From positions 1 through 64,000 of the forward strand of contig CAMKLG010000005.1 of assembly GCA_946413585.1 (NCBI GenBank): DNA of 64,000 bases, written 5' to 3'. The stretch comes from an uncultured Bacteroidales bacterium. Its GTDB lineage: Bacteria; Bacteroidota; Bacteroidia; Bacteroidales; WCHB1-69. Below are positions 1 to 64,000 of the stretch, one piece after another. Made by a program: the position numbers and the translations under genes. The notes beneath the pieces were generated by a model. It did not search any database and had not been told where the DNA came from. It saw nothing but the letters and a program-made list of their open reading frames with translations. Position 1 is the first letter of the stretch. Every line of letters begins with the position of its first letter.

Positions 1-67
1 CCAAATTCACGCCTTTCAATATCTCTCTATCCTTGATGGATACGTGTAAATCTTCTATCTTTAACAT
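1..67 (-). CDS. sufC: Fe-S cluster assembly ATPase SufC, N-terminal fragment (runs off the window start)
   Basis: Reverse complement from ATG at 67 reads MLKIEDLHVSIKDREILKGVNL, typical of a SufC N-terminus. Confidence 0.8.
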   Translation of the reverse strand, partial: MLKIEDLHVSIKDREILKGVNL

Positions 68-158
68 ATTCAAAAATTAGGGTGCAAAAGTACGTTTTTT
101 TTGTGAATCTTGAAAAAATTGTACCTTTGCCGCCTCAAAAAAACGATTCTTTTTTCAG

Positions 159-812
159 ATGATATATTCCAAGAAATTAGTCGTGTTCGATTTGGATGGA
201 ACTTTGCTTAATTCGTTGGAGGATTTAGCGGATTCCGCCAATTGGATGCTGCAACAGCATGGTTTTCAGACATATCCGGTGGATGCTTATTGCTATTTTG
301 TAGGCGATGGTATGCGTAAACTCATAGAGCGGATTTTGCCGCCAGAGGAACTGAACGACTCGCAAATAACAAAATGTCAACAAGAGTTTTTGGATTACTA
401 TCGAATTCACATGGAGGATAAAACAACTGTATATGAAGGAATTACAGAATTGTTGACAGAGTTGAAATCGCGTGGATTAAAAATTGCCGTGGCCACGAAC
501 AAAGCGAATATTGCCGTGGAACCCCTGATGACCAAATATTTTCCCACCATCCGCTTCGATGCGCTTTTTGGTCAGCGCGAAGGTGTTCCTGTGAAACCGG
601 CCCCACAAATCATGTACGATATTCTACGCCACGTGGGTTGCGAGGCTAAAGAGGCCATTCACATTGGCGATACCGCCACGGATATGCTTCTGGCGCATAA
701 TGCTGGAGTTACTGCGGTTGGGGTGCTGTGGGGCTATCGACCGTTGGAAGAGCTACGAGAAGCCGGGGCACAGTATATCATCAAGCATCCCCTTGATTTA
801 CTGGATATTTAG
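159..812 (+). CDS. gph: HAD-family phosphoglycolate phosphatase-like hydrolase
   Basis: FDLDGTLLNS motif I, ATNK motif II, KPAP and GDTATDM motifs. Confidence 0.85.
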   Translation: MIYSKKLVVFDLDGTLLNSLEDLADSANWMLQQHGFQTYPVDAYCYFVGDGMRKLIERILPPEELNDSQITKCQQEFLDYYRIHMEDKTTVYEGITELLTELKSRGLKIAVATNKANIAVEPLMTKYFPTIRFDALFGQREGVPVKPAPQIMYDILRHVGCEAKEAIHIGDTATDMLLAHNAGVTAVGVLWGYRPLEELREAGAQYIIKHPLDLLDI

Positions 813-852
813 CCTTTGGCTATTGGTTTTAAAATACTCGGCTAACAGCCAA

Positions 853-1338
853 CTATTTCACCAAACTGACGGCGGCGGTGGCGGCAATACCTTCTCCCAT
901 CCCCGTAAAGCCCATCTTTTCGTTTGTCTTGGCTTTTACTGCCACGCGTTCCGGTTCACATTGCAGAATATGGGATAATCTTTCAATAATCATCTCGATG
1001 TGCGGTTTCATTTTCGGGGCTTCCAAAATGAGGGTGCAATCCAAGTTGTTGATTTTCCATCCTTTGGAAGTGACAACTTCTACCACCTTATCCAAAAGCA
1101 GGGTGCTGTCGGCGTTTTTCCATGTGGCATCGGTGTCGGGGAACCAAGTGCCGATGTCGCGAAGTCCGGCGGCGCCCAAAAGGGCATCGCACACAGCATG
1201 GATCAGCACATCTCCATCAGAATGGGCCGCCAATCCAAGATGATAAGGAATGACAATGCCCCCAATAACCAACGGTCTATCGGGGGCAAATCTATGAGAA
1301 TCGTAGCCGAAGCCTACGCGAAAATCATTCATACCCAA
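853..1338 (-). CDS. ispF: 2-C-methyl-D-erythritol 2,4-cyclodiphosphate synthase
   Basis: RVGFGYDSHRF, HSDGDVLIHAVCDALLGAAGLRDIG and GFTGMGEGIAA motifs. Confidence 0.95.
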   Translation of the reverse strand: MGMNDFRVGFGYDSHRFAPDRPLVIGGIVIPYHLGLAAHSDGDVLIHAVCDALLGAAGLRDIGTWFPDTDATWKNADSTLLLDKVVEVVTSKGWKINNLDCTLILEAPKMKPHIEMIIERLSHILQCEPERVAVKAKTNEKMGFTGMGEGIAATAAVSLVK

Positions 1339-2565
1339 TTAGTTGAATCTGTTTTGTTGCTTGATTTCATTCTTGTTCGTGGAAACGAAGTCCAAATTCA
1401 ACGTGAAACGCAGTGTGTTAGCCAGCGGGTGGTATTGTCTGGTAGCAATCAAATAGGAGACATCGAAGCCGAAAACGGTGTATTTGAGACCTGCGCCGAT
1501 GGAAACGAACTCACGATTGCCTTTGTATTGGCTTTCGTGGAAAAAGCCGAGGCGGAAGAAGAAAAGACTGCGGTAACTGTATTCGGCACCTACGGCGAAC
1601 ATAACCTCGCGCAGCTCTTCGCGGAAACCACCAGGAGCATCGTAGAACGACTGAATCATACCTTGAGGCACAGAAACATCAGGATTCATACCGTAGGCGA
1701 TGACAGGATCTCCTGCTTCGTTGTAAACGATATGACCCATGCTGTCTGTTTGGTAAATAGGATTCGTGGGAACCAACAGTTTGTTGATTTCACCGTTGAC
1801 AGTCAATTTGTTATATCCGTCGAAATCCATTTCATAACCAATACCCAGCTTCAAGTTGGTGGGCAGGAAGTCACGACGCAATGTTCCAGATGAATAGGAC
1901 ATCTTGTTACCGATATTTGAAATGCATAAACCTGCACGCAATGTGCTGTTGTTCATTTTTTTGACCTTGAAATCTTGTTCATAGAACAAAGAAATGTCAG
2001 CGGCACCCGCTAAACCCGCTTTCGTCTCTTCACCGCCAACGAACTGACCTGCAGTCAAATTGGAATAGATGAAACGCGGTGTGATAGCAATGGACAGCTG
2101 GTCAATCAACTTACGTGAATAGGAGAAGTCAATGGCGAATTCGTTGGGCTTCTGCGTACTAATCCATTCACCATTGGGATCCATGAATTCGATATTACCT
2201 AAAGAGAAATAGCGCAAAGACATGGCGATAGCGTCCATATCGGTGATTCTCCAATAACCCGTAAGATATGCTAAGTTGATGTCATTCACCAAATTACGCA
2301 ACCAAGGGCTGTAAGAAATACTGAAACCGAATTGGTTTTTGTTGAAAGCATATTTTGCGGGGTTGTAGCTTTGGGAGTTGCCATCGGAAGAGGTTGCACA
2401 GCCGATGTCACCCATGGCACCTGCACGTGAATCTGGCGCAATGGAGAGGAAAGGTACAGCCGTAGTGATGGCATTAATGTCTTGACCCAGAGGATTTACC
2501 TGAGCATAACTCTGCATCGTAAACAGAAAAATCATGACAGACAAAATAGATGCTGCTTTTTTCAT
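1339..2565 (-). CDS. porV: Type IX secretion outer membrane protein PorV (LptO)
   Basis: Signal peptide; PFLSIAPDSRAGAMGDIGCATSSDGNSQSYNPAKYAF N-terminus typical of PorV; adjacent to porU. Confidence 0.9.
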   Translation of the reverse strand: MKKAASILSVMIFLFTMQSYAQVNPLGQDINAITTAVPFLSIAPDSRAGAMGDIGCATSSDGNSQSYNPAKYAFNKNQFGFSISYSPWLRNLVNDINLAYLTGYWRITDMDAIAMSLRYFSLGNIEFMDPNGEWISTQKPNEFAIDFSYSRKLIDQLSIAITPRFIYSNLTAGQFVGGEETKAGLAGAADISLFYEQDFKVKKMNNSTLRAGLCISNIGNKMSYSSGTLRRDFLPTNLKLGIGYEMDFDGYNKLTVNGEINKLLVPTNPIYQTDSMGHIVYNEAGDPVIAYGMNPDVSVPQGMIQSFYDAPGGFREELREVMFAVGAEYSYRSLFFFRLGFFHESQYKGNREFVSIGAGLKYTVFGFDVSYLIATRQYHPLANTLRFTLNLDFVSTNKNEIKQQNRFN

Positions 2566-2735
2566 AAGTGGTTTGTTCTTTTGAGTTTATACGTACTTTT
2601 ATTTATTATTCAAAAAAAAATCTATCCCTTAACGTGTCATTGCATGTTTTATTATATAAAAACCTCAAAAAAATTTTCTTTCAAACGTAATGATTTATAT
2701 AGGGTTGTTATTCAGTGGGTTATAAAAAGCATTTT

Positions 2736-5700
2736 TTATAATATCACTAGCTTTTCTATGGCTTCTGCCGTTTTCCCATCTTCATTCTTCACACGGATAC
2801 GATACAAATAAGTACCTTTCGCCAGTTTGTCGCCGAAATCATCCAAACCATTCCATGAGATGGCGCGGCAACGATTGCCTTCCATCACCTGTGTATCGTA
2901 GATAGTTTTCACTAACCGTCCGGAAATAGTGTAAATTTGCACTTGAATGTCAAAAGTGCCACTTGACTGGTTGTGCTCGAAATAGAAGTCCGTGTGCGTG
3001 GTGAACGGATTCGGGTAATTGAGTACATGGATCAACTGGAATTTGTCCTCACTGACCACTTTGAACATCAATTCTTGTTCGCTGCTGTTGTTATTGACAT
3101 CCCATGCCCGTACCTTGATAGAATGTTCGCCTGGTTTCAAATCTTGCAGTTGATAGCGAACAATTCCTCGGTTGAAACTGTCTTTTTCGGTTTGGTAGTA
3201 GTCATTCAGAATGATTTTGTTGCCCGTGGCGTGGTCCAAAACGCCAGTTAGGTCATGCCCGATGCCATTGCCTGTCGTATTGATTCCGAAATTGTCGGAA
3301 ATCTTGGCAATTAGCACGGGATTGGTCGTCGTAATGCCCCCATTGACGAAATTTTCATCGTTGAGGTACAGCTCAATCTCAGGATTCTCGTGGTCTTCGA
3401 TGCCGGAAGTGTCCATTCCACCGATGATGAAGTCCGTGAACACACCCGCGGCATCCACATTTTCCGTGCGTGCATAATAGCTGATGCGACCATTCCCGAA
3501 ACTGTAGTCTATGTCTTTTGGCACGTAAAACGAGAATTGGAACCGGCCATTTTTTACCGAAACATTGCCCTTGAACAATACGCTCTTTTGTACTTCGTAC
3601 TCAAAAGGTTGCGAGCGGGGGTCAGGATCGTTGAATAACGTCTTGGTCTTGATTTTTTTGTCATACACTGAAGGGAACAACGTTCCATTGAAGCTGTTGA
3701 TAATTTGTGAGTTATCATCTACTATGTGGCCGCATATCGTCACTTTTGAGAGGGCGCGTACGGTGTCAATGACACTGCCCACCACTTCATGATTGATGGA
3801 ATCCGTAAGTATATTATATGTAGGTAATGAAAGTTTTAATGAAGGATCGCCGTAGGTGACCATCATGGACAAATCTGTATAAGCGGATGATGTCTGGTAG
3901 CGCCTGTTTTTCGCTCTTCTCTCTAAATCGCTGACAGAGTAGAAGTTGCCGTTTTCATCTTTGGTGAACATCAGCTCGAAAAGATATTTTCCAAAGTTGT
4001 GGTTAGAGACTGACCAAGCTTCGCGCGTGGCCGCGATAACAGCCACGGCACCGCCATTGTCGTTGAAAAAAATCAAATCTGACGGCGACTGGATTTCACG
4101 GTCGTAATAGGCAAACGTGCACGAAAGTGATAGCAGCGCGGGCATATTGTACTTGTTGGTCCATTTGTTGATATCCGAGTTTTCAAGCACGCGTTCCGCT
4201 GCCCAACCGTCTTTGCCGCTATGGCCGATGTAGGTGTAAAAGATGCAACCACGGTTCATGCGGTTGTTGATGTCCGTGACCGCATCGGGGTAACGTTGGC
4301 CTCCGGCGTTGGAAACTTGCTGATAGGCATCTAGATAGATCTTGTCGAAATTGATATTAGGATTGTTGTCACTAACGATGTTGTAAAATGTTTCCGCACT
4401 GTTCATGAAATCGTTACGCTCCTCATCATCTGCCACAAAAGCCATGATATTCCGCCAGTCCCCGAAATTGGAGATTTGTGAGGAGTTCTCGCTCACCAAA
4501 TTGCGTTTTTCACTGTAACGAATGCTCTTATCCACAGCAATGTTCGCTTGTGTCGTGCTGTTGCAAGGGAAACGACCGATAGCGATATCTACCAATCCGG
4601 CACCGTTAAGTCCTTCATTATCATCCAATAAGCCTAATACATCATCGTTGGAATATTGATAGAGATCAGAGATTTTGTCTTTTGAAAGATATTGGTAGTT
4701 AGGAACATATATGGCTGTCCCGTTGACACGTCCTCTGTAGTCGTAACTAGGGCGACCGAACAGCAGAAGATATTTCGGATAGGATTTGCTAGTCCTGTCA
4801 TATATCATCTTCATATAGTCGCGAATGGCAATCGGGTCTTGTGAACCGCTCGAAAACTCGTTGTAAATCTGCTGTGGCGTGACCACTTTAACGCTCAAAC
4901 CATCGTTTTCAGCACGATATTGTGCCAAACGGTTTGCCTGCGATAGAAAATCGGGATGAGCTACAATCACCATATCTACATTTCCAGTGGCGTGAAGATT
5001 TTGATTTCCAACAGATGACAATGGGTTAACGGACAGATAGTTGGAACCATCAAATGCGATGAATTCCCGTAACACATCCGTGGAAGCTTTGAAATGCGCA
5101 CCTTGACCGTCAGCAGTGAGTGCATATCTAACCGTTTGCGCGGGATCGGTGACATCCCAAACGGATACTGACGTTGAAGCACCGACGATAATGAATCTTG
5201 TGATATTGCCGTTGCCCACCGTAGAAGGATTCCGGAAAGAGGTCATCCCGTTTCTAAGTGTCAGCGTACAAGGTATTTCTAGCTCAATCCAATCCAAATA
5301 GGCTGAAGATGAAGTGGTTGGCTTGTTGTAGGAGATGCCGATGTTCAAATCTTTCGATGAGGGAGTGAAGGTTAGGCTCCGATTGGCAATGGATGCCAAA
5401 TAGGGACTGGAAACGCCAGATAATGAAGCATTTCCAATGTTGCTGTTATTCACGCTAACCTGAAGTAAAGAGGATGTACTGGAGGCGGAAGCAGCCTGAA
5501 TTCGGATGTGTCCGGTTCCAATAGGGTTGCCAGGAAGTTGAAACGAGTGCGTAGAGTTCAGTGTGATGTCGTAACGTTCACCAAACCAGTTTTTTCCTGA
5601 TTCACAAAGGTTATAAAGGTCTTCTTCAAAAAAGTCGAAATAGGTGAAATCTTGAACGGATAAATTTTCATTAAGATTCTCATTGTTAACGGTTTGTATG

Positions 5701-6587
5701 CGTTTTTTCTCGCCAATGCCTGAGGTTTGCGTGACAAAGTAGAAAGACGCATCGGAGTAGATGTTGTAATCGTGCTTAAATTGTTGATATAATGAGTCAT
5801 AGCTGATGCGATGCGGCGATTGGCCGTAGAAAAGGAAATAGTCGTTCTCATTGAAGATGCCATCACCTCCATCCGACACCAGAATGGGCAACTCCCGCAA
5901 ATCGTCAATGCGTTTTGCGGAATTTGCTTCAGGCAACATCATCCCGCCATTCCCGAAAACAGCCAATTGCGAAGAGCTGATAGGTGTTGACATTCCCATA
6001 TTGACCAAATCTTGATAGGTCACTTTGTAAATTCCTGTCCGAGAAACTGAAAACTGGAACCATTGACCAGATGACAAAACGGATTTGGTGGCATATCCTT
6101 TCGCTCCCTTAGAAGATACAGGTTGTTTGCCTTCAATAGATAAAGTGATGGAAATCAATTTTTTATATTGACCAGAAGCCGTTTCAACGATGGGAATAAA
6201 GGAAAGTAAGGTAAAAGCATTCTTTCCTTCGTATGCGGAGTTGATTTCGAACTGGATTTGCTTTTGATGGAAGTTGGAAGGTATTAAGCTACAGTCATTT
6301 GCGTTCATGTTTTCCCACTCTTGGGCCACGATCTTGACATCATAATTTTTAAAAAAGTTTTCAACAGGAATCATTTCATAAAAAAGAGGGAGGGTAGGGT
6401 AGTCGTTACGATATATAGCGTTGTCAAAGGAAAGAAAATCGGATTTGAACCCACTGTATGTAGTATATGAGAAGGGTTCATTCCAATGAAAATTGATTTT
6501 TTTTTGGATTGTTTGAGCTTGAATATCAACAAGTTGAATAAAAACCAAAAGAAAAATATTAAATAGTACCCAAGATTTCTTATTCAT
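2736..6587 (-). CDS. porU: Type IX secretion system sortase PorU (C25 gingipain-like)
   Basis: C25 motif region YIGHSGKDGWAAERVL...LLSLSCTFAYYDRE; C-terminal FlgD-like/CTD region; likely start is the internal MNKKSWVLF with signal peptide (ORF track starts at 6665). Confidence 0.9.
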   Translation of the reverse strand: MNKKSWVLFNIFLLVFIQLVDIQAQTIQKKINFHWNEPFSYTTYSGFKSDFLSFDNAIYRNDYPTLPLFYEMIPVENFFKNYDVKIVAQEWENMNANDCSLIPSNFHQKQIQFEINSAYEGKNAFTLLSFIPIVETASGQYKKLISITLSIEGKQPVSSKGAKGYATKSVLSSGQWFQFSVSRTGIYKVTYQDLVNMGMSTPISSSQLAVFGNGGMMLPEANSAKRIDDLRELPILVSDGGDGIFNENDYFLFYGQSPHRISYDSLYQQFKHDYNIYSDASFYFVTQTSGIGEKKRIQTVNNENLNENLSVQDFTYFDFFEEDLYNLCESGKNWFGERYDITLNSTHSFQLPGNPIGTGHIRIQAASASSTSSLLQVSVNNSNIGNASLSGVSSPYLASIANRSLTFTPSSKDLNIGISYNKPTTSSSAYLDWIELEIPCTLTLRNGMTSFRNPSTVGNGNITRFIIVGASTSVSVWDVTDPAQTVRYALTADGQGAHFKASTDVLREFIAFDGSNYLSVNPLSSVGNQNLHATGNVDMVIVAHPDFLSQANRLAQYRAENDGLSVKVVTPQQIYNEFSSGSQDPIAIRDYMKMIYDRTSKSYPKYLLLFGRPSYDYRGRVNGTAIYVPNYQYLSKDKISDLYQYSNDDVLGLLDDNEGLNGAGLVDIAIGRFPCNSTTQANIAVDKSIRYSEKRNLVSENSSQISNFGDWRNIMAFVADDEERNDFMNSAETFYNIVSDNNPNINFDKIYLDAYQQVSNAGGQRYPDAVTDINNRMNRGCIFYTYIGHSGKDGWAAERVLENSDINKWTNKYNMPALLSLSCTFAYYDREIQSPSDLIFFNDNGGAVAVIAATREAWSVSNHNFGKYLFELMFTKDENGNFYSVSDLERRAKNRRYQTSSAYTDLSMMVTYGDPSLKLSLPTYNILTDSINHEVVGSVIDTVRALSKVTICGHIVDDNSQIINSFNGTLFPSVYDKKIKTKTLFNDPDPRSQPFEYEVQKSVLFKGNVSVKNGRFQFSFYVPKDIDYSFGNGRISYYARTENVDAAGVFTDFIIGGMDTSGIEDHENPEIELYLNDENFVNGGITTTNPVLIAKISDNFGINTTGNGIGHDLTGVLDHATGNKIILNDYYQTEKDSFNRGIVRYQLQDLKPGEHSIKVRAWDVNNNSSEQELMFKVVSEDKFQLIHVLNYPNPFTTHTDFYFEHNQSSGTFDIQVQIYTISGRLVKTIYDTQVMEGNRCRAISWNGLDDFGDKLAKGTYLYRIRVKNEDGKTAEAIEKLVIL

Positions 6588-6723
6588 TATTCGTTTATTT
6601 AAAAAAAGAAAACACAATTTTCCTAACGAATTGTCGTTAGAAATATTGTAGAAAAATTGTAACAAAAAGAGGAGTAGGAACGTTTAATAATTTTGTATCT
6701 TTGCCCGCTATAAATATAATGAT

Positions 6724-7803
6724 ATGAAAAAACGAATTGCAGTTATATTAACCGTAGTTTTGGCGTTTGCAGGGTTGCGTGCAACGGCTCAGGATGCTAT
6801 GTTTTCGCAATATTATGCCAACCCGTTGTATTTGAATCCGGCGTTTGCGGGAACTAACGTATGTCCGCGCCTTGCTTTCCATTTTCGCGACCAATGGCCG
6901 TCATTGCCTGGCACATTCATGACCTATACCGCATCTTACGACGAACATTTTGACAAGCTCTCGGGCGGTGTTGGTGTGTTGTTGTTCGGCGACCGGGCAG
7001 GCGAAGGCGGCATTATCAATACCTATACGGCGAGTGTGATGTACTCTTTCAAGTTGAAGGTCTCCAAAAATTTCAATATGCGCTTTGCCTTGCAAGCCAC
7101 TTACGAAAACCGCGGACTCAACTGGGACAAACTCACCTTCCCGGATATGATCGACCCAAAATACGGTTTTGTCTATCAAACTGCTGAAGTCCAACCCGGC
7201 CAATTGACGATTCACTCCTTCGACATGGCTGCCGGTTTCTTGGGCTACACCCCGCATTTCTATTTCGGCGTGGCCGCTCATCACATCGTCCCCATCCTTG
7301 GTGCTAAAGGTTTTATCTCTAACGGTTTGGGACCTTATGACTACCGTCCCGTGAAATGGACTGCCCACGTAGGTGGTTACTTCGATTTGAAACGTAAAAG
7401 TAAGAAAGAGACTTCCTTCGGCGATATCTCTATCAGCCCGAATTTCATCTATCAACATCAACAGAATTTTAATTACTTCAGTGAAGGTTTCTACCTGAAT
7501 TTCTATCCGTTCACCGTTGGTATGTGGCTCCGTCATGGTTTGACCTACAAGGGCGAAATGTTCATGGGGACCGATACCAATGGCGTGGCTATCACCCAAC
7601 CCATCTCTTATCATAATATGGATGCTTTCATTGTGATGTTCGGCGTGGAATATGAATGGTTTAAAATTGCCTATTCTTACGATGCCACCATCAGCAAGCT
7701 CGCCAACTACTCCGGCGGTGCCCACGAAGTGTCTTTGCAATTACTGCTTCCTTGCCCCAACAAACGCAAGGCACTGAAAGACCTCAAATGTCCCTCTTTC
7801 TAA
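6724..7803 (+). CDS. porP: PorP/SprF family type IX secretion membrane protein
   Basis: AQDAMFSQYYANPLYLNPAFAGTNVCPRLAFHFRDQWP is the PorP/SprF signature. Confidence 0.9.
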   Translation: MKKRIAVILTVVLAFAGLRATAQDAMFSQYYANPLYLNPAFAGTNVCPRLAFHFRDQWPSLPGTFMTYTASYDEHFDKLSGGVGVLLFGDRAGEGGIINTYTASVMYSFKLKVSKNFNMRFALQATYENRGLNWDKLTFPDMIDPKYGFVYQTAEVQPGQLTIHSFDMAAGFLGYTPHFYFGVAAHHIVPILGAKGFISNGLGPYDYRPVKWTAHVGGYFDLKRKSKKETSFGDISISPNFIYQHQQNFNYFSEGFYLNFYPFTVGMWLRHGLTYKGEMFMGTDTNGVAITQPISYHNMDAFIVMFGVEYEWFKIAYSYDATISKLANYSGGAHEVSLQLLLPCPNKRKALKDLKCPSF

Positions 7804-7838
7804 CCATTTAACATCAATTAAGAAAATCAATTATAACA

Positions 7839-9335
7839 ATGAATACAGCAAAAAGATTTTTAGGATTATTTGTCATGGTAGCGTTGCTGCTTGGAATGTC
7901 CTCTTGTAAAAAGCAGAAATCCGCCACTACCGGTTGGAATTACAATGACGCCAAGAACGGTGGCTTTGAAGTGGCGCCTTTCGAAGAGCAAGCTACTGGC
8001 CCGGGCCTCGTGTTTATCGAAGGTGGTTCCTTTGTGATGGGCCAAATGGAAGAGGATGTGATGAAGGATTGGAATAACACCCAACGCCGCGTGTCTGTCG
8101 CCTCTTTCTACATGGATGAGTGCGAAATCGCCAATGTCGATTACCTCGAATACCTCTATTGGCTCGAACGCGTCTTCATCCCTCAAGACTTGAAAGTGGT
8201 TTACGATAATGCTGTTCCTGATGAAGCCGTTTGGCGCGACCGTTTGGGATACAATGAACCGATGGTGGAAAACTATTTCCGTCACCCCGCTTATCGTTAC
8301 TATCCCGTTGTGGGTGTGAACTGGCTGCAAGCCACCAACTACGCTGCTTGGCGTACTGACCGTGTCAATGAACAAATTCTCGTGGATCGCGGTTATATCG
8401 AATTCGCAGAAACCCCCTCAGCAGAAGGCTATTTCAATACCGACGCTTACTTGACTTACGAGTCTTACGAAGCTGAAGGCCAAAAACGTCTTAGATACAT
8501 CTCCAGCGGTGAATACCGCAACGTGAAGATGGAAGACGGTATCCTCCTGCCGAAATACAGACTGCCTACCGAGGCTGAATGGGAGTATGCTGCTTATAGT
8601 ACTATCGGTAATACGTTGAATGAGCGCGTGTTAGAACGTAAAGTCTATCCGTGGAACGGCTCTCAACTTCGTACCGAAGACAAGAAATACTATGGCGCTT
8701 ATATGAATAATGTACGTCGTGGACGCGGTGACTATATGGGTGTCGCCAGCGCATTGAACGACGGCGGTTTCTACACCAAAGAGGTGAACTCCGATTGGCC
8801 TAACGATTATGGCTTGTATCAAATGGGCGGTAACGTCTCCGAATGGGTGATGGACGTCTATAGACAAACCTCTCACGATGATGTGACCGAATATAATCCG
8901 TTCCGTGGTAACTACTTCGAAACCAAGAAGCTGTTGGAAGACGGTACCGTCGCAGAACGCGATAGCGTAGGTAAGATTCCGATGGTTCCCGTGTCTGACT
9001 TCAAGAACGACAGACGCCGTAACTACCGCGCTGCCGATAACAAGAACTACTTGGATGGTGACTGGCAGTCTCTAAAAAATATGGATGACTGGAAGAACGC
9101 TACTACTAACACTGAGGCTACAGATATGATGTATGCTAAGACCGCTGCAAACTACGACTATTCACTTGTCAGCGACCATGCACGTGTCTATAAGGGCGGT
9201 TCTTGGAAAGATATCCCTTATTGGTCTTCACCAGGTACAAGACGTTATTTGGATGAGGATGAAGCTACGGATTATATCGGCTTCCGTTGCGCAATGTCAC
9301 GCGTGGGTAGCCAAATTCAAGGCAAAGGCAGATAA
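7839..9335 (+). CDS. gldJ: Gliding motility/T9SS lipoprotein GldJ (FGE-sulfatase fold)
   Basis: Lipobox LLGMSSCK; GLVFIEGGSFVMGQ..., LEYLYWLERVF, RLPTEAEWEYAA, GGNVSEWV, GFRCAMS; directly downstream of porP. Confidence 0.85.
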   Translation: MNTAKRFLGLFVMVALLLGMSSCKKQKSATTGWNYNDAKNGGFEVAPFEEQATGPGLVFIEGGSFVMGQMEEDVMKDWNNTQRRVSVASFYMDECEIANVDYLEYLYWLERVFIPQDLKVVYDNAVPDEAVWRDRLGYNEPMVENYFRHPAYRYYPVVGVNWLQATNYAAWRTDRVNEQILVDRGYIEFAETPSAEGYFNTDAYLTYESYEAEGQKRLRYISSGEYRNVKMEDGILLPKYRLPTEAEWEYAAYSTIGNTLNERVLERKVYPWNGSQLRTEDKKYYGAYMNNVRRGRGDYMGVASALNDGGFYTKEVNSDWPNDYGLYQMGGNVSEWVMDVYRQTSHDDVTEYNPFRGNYFETKKLLEDGTVAERDSVGKIPMVPVSDFKNDRRRNYRAADNKNYLDGDWQSLKNMDDWKNATTNTEATDMMYAKTAANYDYSLVSDHARVYKGGSWKDIPYWSSPGTRRYLDEDEATDYIGFRCAMSRVGSQIQGKGR

Positions 9336-9358
9336 TTAAGGACTATATATATATTAAC

Positions 9359-9393
9359 TGACCTCTTTCTTCGCGAAAGAGGTCAATTTTTTT
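9359..9393 (+). terminator. Rho-independent terminator after gldJ
   Basis: TGACCTCTTTC-TTCGC-GAAAGAGGTCA perfect 11-bp stem followed by a T tract. Confidence 0.85.
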
Positions 9394-9399
9394 CTGTTT

Positions 9400-10791
9400 A
9401 TGACCAAACATCTTGTCTTTCAACCCTTTGATGTTCAGCATCGGTTAATAATGCTCCCTTATCTGAGAAAACATTCGCAGACTTGCGACCGCACGTTCAC
9501 CAATCAGTTCTGTTGGCAGCACTACTATCACACCCAATGGGCCGAAGCGAATGGCTGGATAGTCGTCCGGGCGCATATTAACGGCGAACGAAAGGCGGGA
9601 TATATTCCTTTTTCTCCAAATGATAACCCTCATTACTCCGACATTATTCCGCTTTTGGAGGAAGATGCGAGAAACAATGACCAACCGCTTTCACTGATGG
9701 GTCTCAGCGACGAAGAATGCAAGCTCCTTCAGCAACAATATCCAGATGATTTTGTCTTTGACAGCAATCGCGACTTTGCGGATTACATCTACCGGGCGGA
9801 GGATTTACGCACACTCAAGGGTCGCAAATACGCCCAGAAACGTAATCATGTAAACAAGTTCAAGTCGTTGTATTCTTTTCATTATGAGCCTATCACGCGC
9901 GATAACATCGCCGATTGCCTTCGCTTGGAAGAAGAATGGATAACTCAACATCATCAGGATGAATCGGCTCTCGCGGAGTATCACACCATCCATTTGGCTT
10001 TTCAGCATTTTGAGGAGTTGGAGCTTCTTGGGGGTGCCTTGTATGTGGATAATCGAATGGTTGCGTTTACCTATGGTTCCCCAGTCAATGACCATGTTTT
10101 TTGTACGCATGTGGAGAAAGGAGATATTCGCTATGAGGGTATTTATCAGATGATTAACCATCAGTTTGCGCGACATATTCCAGAACAATATATCTACATC
10201 AATAGAGAGGAGGATTTGGGAATGCCTGGTTTGCGGAAGTCAAAGCTTTCCTACGAACCTGCGTATCTTGCCTATAAGACCACTGCGTTGAAGAAGACCT
10301 CCGAAATCCGTGATATGGTGGAAATCTGGAACAAATGTTTTAGCGAAGACGATCCCTCGATCTATCCTTTTCTTTCAAGATATTATTTCTACTCCTGTTC
10401 GGTGACAGAAAAAGTGGATGGAAAGGTGGTCTCGATGGCGTTTATGGTCCCCTGTCATACCGAAATGGGTTTGGGCGCATACTTTTATGGGGTTGCCACC
10501 GATCCAGCGTTTCAACATCAGGGCATTTCTAGTCGATTGATTCGTAAAATGCTAGAAAAATGCAAGGAAATGGGTGCACAGTTTTCTTTCCTGATACCTG
10601 GCGAACCTTCGTTGATTGATTTTTATGCTACTTTTGGATTTCTCCCTACCAGTTCCCACGTGACATTCCAATGCGACATGGATTTGGGCACAGGTGATAA
10701 AGAAAAAGACAGAATCATTGTTCTGCCTTTGACGGATCGTTTTTGTATGAAGAATCTGCCTGACACATTGGTGTGTCAGCCGATGCTTTAG
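9400..10791 (+). CDS. Two-domain protein: DUF2156 (phosphatidylglycerol lysyltransferase-like) + C-terminal GNAT acetyltransferase
   Basis: N-terminus TFTNQFCWQHYYHTQWAEANGWIVVR... and later NREEDLGMPGLRKSKLSYEPA typical of DUF2156; C-terminus YFYGVATDPAFQHQGISSRLIRKMLEKCKEMGA is a GNAT motif. Confidence 0.75.
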   Translation: MTKHLVFQPFDVQHRLIMLPYLRKHSQTCDRTFTNQFCWQHYYHTQWAEANGWIVVRAHINGERKAGYIPFSPNDNPHYSDIIPLLEEDARNNDQPLSLMGLSDEECKLLQQQYPDDFVFDSNRDFADYIYRAEDLRTLKGRKYAQKRNHVNKFKSLYSFHYEPITRDNIADCLRLEEEWITQHHQDESALAEYHTIHLAFQHFEELELLGGALYVDNRMVAFTYGSPVNDHVFCTHVEKGDIRYEGIYQMINHQFARHIPEQYIYINREEDLGMPGLRKSKLSYEPAYLAYKTTALKKTSEIRDMVEIWNKCFSEDDPSIYPFLSRYYFYSCSVTEKVDGKVVSMAFMVPCHTEMGLGAYFYGVATDPAFQHQGISSRLIRKMLEKCKEMGAQFSFLIPGEPSLIDFYATFGFLPTSSHVTFQCDMDLGTGDKEKDRIIVLPLTDRFCMKNLPDTLVCQPML

Positions 10792-10793
10792 CC

Positions 10794-11240
10794 TTATTCC
10801 ACGGTATCCAAATCAACCCCTTTGAAACTTATAACTTCCTTGTCTTCAGAGTATAAGATGAGCTTATCTCCCTTGATTTCATATCTGTTGATATCCTTTT
10901 TCAAGGCATTGATGAAATTTCTTTCCACAGACATTTTCTGGCAAAGGCGTTTCGTGGAACCTGTATAATGGATGGTCATTTTATCCTTTTTATTGACCGA
11001 ATAGGTGCCGAACAAGGAGTTGCAGCCTAAAGAGCCTGTGACGTTGTAACTGGAATCGAATTTGATGAACGGACGCAAAGCGTAATCAGTTCCAATTTCC
11101 TCACCTTCGATGGATTCCAGCATCCATTGAGTGTTAATTAGCGGAAAATTATTGCTTTTCACATTTTTTTTGGAGGTTTTGCAACAACTGCATGTCAAGA
11201 CCAAGGCAATGACTATAATTGGATAGATGATTTTTTGCAT
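10794..11240 (-). CDS. META domain (HslJ-like) lipoprotein
   Basis: Cys-rich lipobox region; NTQWMLESIEG...GSLGCNSLFGTYSV. Confidence 0.8.
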   Translation of the reverse strand: MQKIIYPIIVIALVLTCSCCKTSKKNVKSNNFPLINTQWMLESIEGEEIGTDYALRPFIKFDSSYNVTGSLGCNSLFGTYSVNKKDKMTIHYTGSTKRLCQKMSVERNFINALKKDINRYEIKGDKLILYSEDKEVISFKGVDLDTVE

Positions 11241-11246
11241 AAGTGT

Positions 11247-11855
11247 CTATTTTATAGCGTGATAATTATCGTTAATTTGCTCTATGAAGTCCAGGATTTC
11301 ATCCCGCCCTGTCCCGGAGATAGCGGAAGATTTCATCATGTCGGGAAGTTCTTCCCACGTTTCAGAGAGTTTGTTTTTCATTTTTTGGATGTTGCTCATG
11401 GACTTCCCGCTGGAGACTTTATCGGTTTTGGTAAAGATGATGGCGAAGGGAACCCCTTGTTCCCCTAAGTTGTTAATAAAGTCAATATCAATCTGTTGCG
11501 GTTCCAATCGTGCATCTGCCAATACAAAAACCAACTGAAGATTCTCTCGAAAGAGGAGGTAGTCTGAAATCATTTTCCCCCATTTGGCACGGTTGGTTTT
11601 TGAGGTTTTGGCATATCCATAACCAGGTAAATCCACGAGATACCAGTTCTTGTTGATCAGGAAGTGGTTGATAGTCTGTGTCTTTCCTGGCTGTGAGGAT
11701 GTTTTGGCCAGACTTTTGCGGTTCACCAGCATGTTGATGAGGGACGATTTTCCCACATTGGAACGTCCGATGAAAGCGTATTCGGGCAGATTTGGGGCGG
11801 GGCATTTTCGCCAATCGGCCTCGCTTTGCAAATATTCAGCGGTTTTGATAATCAT
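11247..11855 (-). CDS. engB: Ribosome biogenesis GTP-binding protein YsxC/EngB
   Basis: FIGRSNVGKSSLIN, QPGKTQTINHF, DLPGYGYA, TKTDK. Confidence 0.95.
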   Translation of the reverse strand: MIIKTAEYLQSEADWRKCPAPNLPEYAFIGRSNVGKSSLINMLVNRKSLAKTSSQPGKTQTINHFLINKNWYLVDLPGYGYAKTSKTNRAKWGKMISDYLLFRENLQLVFVLADARLEPQQIDIDFINNLGEQGVPFAIIFTKTDKVSSGKSMSNIQKMKNKLSETWEELPDMMKSSAISGTGRDEILDFIEQINDNYHAIK

Positions 11856-11861
11856 AATTCC

Positions 11862-13202
11862 CTATTTTCTGGCTAACCATTCGTTTGGATTGACATAGCG
11901 GTCGTTCTTCCAAATTTCGAAGTGTAGTTCGTGCGTGTCGGAACTTTGGCTCTTGGCTACGGCACCGATGGTCTGTTTTGTGGAGACTTTGTCACCTTTC
12001 TTTACATTTGTTGACGAAAGGTTTTGATATACAGTGAGATATTCACCATGTCGAATCATTACCACAGTGGTGCCCATGATGTTCATCACGCTCGTGACGA
12101 CTCCTTCGAACACGGCGCGAACAGGTGTGCCGGCCTCTACCATGATGTCAATGCCATGGTTTTCTATTTGTACTGAAGGCACGTCGGGGTGTGGGTAATT
12201 GCCGAAATCACTTACCTTTGCCCCTTTCGCGACGGGCCAAGGAAGCTTCCCTTTGTTGTTGATAAAGGAGGTGTTGAGGGTTTTCTCTTCTGGAGTCAGG
12301 GAGATAGTGGTCGTGGCTTTTGCGGATGATGAGGCACTGGTGGAAGATGCCGTGGAACTTTCAGATTTGGAAGATTTTCCACTTGAGGATGATTTGGCTT
12401 TCTTACGTGCGGCATTGGCCTGGGCGATCTCCGCCTGCACTGCTTTTTGGATGGCAGCATCAATTTCTTTGCGCTTTTGCTGCTTTTTCTTCAAATCAGC
12501 GTTTAGTTTCTGAGACTCCTTCTTCAGCTTTTCGGCGTTTTGCGTTTTTTTACGTCGGTCATTCTCCAAGTTTTTGATTTCTTGTTCTTTAGAGGAAAGC
12601 GTGGTCAATTTGTTATTCTTCATTTCCACGATTTCCTCATTCTTTTTGGCCAGTTCTTCGGTTGTCTTTTGTATTCTTTCAGACTGTTCACGCACATTTC
12701 TGGAGAAGATGCTGTAGTAGCGCAGACGTCGGAACATTTGGGAAAAATTGTCAGCAGCGAGGATGAAAGTCACTTTGTCTATCAAACGGCGGTTTCGGTA
12801 TGCATTGTACACCACTTGGGCATAATCAGCCTTCATATAGGCCAAACGCTTCTCTAATTGACGAATTTCCTGTTCGTTGAGTTCTTGTTCATCCTCCATT
12901 TGCAGAATCTGGGAGTTCAATGTGGTGATCATTTTCTCACGATTCTGGATTTGTTGCCGGAGCAATGCGGCTTGTTGCACTGCCGCTTTTTGGTTCGATT
13001 CGTTCTTTTTCAGCAGTTTTTGTGTATTGGCAATCTCGTTTTCCAGTTTCTGCTTGTCCTTTTTTAACTGACTACTGCTTTTCCCATTTTGTGCGTTCAG
13101 ATACGACGGCATCAGCAGTGCGCATACGATGCACAGCAGCGACAATGCTTTTCTGATATTTGAGATTTGAATCTTCATCATAGGAAATAATATATCCTGC
13201 AA
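11862..13202 (-). CDS. EnvC-like murein hydrolase activator, coiled coil + M23 peptidase domain
   Basis: Long coiled coil, Ser/Lys-rich linker, then LPWPVAKGAKVSDFGNYPHP...HGIDI...HELHFEIWKNDRYVNPNEWL; likely start MKIQISN near 13178. Confidence 0.9.
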   Translation of the reverse strand: MQDILFPMMKIQISNIRKALSLLCIVCALLMPSYLNAQNGKSSSQLKKDKQKLENEIANTQKLLKKNESNQKAAVQQAALLRQQIQNREKMITTLNSQILQMEDEQELNEQEIRQLEKRLAYMKADYAQVVYNAYRNRRLIDKVTFILAADNFSQMFRRLRYYSIFSRNVREQSERIQKTTEELAKKNEEIVEMKNNKLTTLSSKEQEIKNLENDRRKKTQNAEKLKKESQKLNADLKKKQQKRKEIDAAIQKAVQAEIAQANAARKKAKSSSSGKSSKSESSTASSTSASSSAKATTTISLTPEEKTLNTSFINNKGKLPWPVAKGAKVSDFGNYPHPDVPSVQIENHGIDIMVEAGTPVRAVFEGVVTSVMNIMGTTVVMIRHGEYLTVYQNLSSTNVKKGDKVSTKQTIGAVAKSQSSDTHELHFEIWKNDRYVNPNEWLARK

Positions 13203-13296
13203 AAATAACGGTATTTCTTATGCCATTATTATGTTTCGCTAATTTTTATGAACATGGAAACGTTAATCTCAAAAAATGGGAAATGTTTCTTCGGTC

Positions 13297-13872
13297 TTAT
13301 TTTTTCTCAACTGAGAATCCGAACTTGCCCAGTTTTTCACCTAAAGCGTAGTAATGACCATGGGAATAGGTGACCAGTTTGGCGCGTTGCAGGTCGATGG
13401 CATCGGTTTTGGCAGAGAAGAGTTTTTCATTGACGTGCACGGCGACAATTTCTGCCAGGAAGAGGTCGTGTGTGCCGAGGGGAATCACTTGAGTGACCTT
13501 GCATTCCAGGTTGACGGGTGCTTCCTCAATCATCGGGGCGTTCACTTTGGTGGCTCGGATAGGGGTAAGTCCCGTCTCAAAAAATTTGTTGAATTTTTTT
13601 CCCGAGCGCACGCCGCACCAATCGGCAATAGGGGTTAATTCTTTGTCAACCAAGTTGATGACGAATGCTCCAGTTCTTTTCAAGATAGGGTAGGAGTGTC
13701 GGTTGGGGCGCACGGAAATAGAACACATGGGCGGGTCGGAATTTACCGTACCCGTCCATGCGATAGTGATAATATTGTATTCATCAAGGGTGCTGCCGCA
13801 GGAGACCATCACAACAGGTGTGGGATTAAGCATATTGCCCCCGCGCAGTATCCGTTTGCGTATTTTTCCCAT
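13297..13872 (-). CDS. Flavin reductase family protein
   Basis: NPTPVVMVSCGSTLDEYNIITIAWTGTVNSDPPMCSISVRPNRHSYPIL. Confidence 0.85.
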   Translation of the reverse strand: MGKIRKRILRGGNMLNPTPVVMVSCGSTLDEYNIITIAWTGTVNSDPPMCSISVRPNRHSYPILKRTGAFVINLVDKELTPIADWCGVRSGKKFNKFFETGLTPIRATKVNAPMIEEAPVNLECKVTQVIPLGTHDLFLAEIVAVHVNEKLFSAKTDAIDLQRAKLVTYSHGHYYALGEKLGKFGFSVEKK

Positions 13873-14717
13873 TATCTGCCGAGACCAGCGGATTGTACGT
13901 TGGGGATAATCAGCAGAGGCATCTTGGAAGTGCTGAGAATCTCGTTCATGTTGGAGTTGGACGTGAAGTCGGTTTCGCTCTCTTCGCGCATGATGACGAT
14001 CAGGTTGGCATCCTGCTCGTGAGCGTGGTTCAGAAGGGTTTGGACATATTCTTTTTGAACGGTCAGCGGAACCATTTCATGGCGCACATTAGCATCTTCG
14101 CACATGTCCGCTGCGTGGCGCATTTGCACGTTGATGATGTGGCGAGTGTCAGCATTGTTCGGATAATAGATACCGGCAATAGTGACTTTGGCCGCGAAAC
14201 GTTTTGCCAAGTAGGTGGCATAGCGCATCTTCTGCAATGTCTCGAAACTCAAATCGATAGGAGCATAAATATTATGCAGGTCGCGTTTGATTTCGATGTT
14301 TTCGCGCATAATCAAAATCGGAACTTTCGTTTCTCTGATTAAGCGGTTGGCATTGTTACCGATGTATCCCTCTTCGAAGCCAGAACTACCGTGGGCACCC
14401 ATCACAATGATGGGGTTGGAAAAATTGATGGCGTATTTGGGAAGCTCCACATGTACTTTACCTTCCAAGATAACCGTATTGACCTCCGTATTAGGAGATT
14501 CCATTCTGCACATATCTTTCCATTCCTCTAAGGTAGCTTGGAGTTTGTGGATATAGTCATCTCCCCCGTTTTCGGCATTTCTGGTGACACCCGGGGTCTT
14601 CACCCAAACAAGGTGCATGTCGGCACCCGTTTTCAAGGCTAATGAAACAGCATGACGCATAGCGTTCATGGAGCTGTTGGAAAAGTCAACGCCTACGATG
14701 ATATTCTTGTTATTCAT
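13872..14717 (-). CDS. Universal stress protein, tandem UspA domains
   Basis: IIVGVDFSNSSMNAMRHAV...IIVMGAHGSSGFEEGYIGNNANRLIRETKVPILIMR. Confidence 0.85.
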   Translation of the reverse strand: MNNKNIIVGVDFSNSSMNAMRHAVSLALKTGADMHLVWVKTPGVTRNAENGGDDYIHKLQATLEEWKDMCRMESPNTEVNTVILEGKVHVELPKYAINFSNPIIVMGAHGSSGFEEGYIGNNANRLIRETKVPILIMRENIEIKRDLHNIYAPIDLSFETLQKMRYATYLAKRFAAKVTIAGIYYPNNADTRHIINVQMRHAADMCEDANVRHEMVPLTVQKEYVQTLLNHAHEQDANLIVIMREESETDFTSNSNMNEILSTSKMPLLIIPNVQSAGLGR

Positions 14718-14744
14718 AACGTATTATTTTTAATGATTACTAAA

Positions 14745-16235
<1,491 letters not shown>

Positions 16236-16246
16236 TTATTTTCGTG

Positions 16247-16254
16247 CAAAAATA
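16247..16254 (-). promoter_or_regulatory. Bacteroidetes-type -7 element (TATTTTTG) for guaB
   Basis: Reverse-strand TATTTTTGC match to TAnnTTTG, ~25 nt upstream of the guaB start. Confidence 0.5.
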
Positions 16255-16342
16255 CGAAATTTATTAATATGCGGCATGGGTGTTGAAATATTTTTATTGA
16301 ACCTCGTTTTCCGGGTCGCGATTGCGGTTATCCCTCCCCCTT

Positions 16343-16386
16343 CTTTCAAGTAACTTCCAAGTTCCTTCCAAGTAACTTGCGACGCA
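16343..16386. repeat. 11-bp-period direct repeat array A (CTTYCAAGTWM, ~3-4 units)
   Basis: CTTTCAAGTAA|CTTCCAAGTTC|CTTCCAAGTAA|CTTGCGACGCA. Confidence 0.75.
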
Positions 16387-16410
16387 CTGTTCGTTTGTGT
16401 CTCCACGCGT

Positions 16411-16509
16411 AGGGCTATCGAAGGGCTATCGAAGGGCTAGCGTAGGGCTAGCGTGCGAATAGCGTGCGAATAGCGTGCGAATAGTGTGCGAATAGTGTGT
16501 GAATAGCGT
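16411..16509. repeat. 11-bp-period direct repeat array B (9 contiguous units)
   Basis: AGGGCTATCGA x2, AGGGCTAGCGT x2, GCGAATAGCGT x2, GCGAATAGTGT x2, GTGAATAGCGT x1. Confidence 0.95.
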
Positions 16510-16650
16510 GTGGCACTCAAAAGGCAAAACACAGCCTGGCGACAACCGAAAGCAGTCGTAAATGATTAACCCTGTCAACTCGGATCAGTCGTAAGACACA
16601 AAAGTGACAACCTAAATCAGCGAATCATAACCTGTTCATAAGGTTCCAGC

Positions 16651-16762
16651 ACCCAAGTATTTCCCAGGCATTACCCAAGCCATACCCAAGTCCTACCCAA
16701 GTCAAAAGGGTTTGGGTGAACTTGGCTACTACTTGGGTATTACTTGGGTATTACTTGGGTAC
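16651..16762. repeat. 11-bp-period array C arranged as an inverted repeat
   Basis: Left arm ACCCAAGTATT|TCCCAGGCATT|ACCCAAGCCAT|ACCCAAGTCCT|ACCCAAGTCAA; right arm ...ACTTGGCTACT|ACTTGGGTATT|ACTTGGGTATT|ACTTGGGTAC. Confidence 0.9.
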
Positions 16763-16846
16763 AATTCGCGGTTTGCGCTTTGCGATGCCCCTTCCGCTTC
16801 CTACGCGTGTACGCACAAAACAAACTGTCGTTGGGAAAGTGGAAAA

Positions 16847-16891
16847 CAAAAAAAAAACGCGGTCATGCTGTTTGACCGCGTTTTTTTTTTT
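16847..16891. terminator. Bidirectional intrinsic terminator-like hairpin
   Basis: A11-CGCGGTCA-TGCTGTT-TGACCGCG-T11: perfect 8-bp GC stem with flanking A and T tracts. Confidence 0.85.
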
Positions 16892-16974
16892 GTTTACCTT
16901 GATACCGCGACAACAATTGCAGCGGCTAGGAGGACGATAGGACGATATTCGAGCTAAAAGCGTGCCCAGTCACT

Positions 16975-17301
16975 CTAAAATTTTTTTGAAGTAGCAGTAT
17001 AACAATTAGCATAAGCATTAAGTGTATAACCATTTGCAGGACATAGCACATTATAAATACCACCGCTTCTCGTATTATATATTATGATTGAGTTTTGAGT
17101 TGCAATGGCTTGATATTCTGGATACAGATTATCATTTGTCTGTGTACAATTGGTGACGGCATCAACTTTGGGTGTTTCGTTTGATGCAAAAGCATGTCCA
17201 ACGGAAAATAGCAATGCACTAATTGACAATGCAACGATTGCAATACTTACAGAAATCACAAGGATTCTTTTTGAAATTGTGTCTAAATTTTTCATATTCA
17301 A
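16975..17301 (-). CDS. Small exported Cys-containing protein, unknown function
   Basis: 108 aa; N-terminal hydrophobic segment RILVISVSIAIVALSISALLFSVGHAFA, then a Cys-containing tail (TNCTQ, VLCPANG, NCYT). Confidence 0.6.
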   Translation of the reverse strand: MNMKNLDTISKRILVISVSIAIVALSISALLFSVGHAFASNETPKVDAVTNCTQTNDNLYPEYQAIATQNSIIIYNTRSGGIYNVLCPANGYTLNAYANCYTATSKKF

Positions 17302-17325
17302 TTGATTTTATGTTAATAAAAAATA

Positions 17326-18894
17326 CTATTGATGAATTTCTCCAATAAATTCTCCACGGTAAGAGTGTCCATCGTCACCTATTATATCAAAAGTGAATTT
17401 GTTTAGATTATTTTGTTTTTGGTATTTTAGTTTTCCTCCACGAATTGAATAATAATGTGTTTCAGGTTCATGCCAAAAAGAAGAACCGTTGACACCCGAA
17501 TAAGTCCCCGCTAAAAAGCGCATAGGATAGAAATTAGTTTCCCAAAGAGTATCAGCACCAATATCATTAATAACATATGGATCATAAGTTCCCTCTGCCA
17601 GACTATTCATTTTGGACAATCTATAAACAATCTGAAAATCAGGACCGCCAAATTGTAATTGTGAAAAATGAGTGGTGTTTTGGTATGGAGCCGGGAAATA
17701 GTGTGCATCTGTCAATTTCCACCTCTTACTCAAAGCAGGGCATTCCACATAGCCTACAAAATACGTGGGATTTTCTTTGCGAGAACCTATCAGCATTGCC
17801 CTTGGAGGGACATAATTGATATGGTCTGAAAATACAGCATTCCAATACCAATAAAATAAAGCTGGCCAAGCTATGTCATCAACTTTTACGTTGATTGCAT
17901 CGTACGCATCTTCAGCATTAAGTTTTTGCTGCAACATGTTAGTGGCAAACTCTATAGCTTTATTCTTAACAAATCCTTGAGTAACAGCATGGGTAAATCC
18001 AAGATAATATGAGGCATTTTTTTCATTAATGAAAACATCTCGTAAACTACTATTGTCGAAAGTGTGGCAAGCGCCAATATATACTACTGAAGGGCTGGTA
18101 AAAGTTCCTGAAACATATTTCGATATAAATTTATTGGAAACAGCCCAATAATGACCCTCATTACTTAATTTCATGACTTCTAAGTCGTTAACATACTCTT
18201 TTGACACGCCAGCAGTAGTAACTAAAATTTTCCGTTCATTTGTAACATCCTCATCTGCGATTTGAGAATTATCAGCGATTTCCCTTGTTAATAACCAACA
18301 TACTTTTTCTCCGTGAGAATTTTCATAAAATCCACCATGTGAATGTATGTAAATGGAGCCGTAGTTAGTCAAGTCAAATAAAGATTGTAGATTGCATTCA
18401 TAGTACTGCTTAACAACCACATTAAAGTTTATATCACTGCAACCATCAAAAATATTTTGCAAATCTTCAGCAAAATGGTTTCCAGACCACCAATCCCAAA
18501 TTAAAACATTATAATTTGTAATCTGAACCTCATCGTTTATTCCCTTGGTATTAAATTTAATTGATTGGGACGTTCTTTTTTCTTGTTCTTCAGTTTCATC
18601 AATCAAAAGGATCACACTCGTGATACCTGATTTATATTTTATCACAATCTGGTCGAAATCTTGAACATAGGCAGAAGCGACCTCTGGATATAATAAAAGT
18701 TGTTGAATACAATTGTTAATTATAGATTCCCCGCTTTGTCCGGGTACACTTAGGCTATTCAAAACATCTATGGCATTTTCCTGTATTTCGATAATTCTAG
18801 AAATCTCAATCTCATTTTGCTCTTTATGACATGAGAACAAAAACAAGAGTGAAAATGATGCCAACAATAAACAAGCTATTTTCCTCATAATCAA
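17326..18894 (-). CDS. Lipoprotein with clan CD/CHAT-like cysteine peptidase motifs
   Basis: Lipobox SLLFLFSCHK; hydrophobic strand + HG (YGSIYIHSHGG) and hydrophobic strand + AC (PSVVYIGACHTF). Confidence 0.55.
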   Translation of the reverse strand: MIMRKIACLLLASFSLLFLFSCHKEQNEIEISRIIEIQENAIDVLNSLSVPGQSGESIINNCIQQLLLYPEVASAYVQDFDQIVIKYKSGITSVILLIDETEEQEKRTSQSIKFNTKGINDEVQITNYNVLIWDWWSGNHFAEDLQNIFDGCSDINFNVVVKQYYECNLQSLFDLTNYGSIYIHSHGGFYENSHGEKVCWLLTREIADNSQIADEDVTNERKILVTTAGVSKEYVNDLEVMKLSNEGHYWAVSNKFISKYVSGTFTSPSVVYIGACHTFDNSSLRDVFINEKNASYYLGFTHAVTQGFVKNKAIEFATNMLQQKLNAEDAYDAINVKVDDIAWPALFYWYWNAVFSDHINYVPPRAMLIGSRKENPTYFVGYVECPALSKRWKLTDAHYFPAPYQNTTHFSQLQFGGPDFQIVYRLSKMNSLAEGTYDPYVINDIGADTLWETNFYPMRFLAGTYSGVNGSSFWHEPETHYYSIRGGKLKYQKQNNLNKFTFDIIGDDGHSYRGEFIGEIHQ

Positions 18895-18913
18895 AACAAT
18901 TAATATTTCGCTG

Positions 18914-18921
18914 CAAAATTA
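18914..18921 (-). promoter_or_regulatory. -7 element (TAATTTTG) upstream of the CHAT-like lipoprotein
   Basis: Reverse-strand TAATTTTGC match to TAnnTTTG. Confidence 0.4.
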
Positions 18922-18953
18922 CAAAAAAAGCCGTCACGAATCACAACGGCTTT
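18921..18953 (-). terminator. Intrinsic terminator downstream of the 1013-aa gene
   Basis: On the minus strand AAAGCCGT-tgtgattcgtg-ACGGCTTT followed by TTTTTGT. Confidence 0.75.
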
Positions 18954-19042
18954 CAAAAACTGATCCAACAACCGAAAAGGATGATGCTCTCGCCGTCATA
19001 CAGATCGTCAATCTTGCGGTTATAGGCTTCGCTGTTGCGTTT
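18953..19042 (-). pseudogene. Possible C-terminal remnant of an outer-membrane beta-barrel-like protein
   Basis: In frame directly after the 1013-aa gene's TAA: KRNSEAYNRKIDDLYDGESIILFGCWISF*, an OMP-like C-terminus ending in Phe, with no start codon. Confidence 0.35.
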
Positions 19043-22009
19043 TTAGCCTTTACGTAGTCTTTCCAGAGCATTGATTAAAAACACGTTGTCGCATAGGAAA
19101 ACCGGTCTGGTTTCATACGGAGCGCCTTTGTAGGAACCCATTTCTTCGAAATCATTTAGCAGGTTTGTCTTTTTCCTGTCGAAGTTTGTCCTAGACAGTT
19201 TGTCTTCATCGAAGAGAAGTGGATACAAGTATTGGGGCTTCATCAATTTGAGAATGATAATTTGTTCTTCTTTCTGCTTCTTTTGAAATTCCTTCATCAG
19301 GTCAACAGAATCTTCCGAATTCTCCGGTAATGATGGTTCGAGCAAAAGTAGAGCAGCTGCCCACATTTTCAAATAGATGGCACGAGTTTCCTCATCGCGG
19401 CGAGAACTGAATGAAATGGCCTCGTGGATTCTTTCAGAAAGCATGCTGATTTCTTCTCGGAAAATGGATACATATTTTGTGTTCAAATCGAACAGCTCCT
19501 GATGATATTGTATCACCCAGTTACGGAGGGCAAGTTGGTCCAATCGAATGGATGGCTCCCAAAGTTTCTCTTGAACAATTTTAGTACAATTTTGCATCTC
19601 ATGGTAAAAATTATATTGGCTTATCTCCACTTTGTTAATCGTATCTACCAAGTTTCCCTTCAAGTACAGAAACTTTTGATAATCACTGAACTTGTTAATG
19701 GATTCTGTCATGGAATAGTTTTGGATATTCCTTTCTTCTTTGAATAAATCATTTCCTAAAACATTTGTTCGAATGACTTCACGTCCTTTTTCGAATTGTT
19801 CTTTAGTATTGCGAAGTTCAGTGTTTTGCTTGTTGAGTACTACATTTTGTTTGTTGAGTCTGGTGTTTTGTTTGTTGAGCTTAGTGTTTTGCCTGTTGAG
19901 TTCGTCATTCTGACTGCAGAGCTCAGTGTTTTTGCTATCGAGTTCAGTATTCTGTTTGTTGAGTTCTTCGATTTTTTTCTTTTTGCACAAACTCCAAATG
20001 GTGAGGGAAATAACAAGGAGAATCAGGATAATAGCGACGGGAACACCGATATTGACGACCGATTGCAAATGTTTTTTGATGAAGATCCCACATCTTACAA
20101 AGAAAGGTTCTTTCAATTTGATTGGCACCAGTGGTGTTTCATCGTTGATACCCCAATTAAACTGCACAAGTCCAAGACTGGATCCAGCCGTAATTTCATT
20201 ATCGCGAATGTGAATGGCATCGGGGTAGAAGAGTATGTCGGGATAAAGGGTATCGATAAGTGAGATTCGTGAGCCGTTCTGTGCAAATACATACAGCCCA
20301 CCAATTTGTGAAACACCTACAATATAGATTTTGTCCTGATAAGTCAGTGGATGGATTCGGTTAATATAAAGGTTGTGAATGTTTTCGATGCTGTCATAAT
20401 GGACTTCCTTGCCATGACTGTCCACGCCAAGACTATCTACATAGAGTGCCATCGGGGTAAGAACGAACATCTTTTTTATGTTTTTGCAAGGTAAAATATC
20501 CATGATGTTTGTACGATGGGGGAATAAGGTGTCAACAAACATCTTTTGTTTAAGATCTCTGACAATACATCCGTCGTTCAGCGTTCCGATATATAAAATG
20601 TCACTATCTGGTTGTGCAAAGCATTGTACGGAAAGCAGGGTGGAGTCGTATGTAAGGCTTTTGGTGTCCAACAGGCCTGATTGTACAGTACTATACGCGT
20701 AACCGTTTCTAAAAGCGAGGAAGAGACGTTGTTTGGCTGAAGAATCCCAGTACATGCGTGTGATTTTGGTTTGGCTGAATTTGTCTGGACATAAGCTTCT
20801 CAAAGACTTTTCTTTGTGGCCATCGGCTAGAAAGAAGACGTCACCACCAGACCGTACGCATAGTTTGTTTTGCAGGAAATAAGCCTGGTTGATTTCATTT
20901 TTAATAGTTTCTGGATCGACTATATTTTTTCTTTTGTATTGCCATTTGTCAATTTGGGAATAGACCCCGTTTTGATCGCTTATGGTAAAGAGCGAGTTAT
21001 GGTTTTCGGCAATGGCAGTAATATGTTTCTCTTGAGGCAGATGGTTCGGAATCTGACAAAGCGAAGAACCTGAAATAAAATAGGCAGAGCCTGTCTTTGC
21101 GATGATGTTGGCAGTAGGGGTATATTGTTCATTGGCTAGAGTGAGCTGGTACACAGTCAGGGAATCCGGGTTAAGATCATTTCCCATCAGGATGCGGTCG
21201 TCAGTCATCAGGAGAAAACGATGATCAGACGATGGGTCTTTCAGGCAGGAATGAACCCCTAAACTGTTTTCGTAGCTTGGCATTCCCTTGCAAACAAGGC
21301 TATCCTTGCGGATGATGATTAGTTTTTCTGTCGAACCAAATGTGCCAACGTAAAGATTTTGGATTTTATCAGGGTAGGTGTCGATACGTAGCAGAGAGTC
21401 TGATCCATTCTTGTCATTGAAAAATATGACGTGAATTAGTTTATCATAACTTGCATACAGGGTGTCACCGATACGTTGGATGGCAGAAATCTTGTAGTCT
21501 GGCTGTACAACAGAAGGATATAGGGCTTGTAGCGAGTCTGGATGGAGCAAGTCGAGTTTTGCCAGTCCATTAGAAGTGGCGCAGATCAGCCAGTTGCCCT
21601 CACGTTCCACTTTGTAAACGGAGTAAAGGTGACCCTTAGAACCAAAAGTCAAGGAGATTGGTTTGGAAAAATGGTTGTCTTTGAAAATTTTGAGTCCCTC
21701 GTTCCTCACCCCGACGAAAGTGACAGGAGTGCCTTGGGGAAATGAATCTTGTCGCACAAAGTACACACGATCATCACCCACTTTCTCCTGCTTGGATGTG
21801 GCATCACTCGTATTGAAAAAGATGACTTTCCCGTTTTCCGTCCCAAGAAGGAGCGTGTCTCCTGAACCGAAATCCAGTGAAGTCAAAATGTCATTGAAAT
21901 GATATTCGGAGAATGAGGAGAAAGGGGTTGGTTCTGCTGTTTTGGAGCAGGCACCCAATAAGGCTGCAAGACTTCCCAAAAGGAAAAACAATAGACTTCT
22001 CTTCTTCAT
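19043..22009 (-). CDS. Lipoprotein-type sensor: beta-propeller-like periplasmic region, one TM, heptad coiled coil, uncharacterised cytosolic domain
   Basis: Start MKKRSLLFFLLGSLAALLGACSK (ORF track starts at 22084); propeller-like repeats; TM VVNIGVPVAIILILLVISLTIWSLC; LNKQNTx repeats; no histidine-kinase motifs seen. Confidence 0.65.
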   Translation of the reverse strand: MKKRSLLFFLLGSLAALLGACSKTAEPTPFSSFSEYHFNDILTSLDFGSGDTLLLGTENGKVIFFNTSDATSKQEKVGDDRVYFVRQDSFPQGTPVTFVGVRNEGLKIFKDNHFSKPISLTFGSKGHLYSVYKVEREGNWLICATSNGLAKLDLLHPDSLQALYPSVVQPDYKISAIQRIGDTLYASYDKLIHVIFFNDKNGSDSLLRIDTYPDKIQNLYVGTFGSTEKLIIIRKDSLVCKGMPSYENSLGVHSCLKDPSSDHRFLLMTDDRILMGNDLNPDSLTVYQLTLANEQYTPTANIIAKTGSAYFISGSSLCQIPNHLPQEKHITAIAENHNSLFTISDQNGVYSQIDKWQYKRKNIVDPETIKNEINQAYFLQNKLCVRSGGDVFFLADGHKEKSLRSLCPDKFSQTKITRMYWDSSAKQRLFLAFRNGYAYSTVQSGLLDTKSLTYDSTLLSVQCFAQPDSDILYIGTLNDGCIVRDLKQKMFVDTLFPHRTNIMDILPCKNIKKMFVLTPMALYVDSLGVDSHGKEVHYDSIENIHNLYINRIHPLTYQDKIYIVGVSQIGGLYVFAQNGSRISLIDTLYPDILFYPDAIHIRDNEITAGSSLGLVQFNWGINDETPLVPIKLKEPFFVRCGIFIKKHLQSVVNIGVPVAIILILLVISLTIWSLCKKKKIEELNKQNTELDSKNTELCSQNDELNRQNTKLNKQNTRLNKQNVVLNKQNTELRNTKEQFEKGREVIRTNVLGNDLFKEERNIQNYSMTESINKFSDYQKFLYLKGNLVDTINKVEISQYNFYHEMQNCTKIVQEKLWEPSIRLDQLALRNWVIQYHQELFDLNTKYVSIFREEISMLSERIHEAISFSSRRDEETRAIYLKMWAAALLLLEPSLPENSEDSVDLMKEFQKKQKEEQIIILKLMKPQYLYPLLFDEDKLSRTNFDRKKTNLLNDFEEMGSYKGAPYETRPVFLCDNVFLINALERLRKG
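19806..19971 (-). repeat. ~21-bp intragenic repeats encoding LNKQNTE-like 7-residue units
   Basis: LNKQNTE LDSKNTE LCSQNDE LNRQNTK LNKQNTR LNKQNVV LNKQNTE LRNTKEQ in the ORF translation. Confidence 0.85.
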
Positions 22010-22031
22010 ATTACATTGTTTTATAACGTTG

Positions 22032-22039
22032 CAAAAATA
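22032..22039 (-). promoter_or_regulatory. -7 element (TATTTTTG) of the sensor gene
   Basis: Reverse-strand TATTTTTGC, ~25 nt upstream of the start at 22009. Confidence 0.5.
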
Positions 22040-22060
22040 CGTTTTTTTCAAGTATGAATC

Positions 22061-22093
22061 ATAAGTATAGTGTTTTTTAAACACTATACTTAT
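22061..22093. promoter_or_regulatory. Perfect palindrome, 15-bp arms, 3-nt centre; candidate operator or hairpin
   Basis: ATAAGTATAGTGTTT-TTT-AAACACTATACTTAT, overlapping the expected -33 zone of the sensor promoter. Confidence 0.75.
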
Positions 22094-22199
22094 ATGGGAG
22101 TAACATGATGATTACCAATATTTTATATTAACATCGCACTTTCTGATTTTTGTGTAAGAAAAAAATCAATGAACTGAGTGAAGAGTCAAAAACAGGACC

Positions 22200-22228
22200 T
22201 TTGAAGATAGTGGGATGACGTATCTTTG
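22200..22228 (+). promoter_or_regulatory. Candidate promoter of the DUF805...phosphatase operon
   Basis: TTTG (22200-22203) - 17 nt - TATCTTTG (22221-22228). Confidence 0.45.
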
Positions 22229-22294
22229 TTCCATCAAATTCAATGAAATTCTATTGTAGTAAAAAGAATCACTTAACCCCTAAAATTAATAAAT

Positions 22295-22888
22295 ATGAAA
22301 GCACGTAAAATTTTTCAGTTCTTATTTGGTTTCCGCGGGCGCATGACCCGTAAACCTTTTTGGATCGCCTACGTGGCAGATCAAATTCTTTTAGCCCTTT
22401 CGGTGATGTTATTTATCGAATTGTTATTTCTCGACGATAGGCCAGACTATTGGAGCGAGTCAATCCATTGGCTGTCAATAGTTGGTGTTGTGCTCCTTTG
22501 TATTATAACGTTAGTTGCACTCATCAGCGGGCTGGCATTCATTTCACGTCGGCTACATGATTCTGGAAGAGGGTTCGGAGGTTTCGTCGCTCTCTGCTTC
22601 GTAGGATGCGTGTGTAACCTTATCCCTTTATTGGGACCAATTATCTCCTTAGGTCTTTCCATCTACGTCTTTATCCTTCTTTGCCAACCCACAGATTTTG
22701 AAGATGAGACTTATGGACCTGCTCCGAAACGGGATGTTGTATCGGAAGAGAGCACCATGACCGAAGAAGAACAGTGTCGTCTCGAAGAGTATAATCTCAC
22801 CCATCTCAATGGTATCCTGTTGGAACCAGCAGAGGAAAACGATCAGACTCTATTCGAAGAGGCAGATCCTGATTGGTCATTAAACTAA
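22295..22888 (+). CDS. DUF805 membrane protein with acidic C-terminal tail
   Basis: FLFGFRGRMTRKPFWIAYV...ISRRLHDSGRGFGGFVALCF...YVFILLCQPTDFEDETYGP. Confidence 0.8.
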   Translation: MKARKIFQFLFGFRGRMTRKPFWIAYVADQILLALSVMLFIELLFLDDRPDYWSESIHWLSIVGVVLLCIITLVALISGLAFISRRLHDSGRGFGGFVALCFVGCVCNLIPLLGPIISLGLSIYVFILLCQPTDFEDETYGPAPKRDVVSEESTMTEEEQCRLEEYNLTHLNGILLEPAEENDQTLFEEADPDWSLN

Positions 22889-22947
22889 ATTTCAGCGTCA
22901 GTAAAAAAACAATCATTAATCAATTCAATTAAAAAAATCATATAGTC

Positions 22948-23253
22948 ATGAAAATATCTACTATATTTCTGATTTCTTTAGCTTTTTGGGGATGCACATT
23001 CTTGTTGAATTATCTGCTTGATAAATTTAACGAAAAAAGAACCGAACAACATTTTCGTTTTTCCTTTTTTGTTTTCTTCTCCATCGTTATCATTGTTATC
23101 ATCGCTCTTCATGCGCATAAGGAAAATAGAGAACGACACGAGGAAGAATTCTTATACCAAACCGAAACAGTTTCTACAAAAACCGACAATGCTGTTTTGG
23201 GAGACAGCATGAATCTGTCAGCATCCGACAAGAACAATCCCTATTATGAATAA
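22948..23253 (+). CDS. Small two-TM-like membrane protein, unknown function
   Basis: 101 aa, two hydrophobic segments; in the operon spacing pattern. Confidence 0.5.
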   Translation: MKISTIFLISLAFWGCTFLLNYLLDKFNEKRTEQHFRFSFFVFFSIVIIVIIALHAHKENRERHEEEFLYQTETVSTKTDNAVLGDSMNLSASDKNNPYYE

Positions 23254-23373
23254 AGATTGAACATCAAATGTATCAAATAAACAATTTCATCACAAAAAAC
23301 CAATTTTATGAAAAAATCAAACAATCCAGCCCAAAACAACAAACCCAATTATTCATCAAAAAAATTAACCGTT

Positions 23374-24735
23374 ATGAAAAACTTAAAACTTTTATCGAAA
23401 CTTGCGGGAATCATCCTGCTTCTTGTGGTCACGGTGCAGATTGCAACGGCCGGTAATCCTCAAACCCCATACCAACAACTGCAAAACATACTGGATGAGT
23501 ATGGCATTGAAAAATACGCAGTTACCGACGAACTGACGGGTAGAGAAGTAGAATACATTTCTATTGATGTTGCCATACGATTCAAAGTGCCGGAAAGTGT
23601 GGTGACTAGTGCGACAACAATAGGCGAAATGCTTACGAACATCCTAACGTATCAGTATGCCGAAAAAAAAGGCGAAGAATGGGAGTGGAAGAAAATACAG
23701 TATAGTAGTAACTCTATTGATTACGATTGGTTTTTGCGTTTATATCCGAAATCCAAGCACAGCGAGGAGGCTATATCAAAATATATGGTGACACGACTGC
23801 ACGAAGTGTACATCAGCCTTGCAGAAGCGGAATCTGTTGACGAAGTTTGTGATAACTTCTTTTATCTGCACACAATGTACTCTAACTATTACGACAGATT
23901 TATTCGCAAACACAAATGTGGCGGGTGTGGTATTTCTTATATTGATTACGAAGGATTTTCCATTATTAACCCAGAAGAGTGGGCTGATGTTTTTAGAGAA
24001 ACATCTCAAATGAAGGCTGAACAACAGCGTGACTGGAAAGCCGTGATCCGTGAAAACACACATGATGCCTATTTTGATTACTGTTTGAGATATCCCCAAT
24101 GTGTTACTGTTGACACAGCAATTGAAAGAATAAAGAGATTCGAACAGACAGAGTGGGATAAAGCATTGGAAATTGACAATAGAGATGCTTGCGAAATGTT
24201 TGTCAAGCAGTTTCCGAAGGGCTATTACAGCATTGCTGCTTATCGCAAAATTGTGAGCTCTCATCTTGACACCACTTCTACCGGTGCAGTGGAAGACTTG
24301 CTAACGCAACAATGCCAATACGGCCGTCAGTATTTTTCACTATTATGCATTGGAAATATCTTCAAGAAGGACAAACACTATACTGTCACACTATCTGGAG
24401 ATCTCGGATACAGGCTGGAAATAGGGCCTGGCGAAATTAAATGGCAAGAGGTGCTGAACGGAGACTATCTAATGCTTGTTGAAGCAGAGGGTGAGGAACC
24501 GTGGTGGGGAGAAATATCGTGCTATGGCTATATCTATGTTGCAACATGGTATGTAAAAAACGAATACCATGCATATTCTAACTTCAACACGCACCGACTC
24601 ACAAACTTATATGATGATCCTTACGAGACAGAAACGTTTTTTACCAATGTTTCCGCCACCAATGATCCCCAAATAGACCGAATGGCCGCAAAGCGATTTG
24701 TCAAAGCAATTGAAGAACAATGCGAAGATTATTAG
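23374..24735 (+). CDS. Exported protein with W..A...NT..Y..Y...P-type repeats, unknown function
   Basis: Signal peptide MKNLKLLSKLAGIILLLVVTVQIATAG; repeated segments DWKAVIRENTHDAYFDYCLRYP / EWDKALEIDNRDACEMFVKQFP; CGGC motif. Confidence 0.6.
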   Translation: MKNLKLLSKLAGIILLLVVTVQIATAGNPQTPYQQLQNILDEYGIEKYAVTDELTGREVEYISIDVAIRFKVPESVVTSATTIGEMLTNILTYQYAEKKGEEWEWKKIQYSSNSIDYDWFLRLYPKSKHSEEAISKYMVTRLHEVYISLAEAESVDEVCDNFFYLHTMYSNYYDRFIRKHKCGGCGISYIDYEGFSIINPEEWADVFRETSQMKAEQQRDWKAVIRENTHDAYFDYCLRYPQCVTVDTAIERIKRFEQTEWDKALEIDNRDACEMFVKQFPKGYYSIAAYRKIVSSHLDTTSTGAVEDLLTQQCQYGRQYFSLLCIGNIFKKDKHYTVTLSGDLGYRLEIGPGEIKWQEVLNGDYLMLVEAEGEEPWWGEISCYGYIYVATWYVKNEYHAYSNFNTHRLTNLYDDPYETETFFTNVSATNDPQIDRMAAKRFVKAIEEQCEDY

Positions 24736-24777
24736 TCATCATTATGATTCAAACCAGAAAAGAAAGGAGGCCTGAAA

Positions 24778-26565
24778 ATGATATCCAAAGGCACAAACAT
24801 TTGCGGTTACACCGTCATGTCCGAACTTGAGGATGGCTATTATTACGATTGCTATCAAGTGAAAGACAAAAAGGGGACACTCTTCAACCTCAAACTCATT
24901 GACCTGGATTTGGCACCACCATCGCAGTTGTTGGAGAATGACATGTTGAAGGAGATGGTGATTGTAGAAGGAATTCACCATCCGAATATCATCAACTTCT
25001 GCGACCAAGGTTTCTTCAAGAAGGGCCGTGATCAATACGGGTACATTGTAACGGAGTCGTTCCATGGATTTCCCTTGTCAGAGTTTATAAAGGAGGAATA
25101 TTGTTTTAGTGATAGAGAGATCTGTCTGATAGTCCAAAAGACACTCAGTGCACTCCACTATCTACACATACAGGGAATAATCCACAACAATTTGAATTCT
25201 AACAAGATACTCCTCCCTGTTGGTTGCAACAAGTGTGAGCATCTGAAACTGATTGATTTTGGATTTGCCAGAATGGATGTGGATTATAAAGACAGTTTTT
25301 CTCTTATCGGGCGTGACAGTTACCTGTTGCTGTCTCCAGAACAGCTCTCTGGTCGTGGATGCATACAGTCCGATATCTACAGCGTTGGGCTGATCCTGTA
25401 TGAGCTTCTTTACAGAAAATTACCCTGGGACATCGAGTGTGATGAATTTTCGTCACCCGAAACAGTGTTGGAACTGTTCAAGAATCGCGTAACTCCAATA
25501 CCATTCCCAAAGCGAAACGGAGCAGAACTTGATGAACGGATAAAAGGAATTATCCAGATAGCCCTTCGAAACGATGTGCAATGCCGTTATGAAGCAGCGA
25601 TAGACATGTTCGCAGAATTAAACAACATTCTCCATAACAACATTCAGGACTTTTTCGATGACAATCTGTTCAATGATGTTTTCGAAGAAGAGGAACAGGA
25701 ATGTCGTAAAGAAGATATGAAGTCGGCAAACCAACATGGCAATGGGTTTGCCGACGTGGCCGGACTGGAAGACGTAAAGGAAATGCTCCAGAGGTCAATA
25801 ATCCAAATCTTGAAAGATCGGAATCGGGCACAACGGTACAGAATATCCATCCCCAACGGCATTCTGCTGTACGGGCCTCCTGGATGTGGCAAAAGTTTTA
25901 TTGCCGAGAAATTTGCCGAGGAGGCCGGGTACCATTACATGTACTTCAAATCTTCAGATATATCCAGTATCTTCCTGCACGGCACGCAAGGAAAAATAGG
26001 GAAACTCTTTGAAGAAGCGAGAGAGAAAGCTCCAACGATCATCTGTTTTGACGAGTTCGACGCTATGGTGCCTTCTCGTGACAATATTTACGCCCAATAC
26101 CAAGCTGGAGAAGTGAACGAGTTCCTTTCCCAACTCAACAACTGCGGGAAAGACAACATCTTCGTCATAGCTTCCTCCAACAAGCCGGAACTGATAGACA
26201 GTGCTATTTTGAGGCGGGGACGTATTGACAAAATGTTCTATATTCCACCTCCTGATCAGAATACGCGAAAAAAGCTGTTTGAAATTTATTTGAAAGGCAG
26301 GCCTTGTTCTCGCGACATCAACTATGAGAAGCTTGCCAATTGTAGCGAATATTATGTGGCCAGCGACATTGCCTTTTTGGTAAATGAGGCCGCCATATGT
26401 GCTTCCGAGGCGAATGAAGTGATCTCGCAGCCCCTCCTTGAGGACATCATTGTTGCCAACAAACCTTCTCTCTCCAAGGCCATTCTTGAACAATACGAGA
26501 AAACGAGAAGATCTTTTGAAGGGAACATCTCTTTCAATACCGCTATCGGTTTTCATGTTTTTTAA
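24778..26565 (+). CDS. Protein kinase-like (probable pseudokinase) domain fused to a classical AAA+ ATPase
   Basis: N-term kinase fold motifs (HIQGIIHNNLNSNKILL, LKLIDFGFARM, SPEQLSGRGCIQSDIYSVGLILYELLYRKLPW); C-term FADVAGLEDVKE, GPPGCGKS, CFDEFDAM, SSNKPELIDSAILRRGRID. Confidence 0.85.
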   Translation: MISKGTNICGYTVMSELEDGYYYDCYQVKDKKGTLFNLKLIDLDLAPPSQLLENDMLKEMVIVEGIHHPNIINFCDQGFFKKGRDQYGYIVTESFHGFPLSEFIKEEYCFSDREICLIVQKTLSALHYLHIQGIIHNNLNSNKILLPVGCNKCEHLKLIDFGFARMDVDYKDSFSLIGRDSYLLLSPEQLSGRGCIQSDIYSVGLILYELLYRKLPWDIECDEFSSPETVLELFKNRVTPIPFPKRNGAELDERIKGIIQIALRNDVQCRYEAAIDMFAELNNILHNNIQDFFDDNLFNDVFEEEEQECRKEDMKSANQHGNGFADVAGLEDVKEMLQRSIIQILKDRNRAQRYRISIPNGILLYGPPGCGKSFIAEKFAEEAGYHYMYFKSSDISSIFLHGTQGKIGKLFEEAREKAPTIICFDEFDAMVPSRDNIYAQYQAGEVNEFLSQLNNCGKDNIFVIASSNKPELIDSAILRRGRIDKMFYIPPPDQNTRKKLFEIYLKGRPCSRDINYEKLANCSEYYVASDIAFLVNEAAICASEANEVISQPLLEDIIVANKPSLSKAILEQYEKTRRSFEGNISFNTAIGFHVF

Positions 26566-26585
26566 TCATTTAAATACAGATCATT

Positions 26586-26867
26586 ATGGATAATTTATTA
26601 GAAACAAACTTTTATCTTTTTATTAGTGTTATCTACATCATTGTTTTATCTATTGTGGGTGTTTTTTTCGGATTGATGGCTTTCTTAGAAAATCGTAGTG
26701 AAGGGGAAACCATCACGTTCAAGGAATCTATCGTAATAGTGCTTAAAGGATTGTCCATTATAATATTGGTAGGTTTCGTGTTAGGAACGATAACCTATTT
26801 TGGTTCGAATCTATTATGCGATATGGGGCTTGATGCTTCAAATGCTCCTGAAAATCCTTATTTTTAG
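26586..26867 (+). CDS. Small membrane protein, unknown function
   Basis: 93 aa, two TM-like segments, 21 bp after the previous stop. Confidence 0.5.
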   Translation: MDNLLETNFYLFISVIYIIVLSIVGVFFGLMAFLENRSEGETITFKESIVIVLKGLSIIILVGFVLGTITYFGSNLLCDMGLDASNAPENPYF

Positions 26868-26868
26868 C

Positions 26869-27396
26869 ATGATTGGCAGAATTATGAGAGTACTATTTGT
26901 TTTGTTAGTGATCGCCGTGATGGGCATGCTAGTTTGGGCTATTGGCAAAAAGAATGAAAGTTTAGGAGGTTGTTCTTTCGTGCTGTGTATTCTTCTGCTG
27001 ATATTCGGCTCTATAATGCTCAGTTCTGTTAAAGGAGAAGGCCTTTTCTATGACCAAGGTGAAACCATATATAAGGCCTCTCTGCTTCCTGTACATCCCC
27101 CCAATGATAGTGTCTATCTCGAAGTTCGGCATAATTCTTATGGAGGTGAAACTTTCTGTTTCAGAAACACAGAGGAGAATTTTGTGGTCAAAGAGTGGTA
27201 CCAGTGTCAGGTGAATTACCATGATGATGAGTTTGAACCATATTGCGAATGTGTCTCCACAAAACCAAAGACATGGTCGAAATATATCTTCAAACCCGAT
27301 CACAAACGTATGCAGCCTCATTATATCCTGCATGTGCATTCTCGCCATGTAAATGATATACCATGTAAAGATTACTCTTGGGATGTGCCTTATTGA
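26869..27396 (+). CDS. Membrane-anchored protein with soluble C-terminal domain, unknown function
   Basis: Start MIGRIMRVLFVLLVIAVMGMLVWAIG 1 bp after the upstream stop (ORF track starts at 26800); TM segments then a ~110-aa soluble region. Confidence 0.55.
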   Translation: MIGRIMRVLFVLLVIAVMGMLVWAIGKKNESLGGCSFVLCILLLIFGSIMLSSVKGEGLFYDQGETIYKASLLPVHPPNDSVYLEVRHNSYGGETFCFRNTEENFVVKEWYQCQVNYHDDEFEPYCECVSTKPKTWSKYIFKPDHKRMQPHYILHVHSRHVNDIPCKDYSWDVPY

Positions 27397-27419
27397 TTGT
27401 TCTATGAAATTTTAGAAAT

Positions 27420-28172
27420 ATGAAACCGAATAACATCAAACTGATTATCGTGCCCGACATTCATGGGCGCACTTTTTGGGAAGACGTTTTCAAATTTGAT
27501 ACCGAAATCGTTTTCTTGGGTGATTACCTGGATCCATATCCTTATGAGGAAATCTATCCTTGGGATGCACTGGATAATTTCACTCACATATTGTCTTTCG
27601 CGAAAGGGAATCCGAGAGTTCACCTTTTGATCGGGAATCACGATCTCGCCTATGTCAAAGATCCCAAAATGTGTCAAAATCGCATAGACAGGGCGAATTA
27701 CGACGAGATACACAAGTTGTTTATTGGCAATGAGGGCTTGTTTTCTTTGGCATACGAATGCACCATCAATGGGAAACACTTCTTTCTTTCACATGCAGGT
27801 ATAACACCAGGCTGGCATAAAGCGCATTCAAATATATTCAAAAGATCTTTTTCTGAATCATTGAATGCGGATTACATTAACCAATTGTATCTTGACGGCT
27901 CGTTGAATGGCATCTTGGGAGAGGTGGGCTACCAAAGGTATGGCTCCAATAAACATGGTAGTATTGTATGGGCAGACATCTATGAGCACGAGGAAGCCCA
28001 CCAGGATTGCCAGACAGATACCATTCAAATTGTGGGACATACCCAACGGGTAGAATCCCCTTTGTGGATAGAACGGCCTAATTTTGTCTATGATGTGGAT
28101 ATCCGGCAGTGCGTGTATCTTGACACAGAGGGAAATATATGCTTGCTTGACACGGGAGAAAATATAGGATAA
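27420..28172 (+). CDS. PPP-type calcineurin-like metallophosphatase
   Basis: VPDIHGR, GDYLDPY, GNHDLAY, SHAGITPGW, IVGHTQR. Confidence 0.85.
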   Translation: MKPNNIKLIIVPDIHGRTFWEDVFKFDTEIVFLGDYLDPYPYEEIYPWDALDNFTHILSFAKGNPRVHLLIGNHDLAYVKDPKMCQNRIDRANYDEIHKLFIGNEGLFSLAYECTINGKHFFLSHAGITPGWHKAHSNIFKRSFSESLNADYINQLYLDGSLNGILGEVGYQRYGSNKHGSIVWADIYEHEEAHQDCQTDTIQIVGHTQRVESPLWIERPNFVYDVDIRQCVYLDTEGNICLLDTGENIG

Positions 28173-28487
28173 TCAATTGCAGGGCGTGATCAGAAACTTC
28201 ATCTTGGTCACTCCCCGCCTCCCCACCAACTGCTAACTGCTAATTTGACAAGTTTTTCTTCCAAAATTCCACCCAGCACCCACGACACGCGCGTGCCATT
28301 TCCTTCGCGCATTTTTTACACTTTGTCATTTTAACCTCGAAACCTGCCACATTTACCTCGAAAAATGTCATTTTTATATATTTGATTTTTAGTAAGTTAA
28401 ACTGATTTTTGCCGTTGATTTTCTTGAAAGGATTTTGTATGTTTGCTGCCTGAAATTTAATGTTTTTATCGTTTAAATTAAACTGTT

Positions 28488-29096
28488 ATGACGAATATTA
28501 TGGATGTAGAAGACAAGATGATCACTCTGAGAAACCAGCAGGTGATTCTGGACTCTGATGTAGCGAATCTCTATGACGTGGAGACTCGTGATATAAACAA
28601 AGCGGTTAAAAACAACCCGAGGAAGTTTCCCGAAGGTTACATTATCGAACTAAATGCCTCTGAGAAACGTGAACTGGTGGAAAATTTCCACCGGTTCAAT
28701 CGACAGAAACACTCCACCACCAATCCTAAAGCTTTCACCGAGAAAGGTCTCTATATGTTGGCCACAATCCTGAAAGGACCCAAAGCAGAGGAAACTACCA
28801 TTGCCATCGTGGAAGCATACGCGAAACTGCGTGAACTCGCTCAGGTGATATCCGAAGTATCGCAACACGAAGACGACAAAGCGGTACAGCAATCGCTGCT
28901 GCAGCGTGGCGGACAGCTAGCGGCGGAGCTGCTGACAGACAATCTGCCAATCCAAAGCAGCGAGACCTCCGTGGAGCTGAACCTTGCTATGTTCAAGCTC
29001 AAGCACACTGTAAAGCGGGAAAAAGACGATGAAATTGTTCAACTGAAACAGGAACTGGCGGAACTGAAACGAATGGTGCGTCCAGACGCTCCATAA
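28488..29096 (+). CDS. ORF6N domain-containing protein
   Basis: ITLRNQQVILDSDVANLYDVETRDINKAVKNNPRKFPEGYIIEL...AFTEKGLYMLATIL. Confidence 0.85.
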   Translation: MTNIMDVEDKMITLRNQQVILDSDVANLYDVETRDINKAVKNNPRKFPEGYIIELNASEKRELVENFHRFNRQKHSTTNPKAFTEKGLYMLATILKGPKAEETTIAIVEAYAKLRELAQVISEVSQHEDDKAVQQSLLQRGGQLAAELLTDNLPIQSSETSVELNLAMFKLKHTVKREKDDEIVQLKQELAELKRMVRPDAP

Positions 29097-29137
29097 TCTG
29101 TGTCATCCGTGCAATCTGTGCGCCCTAAAACCAAAAA

Positions 29138-29152
29138 TTCGCCGCAGGCGAA
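29138..29152. repeat. Small palindrome TTCGCC-GCA-GGCGAA
   Basis: Perfect 6-bp arms. Confidence 0.6.
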
Positions 29153-29199
29153 CCCCGAATCCCACAAAACATTCGCAATTGACCGTTTACCACCGTTTC

Positions 29200-29217
29200 A
29201 TCCGCTTGGAAGCGGAT
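29200..29217. repeat. Small palindrome ATCCGCTT-GG-AAGCGGAT
   Basis: Perfect 8-bp arms. Confidence 0.7.
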
Positions 29218-29248
29218 GCTCCTACGTATTCATCCCTATCCGCACATC

Positions 29249-29283
29249 AACTGCTAACTACTAACTACTAACTGCTAACTAGC
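29249..29283. repeat. Heptad array (5 units) overlapping the stop of the helicase gene
   Basis: AACTGCT|AACTACT|AACTACT|AACTGCT|AACTAGC. Confidence 0.9.
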
Positions 29284-32200
29284 ATTTTTCCCCTTCAATA
29301 TACAGAATCTCCGTCCGCACGTCCTTGTACCCCATTTTCTGCATATACGATTGATATTCAGCTAACTGCGCTTCGTATTTGGCTTGGTATTCCTTGCCGG
29401 TTTTGTAGTCAATGATCATCACGTGGTCTGGTTTGAAAACGATGCGGTCTGGACGCTTCAATTCGCCGCTTTCCGTGATGATAGAGATTTCATTTAAGAC
29501 CTTATCTTCTTCATTTACATAGAAATAGGGTCTTAAATGATGGTCTTCGGCAATCCGTTTGAAAAGTTGTCGCAGCCGCTCCCGAATGTTTTCTGGTTCT
29601 GATTCCAAAAGGGTGTCGATTTCCCCTTCAGTGGAAGGGAAAGAGGTCAATTTCTGCAAACATTGGTGTATGCGATTTCCTGTCTCCACGGATTCGGAGA
29701 TGCTTTCAGAACGAATGACCTTCATAATGTTATTGTTGAAAAAGGTCATATCGGAGCAGGAAACGTGAAAGTTCGTATCCTTTTTCGCTGTTTTTTCTTC
29801 TTCCTTTGGGTTTTGCCACTCCTTTTCCCCAAAATGGTAGATACCATCATCACTATCGCCTAAATACTGCTGCAGTTGGGAACGAACATCTGCTTTGCTT
29901 TGTGATTGATTCTTCGGGAATTCGGTCAGGATGTACAACATGTCGCGGGCACGAGTGAAATCCACATACCACAAATTCAGCACGTCAAGCAATCTTTTGT
30001 CCTCTTCTTCTTCGAATTCTGACTCGAAATCGGAATATTTAAGGCTTTTCTCGTGTGATACGTAACAATATTGTCCGCTTTCGGTGTCTTGTACCCAATA
30101 GGAGGTCGGTTGTGCATTGACTGCGTTGCACCACGTGATAACCACTGGAAACTCTAATCCCTTGGAGGTGTGGATGGTCATCAGTCGCACGGCATCTGTA
30201 GTTCCTGACAGGGAGAGTCGTGGGATAGTGTCGCCCGACGAATGAAGATCATTCCACCAATCGAGGAAACCCGAGATGGAAGCTGCCTGTGTTTGGGCAT
30301 ATTCGTTCACCAAGTCGAGCAAATCGGCTATGAAAGGGTCTGTCTCTCGCTGAAAGTTGTAAAAACGAATGATTTCTTTTACCGTCAAGAGGAACGGATC
30401 CTTTGTCCACTGAGTGAGGATATGGCGGAAGTTGGTCAGCTGAAATTCTGTTTCTACCAAGTCATAGAAGTTTTGGTCAGCGGTTTTTTCCAAAATGCGA
30501 TGCCAAGGTTGGTTGAACTTTTGGGCAAGATATTGCAGAATCAGCGATTGCGACAGTTTATCTGTAGGGTTGATAAGTATTTGTAAAGTGCTGATTACCA
30601 ATCCAACATTTGCATTGTCGCAAAGCTGTAAAGAATCGGAGGTGACCACGGGAATGCCGGCAGCCATCAGTCGTTGAGCGAATGTGTTGCACTTGGCGCG
30701 CCCGCGAAGCAGCACCGCCATGTCGCCGTATCCATACCCACGTTTTTTGGCATCCATGACCGCATAGATGAGATCGGCCTCCTCGGGACGCAACGCCAAA
30801 TAGACGTTCTGGTAGTAATCCGCAGGGCAATTTGGCCAAACTTTGCGCAGATCCTTAAACGGCTTTTCCGATTGGCTAGTGTAAATCTGAACCAAACCGC
30901 CCTCCTTATCCGTTGTCGTTTTTTGTGCCACATCGATGTAATAGTCTGATTTTCCAAGCTGTTGGGCGTAAAATTCGAAGAACTGATTGTTGAAGGTGAC
31001 GATGGCCTCGCGAGACCGGTAATTGGTATCCAACCGCTCCGCGTGAAACGGTTGTTCGTTGGAAAGCAATTGGGCGATATCTTGCTCTGAAGCAGTGCTT
31101 TTCAATCGATTTTCATCCATCAGATGGTAAAAAAGATTGACATCGCCGTTGCGGAAACGGTAAATCGACTGTTTGACATCTCCAAAGAGTGTGATATTCC
31201 CATTTTCTTCACCTAATGCATTGATTAACATTGGCTTAAGGTCTTGCCACTGCATTAGGGAGGTGTCCTGAAACTCATCGATGAAGAAGGTTCGGTAGAA
31301 ACTCAGCTTCTCAAACAGCGGTTCTCCCTGCGTGTAGGAATGGATTTCATCGTTTACTAATGGATTGCTTTCTGACAGGAAGAAAGAATCCGTTTGTTCT
31401 TTAATGGTTTCGATGTGGTGTGTTAAATTATTGAGTACCAGTAAGTAATTAGCACTTTTGGCCAATGCGCGGCAGGAATAGTACGTTTTGGCCATGGGCA
31501 GTACAATTGCCTGCATTTGTTGGAAGATTTCCTCAATTTGAGCGATATAATGCTCACGACTTATTTCCGAAGAATCGTTTTTGCTCTTTCCTGCCTTGAA
31601 AATTTTGTCGTGGTTCATGCCCTTGACAAAACGACTCTCTTCTATCCCTTTGGTGGTGTCAAAAGGATCGTTGACGATATTTTGGAACCATTTGTCCCAT
31701 TTCATCGTCTGATTGGTCGAAATACCCGCGGATTCAGCTGATTCAAAGACTTTTAACGCTTGTGTGCAAAGCGGCTGTAGCTGCTTTGCGCAAGCATTTT
31801 CAATGACGTGGTATTTTTTCTTCCAATTGGTTACAATCTGCATTAAATCAGATGTTTCCAATATGTTTTTAACGAAAGGATGGCTCTTTTCCGTGTCTTT
31901 GTATAGGATATTCAGACTGTTGGTGAGAAAATGCTGGATGTTGGCACTGCCTTTGTCTTCCAACTGCCGACTCAATTCCTGCACTACCACTTCAAATTGC
32001 TGGCTATTTTGCGATAAGTCGCAGATATACTGCTCGATAGCCATACGGAAGAAATCCGTTAAGTGGATTTGTACCGCGTAGTTCATGCTGAGGTTCAGGT
32101 AGAGGGCGGAAGAGCGGATAAGCCGTTGGATGAAACTGTCGATAGTGGTGATGCTGAATCTCGCATAATCGTATAAAACACTATGCAACAGTGCTTTGGA

Positions 32201-32551
32201 AGTCCTATTAAAGAATAAGAAAGCGTCTTCGGGAGAAAGCGTATAGTTTTCCCCGAAGACTTTCTTGCTTAAGTTCTGTAAGTCGTTCTCCGCGATGTCA
32301 GTATGCGCTTTGGCAAAAGCCAGCTTGTTAAGTTGTTTTACCACACGCTCTTTCATTTCTGCACCAGCGTTATTGGTAAAAGTGATGGCCAAAATATGTT
32401 GATAATCAGTACAATGTTCGCACTGATAATCATTCTTGTCCTTCAGTTTCAGAAAGTTGTGCAGATGTCTTCTGAAGCAAGCGGCAAGGTAGTCAAGGAC
32501 CAGATTGTAGGTTTTGCCAGAGCCGGCAGATGCGGAATAGACCTTGAACAT
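29279..32551 (-). CDS. UvrD-family helicase with C-terminal PD-(D/E)XK nuclease (AddA/RecB-like)
   Basis: VYSASAGSGKTYNL, TFTNNAGAEMKERV, FIDEFQDTS, TIHTSKGLEFPVV, C-term DRIVFKPDHVMIIDYKTGKE. Confidence 0.9.
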   Translation of the reverse strand: MFKVYSASAGSGKTYNLVLDYLAACFRRHLHNFLKLKDKNDYQCEHCTDYQHILAITFTNNAGAEMKERVVKQLNKLAFAKAHTDIAENDLQNLSKKVFGENYTLSPEDAFLFFNRTSKALLHSVLYDYARFSITTIDSFIQRLIRSSALYLNLSMNYAVQIHLTDFFRMAIEQYICDLSQNSQQFEVVVQELSRQLEDKGSANIQHFLTNSLNILYKDTEKSHPFVKNILETSDLMQIVTNWKKKYHVIENACAKQLQPLCTQALKVFESAESAGISTNQTMKWDKWFQNIVNDPFDTTKGIEESRFVKGMNHDKIFKAGKSKNDSSEISREHYIAQIEEIFQQMQAIVLPMAKTYYSCRALAKSANYLLVLNNLTHHIETIKEQTDSFFLSESNPLVNDEIHSYTQGEPLFEKLSFYRTFFIDEFQDTSLMQWQDLKPMLINALGEENGNITLFGDVKQSIYRFRNGDVNLFYHLMDENRLKSTASEQDIAQLLSNEQPFHAERLDTNYRSREAIVTFNNQFFEFYAQQLGKSDYYIDVAQKTTTDKEGGLVQIYTSQSEKPFKDLRKVWPNCPADYYQNVYLALRPEEADLIYAVMDAKKRGYGYGDMAVLLRGRAKCNTFAQRLMAAGIPVVTSDSLQLCDNANVGLVISTLQILINPTDKLSQSLILQYLAQKFNQPWHRILEKTADQNFYDLVETEFQLTNFRHILTQWTKDPFLLTVKEIIRFYNFQRETDPFIADLLDLVNEYAQTQAASISGFLDWWNDLHSSGDTIPRLSLSGTTDAVRLMTIHTSKGLEFPVVITWCNAVNAQPTSYWVQDTESGQYCYVSHEKSLKYSDFESEFEEEEDKRLLDVLNLWYVDFTRARDMLYILTEFPKNQSQSKADVRSQLQQYLGDSDDGIYHFGEKEWQNPKEEEKTAKKDTNFHVSCSDMTFFNNNIMKVIRSESISESVETGNRIHQCLQKLTSFPSTEGEIDTLLESEPENIRERLRQLFKRIAEDHHLRPYFYVNEEDKVLNEISIITESGELKRPDRIVFKPDHVMIIDYKTGKEYQAKYEAQLAEYQSYMQKMGYKDVRTEILYIEGEKC

Positions 32552-32552
32552 G

Positions 32553-32608
32553 AATAGGGTTTAGGGTTTAGAGGTTAAGGTTTAGGGTTTAGAGGTTAGG
32601 GGTTAATT
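32553..32608. repeat. Heptad array (8 units) filling the helicase-purE intergenic gap
   Basis: AATAGGG|TTTAGGG|TTTAGAG|GTTAAGG|TTTAGGG|TTTAGAG|GTTAGGG|GTTAATT. Confidence 0.95.
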
Positions 32609-33109
32609 TGTTTTGAATGAGTAGGAGATTTGGGCGAGGTCGTTGTTGGCTTTCACGATTTTCTGTTTCAGTGACAGTTTGAAAGCCAGTACTTTATCTA
32701 GCATTTCAGGGTTGTTGACGCTGAGCATTTGCAGAGCGAGGATGGCGGCATTTTGTGCGCCGTTGATGGCGACGGTGGCTACTGGGATTCCGGGAGGCAT
32801 CTGTAGCATGGCAAGTGCGGCGTCCATGCCTTCGAGGGACGATTTGATGGGTACGCCGATGACGGGTAGGGGAGTCATGGCGGCGATGACACCCGGCAGA
32901 TGGGCGGCCATGCCTGCTCCTGCGATGATCACCTTAACGCCCCGCAGGTGCGCGTTTTTCGCATACTCTGCCACCTCATCGGGGGTGCGGTGTGCTGACA
33001 ATGCCTGCACTTCGAACGGAATCTCTTGACTGTCTAAGAATTTGAACGCAGCTTCCATCACCGGAAGGTCCGATGTGCTGCCCATAATAATACTGACTAA
33101 AGGTTGCAT
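32603..33109 (-). CDS. purE: 5-(carboxyamino)imidazole ribonucleotide mutase
   Basis: VSIIMGSTSDLPVM, LSAHRTPD, AGAGMAAHLPGVIAAMT. Confidence 0.97.
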   Translation of the reverse strand: MQPLVSIIMGSTSDLPVMEAAFKFLDSQEIPFEVQALSAHRTPDEVAEYAKNAHLRGVKVIIAGAGMAAHLPGVIAAMTPLPVIGVPIKSSLEGMDAALAMLQMPPGIPVATVAINGAQNAAILALQMLSVNNPEMLDKVLAFKLSLKQKIVKANNDLAQISYSFKTN

Positions 33110-33134
33110 ATTTCTTCTATTTAATTTGAAAAGG

Positions 33135-33142
33135 CAAAAGTA
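33135..33142 (-). promoter_or_regulatory. -7 element (TACTTTTG) of purE
   Basis: Reverse-strand TAnnTTTG. Confidence 0.5.
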
Positions 33143-33164
33143 CGTTTTTTTTTATTTATTTTTG

Positions 33165-33187
33165 TACCTTTGCGCCCTCAAAAAATT
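33165..33187 (+). promoter_or_regulatory. -7 element with downstream extension (TACCTTTGCGCCCTCAAAAAA) of the TonB-dependent receptor gene
   Basis: TAnnTTTG match; same extension as at 122 and 47860. Confidence 0.55.
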
Positions 33188-33193
33188 TAACAG

Positions 33194-35485
33194 TTGAAGA
33201 TGACAAAAAGATATATTCTTTTGTGCCTTTTAAGCTTGATGAGTTTTTTTGCATTCTCGCAAAATTCTGTGTTAAAAGGTTTTACGTATGACGAAGCCAC
33301 AGGCGAATCATTGCCTTATTGTACGATACAGTTAATGGGCACTTCTTACGGTGCGTTGTCAGATGTTACGGGCGCATTCCTAATTAACAAGATTCCGGCG
33401 GGAACTTATACCGTGAAAGTTTCGCTATTGGGATATGTGGACTTGTTGGATACGATAGAATTTGCGTCCAATTCCACTATTACAAAGCGTTTCAGTATTT
33501 CACCTAATTCCCAAACACTTGATGCAGTGCAGATTATGGGTGAGAACACGAGAAAGGAACAGGAAACGCGCACGGCAGTTATCAGTGTCACACCCAAGGA
33601 CATGAGCAAGATGCCCGCTATTGGTGGTCAACCCGATTTTGCGCAATATCTGCAAGTGCTTCCGGGTATCATCTCCACTGGCGACCAAGGCGGTCAGCTT
33701 TACGTGCGCGGCGGTACGCCCGTGCAGAATATGCTCTTGATGGACGGCGTCATTCTCTTCAGCCCTTTCCATTCCATCGGTATTTTCTCTGTCTTCGACA
33801 TGGATATTATGAGCAGTGCGGATGTCTATACCGGCGGTTTCGGGGCGGAATTCGGTGGCAGAATTTCCTCCGTGATGGACATTAAAACTCGCGATGGTAA
33901 CAAAAAACGGTTATCCGGTAAGGTCGATTTGAGCAATATCGGGGCACAGTTGCTGCTCGAAGGCCCCTTGGTGAAACTTAAAGAAGATCGTAAGGCGGCA
34001 TTGAGTTTCATTGTTTCTGGTAAAGGCTCTTTCCTCGAACAATCCTCGAAATTTTTCTATCCTTACGTCAAGGATAAAGATGGATTGCCCTACACTTTTT
34101 GGGATTTGTATGGTAAAATTACCCTTTCCACCAAGAACGGAACTAAGTGGAATCTCTTCGGATTTAACTATACGGATCGTGTAAATTACAGTTCTGTAGC
34201 AAAATATGGCTGGGACAACTGGGGTGTAGGTACAAACTTCCTCATTGTGCCGGGTAATGCTCCTACCACTATTGAGGGTTCTTTGGCATATTCAAAGTAT
34301 TCTTCTGAGTTACAAGATGTTAACTATGACCCGAAACGCAGCTCTATGGATGGTTTTACCTTCGACTTGGGCTTCAACTACTATTTGGGTAAGAGCCTGT
34401 TGAAGGTCGGTATTGATGTGGTGGGCTATAACACAAACTACGAGTATTACACCATATACCATTCTCAACGCATAATTGAGGATCACACCACGGACATGTC
34501 CATTTTTGTCAAATATAAATATAATTTCCGCAATAAATTGTTGATTGAGCCTGGCTTTAGATTACAATATTATTACTCTTTAGGCGAAGTTTCCCCAGAA
34601 CCGCGATTGGCTATCAAGTATAATATTCTCAATAATTTACGATTGAAATTAGCGGCAGGTATGTATTCACAGAATTTGGTGTCTGTGACCTCCGACCAGG
34701 ATGTGGTCAGTCTGTTCACGGGCTTTGTCTCCTCTCCGCTGGATCAGTCTTTGCTCCCTTCGACCATTATTGGTGAGGACAAGGAAATCAAGGGTCGTTT
34801 GCAAAAGTCGCAGCATGTCATTTTGGGTTTGGAATATGACCCGATTAGTCCGCTGAGCATTAATTTGGAAGCCTATTTTAAGAATTTTTCACAGTTAATA
34901 TCTGTTAATCGCTATAAGATGTTGGATGAAGACAGTGAATTTATATGGGAGAAGGGTCGTGCATACGGTGGTGATATTTCTGTGAAATACGAGCAAAAAG
35001 GTGTTTACGTGTGGTTTGTCTATTCTTTGGGTTGGGTGCAGCGTTATGATGGTAAGATTACGTATTCCCCGCATTTTGACCGTCGCCACAACATTAACTT
35101 GGTAGCATCTTATTCGTTCGGCAAACGCCGTTCATGGGAGATTAACTGTCGTTGGAATTTCGGTACTGGCTTCCCGTTCACACAGACACAAGCCTACTAT
35201 CCACATTACGACCCAACGAATATCAATGATAACTATGTGGCTAATAATGAGGATGTTTACTTCCTGCTTGCTGAATTCAATGGGTCACGTTTGCCGAACT
35301 ATCACCGCCTAGACCTCGGTGTGAAGAAGAAATTCTTCCTCGGACCGCGCCACACCCTCGAAGCAAGTCTCTCTATGACGAACGTCTATAATTACCAAAA
35401 CGTCTTCTATGTTAACCGCACCACGAACGACATCATCTACCAATTGCCGTTCTTGTATTATTTCGGGGTGACGTGGAGGTTCTAA
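33194..35485 (+). CDS. TonB-dependent receptor with N-terminal carboxypeptidase regulatory-like domain
   Basis: Signal peptide; VLKGFTYDEATGESLPYCTIQLMGTSYGALSDVTGAF; plug FAQYLQVLPGIIS...GQLYVRGGTPVQNMLLMDGV; C-terminal F. Confidence 0.9.
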   Translation: MKMTKRYILLCLLSLMSFFAFSQNSVLKGFTYDEATGESLPYCTIQLMGTSYGALSDVTGAFLINKIPAGTYTVKVSLLGYVDLLDTIEFASNSTITKRFSISPNSQTLDAVQIMGENTRKEQETRTAVISVTPKDMSKMPAIGGQPDFAQYLQVLPGIISTGDQGGQLYVRGGTPVQNMLLMDGVILFSPFHSIGIFSVFDMDIMSSADVYTGGFGAEFGGRISSVMDIKTRDGNKKRLSGKVDLSNIGAQLLLEGPLVKLKEDRKAALSFIVSGKGSFLEQSSKFFYPYVKDKDGLPYTFWDLYGKITLSTKNGTKWNLFGFNYTDRVNYSSVAKYGWDNWGVGTNFLIVPGNAPTTIEGSLAYSKYSSELQDVNYDPKRSSMDGFTFDLGFNYYLGKSLLKVGIDVVGYNTNYEYYTIYHSQRIIEDHTTDMSIFVKYKYNFRNKLLIEPGFRLQYYYSLGEVSPEPRLAIKYNILNNLRLKLAAGMYSQNLVSVTSDQDVVSLFTGFVSSPLDQSLLPSTIIGEDKEIKGRLQKSQHVILGLEYDPISPLSINLEAYFKNFSQLISVNRYKMLDEDSEFIWEKGRAYGGDISVKYEQKGVYVWFVYSLGWVQRYDGKITYSPHFDRRHNINLVASYSFGKRRSWEINCRWNFGTGFPFTQTQAYYPHYDPTNINDNYVANNEDVYFLLAEFNGSRLPNYHRLDLGVKKKFFLGPRHTLEASLSMTNVYNYQNVFYVNRTTNDIIYQLPFLYYFGVTWRF

Positions 35486-35565
35486 CTGTTAGCTTTTGGC
35501 TTTTGGACGTTTTCTGGCGATAAACTAATGCCTTGGAGCTTAGGGTTGGATGTTGACTTTGAAAT

Positions 35566-35593
35566 ATTCCCTATCCCCTATTGCCTCTAAACC
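35566..35593. repeat. Heptad array (4 units) at the stop of the exporter gene
   Basis: ATTCCCT|ATCCCCT|ATTGCCT|CTAAACC. Confidence 0.75.
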
Positions 35594-36519
35594 AACAGTG
35601 CCAGTGCTCCCACCGCCAGTCCTAATCCCATGCACAACGCTTTCATAACAAGGAAGTTGCGTTTAGATTGTGCCATCAAGGGAATGCCGGCGTGACCGTT
35701 TTGTGCGATGGAGTTGGCCAACAGGATGCCGAAGGGAAGCGTGCCCTGCAAGAAGAGCATCACGAAGATGAGATGCGGACCTGAAACAGGCAGGAAACCC
35801 ACCGCTACCGCGATGAGTAGTATCAACCACATTGTCCAGGTGTGAGTCTCCATAAGAGATTGTAAATCAATAAAATGATTAATTATTCCTAAAGCTAACA
35901 GTGTGACGAATGCATACGAAAACAAAGTGAGCGCGTGTTGTTTGATGACGTGCTCCCAAAGGTGTTCGTGCAGGAAATGCGACAAACGCGCTCTCCAATG
36001 GTGGTCGCCACTCTCTTTGTGGTGATGTTGATGTTCTTCGTGTAGCACAAAGTCGTGCTTGTCGGATTCGCTGAGTTTCTTTTCAGGGAGTTTAAGGAAT
36101 ATTAACCCTACAGCAAAGCCGATGAGGTAGAGGATACCGGTGAGAATAAGTGCATGTTTGGGACTTTGAGCAGCGAGAAAGAGGGCTTCGTCGCCGAAGG
36201 TAGCGATCATGCCGCCCATAAGAGCGCCGAAAGAGAGCAGCCGGTGGGTGAACAGCGACACTACCACGAAGCCACCCGCACACCCGGGTATCGCTCCGAA
36301 CAGACATGCCAACGCCAATTCCGCTACGGGTTTTCCATGCAGTTTCTTAAATAAAACACCTGAAGATGAGATGTTTATCGATTCGATGACCGCCATCAGC
36401 AACATCACCAACAGCGTGATGGACACCGATTCCTTTAAAGCCTCCCAAAAAATGTTAAAAACAATTTGCATTTCTGAATTTGAATGTTGAACCTGCGGTT
36501 GCAATCCTCTGGCTGCCAT
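35587..36519 (-). CDS. Putative heavy-metal/arsenic exporter-like 10-TM permease with His-rich loop
   Basis: GAIPGCAGGFVVVSLFTHRLLSFGALMGGMIATFGDEALFLAAQSPKHAL; EEHQHHHKESGDHHW loop; GFLPVSGPHLIFVMLFLQGTLPFGILLANSIAQNGHAGIPLMA. Confidence 0.7.
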   Translation of the reverse strand: MAARGLQPQVQHSNSEMQIVFNIFWEALKESVSITLLVMLLMAVIESINISSSGVLFKKLHGKPVAELALACLFGAIPGCAGGFVVVSLFTHRLLSFGALMGGMIATFGDEALFLAAQSPKHALILTGILYLIGFAVGLIFLKLPEKKLSESDKHDFVLHEEHQHHHKESGDHHWRARLSHFLHEHLWEHVIKQHALTLFSYAFVTLLALGIINHFIDLQSLMETHTWTMWLILLIAVAVGFLPVSGPHLIFVMLFLQGTLPFGILLANSIAQNGHAGIPLMAQSKRNFLVMKALCMGLGLAVGALALLV

Positions 36520-36579
36520 AATAGGACAACCCTACAACACCTGTCGGATATCGAATGTTAACCCTTAATCCCTAATCCT

Positions 36580-37956
36580 TTACAGGTTCAAATTTTTCAC
36601 AATCGTTGGATCCGTTTTCTTTGTGCCCCAAACCTTGGCGGAGATGTCGTGTGCCTCTTTTGGGGTCATCAGATCGTAGTGTTCCATGGCGCGTTGCACA
36701 AAGATGCATTGTTGTATTTGCGCCTTTTCAGTGACTACCGCGTCGGCGAGTGCTTTGCAGGAGGGGTATCCACAGAGGTGGCAATCTACCTGCGGCAGAT
36801 TTTGATTGATTTCGAATGCGCGTTTCATTTTCTGCATGGCGGCGGCCACGTTGTCGTCCATCTTGTCCATGGAGCGTGGTTCGACCTTACCCACGTGACG
36901 GTGTTCCGCGAGGTAGTCAAAATAGTTGTGCAGGTCGTTGTCCTCGTTATCTACTTCGTCGGAGCATTTTTGCATTCTTTTGCGCTGCCGCTCAATCATG
37001 AGGAAGCGGTTCTCCGCTGTGAGGATACCGCCGCAACAGCTACCGTCACATGCGCGAAGTTCCAGGAAATCAATGTCTTGTATGTCTTCGTCCTCCACCT
37101 TTTCTAGAAACTCGGAAACGTTGTGGATGTCGTCGATTGCCAAGTTGCGGCCGGTGCGCAGCATTTTGGTTTCACCGCCCGTGAGCGGGTAGGTGATGCT
37201 CGCCTTCGAAAGGCGGTGGAAGCGGACGGATTCGTCGCATATTTGATACTCACCCGTTTTAATGACCCGTAATACTTTGCTATACAGGTAGTTCATGTTA
37301 ATCACGCCCGAAACTGGAGACTTCTCTTCACCCACAGGACTCTTAATGGCGGCAATCTTCGCCGCGCAGGGAGTTACGTAAAAAATGCCGATGTCCTCCT
37401 CTTTCACCCCTTTGGCTGTCAGACTTTTCTTGATGTATTCCGCCGTCATGTCAAAAGGTGCCTTGATCGGGTAGATATTATCCACCAGAACGGGGAATTT
37501 TACTTGGATCAAGCGCACAATGGCGGGGCAAAACGACGAGATGACGGGCTTTTCACTGGGAGAGCTTCCGTTTTCCATGTCACGCCGGAAGTATTCCCGG
37601 ATGAAGTCCACGCTCTTTTCAACCTCATAAACCGCTTTGAAGCCGATATGCAACAAGGCGGAGAGGATGGTGCGTTCGCGGATTTTCTCTTCGAACTGCG
37701 CCAAAAAGATGGACGGCATCAGCAGAACAGGGTGCGCATAGTCATAAACAGTCTGGAAGTCATCCTGTTCTATGTAGATGGCATTGACGGGGCAAGCCAC
37801 ATAGCAACGACCGCAGTCAACGCAGCGGTTCGGATTCAGAACCGGATGCCCGTCTTCCACGTGGATGGCGCTGGTAGGACACACGCCGGTACAGTGCGAG
37901 CACCCGACGCAAAGGTCGTATTTGAATTTTAATGCGTGGTGGAAATCTTCTGACAT
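36580..37956 (-). CDS. [FeFe]-hydrogenase large-subunit-like Fe-S protein (probably sensory/non-canonical)
   Basis: Two 4Fe-4S motifs (CVGCSHCTGVCP, CVDCGRCYVACP); H-cluster-like segments SSFCPAIVRL, TPCAAKIAAI, ELRACDGSCCGG; C-term CHLCGYPSCKALADAVV. Confidence 0.8.
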   Translation of the reverse strand: MSEDFHHALKFKYDLCVGCSHCTGVCPTSAIHVEDGHPVLNPNRCVDCGRCYVACPVNAIYIEQDDFQTVYDYAHPVLLMPSIFLAQFEEKIRERTILSALLHIGFKAVYEVEKSVDFIREYFRRDMENGSSPSEKPVISSFCPAIVRLIQVKFPVLVDNIYPIKAPFDMTAEYIKKSLTAKGVKEEDIGIFYVTPCAAKIAAIKSPVGEEKSPVSGVINMNYLYSKVLRVIKTGEYQICDESVRFHRLSKASITYPLTGGETKMLRTGRNLAIDDIHNVSEFLEKVEDEDIQDIDFLELRACDGSCCGGILTAENRFLMIERQRKRMQKCSDEVDNEDNDLHNYFDYLAEHRHVGKVEPRSMDKMDDNVAAAMQKMKRAFEINQNLPQVDCHLCGYPSCKALADAVVTEKAQIQQCIFVQRAMEHYDLMTPKEAHDISAKVWGTKKTDPTIVKNLNL

Positions 37957-37965
37957 ATTTTTTGG

Positions 37966-38084
37966 GGTTAAGAGTTTAGGGTTTAAGGGAATAGGGAATA
38001 GGGAGTAGGGAATAGGGAGTAGGGAGTAGGGAGTTAGCAGTTAGCAGTTAGCAGTTAGTAGTTAGTAGTTAGTAGTTAGTAGTT
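37966..38084. repeat. Heptad array (17 contiguous units)
   Basis: GGTTAAG|AGTTTAG|GGTTTAA|GGGAATA x2|GGGAGTA|GGGAATA|GGGAGTA x2|GGGAGTT|AGCAGTT x3|AGTAGTT x4. Confidence 0.97.
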
Positions 38085-38098
38085 AAGGGCCAACAACA

Positions 38099-38518
38099 TT
38101 AATGCCCAAAGAAATAGTTTACAAACTCTATCGTGGTGCCTTTGCCCACTTCGGAGGTGATATTCAGGGAGTCGGAGTTGTTTTTGATGTTGGGGAGGCC
38201 CATGCCGGCGCCGAAGCCCATTTCGCGGACTTTCTGCGATGCGGTGGAGTAACCTTTTTGCATGGCTTTGTCGATATCGGGGATGCCGGGACCTTCATCG
38301 TCAAGGACAATCTTGATATGGTCTTCCTCCAAATCCACGGAGATGTCGCCACGATAGGCGTGCGCCACGATGTTAACCTCTGCTTCGTAGAGTGCCACAA
38401 CCGTCTTTTTGACGATTTCGGGGCTGACCCCCAGTTTTTTGAGCATCCGCTTCACTTGGCTGGAGGTAGAGCCAGCGTTTGTAAAATCCCCTCCTTCAAC
38501 ATGGTATGTAAAATTCAT
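38099..38518 (-). CDS. Anti-sigma regulatory factor-like (RsbW/HATPase) protein
   Basis: ALYEAEVNIVAHAY, DEGPGIPDIDKAM, GFGAGMGLPNIKNNSD, GKGTTIEF. Confidence 0.85.
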   Translation of the reverse strand: MNFTYHVEGGDFTNAGSTSSQVKRMLKKLGVSPEIVKKTVVALYEAEVNIVAHAYRGDISVDLEEDHIKIVLDDEGPGIPDIDKAMQKGYSTASQKVREMGFGAGMGLPNIKNNSDSLNITSEVGKGTTIEFVNYFFGH

Positions 38519-38544
38519 AATGTAAGATTTTGGTTAATAATAGG

Positions 38545-38892
38545 TTAGTAAACAGCTGGGAGTCCAGCGTTGTACAATATGCCGGCCGTCTTATACATAG
38601 AGTATTGAGTCCGAATGATAACCATGTCGTTCTCTTCTGCCAGCTCTTTCATTTCTTCTGTCACCTCTTTGCCGCGCACAATCAGCATATAATTGATGTC
38701 GGACATTTCGCAGGTACGAATTGACTGAAGATTGCTCAAACCAGTGAGTAATAGCAAGTTATTGATGTCTTTCAAGGTAAGGACATCACTCATCAAGTCA
38801 GAAGCAAAAACATGATCAATCGTGTGATCCAAATAGTCGTTCCCGCAGATCACCTCGCCATTTACCAGATTTTTAATTTCTTCGATTGTCAT
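38545..38892 (-). CDS. DRTGG domain protein
   Basis: Family resemblance: IEEIKNLVNGEVICGNDYLDHTIDHVFASDLMSDVLTL; co-located with the HATPase and hydrogenase-like genes. Confidence 0.7.
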   Translation of the reverse strand: MTIEEIKNLVNGEVICGNDYLDHTIDHVFASDLMSDVLTLKDINNLLLLTGLSNLQSIRTCEMSDINYMLIVRGKEVTEEMKELAEENDMVIIRTQYSMYKTAGILYNAGLPAVY

Positions 38893-39014
38893 TTCTAAAT
38901 ATGTTTCTAAAAGCGTTTTGAAATAATAATCCGCAAAGATACTTTTTTTTTAAATGTTCAGACATAATAATGTTTTCAGTTTTTTCGTTATTTTTGCCGC
39001 CGAAAAATTGATGA

Positions 39015-39091
39015 TGACTTTGGACTTTGACTTCGGACTTAAGACTACTCCCTATTCCCTTTAACCTCTAACCCTTAACCTCTAACCCCTA
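39015..39091. repeat. Heptad array (11 contiguous units, two lexicons joined)
   Basis: TGACTTT|GGACTTT|GACTTCG|GACTTAA|GACTACT|CCCTATT|CCCTTTA|ACCTCTA|ACCCTTA|ACCTCTA|ACCCCTA. Confidence 0.9.
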
Positions 39092-39103
39092 AACAAATTA
39101 ACA

Positions 39104-39616
39104 ATGAACACCCTATCCATCTGCATTTTGGCGGCCGTCGTGATAGCAACGGCGGGTGCGGTCTTAATCACTAGAATGATAGTGGAGGCCAAATCGAAGA
39201 TTGCAGCTTTAGCGAGCAGCAAGAAGAACCAGTCGGTGGTGCTGCCGCTGCGATTGCAAGCCTATGAGCGTATGGCTCTTTTCTTGGAACGCATTGACCC
39301 TAACCAGTTGGTGATGCGTATCCATTCAGTGGGACTTACTGTTGCGGAGGAGCAGAGCTTGCTTCTGACTGCTATTCGCAGTGAGTTCGAACACAACCTT
39401 TCGCAGCAAATCTATCTCTCGGATTCCGTCTGGCAGAAGGTTTGCGAGGCCAAGAGCGACATCGAATCCATCATCAATACCGTGGCCGCCGATTACGACA
39501 AGTCTGCCGACAGTCGCGAGTTTGCCGAGACCGTTCTGGCAGTGACTTCCCAGAAACCAGTGGTCGAACTGGCAATTCAGATTTTAAAGGCCGACATGCA
39601 AAAATGGGCCTATTAG
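39104..39616 (+). CDS. Conserved Bacteroidetes membrane-anchored protein, unknown function
   Basis: N-terminal TM then an alpha-helical soluble domain. Confidence 0.6.
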   Translation: MNTLSICILAAVVIATAGAVLITRMIVEAKSKIAALASSKKNQSVVLPLRLQAYERMALFLERIDPNQLVMRIHSVGLTVAEEQSLLLTAIRSEFEHNLSQQIYLSDSVWQKVCEAKSDIESIINTVAADYDKSADSREFAETVLAVTSQKPVVELAIQILKADMQKWAY

Positions 39617-39668
39617 CTTTTAGCCTTTGGCTTTTAGCTATTAGCCAATAGCCAACAGCCAATAGCGA
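39613..39668. repeat. Heptad array (8 units) starting in the stop codon
   Basis: TTAGCTT|TTAGCCT|TTGGCTT|TTAGCTA|TTAGCCA|ATAGCCA|ACAGCCA|ATAGCGA. Confidence 0.9.
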
Positions 39669-39749
39669 AAATCAAATGCCGAACTGAACGATTTTTTTGT
39701 ATTTTTGCCCCGAATTTTTCAACAAATAAATTTTAAGAACAAAGAATTT

Positions 39750-41375
39750 ATGAACAACGCGAATTATGTATTCAGAGAACCGCAAAATGAACCGGTTTTC
39801 TCTTATGCACCCGGTACTCCGGAAAGAGCTTTATTGCAACAAGAATTAGAGAGACAATATAACCAAGAGATTGAAATTCCGTTGATTATTGGCGGAAAAG
39901 AGGTCAAAACCGGCGATATGGGTCAGGTGGTGATGCCTACCGAGCACAATCACGTGTTGGCTAAATATCACAAAGTAGGTAAGAAAGAGGTTCAAATGGC
40001 TATCGATGCCGCTATGGCTGCCAAGAAAGGTTGGGAAGAGACCCCTTGGATTCAACGCGCTTCTGTCATGATGAAAGCCGCTGAGCTTCTTGCTACCAAA
40101 TACCGCTACATCCTCAACGCATCTTGCATGCTGGGCCAAGGCAAGAGCCCTATGCAGGCTGAAATCGACTGCCCGTGCGAGGCTATCGACTTCCTGCGCT
40201 TCAACACCTATTTTGCATCTCAGCTGTACAGTCAGCAGCCCATCTCCGACCACGCAACTCTGAACCGCAACGAATATCGCGGCATGGAGGGCTTCGTGTA
40301 TGCTATTACCCCGTTTAACTTCACTTCTATTGCACTGAACTTGAACGTGGCTCCCGCTTTGATGGGTAACGTTACCATCTGGAAACCTTCTACTACGGCT
40401 ATCCTTTCCAACTACTACCTGATGAAACTCCTCCAAGAGGCTGGTCTTCCTGATGGTGTCATCAACTTCCTGCCAGGTAGCGGTTCTGTCATCAGCGAAG
40501 TGGCTTTCAAATCCCCGCATCTTGCTGGTATTCACTTCACTGGTAGCACTTCTACTTTCAAGAGCTTCTGGAAACTTATCGGTGAAAACATCGACATTTA
40601 CAATACTTATCCGAAGATTGTGGGCGAAACGGGCGGTAAAGACTTCATCTTTGCGCACAAGACCGCTCCCGCACGCGAACTGGCAGTGGCTATCCTTCGC
40701 GGTGCTTTCGAATATCAGGGTCAGAAATGTTCCGCAGCTTCCCGCGCATACGTGCCGAAGTCTTTGTGGGAACCCACCCTGCAACATATTAAAGATATGA
40801 TGAAGACGGTGAAGATGGGTGATGTTCGCGATTTCTCCAACTTCGTGAATGCAGTCATCGACGAGAAATCCTTCGACAACATCGCAGGTTATATCAACCG
40901 CGCTAAAGCTTCCAAGGATGCTGAAATCGTGGTCGGTGGTAACTATGACAAGTCAGTTGGTTACTTCGTGGAACCCACCATCATTTTGGCTAAGACTATG
41001 GATTATGAGTCTATTCGCGAGGAAATCTTTGGACCGGTTATCACGGTTTACGTCTATGAAGATGACAAGTATGAAGAAATGTTGCACGTTTGTGACGAGA
41101 CTTCTCCGTACGCGCTCACGGGTTCCATCATCGCCCGCGATCGTTACGCTATCATCCAAGCCGAGAACATTTTGCGCCATTCTGCAGGTAACTTCTACAT
41201 CAACGACAAACCGACAGGCGCAGTGGTAGGTTGTCAACCCTTCGGCGGTGCTCGCGCATCTGGTACTAACGATAAGGCCGGCAGTATGCTCAACCTCGTC
41301 CGCTGGATCAGCTCACGCTGCATTAAGGAAACCTACGTTCCCGCAACCGATTACGGCTATCCGTTCCTCGGATAA
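39750..41375 (+). CDS. pruA: L-glutamate gamma-semialdehyde (1-pyrroline-5-carboxylate) dehydrogenase
   Basis: ALDH family: GFVYAITPFNFTSI, FTGSTSTFKSFWK, GETGGKDF, GAFEYQGQKCSAASR; start MNNANYVF downstream of a TATTTTTG at 39700-39707. Confidence 0.92.
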   Translation: MNNANYVFREPQNEPVFSYAPGTPERALLQQELERQYNQEIEIPLIIGGKEVKTGDMGQVVMPTEHNHVLAKYHKVGKKEVQMAIDAAMAAKKGWEETPWIQRASVMMKAAELLATKYRYILNASCMLGQGKSPMQAEIDCPCEAIDFLRFNTYFASQLYSQQPISDHATLNRNEYRGMEGFVYAITPFNFTSIALNLNVAPALMGNVTIWKPSTTAILSNYYLMKLLQEAGLPDGVINFLPGSGSVISEVAFKSPHLAGIHFTGSTSTFKSFWKLIGENIDIYNTYPKIVGETGGKDFIFAHKTAPARELAVAILRGAFEYQGQKCSAASRAYVPKSLWEPTLQHIKDMMKTVKMGDVRDFSNFVNAVIDEKSFDNIAGYINRAKASKDAEIVVGGNYDKSVGYFVEPTIILAKTMDYESIREEIFGPVITVYVYEDDKYEEMLHVCDETSPYALTGSIIARDRYAIIQAENILRHSAGNFYINDKPTGAVVGCQPFGGARASGTNDKAGSMLNLVRWISSRCIKETYVPATDYGYPFLG

Positions 41376-41403
41376 TCCGATTTGTCTCATCATCAAATAT
41401 TTA

Positions 41404-41431
41404 GGCGGCTCTCTACAGCCGCCTTTTTTTT
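41404..41431 (+). terminator. Intrinsic terminator after pruA
   Basis: GGCGGCT-CTCTAC-AGCCGCC + T8. Confidence 0.9.
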
Positions 41432-41498
41432 GTTGTTTGTTGCTTGTCGCCCATTCCCTAAAAAATATTATCTTTGCCAAAATTAAAATCTTGAAATT

Positions 41499-42389
41499 AT
41501 GAAAAGTCTGAAAATTATTAAGAAAGAATACCAGCGGGTCGGTTATGACGCGCAAGATATTGAACCATTGGAATATACGGAAGTGTATGCCGAGTATAAC
41601 GACAAGGGTCAGATTCTTAAAGAGTCACGTTATGAACCCGATGGAACGCTCAACACGCTGACAATCAACACGTATAATGATCAAAACGAGTTGGTGCAGG
41701 CAGAGCAGTATGACCAAGACGATGTTCTGTTGCAAAAGACGGTGAATAAGTATGATGAGGAGCATCGTTTGGCAGCGCAGGCAAACTACTATGGTGATGC
41801 TTCTGACGAGTATATTACGAAGTTTTTTTATGATGCAGAGAATCAACTTGTTAACCAAGCTGTTTTCCTCAATGGAAAACTGGATTTTGTGGAAAAAGCG
41901 ATAGAATACCAAGACGGTCATCCCGTGAAAGTGACAGAAAACGACGATTACGGTCAAACGCTGTATGTTCATCATTATGAATACGATGAAAAAGGTCAAG
42001 TGTCCGTTTATACGCGCGATGAGGTGCAAAGTAAGGACCGTCGAACCTACGAGTTTACTTACAACGAACATGGCGACCGCGTAAAAGACCTGATTTACAA
42101 CTTTGATATGAGGCTGATTGCCAAGGTGTTGCGTACTTTTGACGAAGAAGGCCATCAGATTGAGATTGTGGAGGAAGATCTGGACTCTTATCGCCGTATT
42201 GTCATGCAGTATGAGGGTGATTTAGTGGTGAAGAACATGATGTACAATAAGGAAGGTGAGATTACAGGCTGGGCGGAATACGAGTACGATGAGAACGGCA
42301 AAGAGAGTATGTCGCGTGAGTTTATCCATGACGAAGTGGAACCCGAGAATTTCAGGATGTTGCGCGAAACCACCTATATCAGAGAGTGA
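41499..42389 (+). CDS. Protein with RHS/YD-like beta repeats, no signal peptide
   Basis: Repeated [YF]-x-[YN]-[DN]-x-x-G/N-x-[LQV] units such as EYNDKGQILKE, TYNDQNELVQA, KYDEEHRLAAQ, EYDEKGQVSVY, TYNEHGDRV, EYDENGKES. Confidence 0.55.
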   Translation: MKSLKIIKKEYQRVGYDAQDIEPLEYTEVYAEYNDKGQILKESRYEPDGTLNTLTINTYNDQNELVQAEQYDQDDVLLQKTVNKYDEEHRLAAQANYYGDASDEYITKFFYDAENQLVNQAVFLNGKLDFVEKAIEYQDGHPVKVTENDDYGQTLYVHHYEYDEKGQVSVYTRDEVQSKDRRTYEFTYNEHGDRVKDLIYNFDMRLIAKVLRTFDEEGHQIEIVEEDLDSYRRIVMQYEGDLVVKNMMYNKEGEITGWAEYEYDENGKESMSREFIHDEVEPENFRMLRETTYIRE

Positions 42390-42410
42390 AAAATAGGGCA
42401 TCTTTCTTCT

Positions 42411-42450
42411 GAAATTGAGGAGGCGTTGTGCGCAACGTCTCCTCAATTTC
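42411..42450. repeat. 40-bp near-perfect palindrome (family member 1)
   Basis: GAAATTGAGGAGGCGTTGTG|CGCAACGTCTCCTCAATTTC; the two non-complementary positions become G-U pairs in RNA. Confidence 0.85.
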
Positions 42451-42513
42451 AATTGTTTGTGTGTATTCGAAATTTATGTACATTTGCAGGTTTTTTAAAA
42501 GGCAATTTTTTAG

Positions 42514-43677
42514 ATGAGCAGAAAGTTTAATAAAGACTATTCAGAGGAGGATTTTTCTCCGAGACGGGAGTCTCGCAGAACACCAAATACAGACCGAAAA
42601 CGTTCGTTTTCTCCCAAAAATCGTAGAAAAGAACGTTCTGAGAGTGACGATTTTGAAGATTCAGAACGAAAATTCAACAAAAAGCGTTACTCGCGGGATA
42701 ACGATGGAGATCGCAAGTTTGGGCGCGACCGCAAGGAAGGTCGAAAGTTTGGTCGTGATGATGACCGCCACAAAGGACGCGACCGTTCCTTCAAACGCGA
42801 TTACAAAAAGGAGGAGGATCCCTCAAAGCCGCGTCGCCGCAATGTTGTGGCCGAGTCCCCGATTTTGAGCGAAATTATTGAACGCCGTAAAAACGAAGGT
42901 CGTAGCCTGCCGCGCAAACAGCGTGTGCTTTCTTTGGAATACGAAGAACTGCACGGCCCTATCCGCCTCAACAAATACATCGCTAATGCTGGAATCTGCT
43001 CACGTCGTGAAGCCGATGTGCTCATCTCCACTGGAGCCATTACCGTGAATGGCGAAGTGGTTACCGAGATGGGTCACAAAGTGATGCCTACCGATGAGGT
43101 TCGCTACGGTGACAAAGTACTGCAACGTGAAAAACCTGTTTACGTATTACTCAATAAACCAAAAGATTACATCACCACTACGGATGATGAGCGTGACCGT
43201 GCTAACGTGATGGAGCTTGTGCGCGATGCGTGCGAGGAACGCATCTATCCTGTGGGTCGCCTCGACCGCGACACAACGGGTTTACTGCTCTTCACCAACG
43301 ACGGCGACCTTACTAAGAAGCTTACACATCCAAGTTCTGCCATCGAGAAAACTTATGCCGTGGAACTCGATAAACCGTTCGCTTCCGTGGATATGGACAT
43401 GCTGCGCAACGGAGTGGAACTTTCCGACGGCAAAATCACTCCTGACGAGGTGGAATATACTGGAGAAAGTAAGAAAGAGGTGGGCGTGACCATCCATTCA
43501 GGCAAGAATCGCATTATCCGTCGTATGTTTGAATCGCTTGGATATGAGGTGGTTAAGCTTGATCGCGTGATCTTCGCAGGCCTCACCAAGAAGGATCTTC
43601 CGCGCGGACACTGGCGCTTCCTCACCAAAAACGAGGTCAGTTTCTTAAAGATGCTTGCTAAACCTAAAGCAGAATGA
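42514..43677 (+). CDS. rluB: RluB/RsuA family pseudouridine synthase with long charged N-terminal extension
   Basis: S4 domain RLNKYIANAGICSRREADVLI; VGRLDRDTTGLLLFTNDGDL; N-term ~140 aa rich in R/K/D/E/S. Confidence 0.9.
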   Translation: MSRKFNKDYSEEDFSPRRESRRTPNTDRKRSFSPKNRRKERSESDDFEDSERKFNKKRYSRDNDGDRKFGRDRKEGRKFGRDDDRHKGRDRSFKRDYKKEEDPSKPRRRNVVAESPILSEIIERRKNEGRSLPRKQRVLSLEYEELHGPIRLNKYIANAGICSRREADVLISTGAITVNGEVVTEMGHKVMPTDEVRYGDKVLQREKPVYVLLNKPKDYITTTDDERDRANVMELVRDACEERIYPVGRLDRDTTGLLLFTNDGDLTKKLTHPSSAIEKTYAVELDKPFASVDMDMLRNGVELSDGKITPDEVEYTGESKKEVGVTIHSGKNRIIRRMFESLGYEVVKLDRVIFAGLTKKDLPRGHWRFLTKNEVSFLKMLAKPKAE

Positions 43678-44918
43678 ACCACGTGGAAATCATGTCACCG
43701 GTAGGCTCTTACGAGTCGCTTTCTGCTGCTATTGCTGCCGGAGCCGGTTCCGTCTATTTTGGAGTGGGAGCAATGAATATGCGTTCTCGCTCTGCCGCCA
43801 ACTTCACTTTTGAGGATTTGGCCAATATTGTCCGCATCTGCCAAGAACATGGGGTGAAAAGTTACCTCACTGTGAATACTATAATATATAATGACGAGAT
43901 TCAGCAGATGCACGAGCTGTTGGATGCCGCAAAGGCGTGTGGCGTGACGGCTATCATCGCTTCCGATATGGCGGTAATCCAATATGCACGAGAAAAAGGT
44001 ATCGAAATACATCTTTCCACACAATGCAATGTGACCAATGTGGAGGCGGTTCGCTATTATGCACAGTTCGCCGATGTCATTGTGTTGGGTCGTGAATGTC
44101 AACTGAGACAGGTAGCAGATATTTGTCAAGTAATTAAAGACCAGAATATTACAGGGCCGAAAGGCGAGCTGGTGAAGATTGAGATGTTTGTGCACGGCGC
44201 TTTGTGCATGGCCGTCTCCGGAAAGTGCTACCTTAGTCTTGACAATTACAATTCTCCCGCTAACCGAGGGGCTTGTCTGCAGCCTTGCCGCCGCGCATAC
44301 GAAGTGCGCGACATAGAGGATGGATTGGAGCTTATGATTGATAATCAATATATTATGTCTCCTAAAGATCTCTGTACCATCGGTTTTTTGGATAAAATTG
44401 TGAAGGCGGGCGTGTCAGTGTTGAAGATTGAGGGACGTGGCCGTTCACCGGAGTATGTGAAAATGGTGACGGAATGTTATCATGAAGCGTTGGAATCCAT
44501 TAATAATCAAACATTTAATATTGAAAAGATCAATGGTTGGATGACTCGCCTGCGCAGTGTCTATAACCGTGACTTTTGGGACGGCTATTACTTGGGGCGT
44601 ACTATGGGCGAGTGGACGGAGCGTTACGGTTCACAGGCTACCCGTATGAAACGCCGTATCGGTAAGATTACCAATTATTTCGGCAATATCGGTGTGGCAG
44701 AGATTTGCATGGAAGAAGACCAACTCTCCGTAGGCGACGACCTGCTGATTATCGGTTCCACTACTGGTGTTTATGAAGATCATGTCCAAGAAATCCGCGT
44801 CGAAGACAAACCTGTGGAAAAGGTATCGCAAGGAACCTATTGTTCTGTGAAGACTAAGGAGTTAGTGCGCCGCGGTGACCAAGTCTATCGTTGGATTCTA
44901 GTGAAGGATGAGTATTAA
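43674..44918 (+). CDS. Peptidase U32 family protein
   Basis: EIMSPVGSYESLSAAIAAGAGSVYFGVGAMNMR; FVHGALCMAVSGKCYLS; GRGRSPEYVKMV. Confidence 0.93.
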   Translation: MNHVEIMSPVGSYESLSAAIAAGAGSVYFGVGAMNMRSRSAANFTFEDLANIVRICQEHGVKSYLTVNTIIYNDEIQQMHELLDAAKACGVTAIIASDMAVIQYAREKGIEIHLSTQCNVTNVEAVRYYAQFADVIVLGRECQLRQVADICQVIKDQNITGPKGELVKIEMFVHGALCMAVSGKCYLSLDNYNSPANRGACLQPCRRAYEVRDIEDGLELMIDNQYIMSPKDLCTIGFLDKIVKAGVSVLKIEGRGRSPEYVKMVTECYHEALESINNQTFNIEKINGWMTRLRSVYNRDFWDGYYLGRTMGEWTERYGSQATRMKRRIGKITNYFGNIGVAEICMEEDQLSVGDDLLIIGSTTGVYEDHVQEIRVEDKPVEKVSQGTYCSVKTKELVRRGDQVYRWILVKDEY

Positions 44919-45030
44919 TGGTTATGGGTTATGGGTTATTGGTTATTGAAGCTTATAGTTTAGGGTTTATAGTTTATAGTTTAGGGTTTATAGTTTATAG
45001 TTTAGGGTTTATAGTTTATAGTTTAGACGT
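44919..45030. repeat. Heptad array (16 units) with 21-bp higher-order repeat
   Basis: TGGTTAT|GGGTTAT x2|TGGTTAT|TGAAGCT|TATAGTT then (TAGGGTT TATAGTT TATAGTT) x3, TAGACGT; starts on the base after the U32 stop codon. Confidence 0.97.
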
Positions 45031-45049
45031 TATATAAAAACCAAATACA

Positions 45050-45478
45050 ATGAAAAGAATATTAGCGATTGTTACAGTGATGTTGTTTGTTTTCGTGAGT
45101 TGTGATAACGGAAACATCGTGGGTGGGCGGTATTTCGGCACGTTTCATAACATGTCCAATGGTATGCGTGAATATGGTGATATGAGTCTCAAGTTTTCCA
45201 ATATGGATGGCAATACTTACATGATGCTCAATAACACAGTGAGTATGACGCAGGTAGCAGTCAATAAATACAATGGTATGGCGGAGGGCGCTTTACTCAG
45301 AGACTTATTGAAGACTATGCCTGCCATCGACAGTATCAAAGTTTGCGATTCCACCGAAACGATTACCAAAATGGTCGCGGATGCTGAGTTCAAAGGCAAT
45401 TCCATGAAAGCCGACATGGTATTCACCACTTCTTCAGAACGTGAAGTGTCAGTGGAATTTGTCGGGAATTTTGAATAA
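45050..45478 (+). CDS. Small lipoprotein, unknown function
   Basis: Lipobox MLFVFVSCDNG. Confidence 0.65.
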   Translation: MKRILAIVTVMLFVFVSCDNGNIVGGRYFGTFHNMSNGMREYGDMSLKFSNMDGNTYMMLNNTVSMTQVAVNKYNGMAEGALLRDLLKTMPAIDSIKVCDSTETITKMVADAEFKGNSMKADMVFTTSSEREVSVEFVGNFE

Positions 45479-45488
45479 TCTGCGTTAA

Positions 45489-46373
45489 TTATTTTTTACG
45501 CTCTTTTTCTTCGGGTTCCTCCTTGTAGGGGCATTCGGGATAAGTGGGCTTTACGAACGAGTAAATTAAACATCCTAACCCGATGAGTATCATTGGGATG
45601 CTGAGCAATTGGCCATTGTTAAGGGCATGACCAACCTCGCTTTGTACTTGTACTTCTTTGAAAAACTCGATGATGAAGCGTGCCGTGAAAATTACCGTAA
45701 GCGTGATGCCGGAGGTGCGTCCAGCGGCCACTTTGCCTTTCGCGAATTTGAAGTAGTAGATAGCTAAACCGATGAATACCAGCAGATAAACAACGGATTC
45801 ATAAAGTTGAGCTGGGTGGCGGAACGTCCCCACGATGCCGAAACCACCGTAGATGAAATCGAACGCCCAGGGCACGTCGGTGATGCTGCCCACAATTTCG
45901 TGGTTCATCAGATTGCCTATGCGCACGAAAGCAGCTGCCACAGGCACGGCAATCGCCAGACGGTCGAGAATCCACAGAAAGTTGATTTTATGCTTCCAAC
46001 AATAATATATGAGGAATCCAAAAATGCCAATGACTCCACCATGACTCGCAAGTCCTTGATAACCAATAAAATGCCATTCCTCGTCTATCGGTAACAGAAT
46101 CTGTAGAGGATGAGTGATGAACATTTCAGGTTCGTAGAACAAAAAATGCCCCAACCGCAAACCAATAATGGTCCACACTATAGTCCAAATAGAGATTTTG
46201 TCGAGTAATTTTTGTGATAAATGCTCGGTTTTGAATATTTGTTGTAGGGTGTAGTAAGCCAATAAGAAACCCAGTGCTAATAAAATACCGTACCATCTAA
46301 TTTCCACTGAACCAAAATGGATGGCTATGGGATTCACTTTCCAAGTGACGGTGCATATCGTTTTCCAAAGCAT
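45489..46373 (-). CDS. lgt: Prolipoprotein diacylglyceryl transferase
   Basis: GLRLGHFLFYEPE, ASHGGVIGIFGFLIYY, RIGNLMNHEIVG, HPAQLYES. Confidence 0.95.
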   Translation of the reverse strand: MLWKTICTVTWKVNPIAIHFGSVEIRWYGILLALGFLLAYYTLQQIFKTEHLSQKLLDKISIWTIVWTIIGLRLGHFLFYEPEMFITHPLQILLPIDEEWHFIGYQGLASHGGVIGIFGFLIYYCWKHKINFLWILDRLAIAVPVAAAFVRIGNLMNHEIVGSITDVPWAFDFIYGGFGIVGTFRHPAQLYESVVYLLVFIGLAIYYFKFAKGKVAAGRTSGITLTVIFTARFIIEFFKEVQVQSEVGHALNNGQLLSIPMILIGLGCLIYSFVKPTYPECPYKEEPEEKERKK

Positions 46374-46397
46374 ATTTTCCTGTTTTTTTACGCGGCG

Positions 46398-46405
46398 CAA
46401 AAGTA
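46398..46405 (-). promoter_or_regulatory. -7 element (TACTTTTG) of lgt
   Basis: Reverse-strand TAnnTTTG; overlaps the ORF-track start, supporting a start at 46373. Confidence 0.5.
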
Positions 46406-46429
46406 CGTTTTTTTCATCAAAAAAAAGTG

Positions 46430-46437
46430 TATTTTTG
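46430..46437 (+). promoter_or_regulatory. -7 element (TATTTTTG) of metK
   Basis: TATTTTTGCCGCCGAAAA. Confidence 0.5.
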
Positions 46438-46551
46438 CCGCCGAAAATTCGTGGATAGATTTGTTATGATTGCAACCACAGAAAAAAATGCTAAACCATT
46501 TTCTTCCACAATTTTCAGTTTTTTATTTTTTAATAATTTAAATTACTGAGT

Positions 46552-47790
46552 ATGAGTTATTTATTCACATCTGAATCTGTTTCGGAAGGTCATCCGGACA
46601 AAATTTGCGACCAGATTTCTGACGCGTTGTTGGATAGTTTTTTGGCACAGGATCCTGAATCAAAAGTGGCGTGTGAGACACTGGTAACTACCGGCCTTGT
46701 TGTTTGCGCTGGCGAAGTGAAGACGGAGGGATACGTCTCCGTGGACGACGTGGCGCGCCGGGTTATCCGTAAAATCGGTTATAACAAGAGCGACTATCAG
46801 TTCGACTACAAATCATGTGGTGTCATTTCCACCATTCACAGTCAGTCACCTGACATTAACCAAGGCGTTGAACGTGCGGTTTTGGAAGATCAAGGTGCTG
46901 GCGACCAAGGCATGATGTTCGGTTATGCTTGTAATGAGATGGACAACTACATGCCGCTGCCAGTGGAGTTGGCGCACCGCTTGGTGCAAGATCTCGCTGC
47001 CATTCGTAAGGAAGGTCGCGAAATGACATACCTGCGCCCTGATTCCAAATCGCAAGTGACTGTGCAATATTCTGAAAATCACATTCCTGAGCGCATCGAT
47101 AGCATCGTGGTTTCCACCCAACACGATGATTTTGCGGATGAAGCGACCATGTTGGAAACCATCCGTCGAGATGTTCAAAACATTCTGATACCGCGTGTCA
47201 TTAAAGATTGTCCTGAAAAAGTGCAGAATCTTTTCAATACTGATTATCAGTTGTTTGTGAATCCTACTGGCAAGTTTGTGATTGGTGGACCGCACGGTGA
47301 TACAGGTCTTACGGGTCGTAAGATTATCGTGGATACTTACGGAGGCCGTGGCGCACATGGTGGTGGCGCATTTTCTGGCAAGGATCCCTCAAAAGTTGAT
47401 CGTTCTGCTGCTTATGCTACTAGACATATCGCCAAAAATATGGTGGCTGCTGGTTTGTGTGACCAGGCACTCATACAAGTGGCATACGCCATCGGAAAGG
47501 CGGATCCTGTCGGACTTTATGTGAACACGTATGGAACCGCCAAGGTGGATCTCCCCGACAGTGAGATTGCACAGCGAATCGGTAAAATTTTCCCGATGCG
47601 CCCGCACGCTATTATTGAGCGTTTCCATTTGAAGAGCCCTATCTACGAACCTACCGCTTCCTATGGCCACTTCGGCCGCGACAGCTACGAGGCAGAGGTC
47701 GGGACACCCGCAGGTAAGCGAACATTCACCTTCTTCCCATGGGAGCGTTTGGACTATGTGCAGGCGGTGAAGAAAGAATTTGGATTGTAA
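46552..47790 (+). CDS. metK: S-adenosylmethionine synthetase
   Basis: [45 protein letters not shown]. Confidence 0.97.
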
Positions 47791-47894
47791 ACTGTGGGTT
47801 TTGAGTTTTTGGTTTAAAATAAACTCCAAAATTCCTATATAATAGTATCAAAAAAAGTGTATTTTTGCACCCTCAAAAAATAGAAGTAACAATT

Positions 47895-48596
47895 ATGGCA
47901 AATAACGAAAATTTGGGCTCTAAGAAATCAGAGCAATTGCAAGAGAATGAGAACTTTGTGACGAAAGTGTTGGCTTTCTTCAACAAATATCAGAACATTA
48001 TCTATGGTGTCATCATTGGCATTTTAGTGATCGTTCTTGCGATAATGGCTTTCAATCGTTTCTATATTCAGAAGAAGAATGCTGAAGCAGCCGCACAAAT
48101 TGTGCAACCTATCCAGTGGCTGACGAAGGGTGATACCGCTTCTTTGAAGATGGCTCTGGAAGGTGATGGTGAAAACGATGGTTTCTTGGATATCGCAAGT
48201 CACTACAAAATCACGAGAACCGCTAACACTGCTAACTACTATGCCGGTTTAACTTACCTTAAACTGGGTCAGAAAGAGGAAGCTTTGGATTATTTGACGA
48301 AATTCAAAAAGAAAGAAGACGTTCTCTGGTTTGCTTGTCAGGCTACTATTGGAGACCTCTATGATGAGCAAGGAGACGAATCTAAAGCAATCAGCTATTA
48401 TGAGAAGGCTGTGAAGGGTAAAGATCCTTTCTTCACCCCCATCGCGCTCTTCAAGTTAGGTCAAATGTATGAAAGACAAGGTGATTGGAAAAAGGCTTTG
48501 GCTGCTTACGAGACTATTGAGAAAGACTTCTACACCGAATACAATAGAATGAGCGTCGCTCAATACGCTGAAAGAGCAAAATCAAACGTTAATTAA
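47895..48596 (+). CDS. TPR-containing membrane protein (YfgM-like)
   Basis: N-terminal TM VIIGILVIVLAIMAFNRFY; TPR-like repeats. Confidence 0.75.
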   Translation: MANNENLGSKKSEQLQENENFVTKVLAFFNKYQNIIYGVIIGILVIVLAIMAFNRFYIQKKNAEAAAQIVQPIQWLTKGDTASLKMALEGDGENDGFLDIASHYKITRTANTANYYAGLTYLKLGQKEEALDYLTKFKKKEDVLWFACQATIGDLYDEQGDESKAISYYEKAVKGKDPFFTPIALFKLGQMYERQGDWKKALAAYETIEKDFYTEYNRMSVAQYAERAKSNVN

Positions 48597-48600
48597 TATA

Positions 48601-49089
48601 ATGACTGAAAAGAAGAAAAACTTATCGGAATTTACGCCTTTCGAGTTTTCTTCCGCAAAAAATACAGTAATCGGTATTGTGGTCAGTGAATGGAATGACC
48701 ACATTACCGATTCTCTTTTAAATGGTGCGAAAGAAAGCTTGTTTGAGCATGGCCTGCTGCCGGAAAACATTATCGTCCATCATGTTCCTGGGAGTTTTGA
48801 GTTGCCTTTGGGCGCAAAGTGGATGTTGGAGAATACGAATGTGGATGCTGTTATCTGTATTGGTTGTATCATTCAAGGGGAAACCCGCCATTTCGACTTC
48901 ATTGCACAAGCTGTTGCCGATGGTATCATGAATGTGGGGTTGAATTTTTCCAAACCAGTAATTTTCAGTGTCTTGACTTGCAACACGATGGAGCAAGCCG
49001 AAGATCGTGCTGGCGGTAAGCATGGCAACAAAGGCGTGGAAGGTGCTGTGTCAGCGTTAAAAATGCTGTCACTTGCAGAAAATCTTTAA
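48601..49089 (+). CDS. ribH: 6,7-dimethyl-8-ribityllumazine synthase
   Basis: HHVPGSFELPLGAK, IGCIIQGETRHFDFI, GVEGAVSALKM. Confidence 0.95.
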   Translation: MTEKKKNLSEFTPFEFSSAKNTVIGIVVSEWNDHITDSLLNGAKESLFEHGLLPENIIVHHVPGSFELPLGAKWMLENTNVDAVICIGCIIQGETRHFDFIAQAVADGIMNVGLNFSKPVIFSVLTCNTMEQAEDRAGGKHGNKGVEGAVSALKMLSLAENL

Positions 49090-49123
49090 GATTAGAAGGC
49101 TGACGGCTTGTCGTCATTAATCC

Positions 49124-49153
49124 AAGTTTAAGTCTAAATCTAAGTCTATGTCA
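49124..49153. repeat. 6-bp-period array running into the fmt start codon
   Basis: AAGTTT|AAGTCT|AAATCT|AAGTCT|ATGTCA. Confidence 0.7.
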
Positions 49154-50125
49154 AACAATAAATTACGTGTCGTTTTCATGGGCACCCCTGAGTTTGCCGT
49201 GGCCACTTTGGATGCCATAAGGAAGGCCGGTCATGAGGTGGTTTGTGTTGTCACCCAGCCTGATAAACCGGCGGGTAGAGGACAGCAGATGCATTGTTCG
49301 GATGTCAAAAAATATGCCGTGGAGCAGCAATTGCCTGTTTTGCAACCTGAAAAGATGAAAGATGAGACTTTCTTGGATGCTTTGCGCTGTTATCAGGCAG
49401 ACGTGTTCGTTGTGGTGGCCTTCCGGATGTTGCCTCAGTGTGTTTATCAGATGCCGCCAATGGGAACCTTTAACGTGCATGCGTCGTTGCTTCCACTATA
49501 TCGCGGGGCCGCACCCATTCAACGCGCCATTATGAACGGAGAAACCAAAACTGGGGTCACTACTTTTCTTTTGGACGAACACACTGACACGGGCGAAATG
49601 CTAATGCAACGCGAAGTGGAAATTACGAACGAGGATAATGCGGGAACACTTCATGACAAGCTGATGATGGCGGGAGCTGAAGTAGCGGTGGAGACGTTGC
49701 AAGCTTTAGTCGATGGAACAGCGAACCCGATACCGCAGCCTATACCTGAGGAAATCAAACTAGCGCCCAAAATCTTCAAGGAGGATATGCTTATCCATTG
49801 GGACGACACCGCCGAACATATTTACAACCATGTTCGTGGACTCTCTCCTTATCCTGCGGCCTTCACCCATATTGGCCTTCATGTTTCCACAGAAGATGGT
49901 TTGAAACCATGCGTATTGAAAATTTTTGAGATAGAGGTTTTGGATGTTCAAAGTAGGCAAAAGCCTGGTTCTATTCGTGGGATTTCGGACAAAAAATTGA
50001 TTATTTCGACAAAAGATTTCGATATTTCTGTCAAAATCTTGCAAATCGAAGGTAAGAAGCGTATGAGAACGGAAGACTTTTTGGCTGGATTCAGAGCAAA
50101 TAATTATACCGATTTTTTGTATTGA
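49148..50125 (+). CDS. fmt: Methionyl-tRNA formyltransferase
   Basis: VVFMGTPEFAVATLDAI, HASLLPLYRGAAPIQRAI, TGVTTFLLDEHTDTG. Confidence 0.97.
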   Translation: MSNNKLRVVFMGTPEFAVATLDAIRKAGHEVVCVVTQPDKPAGRGQQMHCSDVKKYAVEQQLPVLQPEKMKDETFLDALRCYQADVFVVVAFRMLPQCVYQMPPMGTFNVHASLLPLYRGAAPIQRAIMNGETKTGVTTFLLDEHTDTGEMLMQREVEITNEDNAGTLHDKLMMAGAEVAVETLQALVDGTANPIPQPIPEEIKLAPKIFKEDMLIHWDDTAEHIYNHVRGLSPYPAAFTHIGLHVSTEDGLKPCVLKIFEIEVLDVQSRQKPGSIRGISDKKLIISTKDFDISVKILQIEGKKRMRTEDFLAGFRANNYTDFLY

Positions 50126-50261
50126 TGTAATATTTTTATAAATCAGCATAAGGTTATTAACTTATTAAAATAATTATTCACAATCCAATAATTAGAAGAG
50201 TCTTTTATATTTTTTTCTAACTTTGTGGCTCAAACCAAGTATTCACTTAAAAAGTAAAAAA

Positions 50262-50525
50262 ATGAACAAGAGCGAATTAATCAATGCTATTGCAGAAAAA
50301 GCTAATTTAACAAAAGTTCAAGCCAAGAGTGCTTTAGAAGCGTTTGTTGCTGCTACCCAAGATGCACTGAACAAAGATGAAAAAGTGTCTTTGATCGGTT
50401 TCGGTACTTTCAGCAATGTGGAGCGTAAAGCTAGAGTAGGTCACAATCCTGCTAACGGCAAAAAGATCAACATCCCTGCTAAGAAAGTGGTGAAATTCAA
50501 ACCAGGTGCTGGTCTTGCTAAATAA
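50262..50525 (+). CDS. HU family DNA-binding protein
   Basis: MNKSELINAIAEKANLTKVQAKSALEAF...GFGTFSNVERKARVGHNPANGKKINIPAKKVVKFKPG. Confidence 0.95.
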   Translation: MNKSELINAIAEKANLTKVQAKSALEAFVAATQDALNKDEKVSLIGFGTFSNVERKARVGHNPANGKKINIPAKKVVKFKPGAGLAK

Positions 50526-50546
50526 TTGAATTTTCAGCAATGAGAT

Positions 50547-50572
50547 AAAAGCCCTGAACAAGGGCTTTTTTA
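50547..50572 (+). terminator. Intrinsic terminator after the HU gene
   Basis: AAAAGCCCT-GAACA-AGGGCTTTTTT. Confidence 0.85.
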
Positions 50573-50584
50573 ATATACTTTACT

Positions 50585-51277
50585 ATGGTAAGATTGGAAG
50601 ATTCGCAATTGAGGGAACGTGTTACTGAATATCTTCAGCAATTTGTGAATGAGGAACGTCAGTTGAGGTTGAAAGATGTGCTGAAGAACCGTACGCGTCA
50701 TGTTACAGTGGTGCTGGAAGACCTGTTTCAGACCCAGAACATTAGTGCCGTGTTGCGTACCTGCGACTGTTACGGCGTTCAGGATGTTCATGTGATTAAA
50801 AACAGGAATGAGTTCGAGGTGCATAAGGATATTAGTATGGGGGCAGACAAGTGGCTCACTATCAATGAATATCCGCACAGAGAGGGAAATGTGAAAGCAT
50901 GTATCGACCATCTGCATGAGCGAGGGTACTGGGTGGTGGCGACCTTGCCCGACGAGCGCAAGCGCACGATCTTCGATTTGCCTGTGGAGCGGAAAACTGC
51001 TTTTTTGTTTGGTACCGAATTGACAGGACTTTCGGAAGAAGCTGTCCGCTATGCGGATGAAAATGTCTTGATACCGATGTATGGCTTTACAGAGAGCTTT
51101 AACATCTCTAACTCTGCTGCCATCATCCTTTCCCATTTCTCAGAGCGGATGCGCCATGCTGATATTAATTGGCATCTTTCTGAAGTAGAGTTCGAGGAAC
51201 TTTATTTCGAGTGGCTTCAAAAAAGTGTGAAGGATCCTGATAAAATGATTGACTATTTCATGAAGAATCTGCAGTAA
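50585..51277 (+). CDS. TrmH/SpoU family RNA methyltransferase
   Basis: VVLEDLFQTQNISAVLRTCDCYGVQDVHVI; LFGTELTGLSEEA; IPMYGFTESFNISNSAAI. Confidence 0.9.
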   Translation: MVRLEDSQLRERVTEYLQQFVNEERQLRLKDVLKNRTRHVTVVLEDLFQTQNISAVLRTCDCYGVQDVHVIKNRNEFEVHKDISMGADKWLTINEYPHREGNVKACIDHLHERGYWVVATLPDERKRTIFDLPVERKTAFLFGTELTGLSEEAVRYADENVLIPMYGFTESFNISNSAAIILSHFSERMRHADINWHLSEVEFEELYFEWLQKSVKDPDKMIDYFMKNLQ

Positions 51278-51362
51278 ACTGCTATTTGTTTAAAGAGTGT
51301 CAGGAAGCCTTGGATCGATTGAGAAATTAGTGAATATATAGAAGGTTACAAAGCGACTAAAA

Positions 51363-51396
51363 GAAAAAAGCTGCCCGTATGGACAGCTTTTTTTCG
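51363..51396. terminator. Bidirectional terminator between convergent trmH-like gene and ackA
   Basis: AAAAAAGCTG-CCCGTATGGA-CAGCTTTTTTT. Confidence 0.8.
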
Positions 51397-51417
51397 TCAT
51401 TTAAAACGGCAACTATC

Positions 51418-52614
51418 CTATAATAAATTGTAGGTGTCCGTAGCAATCACCAGTTCCTCGTTGGTGGTCACGACCACGAGTTTCGTGGTGGAGTCGGGTG
51501 TGGAGATGATGCCGTCTTCGCCGCAGTATTTTTGGTTGGCCTCGGGGTCAAGTTTGGCGCCAATCCATTCGAGGTTTTCACAAATCTTCTCGCGTTGGAA
51601 CCAAGCGTTTTCGCCGATACCGCCGGTGAAGAGGATAACGTCCACGCCGCCCATAGCTGCTGCGTACGCGCCGATGTACTTGCGCACGCGGTATGCAAAC
51701 ATGTTGAAGGCATCGGTGCTTCGCTCGTCGCCAGCGTCGCGACCTGCGCGGATGTCGCGCATGTCAACGCTTTTGCCAGAGATGCCGAGCAGACCGCTCT
51801 TTTTGTTGATGAGGGTGTTCATACCCTTGGTGTCAAGACCTTCCGTGTCCATGATGTAGAGCAATGCGCCAGCGTCGATGTCGCCCACGCGGGTGCCCAT
51901 CACGAGACCCTCAACCGGGGTGAAGCCCATGGAAGTATCGATGGATTTGCCGTCCTTGATAGCACAGATAGAAGCACCGTTGCCAAGGTGGCAGCTCACG
52001 ATCTTGGCCTTCTCGTAAGGGATTCCGGCGATTTCAGCGGCTTTCGGACCCACATACTTGTGGCTGGTGCCGTGGAAACCGTATCTGCGGATTTTCTTTT
52101 CGCTGTAATACTCGAAAGGAAGTGCATACAGGAAAGCTTCTGCGGGCATGGTCTGATGGAAAGAAGTGTCGAACACGCCAACGTGTTTCACGTTGGGGAG
52201 CAGCTTTTTCATGGCATCGATGCCGGTAAGGCTGGCGGGGTTGTGAAGGGGAGCTAAAGCGCAGAGTTTAGCAATCTCCTCGCGCTCTTTGTCGCCGATG
52301 ACGCAGCTTTCCTTGAAGTACTCGCCGCCGTGTGCCACGCGATGACCTACTGCGCCAATTTCATCAAGAGATTTGATGACACCGTGCTCTGGGTCGGTCA
52401 ACATGTTAAGAACCAACTTGATGCCTTCTTCATGGGTTGGGATAGGAGTTTGGATGTAGCATTTTTCTTTGCCGACGGGTTTGTGGGTGAATTCACCCAT
52501 TTCCAAACCGACGCGTTCCACAAGACCTTTAGCTAACAATTCGGGTTGCGGTTCCATCTCCAGCAGCTGATACTTGATGGAGGAACTACCGCAGTTGAGG
52601 ACTAATATTTTCAT
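51418..52614 (-). CDS. ackA: Acetate kinase
   Basis: MKILVLNCGSSSIKYQL; VGHRVAHGG; FDTSFHQTMP; FTGGIGENA. Confidence 0.97.
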   Translation of the reverse strand: MKILVLNCGSSSIKYQLLEMEPQPELLAKGLVERVGLEMGEFTHKPVGKEKCYIQTPIPTHEEGIKLVLNMLTDPEHGVIKSLDEIGAVGHRVAHGGEYFKESCVIGDKEREEIAKLCALAPLHNPASLTGIDAMKKLLPNVKHVGVFDTSFHQTMPAEAFLYALPFEYYSEKKIRRYGFHGTSHKYVGPKAAEIAGIPYEKAKIVSCHLGNGASICAIKDGKSIDTSMGFTPVEGLVMGTRVGDIDAGALLYIMDTEGLDTKGMNTLINKKSGLLGISGKSVDMRDIRAGRDAGDERSTDAFNMFAYRVRKYIGAYAAAMGGVDVILFTGGIGENAWFQREKICENLEWIGAKLDPEANQKYCGEDGIISTPDSTTKLVVVTTNEELVIATDTYNLL

Positions 52615-52666
52615 ATTCAATTATTTAATTAGAATTACTTAATATAATCTTTTGCAAAATGCAGGG

Positions 52667-52674
52667 CAAAGATA
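52667..52674 (-). promoter_or_regulatory. -7 element (TATCTTTG) of ackA
   Basis: Reverse-strand TAnnTTTG. Confidence 0.5.
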
Positions 52675-52696
52675 CAATTTTTTTTGAACGTTAGAC

Positions 52697-52729
52697 AAAA
52701 AAAACGAGGTGAATTTTTCATCACCCCGT
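52697..52729 (-). terminator. Terminator downstream of ahcY
   Basis: Minus strand ACGGGGTGA-tgaaaaat-TCACCTCGT + T tract. Confidence 0.75.
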
Positions 52730-52755
52730 CCTATAATAATGTTGTTGTCTTATCC

Positions 52756-52783
52756 GTAGAGACGTTGCGCACAACGTCTTTAC
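52756..52783. repeat. Palindromic repeat (family member 2, inverted relative to 42411)
   Basis: GTAGAGACGTTGCGCACAACGTCTTTAC; shares GAGACGTTGCGCACAACG with the reverse complement of 42411-42450. Confidence 0.8.
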
Positions 52784-52787
52784 AATA

Positions 52788-54197
52788 TTAATATCTATAC
52801 ATATCTGATTTATACGGTCCTTCGACCTTCACGCCGATGTAGTCGGCCTGTTTCTGCGTGAGCGTGGTCAGTTTCACACCAATCTTGCCCAAATGCAGGC
52901 GGGCGACCTCTTCATCGAGGTGTTTCGGCAGGTTATAGACACCCACTTTGTAGTTGTGTTGCCACAAGTCGAGTTGTGCCATCACTTGGTTGGTGAAGGA
53001 GTTGCTCATCACGAAGGAAGGGTGACCCGTCGCACAACCCAGGTTCACGAGACGGCCTTCTGCCAAGATGAAGATGGAGTGTCCGTCGGGGAAAATGTAT
53101 TCGTCAACTTGCGGTTTGATGTTGCGCTTGGTGATGTTCGATTGGCTCTCGAATGCGCTGACTTGTATTTCGTTGTCGAAGTGGCCGATGTTACAAACAA
53201 TGGACTGGTCTTTCATCTTGTTGAGGTGATCGACGGTGATGACATCGCAGTTGCCGGTACAAGTGACGTAGATATTGCCCTCGTCGAGCGCATCCTCCAC
53301 GGTCTTGACTTCGAAGCCTTCCATAGCGGCCTGCAGCGCACAGATAGGATCCACTTCCGTGACGATGACGCGAGCACCGTAGGAGCGCATTGCTTGCGCA
53401 CAGCCCTTGCCGACGTCGCCATAGCCGCACACCACGACTACTTTACCCGCCACCATGACATCTGTGGCGCGTTTAATGCCGTCGGCGAGGGATTCGCGGC
53501 AACCGTATTTGTTGTCGAATTTGGATTTCGTGACAGAGTCGTTGACATTGATGGCTGGGAAGAGCAGTTCGCCGCGTTCCATCATTTGGTAGAGGCGGTG
53601 CACGCCGGTGGTCGTCTCCTCGGAAACGCCCTTGATCTCCTTCACCATGTTATGCCAATGGTGAGGATCTTCCTTCAGCACTTGTTTCAACGTGCTGAAA
53701 ATCACGGCTTGCTCGTGAGACTCGGGTTTAGCGTCGAGGATGGTCGGATCGTCTTCTGCTTTGCAACCGAGATGGATGAGCAAAGTGGCATCACCGCCGT
53801 CATCCACAATAAGTTGCGGGCCTTTGCCACCAGGGAATGAGAGCGCGTTCACGGTGCACCACCAGTAGTCTTCGAGGCTTTCGCCTTTCCATGCAAACAC
53901 GGAAACCCCGTTGTCGGCGATGGCCGCAGCAGCGTGATCCTGTGTAGAGAAGATGTTGCAGCTGCACCAACGTACTTCCGCGCCGAGATGCGTGAGCGTC
54001 TCAATCAACACGGCCGTTTGGATGGTCATGTGCAGGGAGCCCATGATGCGCACGCCCTTCAAAGGTTTGCTGTCACCATATTTTTCGCGGATAGCCAGCA
54101 GACCCGGCATCTCTTTTTGGGAAACATCAATGTCTTTGTGTCCCCATTCTGCCAACCCCATGTCGGCAATTTTGTATTTTAAAGTACTGTCAATCAT
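52788..54197 (-). CDS. ahcY: Adenosylhomocysteinase
   Basis: [49 protein letters not shown]. Confidence 0.97.
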
Positions 54198-54201
54198 ATA
54201 A

Positions 54202-54711
54202 TTACAATTTTAATTTTTTCTGGATTAAAAGTGCGCAAAGATAGGAATTTTCTAATGAACAAGTCATCTGTGCCTGAAGGTAAAATGGTTCGCGAATGGG
54301 CAACGTTTTATGAACGTATTCCCGAAGTTCGGGCTCGCTGAGATGCTTTGTCAAAGGACGTTTCTTTTTTGAGTGCAGAAGATGGTCAATAATCTGTTCT
54401 TCAGTAAGTTGAAGATAGATGCTGAAAGCGTTGGCATTGATTTTCGTCATGTTGTCGTTGAAACAGGGCGTTCCGCCGCCAACCGCGATGATGGCATTCT
54501 CTTTGGTGATAACTTCTTCTAAAGCAGCACTTTCCAGTGTTCTAAAAGCCGATTCCCCATACCGTTGGAACAGCAGGGGAATCGCCGTGTGATATTTTTC
54601 TTCGATATAGAGGTCCAAATCAATGAACGTCATGCTGAGTTCATCGGCCAATCTTTTGCCGATAGTGCTTTTCCCAGCACCGGGAAACCCAACGATGACG
54701 ACGGTGTTCAT
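54202..54711 (-). CDS. aroK: Shikimate kinase
   Basis: [35 protein letters not shown]. Confidence 0.92.
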
Positions 54712-54722
54712 TGAAGATTATG

Positions 54723-54779
54723 TGACGTATGATTTAAGACTTGACAGCTCAAACGTCTCACGCCTTACGTCATACGTCA
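54723..54779. repeat. Heptad-phased array with 10-bp terminal inverted repeat
   Basis: TGACGTATGA...TCATACGTCA; units AAACGTC|TCACGCC|TTACGTC|ATACGTC. Confidence 0.75.
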
Positions 54780-54786
54780 AAAACAA

Positions 54787-55434
54787 TTACATTACCTTAA
54801 GCATTTCTTTAACAAGGTTGTCGGCGCAGTCGGCAATGTCGCTGATGCGAGCGGGCAACATGTAGCAAGGCGTGGTGAAGATTTTGTTGGCTATATCGGC
54901 GCAAACGCCCTTTTGCACAGTGATTTCGTGTTTTGTGCCGAATGTCTCCACATTGGCGATAGTGCCGGGGTCACTGCCAACGGTGACAGTGACATTGCCC
55001 AGCACTTTGGCGATCATCACGGGAGCGATGCAGAGCGCACCCACGGGTTTGCCGGCGGCGTGGAAGGCACGAATGACCTTCGCCACATCTTCGCGCACGG
55101 TGCAGTTCTGACCTTCTAGCGCATAGGTGAAGAGGTTCTTGGCGGAACCGTTGCCACCAGGGAATACCACCGCGTCAAAATCCGCAACGTTGCATTGCTC
55201 AATGGGTTTCACGTTGCCGCGGGCAATGCGCGCCGCCTCTAACAGCATGTTGCGCTTCTCGTCCATCGGTTGACCCGTCACATGGTTCACCACGTGATAT
55301 TGCCAATCGTTGGGTGCAAAGATTTGATATTCACCACCATTACGGTCGATGGCCAACAAGGTCATCACTGATTCGTGGATCTCGCTGCCGTCTAATGTGC
55401 CGCAGCCACACAATATTACTGCAAATTTTTTCAT
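54787..55434 (-). CDS. elbB: Isoprenoid biosynthesis glyoxalase ElbB (DJ-1/PfpI family)
   Basis: VILCGCGTLDGSEIHESVMTLLAIDRNGGEYQ; FPGGNGSAKNLFTYALEG; GALCIAPVMI. Confidence 0.92.
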   Translation of the reverse strand: MKKFAVILCGCGTLDGSEIHESVMTLLAIDRNGGEYQIFAPNDWQYHVVNHVTGQPMDEKRNMLLEAARIARGNVKPIEQCNVADFDAVVFPGGNGSAKNLFTYALEGQNCTVREDVAKVIRAFHAAGKPVGALCIAPVMIAKVLGNVTVTVGSDPGTIANVETFGTKHEITVQKGVCADIANKIFTTPCYMLPARISDIADCADNLVKEMLKVM

Positions 55435-55455
55435 AACAAGGGTAAATTTCGATGA

Positions 55456-56853
55456 TTACTTTCCGATGATTGCGGCTAACTCGTCCACGCCTTTCGGCAA
55501 ATGCGGTCCCAAAACGCGGTGGCCAGTCTCCGTGATTAACAGATCGTCCTCAATGCGGATGCCGCCGAAGTCGCGGTATTTCTCGACCACATCGTAGTTG
55601 ATGAAGTCGGCGAATTTATTCTCCTTCTTCCAGATGTCAATTAAATGCGGGATGAAGTAGATGCCGGGTTCGATGGAGACCACGAAGCCTGGTTTCAATT
55701 CGCGGGCCATGCGCAGCGATGCCCAGCCGAAGATGTTGCTCGGACGCACAGTGTCGTCATAACCAACGTAAATCTGTCCCAATCCTTCCATGTCATGTAC
55801 ATCGAGACCGATTTGGTGACCTAGACCGTGAACCATGAACAAGGCATGAGCACCCAATTCCACAGCTTCTTTCACGTCGCCTTTCATCAGGCCTAAGTCT
55901 TTGAGTCCCTGTGCAATAACCTCACATGAGAGACGGTGCAACTCTTTGTTGTACATACCTGGATGAGCAGCGTTGATAGCGTCCATGTTAGCTTTGAGAA
56001 CAATTTCGTAGATTTCTTGCTGTTTTTGAGTGAACTTGCCTCCGACAGGCATGGTACGCGTGTAGTCAGAGCAGTAGTTCATCAAACCTTCTGCGCCGGC
56101 ATCCATCAACAGCATGTTCCCGTTTTGGAGAATGCCGTTGTGCAGGTGATTGTGCAGTGTTTCACCGTGTTGCGACAAAATCACGGGGAAGGAGATGCCG
56201 TTACCAAACGACAAGGCGATGCCTTCTGCCAAACCTGCCAGTTCGCGTTCGGATTCGCCCGCCACAGCGCGACGCATCACGGCGGTGTGCATTTTCACAC
56301 CGATTTCGCAAGCCTTGTCCATCTCGTCGATTTCGCATTGCTCTTTGGCGGAACGCAGGTTCACGATGCCTTTGATGAGCTCCACGGAGGCATGTTCGCG
56401 GATGTGGTTGACATCGATGCCGGTGAGGTTGGCGAGCAGAATCTGGTTGTCGCCACGGTAAGGCGGCACGAAGTGGACCTTACGGCCTTGAGCTTGTGCC
56501 TGTTGGATAAAGTCGGCGAGTTGCCCGAACGGACGAGTCTCCGTCACGCCCACCTTCTCAGCCAGAGAGGCAATTGTCGGTTGGTCGCCCATCCAGATGA
56601 TGTCGTCGATGGTGTAGTCGTTGCCGAAGATAATGGATTGGTGCGCGTCAAAATCGATGACGGCGGCAATGTCGGCGATGGAAAGACCGAAGAAATAGAG
56701 GAAGTCGCTGTCCTGACGGAAGTTATAGGTATTATCAGGATAGTTCATCGGAGCCTCATGGTTGCCAAGGAACACGGCGATGCCGCCATTCACGGCATTC
56801 GTCAATTTCTCTCTTCTGTTTTTGTAAACTTGGGGTTCAAATAAAGGGTTCAT
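55456..56853 (-). CDS. pepP: Xaa-Pro aminopeptidase (M24B)
   Basis: NTYNFRQDSDFLYFFG; LMDAGAEGLMNYCSDYTRTMPVGGKFT; VHGLGHQIGLDVHD; GFVVSIEPGIY. Confidence 0.93.
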   Translation of the reverse strand: MNPLFEPQVYKNRREKLTNAVNGGIAVFLGNHEAPMNYPDNTYNFRQDSDFLYFFGLSIADIAAVIDFDAHQSIIFGNDYTIDDIIWMGDQPTIASLAEKVGVTETRPFGQLADFIQQAQAQGRKVHFVPPYRGDNQILLANLTGIDVNHIREHASVELIKGIVNLRSAKEQCEIDEMDKACEIGVKMHTAVMRRAVAGESERELAGLAEGIALSFGNGISFPVILSQHGETLHNHLHNGILQNGNMLLMDAGAEGLMNYCSDYTRTMPVGGKFTQKQQEIYEIVLKANMDAINAAHPGMYNKELHRLSCEVIAQGLKDLGLMKGDVKEAVELGAHALFMVHGLGHQIGLDVHDMEGLGQIYVGYDDTVRPSNIFGWASLRMARELKPGFVVSIEPGIYFIPHLIDIWKKENKFADFINYDVVEKYRDFGGIRIEDDLLITETGHRVLGPHLPKGVDELAAIIGK

Positions 56854-56868
56854 ATCTTTTGTGGTTTA

Positions 56869-57549
56869 TTATTCCTTAACAAATTTCATCATACTTGACT
56901 TGTTATCATTCGTAACTCTGACAACATAAATTCCGGAAGACAAGTCTGAAACATTAACATTTTGATTAACAGATGCATTTTCAACACGTTTCACTTCTTG
57001 CCCATTCATCGTAAGGATAGAAATCGTGGCTCCTTCAGCATTATCTATGAGGATAACATCAACCACGGGGTTGGGATGGACTGAAACCGTATTTGTCAAT
57101 TCCCCGATTCCAGAGCCAGTGGTGAAATAGCCGAACTCCGTCCAGCCTCCAGTCGCATTTTTGTTGAATTTTGCGTAACCGAAGGAATGCGGTGTGCCAG
57201 AGAATTTCAACGCAACATATCCGATGTTCATACCTTGTCCGGAATAGGTGTCGAGCGTAACCAGATTGGTAGTCCAAACAGCGGAAGAATGGCAGGCGTT
57301 CCACACCTCGTCTAAAGAAGCGTACTCTGCAACGGTGTACATTTGGTCTGAACTCGGAACCGCAACTGAACCTGAAATGGGTTCCAGTTGAACTTCGCTG
57401 GGATCATAATTCGGAATGGAAAACTGAGAAACACCATTCACATTCAAGACACCGTTTTCAGGAGCGACTTGAACCGTAGTATAATTTTGTGCAAACGCAC
57501 CGACGGTACACATAAGGCAAAGTACCATAGCCATCATGTAATTTTTCAT
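56869..57549 (-). CDS. Secreted protein with T9SS type A C-terminal sorting domain
   Basis: Signal peptide; VSVHPNPVVDVILIDNAEGATISILTMNGQEVKRV...LSSGIYVVRVTNDNKSSMMKFVKE. Confidence 0.88.
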   Translation of the reverse strand: MKNYMMAMVLCLMCTVGAFAQNYTTVQVAPENGVLNVNGVSQFSIPNYDPSEVQLEPISGSVAVPSSDQMYTVAEYASLDEVWNACHSSAVWTTNLVTLDTYSGQGMNIGYVALKFSGTPHSFGYAKFNKNATGGWTEFGYFTTGSGIGELTNTVSVHPNPVVDVILIDNAEGATISILTMNGQEVKRVENASVNQNVNVSDLSSGIYVVRVTNDNKSSMMKFVKE

Positions 57550-57591
57550 AATTCGTATAATTACTTGAAATTAATACTCCAAATTCTTCGT

Positions 57592-58857
57592 TCAATAGGA
57601 TTTTATATGATTAATCGCCGCGTCCAGTTGCGGTTTGAAGTCGCCGTTGTAGTCTTTGCGGAGGACGATTTCATCGGGGGTGTGGCCGATGCCTTCCCAA
57701 ACTTTTCCGCTGATTTGTGCCTCGAAAGAGGAGGTATAGACGTAGTGCCCTTGTGACATATAGCTGTTTCCAAACGGACCACCGTAGTTGAGGTCGATGC
57801 ATTCGGCAGGTTGCAGCGGGCCTGTACCACCGTGTGTGCGTTCGCCTATCGTATGGCTAGTGGGTAGCACCGCTTTGATGGTCATCGGCTCTATCTCACC
57901 CATGCTTACCGAGTTGATATCGCAAAGAACTACGTATGGAATATTCTCGGCAGTGATATCGCGGTGATATTCCTTGTTGGGCTCAATATAGTAAGGTGTC
58001 CATACGGAGTGTTCCAATCGCCCTGGACCCTCTTTGTAGCGGGTCTTCATAATTTCTGTCCGTTCGTTGAGGTAGTTGCCGATGAGGTAATCGAGGTCAT
58101 CTTGGTAGCCGCCACGGTTGCAGCGGTTGTCGAGGATAATGCCGGCCAGTTGATTGCGCGGGGTCTCTACAATAGCCTTGAAATAGTGGTCGAGCAGTTG
58201 CGCCGCCACACCGTTCTGTAGCATCACTGGAGTGATACCCGCCGATGACTGCCACAAATAAGGAACCTTCCGACCGTCAGGCAGTCTGAAAAGGATATAG
58301 TGGTATTTGATCTCCATTCCCAATTCAGGTGCGTAACCTGTACATTCCTCATGAACTTCGACAGTATATTGACTTTCAATGTTTTGCAAGAAAACTTGGA
58401 GGCCTGCACTTTCCTCGGCGGCCGATTCAAAGTAGTAATCGCGGGTAGGAATCTCCAAATTGCAAGGAGTGACACTCACGATATCGTACATATCATCGGG
58501 TGCGGGATGAAGGTTCCTCACCAGGAAAGTCAGATGGTGGTCGCGAAGCCCACCGATAATGCTGGTATAGAGTTTCTGCAAATCCTCCGTCTTCACGTAT
58601 CCGACCTCCTCGTATTGCTTGTCAAGTTCTTGAAATTTAGGATAATACCGACTGTATGCGGCATCCCAGTCCGTGGTATCGACATCCCAAAACACGTAGC
58701 CCGTGTTGAGGACTTTCCAAAGGTAGTCGAATTGTTCGGCGTAGGTGCTGTAGGCGAGTTTACCATTCTCTCCAATGTACGGCATATAGTCGGCCTCTTT
58801 GCGGCAAGAGGCGCATACTAAAACTAAAATTGCTGCTATGGTGATGATTTTCTTCAT
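57592..58857 (-). CDS. S41 family (C-terminal processing) peptidase lipoprotein
   Basis: Lipobox ILVLVCASCRKE; LAGIILDNRCNRGGYQDDLDYLIG; GERTHGGTGPLQP; ORF-track start at 58989 lies inside a noncoding repeat. Confidence 0.8.
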   Translation of the reverse strand: MKKIITIAAILVLVCASCRKEADYMPYIGENGKLAYSTYAEQFDYLWKVLNTGYVFWDVDTTDWDAAYSRYYPKFQELDKQYEEVGYVKTEDLQKLYTSIIGGLRDHHLTFLVRNLHPAPDDMYDIVSVTPCNLEIPTRDYYFESAAEESAGLQVFLQNIESQYTVEVHEECTGYAPELGMEIKYHYILFRLPDGRKVPYLWQSSAGITPVMLQNGVAAQLLDHYFKAIVETPRNQLAGIILDNRCNRGGYQDDLDYLIGNYLNERTEIMKTRYKEGPGRLEHSVWTPYYIEPNKEYHRDITAENIPYVVLCDINSVSMGEIEPMTIKAVLPTSHTIGERTHGGTGPLQPAECIDLNYGGPFGNSYMSQGHYVYTSSFEAQISGKVWEGIGHTPDEIVLRKDYNGDFKPQLDAAINHIKSY

Positions 58858-58878
58858 TTTATTTTGGTTTTTTGTGGT

Positions 58879-58924
58879 CCCCACACTGCGCTCCTTCGTC
58901 GCTTGTATGGGGTTAATTGCACTG
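58879..58924. repeat. 46-bp direct repeat, copy 1 (hairpin-forming)
   Basis: CCCCACACTGCGCTCCTTCGTCGCTTGTATGGGGTTAATTGCACTG. Confidence 0.9.
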
Positions 58925-58945
58925 ATGTCTTTTGTTCCTTTGTCG

Positions 58946-58991
58946 CCCCACACTGCGCTCCTTCGTCGCTTGTATGGGGTTAATTGCACTG
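58946..58991. repeat. 46-bp direct repeat, copy 2 (67 bp downstream of copy 1)
   Basis: Identical to copy 1. Confidence 0.9.
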
Positions 58992-59063
58992 CGTGCGTTT
59001 TGCCCCTCCGGGGCTGCTTAAGGAATGATGTTTATGATGATTATTTCCCTATTCCCTATTGCC

Positions 59064-59747
59064 TTAAAAAGTATAAGAAGCTCCGAATGTGATAGACAAC
59101 GTGTTAAGGTACCGCGGGTCTCGGAGGTTCGGGGAGCTGCGATGGTGACTCACTAGGTCGTAGTAGTAGAGTGCGTCAAGGTTGATGCCCCAATGGTCAC
59201 TCAATTTGTAGCTCAGCCCGAGACCACCAATGAGACCCGCGCAAAAACGATTGTCCTCGGTCGTAAATTCGCGCACCTCATTGAAATTATTGAAATAGAC
59301 ATAATAGTCTGTCATCCAATACGTTCTACCAACTCTTCGGTCGCGAAGCCAGTAACCCATATAACCACCGGCGTATGCATGCCCGCGTAAATTTTTCCCA
59401 CCAAAGGAGAAATCGGCCATGATGGGAAGCATCAGATAATAGTTGTGGTGGTTGGTGAAAACCGGATTCAAGTAGTTGAGATTCCGGTCCATACGGTGCG
59501 AGCGGCGCATAAAGCTAAGGTCGGCGCGAAGGGCAAACCAGTCGGTAAAGCCATAACGTGCCTGAATACCAACATCATAACCGCTGAATCCCGAATAGGA
59601 TTCGTCAATACGTCCCGCATTGGACCGCGTGATGGTGGTGTAATCCCATCCGCCTTTGATTCCCACTGTCCATTGGGCGTCTGCCACGAGAAAGCTACAG
59701 CACAAAGCTATTGCAATAATCAGTCTTAATAAGATATTCCTATTCAT
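59064..59747 (-). CDS. Outer membrane beta-barrel protein
   Basis: Signal peptide, AQWTVGIKGGWDYTTITR, alternating beta pattern, C-terminal ITFGASYTF. Confidence 0.75.
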   Translation of the reverse strand: MNRNILLRLIIAIALCCSFLVADAQWTVGIKGGWDYTTITRSNAGRIDESYSGFSGYDVGIQARYGFTDWFALRADLSFMRRSHRMDRNLNYLNPVFTNHHNYYLMLPIMADFSFGGKNLRGHAYAGGYMGYWLRDRRVGRTYWMTDYYVYFNNFNEVREFTTEDNRFCAGLIGGLGLSYKLSDHWGINLDALYYYDLVSHHRSSPNLRDPRYLNTLSITFGASYTF

Positions 59748-59809
59748 AATGATAGAGTTTTATTCTAAATAATGAAGACGGCAAATGTACATAAATTACG
59801 AATACGTGC

Positions 59810-61282
59810 CTAATTTTTGACGGTCAGCTGTTTTGTTTCAGGAATGGGGTAGTACTCGTATGCTCCGAGGTCGGGGATGCCGTTGCGCGGGCGACCGAGA
59901 ATGTCTGTGGTGATGCCCAATCCGGTCATGCCAGCGTCGATGGCTGGAGAAGTCTCTTCAATGTTGTAGTTCTGCCCGTAAGTGGATATGAATTTGGGAT
60001 TTGCATTGAAGCAGTTGATGAAATGCCCATTTTGAATGGAGTCGGCACGCACGATACAGTTGTGGAACGTGTAGTTTAGCTCTGCACCACTTTTTGTGCC
60101 TGTTGAAAATTCATTTTCCAACGCTCCATAGATGATGCAATTGTTGAAGGTGGCGTTGGCATCGCCTAAGTACATGACATTTACCGCTTCATTGCCCACT
60201 ACCTCTGCAACGGTGAAGTTGTTGGTCAGTGCAACCGCAGGGGTTTTTCGTGCCGACTGGGTGAAATAGTTGGCTACGGTCACTTGGTTGAATGTGTAGT
60301 CGCCCACCTGTAATGCCAAACTGTATTTCCCATTGTTGCTGATTTGGCAGTTGTTCATCTCAAGGTTGGCTCCCATAGTTAGGATGCCAGTACTTTGATT
60401 GTTGTGTATTACGGAGTTATTGATGATAGTCTTGTTTCCAGTGTATTCTTCCAATGCTTGCAGGTGCAACCCGATACTCGCGTTGGAGATGATAGCGTTT
60501 TCGATGAGATTTTCGCCTGAACCTTCATTGATCCAAATCTTTTCCCATTGGGCGTAATCGTTGGCGAAGAATGATTCCAAACGGTCTCCCCTGATTGTCA
60601 CAGGTTCGTCTATCGTTCCGTTAATGTGGATGTTACCGTAACGATAGACCCAAATGCCGCCACCATTGTGTACATATACTTTAGTGCCAGGATCAATGGT
60701 GAGTTTGCCCAACGAATCAATTACCGCCCAGCCGTAAATCACCCAAGGTTTGTCATTGGTCCAATGCACATGTTCGTGCTCGTGCGCGACAATGTGGTAG
60801 TGAATACTGCCACCTGTATGGTCGGGGAGAATGAAGTGCGCATCCTGTCCGCAGGCTACCAACTGTACCGACTGCGTGCGATTTTTTTGATAAAACAGGA
60901 TGGAATCGGTGACAAGATAGGGCAAATTTTGGTTGGTGGGGTTGATGTTGACCTTCACGAAGACGAAGATGCTGTCGTGCGCGGGAATTTCCACGTTGTG
61001 AAACTCAGTGCCAGGCACCCCATCCACGTTGATGCTGTAGTACGATTGTTTTCCTCCTGCCAGTGCGATATCCACTTCCACGGGCGATCCGGTTGTGTTT
61101 CGCACGGTGAAACTGCGTGAACTTGACGTGATAGTGGTGAACACTGTGTCGAACATTATCGTGTCTGCCGAGAATTCCAGTTTCACTCCGTCCAAGTTGT
61201 TGTCGCGGTGGCAACCAGGCATAGTCAGTGCCAAGGATGTCACCAGAATTAGGTATGTTGCAATAATAATCGTTCTTTTCAT
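59810..61282 (-). CDS. Lipoprotein with right-handed parallel beta-helix-like repeats
   Basis: Lipobox-like LALTMPGCHRD; NNSVIHNNQSTGI, NCQISNNGKYS, NCIIYGALEN; RPRNGIPDLGAYEY C-terminus. Confidence 0.75.
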   Translation of the reverse strand: MKRTIIIATYLILVTSLALTMPGCHRDNNLDGVKLEFSADTIMFDTVFTTITSSSRSFTVRNTTGSPVEVDIALAGGKQSYYSINVDGVPGTEFHNVEIPAHDSIFVFVKVNINPTNQNLPYLVTDSILFYQKNRTQSVQLVACGQDAHFILPDHTGGSIHYHIVAHEHEHVHWTNDKPWVIYGWAVIDSLGKLTIDPGTKVYVHNGGGIWVYRYGNIHINGTIDEPVTIRGDRLESFFANDYAQWEKIWINEGSGENLIENAIISNASIGLHLQALEEYTGNKTIINNSVIHNNQSTGILTMGANLEMNNCQISNNGKYSLALQVGDYTFNQVTVANYFTQSARKTPAVALTNNFTVAEVVGNEAVNVMYLGDANATFNNCIIYGALENEFSTGTKSGAELNYTFHNCIVRADSIQNGHFINCFNANPKFISTYGQNYNIEETSPAIDAGMTGLGITTDILGRPRNGIPDLGAYEYYPIPETKQLTVKN

Positions 61283-61356
61283 TACTCTAATATACTTAAA
61301 GTCTTCTTTGCGTGCTACATCCACATGCGTTCTTATGTCGCTTGTGTGGAGTTATT

Positions 61357-62115
61357 TCATTCATCATTCATCATTCCAGCATAACGTACGTTTGTCAAAA
61401 ATAGTGCATTGGCGGGTGCGGAAGTTCGTGCTGCACATCTATCTCTTTGATTGATAATATCTTGGAATCCTTGTATGGTGATTTTTCCAGTGCCGACTTC
61501 GAGAAGGGTTCCCACGATGGCTCGCACCATATTGCGTAAGAAACGGTTTGCCGTGATGGTGAAGACCAGTTCGTCATCCTGCTTCTCCCAATGGGCCTCC
61601 GTGATGTGGCAAATGAAATTGTTGACCTGCGTGTGCACTTTTGAAAAACTGGTAAAATCCTCATTCTGAAGGAGTAACGACGCTGCTTCATTCATCTTTT
61701 CTACATCTAGTTCGCGGTGATAGTGGTAGGCAAACTGTTGCTTGAAAGGATTTTTCTTCGTGCATATATAATATTTGTAGGTACGGCTGTCGGCATCGAA
61801 GCGGGCGTGAAGGTCGGATGCTACCTCAAAAAGGTCGAAAATAACGATTTCCTTGGGCAGAAAATTGTTGAGCTTGAATACCAAATGTTGGCATTCTTTA
61901 GGGGTGAGGTGAGTCTCTGTATCAAAATGGGCATAGTAGGAGCTGGCGTGCACGCCGGTGTCGGTGCGCCCGCAACCAGTGATGGCCACACGCGGCTCAT
62001 GGAGCAGCAAAGAGAGGCAAGTCTCTAGCGTTTCCTGCACAGACGGATGGTTCGGCTGAATCTGCCAGCCGAAAAACGCAGAACCATTATATGCCAAATG
62101 CATAAAGTATCGCAT
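61357..62115 (-). CDS. truA: tRNA pseudouridine synthase A
   Basis: YNGSAFFGWQIQP; GCGRTDTGVHASSYYAHFD; FLRNMVRAIVGTLLEVG. Confidence 0.95.
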   Translation of the reverse strand: MRYFMHLAYNGSAFFGWQIQPNHPSVQETLETCLSLLLHEPRVAITGCGRTDTGVHASSYYAHFDTETHLTPKECQHLVFKLNNFLPKEIVIFDLFEVASDLHARFDADSRTYKYYICTKKNPFKQQFAYHYHRELDVEKMNEAASLLLQNEDFTSFSKVHTQVNNFICHITEAHWEKQDDELVFTITANRFLRNMVRAIVGTLLEVGTGKITIQGFQDIINQRDRCAARTSAPANALFLTNVRYAGMMNDE

Positions 62116-62133
62116 ATTATCAATTTCAGGCTG

Positions 62134-62141
62134 CAAAAGTA
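62134..62141 (-). promoter_or_regulatory. -7 element (TACTTTTG) of truA
   Basis: Reverse-strand TAnnTTTG just upstream of the start at 62115. Confidence 0.5.
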
Positions 62142-62222
62142 GCATTTTTCTACAGAAAATTTTTATCGGTTTGCATATTCTTAATTTATGTACTTTTGCC
62201 GCATCATTTTAAAACCATTATT

Positions 62223-62993
62223 ATGAAGCGTGTTTTGTTATTAGCATTTTTGTTGGGTACAGTTTTGCCGATCTTGAATGCCCAAACTCAGCCTCTTGGT
62301 GACCATCCGAGGATGAATTCTACATATATCAAAGATAATGGAATTGGTTCCCGTGTCAATTTTGGAGCGACGTTTGCTCCCACGATAAGTTGGATGTATG
62401 ACCATACGCCAGGGTATGAGAAGAATGGCGTGATTATGGGAATGCGCTATGGCTTGAATTTGAACATCAATCTGACACATAAAAAGAATTTTTATTTTTC
62501 CACGGGTATTTTTGCAGAACATGCTGGAGGAAAATTGAAATTTTTGGACAATGTTCCGATTGGTCCATTAGGTATTGCGGATAGTACGCTCACACAGCGC
62601 ACCTATCGTTCCATCTACCTCTCCATTCCCACTGGCATCACAATGAAAACCAATTCAATCAACAATTTTTACGTTTGTGGTAATGTTGGATTGATGCACA
62701 GTTTTAATTTAAATGCCAGTAATATAGATAGTTATTACTTTGGTGAAGAACTATGGTCAAGAGAGAGGGTCTCTTCCGATGAGGCAGCTCTTTTCAAAGA
62801 GTCATTTTTCGTAGGGGTTGGTTTCGAATATGCAGTGACACCGACTATGCGTGCGGGCGTGATGATCAATTATGCGCAAAGCTTCACTAACTATTTCAAA
62901 GGCAAAGGCCAAGCACGGAATGGTCTCAGTGGTGTAGATCAACGCGCCAACTTGGGTTGTGTTGAGATAGCATTGAACATTAACTTTTTCTAA
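62223..62993 (+). CDS. Outer membrane beta-barrel protein (PorT-like fold class)
   Basis: Signal peptide MKRVLLLAFLLGTVLPILNAQ; beta-barrel pattern; C-terminal ALNINFF; TACTTTTG at 62191. Confidence 0.65.
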   Translation: MKRVLLLAFLLGTVLPILNAQTQPLGDHPRMNSTYIKDNGIGSRVNFGATFAPTISWMYDHTPGYEKNGVIMGMRYGLNLNINLTHKKNFYFSTGIFAEHAGGKLKFLDNVPIGPLGIADSTLTQRTYRSIYLSIPTGITMKTNSINNFYVCGNVGLMHSFNLNASNIDSYYFGEELWSRERVSSDEAALFKESFFVGVGFEYAVTPTMRAGVMINYAQSFTNYFKGKGQARNGLSGVDQRANLGCVEIALNINFF

Positions 62994-62996
62994 ATC

Positions 62997-63608
62997 ATGA
63001 AGTTCATCTGTATTGGACGGAATTATGCGGCTCATGCGGCGGAATTGAATAATGCGGTTCCTGCGCAACCTGTCTTTTTCCTCAAACCGGAGTCGGCTAT
63101 CACTCGTTGTAATCGCCCTTTTTTCCTGCCGGACTTTTCCGATGAGGTGCATTATGAAACTGAAATTATCGTGAAAATCAACCGGTTGGGAAAGTGTATC
63201 TCGGAGAAGTATGCGCATAAGTATTACGATGAAATCGGATTAGGTGTAGATTTTACGGCGCGTGACATTCAGCGCAAGTGTATGGCCGAGGGAGAACCTT
63301 GGGAAATTGCCAAGGCCTTCGATGGCTCTGCGGTGGTGGGAAAATTTCTCCCTAAGTCGCAATTTGCTGATATCCAGGACCTGCATTTTCACCTGCTGCT
63401 CAATGGCGAGCAAGTGCAAACAGGTCACACAAAGGATATGCTCTTCTCCATTGACACGCTCATTTCCTACGTTTCTCGCTTCATGACGTTGAAAATGGGT
63501 GACATTCTCTTTACAGGTACGCCGGTGGGAGTGGGACCCGTTCATATCAACGACCATCTGCAAGGCTATTTGGAAGGAGAGTGCCTTTTTGATTTCAAAG
63601 TGAAGTGA
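62997..63608 (+). CDS. Fumarylacetoacetate hydrolase family protein
   Basis: CIGRNYAAHAAELN; FLKPESAI; DEVHYETEIIVKI; GLGVDFTARDIQ; LFTGTPVGVGP. Confidence 0.92.
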   Translation: MKFICIGRNYAAHAAELNNAVPAQPVFFLKPESAITRCNRPFFLPDFSDEVHYETEIIVKINRLGKCISEKYAHKYYDEIGLGVDFTARDIQRKCMAEGEPWEIAKAFDGSAVVGKFLPKSQFADIQDLHFHLLLNGEQVQTGHTKDMLFSIDTLISYVSRFMTLKMGDILFTGTPVGVGPVHINDHLQGYLEGECLFDFKVK

Positions 63609-63662
63609 GGGTGAGATTAGAACATAGACTTAGATAACAACTTAGACTTAATCCAGAATAAT

Positions 63663-64000
63663 ATGAATGTAAAAGCCAGACTGATAATAATGAATTTCCT
63701 CCAATTTGCCATTTGGGGGGCGTATTTGACATGCATGGGACGCTATTTAGGCCCTCACGGGATGGGGCATCATATTGGACTATTCTATTCTATCCAAGGA
63801 ATTGTTTCCATCTTTATGCCTGCATTACTGGGTATTGTGGCTGATCGTTGGATTCCTGCCCAGAAAATGTTAGGCATTAGTCATGCTATCTCAGGTACCG
63901 CCATGATTTCAGCAGGTGCGTATGGACTTGCTGCCGGAAATGCTGTCCAATTTGGTGTATTGTTTCCTTTATATACAATCGGTGTCGCCTTTTTCATGCC
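63663..64000 (+). CDS. MFS nucleoside transporter, N-terminal part (truncated by window end)
   Basis: MNVKARLIIMNFLQFAIWGAYLTCMGRYLG...GLFYSIQGIVSIFMPALLGIVADRWIPAQKMLG. Confidence 0.8.
   Translation, partial: MNVKARLIIMNFLQFAIWGAYLTCMGRYLGPHGMGHHIGLFYSIQGIVSIFMPALLGIVADRWIPAQKMLGISHAISGTAMISAGAYGLAAGNAVQFGVLFPLYTIGVAFFM

Follow-up and report, generated by a model that had tools for sequence, protein, structure and literature searches.

A divergent gene cluster in an uncultured Bacteroidales bacterium combining a predicted periplasmic sensor with a pseudokinase-AAA+ fusion

Introduction

What does a protein that joins a kinase-like domain to an AAA+ motor do, and which of the genes around it belong with it? 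These questions are raised by a 64,000-nt stretch of DNA (the window) from an uncultured, gut-type Bacteroidales bacterium, in which such a fusion gene lies in a run of + strand genes (Table 1). The initial annotation proposed a membrane-linked device around the fusion and took seven co-directional genes as its unit. The first part of that proposal is supported here. The second is not: taken together, the seven genes do not make up the conserved unit.

Gene content and limits of the cluster

ORF calling recovers all seven genes, at 22295-28172. The gaps between them, given earlier as ~60, ~55-120, 43, 21, 1, and 23 bp, are 59, 54 or 120, 42, 20, 1, and 23 nt in the sequence. The promoter-like TTTG-N17-TATCTTTG proposed upstream is matched exactly, and the general promoter pattern occurs 7 times in the window versus 1.7 expected from shuffled sequence. 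Co-occurrence of the neighbors with the fusion had been proposed as a test of the unit. Across about 40 fusion loci, most homologues of the fusion lack them: the neighborhood is mostly Hsp70/TerB-like or TY-chaperone, with the exported gene in only three. Two features that had been overlooked, the divergent gene PROP and a palindrome at 22061-22093, are among the best-conserved partners.

Table 1. Features of the cluster and its upstream region (window coordinates; strand "." where none applies)
Feature	Position	Strand	Basis and details
PROP, predicted periplasmic beta-propeller sensor	19043..22009	-	Lipobox-like signal, one TM (aa 651-669), cytosolic coiled coil, C-terminal helical region
Promoter-like TATG-N20-TATTTTTG for PROP	22032..22063	-	Sequence pattern
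Perfect inverted repeat ATAAGTATAGTGTTT-ttt-AAACACTATACTTAT, operator candidate	22061..22093	.	Between divergent promoters
Promoter-like TTTG-N17-TATCTTTG, candidate for seven genes	22200..22228	+	Sequence pattern
DUF805 membrane protein, 3 predicted TM	22295..22888	+	197 aa; Pfam PF05656 1.2e-15
TM101, membrane protein, 2 predicted TM	22948..23253	+	101 aa; ORF and TM prediction
EXPORT, secreted TPR/BamD-like helical protein with C-terminal beta-sandwich (predicted)	23308 or 23374..24735	+	475/453 aa, signal peptide
FUSION, N-terminal pseudokinase (aa 11-272) and C-terminal classical AAA+ (aa about 321-575)	24778..26565	+	595 aa
FUSION pseudokinase domain	24808..25593	+	beta3 Lys39, alphaC Glu59, DFG kept; HRD>HNN, Mg-binding Asn>Lys
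FUSION AAA+ motor	25738..26502	+	Walker A/B, sensor 1 Asn, SRH arginines, pore-loop aromatic
TM93, two-TM protein	26586..26867	+	93 aa; 50% identical homologue in G031 fusion operon
TM177, two TM and soluble domain	26869..27396	+	175 aa; start read from sequence, 1 nt past previous stop
PPP-type metallophosphatase	27420..28172	+	250 aa; PDIHGR, GDYLD, GNHD, SHAG, GHTQ; Pfam Metallophos 1.1e-5

Where does the cluster end? The next + strand gene, an ORF6N gene at 28488, begins 315 bp past the cluster behind other promoter-like elements. It was rejected as a member because of this separation and because it is not conserved with the cluster, and the gene at 17326-18894 was rejected on the same two grounds. 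The genes that flank the cluster externally are not common to the window locus and those of two relatives, G031 and G154. Within the run, DUF805 and TM101 show no conserved linkage to the fusion, DUF805 being co-directional only. No TM101 homologue was found in any fusion locus examined, and the one DUF805 near another fusion is a weak match (28%) three kilobases off, in locus L164; neither gene is counted as a core part. The small membrane genes TM93 and TM177 each recur in one relative, TM93 in G031 and TM177 in G154, where two homologues (the better one 36%) lie between EXPORT and FUSION.

The conserved partners

In both relatives, the PROP homologue is divergent and adjoins the exported gene, with 53-55% identity in G031 and 36% over part of its length in G154, where it runs off the contig. 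EXPORT also has homologues beside the fusion in these genomes, with two copies in G031 and one plus a short paralogue in G154; overall, it occurs in 4 of 393 genomes of the order (one weak) and 3 of 41 of the genus. PROP is carried by exactly the same 3 of the 41 same-genus genomes. The chance of an identical set of three is 9e-5, shared ancestry ignored, and since all three belong to one genus, co-inheritance could explain part of the linkage. The two genes are found only in fusion-bearing genomes, are always adjacent, and lie beside FUSION in all three.

What kind of protein might PROP be? Its best Foldseek matches (2e-12; the underlying model is of low confidence, mean pLDDT 46) are the periplasmic propeller domains of BT4673 and BT4663, hybrid two-component sensors of Bacteroides. 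PROP resembles these sensors in topology, with a predicted periplasmic sensor, a TM segment, and a cytosolic part. Unlike them, it lacks a histidine kinase and receiver: neither domain has a Pfam match in PROP or in its G031 and G154 relatives (the G154 copy being the one that runs off its contig). The output instead appears to be a coiled coil and an unassigned helical region, with an AAA+ operon adjacent. EXPORT matches the BamD fold (3qky, 6.8e-4; model mean pLDDT 64). A phage or virus origin of EXPORT was rejected, as searches of phage records and viral contigs gave no match.

The palindrome lies at an equivalent position in G031, with arms of 18 nt there and 15 nt in the window. Its core, TATAGTGTN{0,8}ACACTATA, occurs once in the window genome and once in that of G031, in the same place, and not at all in the G154 genome. 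By eye, CGTATTnTTGCAAC around the -7 element of the PROP promoter is also common to the window and G031.

These genes could conceivably serve ordinary envelope maintenance, as a lineage-specific quality-control operon for membrane proteins in which PROP has no signaling role and DUF805, TM101, and the phosphatase are unrelated passengers. The BamD/TPR-like character of the exported protein, the CDC48/FtsH class of the AAA+ domain, and the lack of conservation of the passenger genes with the core are all consistent with this. However, the distribution is very patchy for a housekeeping function, with a strong fusion match in only 18 of 393 genomes of the order, and the cluster has an operator-like palindrome of its own and a divergent sensor-like gene. 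We consider this explanation quite unlikely.

The fusion protein and the phosphatase

FUSION matches the Pfam Pkinase (1.6e-28) and AAA (1.1e-29) families. Its kinase half lacks two residues of active Hanks-type Ser/Thr kinases, the HRD Asp and the Mg-binding Asn, with HNNLNSNK in place of the HRDLKxxN of active kinases, so the label "pseudokinase" is a fair one. The kinase domain of the G154 fusion is degenerate too. By contrast, the AAA+ half of FUSION retains all motor motifs. Across aligned fusion rows, the Walker A Lys, Walker B Glu, sensor 1 Asn, and first SRH Arg are present in 43 of 43, and a pore-loop Y, F, or W in 42 of 43. In these motifs and in the pore-loop aromatic, the AAA+ half is like the CDC48/SpoVK/FtsH class. 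FUSION differs from FtsH in having no M41 protease domain and no TM segment, as judged from Pfam and TM prediction, with the FtsH profile match spanning the AAA+ part only, and it differs from CDC48 in having a single AAA+ domain behind a pseudokinase rather than tandem AAA+ domains.

The product of the last gene can fairly be assigned as a PPP-type phosphatase on its metal-binding motifs and profile similarity; a profile of the protein and its relatives matches calcineurin/PP1 in the PDB at about 1e-9, which bears out the earlier use of the term. Does this phosphatase reset the kinase, as had been suggested? Such a switch would need the kinase-like domain to be active, so that together with the phosphatase it could control the AAA+ motor by reversible phosphorylation. 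The two do share one run. Moreover, a phosphatase homologue lies immediately downstream of a distant fusion (L063) whose kinase domain keeps the catalytic Asp, and in a second locus (L053) what looks by eye like a PP2C-type gene lies close to the fusion. However, L063 is the sole recurrence of the phosphatase at a fusion locus. Its relatives, found in 10 of 393 genomes, are mostly located elsewhere, which is why it was rejected as a core part, and genome searches found none in G154 or G031. With a degenerate kinase domain in the window, as in its sister in G154, and with phosphatase relatives that mostly lie away from fusions, the case for resetting is weak, and we regard a phosphorylation switch as very unlikely.

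The fusion family and its Hsp70-type operon

In the tree, window FUSION groups with that of G154 (100/100) inside a 19-row Hsp70-type clade (100/99). The catalytic Asp is kept in 2 of the 19 fusions of this clade versus 10 of 10 in the TY-chaperone branch. The window genome also has a paralogue of the fusion from the latter branch, on contig C57, whose kinase domain is presumably active. The other members of the clade are mostly in a five-gene operon of J-like, possibly GrpE-like, Hsp70, fusion, and TerB-like genes. In G031, a single run holds EXPORT, TM93, J-like, C23, Hsp70, and FUSION, and PROP is oriented divergently from it. C23 of the Hsp70-type operons is a signal-peptide/single-TM protein, so transmembrane input recurs. 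PROP was rejected as a relative of C23 because the sequences do not align. Comparison of C23 with an E. coli GrpE profile gives a weak, though co-linear, match (E 0.002-0.006, probability 6-12%) and a PDB profile search did not find GrpE; hence its identity as GrpE is only a lead.

The window cluster has a fusion protein of the Hsp70-type clade, yet it is without the Hsp70 module of that operon: no dedicated Hsp70, C23, C24, or TerB-like gene is present. Genome searches found no dedicated Hsp70 in the window genome (only about 88% complete) or in G154 (99% complete), the only hits being the housekeeping DnaK and a weak match in the MreB range. The window/G154 lineage has probably lost Hsp70 rather than never gained it.

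Relationship to defense and other named systems

Does the cluster belong to a known system? None had been recognized before, and none was matched in Pfam, NCBIfam, PADLOC, or the searched literature; the NCBIfam and PADLOC matches are generic kinase and AAA+ ones only. There are partial likenesses. First, the AAA+ half scores against IetA profiles (7.8e-30), but IetAS has a subtilisin-like protease partner, whereas the cluster has no protease and a kinase-like domain instead. Second, defense-type loci with a McrBC-type GTPase core likewise combine CDC48-like AAA+, kinase, phosphatase, and Hsp70-like domains, but as separate genes and with vWA and PP2C, none of which applies to the window. Third, NTP-dependent conflict systems with HSP70/GrpE/DnaJ and inactive kinases (PMC7159879) also bring chaperones and inactive kinases together in patchily distributed loci, but their core is MoxR-vWA or GAP1-N2 GTPases, with no kinase-AAA+ fusion. 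The MoxR-vWA ternary systems differ further, given the CDC48/FtsH class of the FUSION AAA+ domain and the lack of a vWA match in the cluster.

An anti-phage or conflict function is nonetheless possible, although we think it unlikely. A membrane sensor or chaperone module would detect infection, and the AAA+ motor would activate or release an effector, one of the small TM proteins, that damages the membrane. The loci are patchy and variable, and in at least four cases the five-gene Hsp70 operon adjoins or is embedded in a BREX, Gabija, or RM locus. For example, one relative lies inside a BREX locus in G190 (BrxC, five genes, PglX, ZorA, RT_UG19, PglZ, BrxL), another adjoins BREX on a Haliscomenobacter plasmid, and others adjoin Gabija (L049) and a type I restriction gene (L051). 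Strong PADLOC matches were found for at least 13 of 71 flank proteins in Hsp70-type loci versus about 4 of 65 in the TY-chaperone branch (Fisher 0.04), but the per-locus excess is not significant (4/17 versus 1/13, p 0.35). Furthermore, no defense system lies beside the window, G031, or G154 clusters, and the PADLOC matches of the cluster proteins themselves reflect general similarity alone.

Proposed mechanism and implications

How might the parts work together? The reading we prefer, though tentatively, is that a divergent, co-regulated cluster (~19.0-28.2 kb) couples an envelope sensor to a cytosolic protein-remodeling motor, which, judging from sequence, may be a membrane-signal-gated unfoldase. 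PROP would sense a periplasmic cue and, by way of its TM helix and coiled coil, switch the cytosolic machine to another state. The pseudokinase, presumably no longer able to phosphorylate, may serve FUSION as a docking platform or allosteric element, bringing in a partner or client and gating the AAA+ hexamer. The intact AAA+ ring would then unfold or extract a protein client; membrane or secreted products of the same operon are the most likely ones, with EXPORT, TM93, and TM177 as candidates. The palindrome between the two promoters could be an operator for joint control of both units, and the phosphatase would be an accessory. The cluster itself may be an offshoot of a broader family whose members pair this fusion with a dedicated Hsp70 in one branch and with a TY-chaperone in the other.

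What would this mean for the family? A kinase-AAA+ fusion with Hsp70 and transmembrane coiled-coil, J-like membrane, and TerB-like proteins is a recurring Bacteroidota operon that is apparently undescribed; a search of the open-access literature found no published description of it or of the window cluster. In the window form, the place of the Hsp70 module is taken by a predicted propeller sensor, an exported TPR-like protein, and an operator-like palindrome of its own. A bolder interpretation, to which we give limited credence, is that this is a new class of transmembrane signaling, in which a propeller sensor without a histidine kinase acts on a pseudokinase-gated AAA+ unfoldase and the output is protein remodeling rather than phosphotransfer, the Hsp70 sister form being an undescribed chaperone-based defense-island module. 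If the model holds, an envelope signal would be converted into ATP-driven protein remodeling, with a dead kinase as the gate.

The kinase-like/AAA+ fusion and its neighborhoods

The initial annotation described seven co-directional genes with gaps of ~60, ~55–120, 43, 21, 1 and 23 bp and an upstream promoter-like element, and the sequence of the window bears out both. TM177 starts 1 base past the preceding stop. The fusion is confirmed by matches to Pkinase (1.6e-28) and AAA (1.1e-29), with an AAA+ half of the CDC48/FtsH class, and the PPP-type phosphatase by profile matches to calcineurin and PP1.

Three neighborhood types recur among ~40 fusion-encoding loci gathered from relatives, GTDB genomes and one plasmid. 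First, in the Hsp70 type the gene order is C24–C23–Hsp70–fusion–TerB-like. The C23 sequences suggest a family of membrane-anchored GrpE-like factors: their cytosolic tail gives a co-linear but weak alignment with the E. coli GrpE head (e.g., in locus L033). Second, the fusion accompanies a TY-Chap1/YbjN peptide-binding chaperone, an arrangement also found on contig C57 of the window's own genome. Third, the window type combines the divergent, predicted propeller gene PROP, an exported protein (EXPORT), small TM proteins and the fusion. Separately, two acidobacterial proteins (L059, L061) are akin to the AAA+ half, the preceding gene in L059 being Hsp70-like by eye. The gene arrangement of L053, also read by eye, recalls TerY-P triads.

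Features of the window and of compared loci
Locus	Feature	Coordinates	Description
Window	PROP	19043–22009 (−)	predicted periplasmic propeller sensor
Window	Palindrome	22061–22093	perfect; between the divergent promoters
Window	Promoter-like element	22200–22228	TTTG-N17-TATCTTTG
Window	DUF805 gene	22295–22888 (+)	
Window	TM101	22948–23253 (+)	101 aa
Window	EXPORT	23308 or 23374–24735 (+)	
Window	FUSION	24778–26565 (+)	
Window	TM93	26586–26867 (+)	
Window	TM177	26869–27396 (+)	175 aa
Window	Phosphatase	27420–28172 (+)	
Window	ORF6N/phage anti-repressor-like protein	28488–29096	315 bp past phosphatase; strong PADLOC PDC-S05 match (7e-77)
L003 (contig C57)	Second fusion paralogue	1459–6274	catalytic Asp kept; adjoins TY-Chap1-like and ClpX-like AAA+ genes
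L033	C23	13096–14001 (−)	
L033	Extra diverged EXPORT copy	15537–16949	adjoins main copy
L157	Extra diverged EXPORT copy	10844–11551	adjoins main copy
L053	Divergent fusion	5853–10831	a PP2C-like gene and a zinc-ribbon-like gene immediately upstream (by eye)
L158 (G190)	Hsp70-type operon in BREX locus	94–18384	also L159
L189 (NC_015512.1, pHALHY02)	Hsp70-type operon	3787–13371	five genes, convergent with brxL/pglZ; two WD40-repeat genes upstream
Hsp70 type	C24		J-like by eye (NPYRILG at the N-terminus); C-terminal TM in most
Hsp70 type	C23		single-TM protein with signal peptide and coiled coil; cytosolic tail conserved
Hsp70 type	Hsp70		Pfam 1.3e-68
Hsp70 type	TerB-like		Pfam TerB 4.5e-4, under curated cut-off

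A degenerate kinase half and a probably lost Hsp70 module

Every one of the 43 aligned fusions carries the Walker A Lys and Walker B Glu, together with the sensor 1 Asn and the first SRH Arg. The kinase-like half splits the family: the catalytic Asp occurs in 10/10 TY-chaperone-branch proteins but in 2/19 of the Hsp70/window clade. In the window FUSION, HRD has become HNN and the Mg-binding Asn is Lys, and the beta3 Lys, alphaC Glu and DFG are retained. In the maximum-likelihood tree it pairs with the G154 protein (100/100), nested in the Hsp70-type clade (100/99). Searches for a dedicated Hsp70 in the window's genome and in same-genus G154 (99% complete) returned just housekeeping DnaK and an MreB-range match; in G031, which carries another window-type cluster, the Hsp70 genes remain. 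The simplest reading is loss of the Hsp70 module in the window/G154 lineage, the order of events not being proven.

Genes that travel with the fusion

The seven genes were proposed to form one system; their conservation beside the fusion differs from gene to gene. Good relatives of EXPORT occur in 3/41 genus genomes searched (the window's own, G031 and G154), and elsewhere in 393 order genomes only a weak partial match in G190 was found. PROP is present in the same three, where the two are divergent neighbors with the fusion in the same run (3/3). The chance of an identical trio under independence is 9e-5, a guide only because the genomes are related; no genes outside the cluster common to the three were found. 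TM93 recurs in G031 and TM177 twice in G154. The DUF805 gene and TM101 do not recur at the other fusion loci compared, and one phosphatase relative lies directly 3′ of a distant fusion (L063), others being unlinked to fusions. Extra EXPORT copies in L157 and L033 suggest that this component is diversifying.

In the EXPORT model (mean pLDDT 64), the N-terminal part is helical and confidently predicted, and there is also a beta-sandwich; among solved structures the best match is BamD (6.8e-4). The poor PROP model (mean pLDDT 46) is most similar to the periplasmic propeller domains of BT4673 and BT4663, two Bacteroides sensors (2e-12), in keeping with its predicted topology, but unlike those sensors no histidine kinase was found in PROP.

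The G031 cluster has a longer perfect palindrome at the position equivalent to that in the window, with an identical core. The core pattern, TATAGTGTN{0,8}ACACTATA, has a single match in all of the window's genome, another single match in G031, and none in G154; its reversed control has no match. No DNA-binding protein is evident among the cluster products.

Relation to defense and to published systems

Could the system serve anti-phage defense? In G190, a BREX locus holds a five-gene Hsp70-type operon, flanked by BrxC on one side and PglX on the other, with ZorA, an RT_UG19 reverse transcriptase, PglZ and BrxL further along. Another, annotated as a CFI-box-CTERM protein, "septum formation initiator," Hsp70, AAA family ATPase and TerB, is carried by Haliscomenobacter hydrossis plasmid pHALHY02, where brxL is 14 bp away. 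Others adjoin GajA/GajB in L049 and, in L051, a type I restriction gene. Strong PADLOC flank proteins (E < 1e-60) number at least 13/71 for the Hsp70 type versus ~4/65 for the TY-chaperone branch (p 0.04), proteins within one island not being independent; counted by locus, however, the excess is not significant (p 0.35). Since defense neighbors accompany Hsp70-type relatives but none was seen at the window, G031 or G154 clusters, defense is a serious rival rather than a conclusion.

Thematically closest in the literature are the NTP-dependent conflict systems that feature HSP70/GrpE/DnaJ together with inactive kinases (PMC7159879), TY-chaperones (PMC9503650), and CoCoNuT extensions with SpoVK-type AAA+ proteins and TerY-P triads (PMC11090510); as far as the accessible parts of these papers describe them, none has this kinase–AAA+ fusion or gene set. 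The accessible main text of a 2026 BREX survey (PMC12839542) mentions neither Hsp70 nor TerB. No published description of the fusion or gene set was found in the mainly open-access literature, and its absence is not certain.

Proposed mechanism

In the mechanism that we propose, the palindrome would act as an operator and the phosphatase would be accessory. PROP would sense and then signal inward, the pseudokinase half of the fusion would dock and gate, and the AAA+ ring would remodel a membrane or secreted client.
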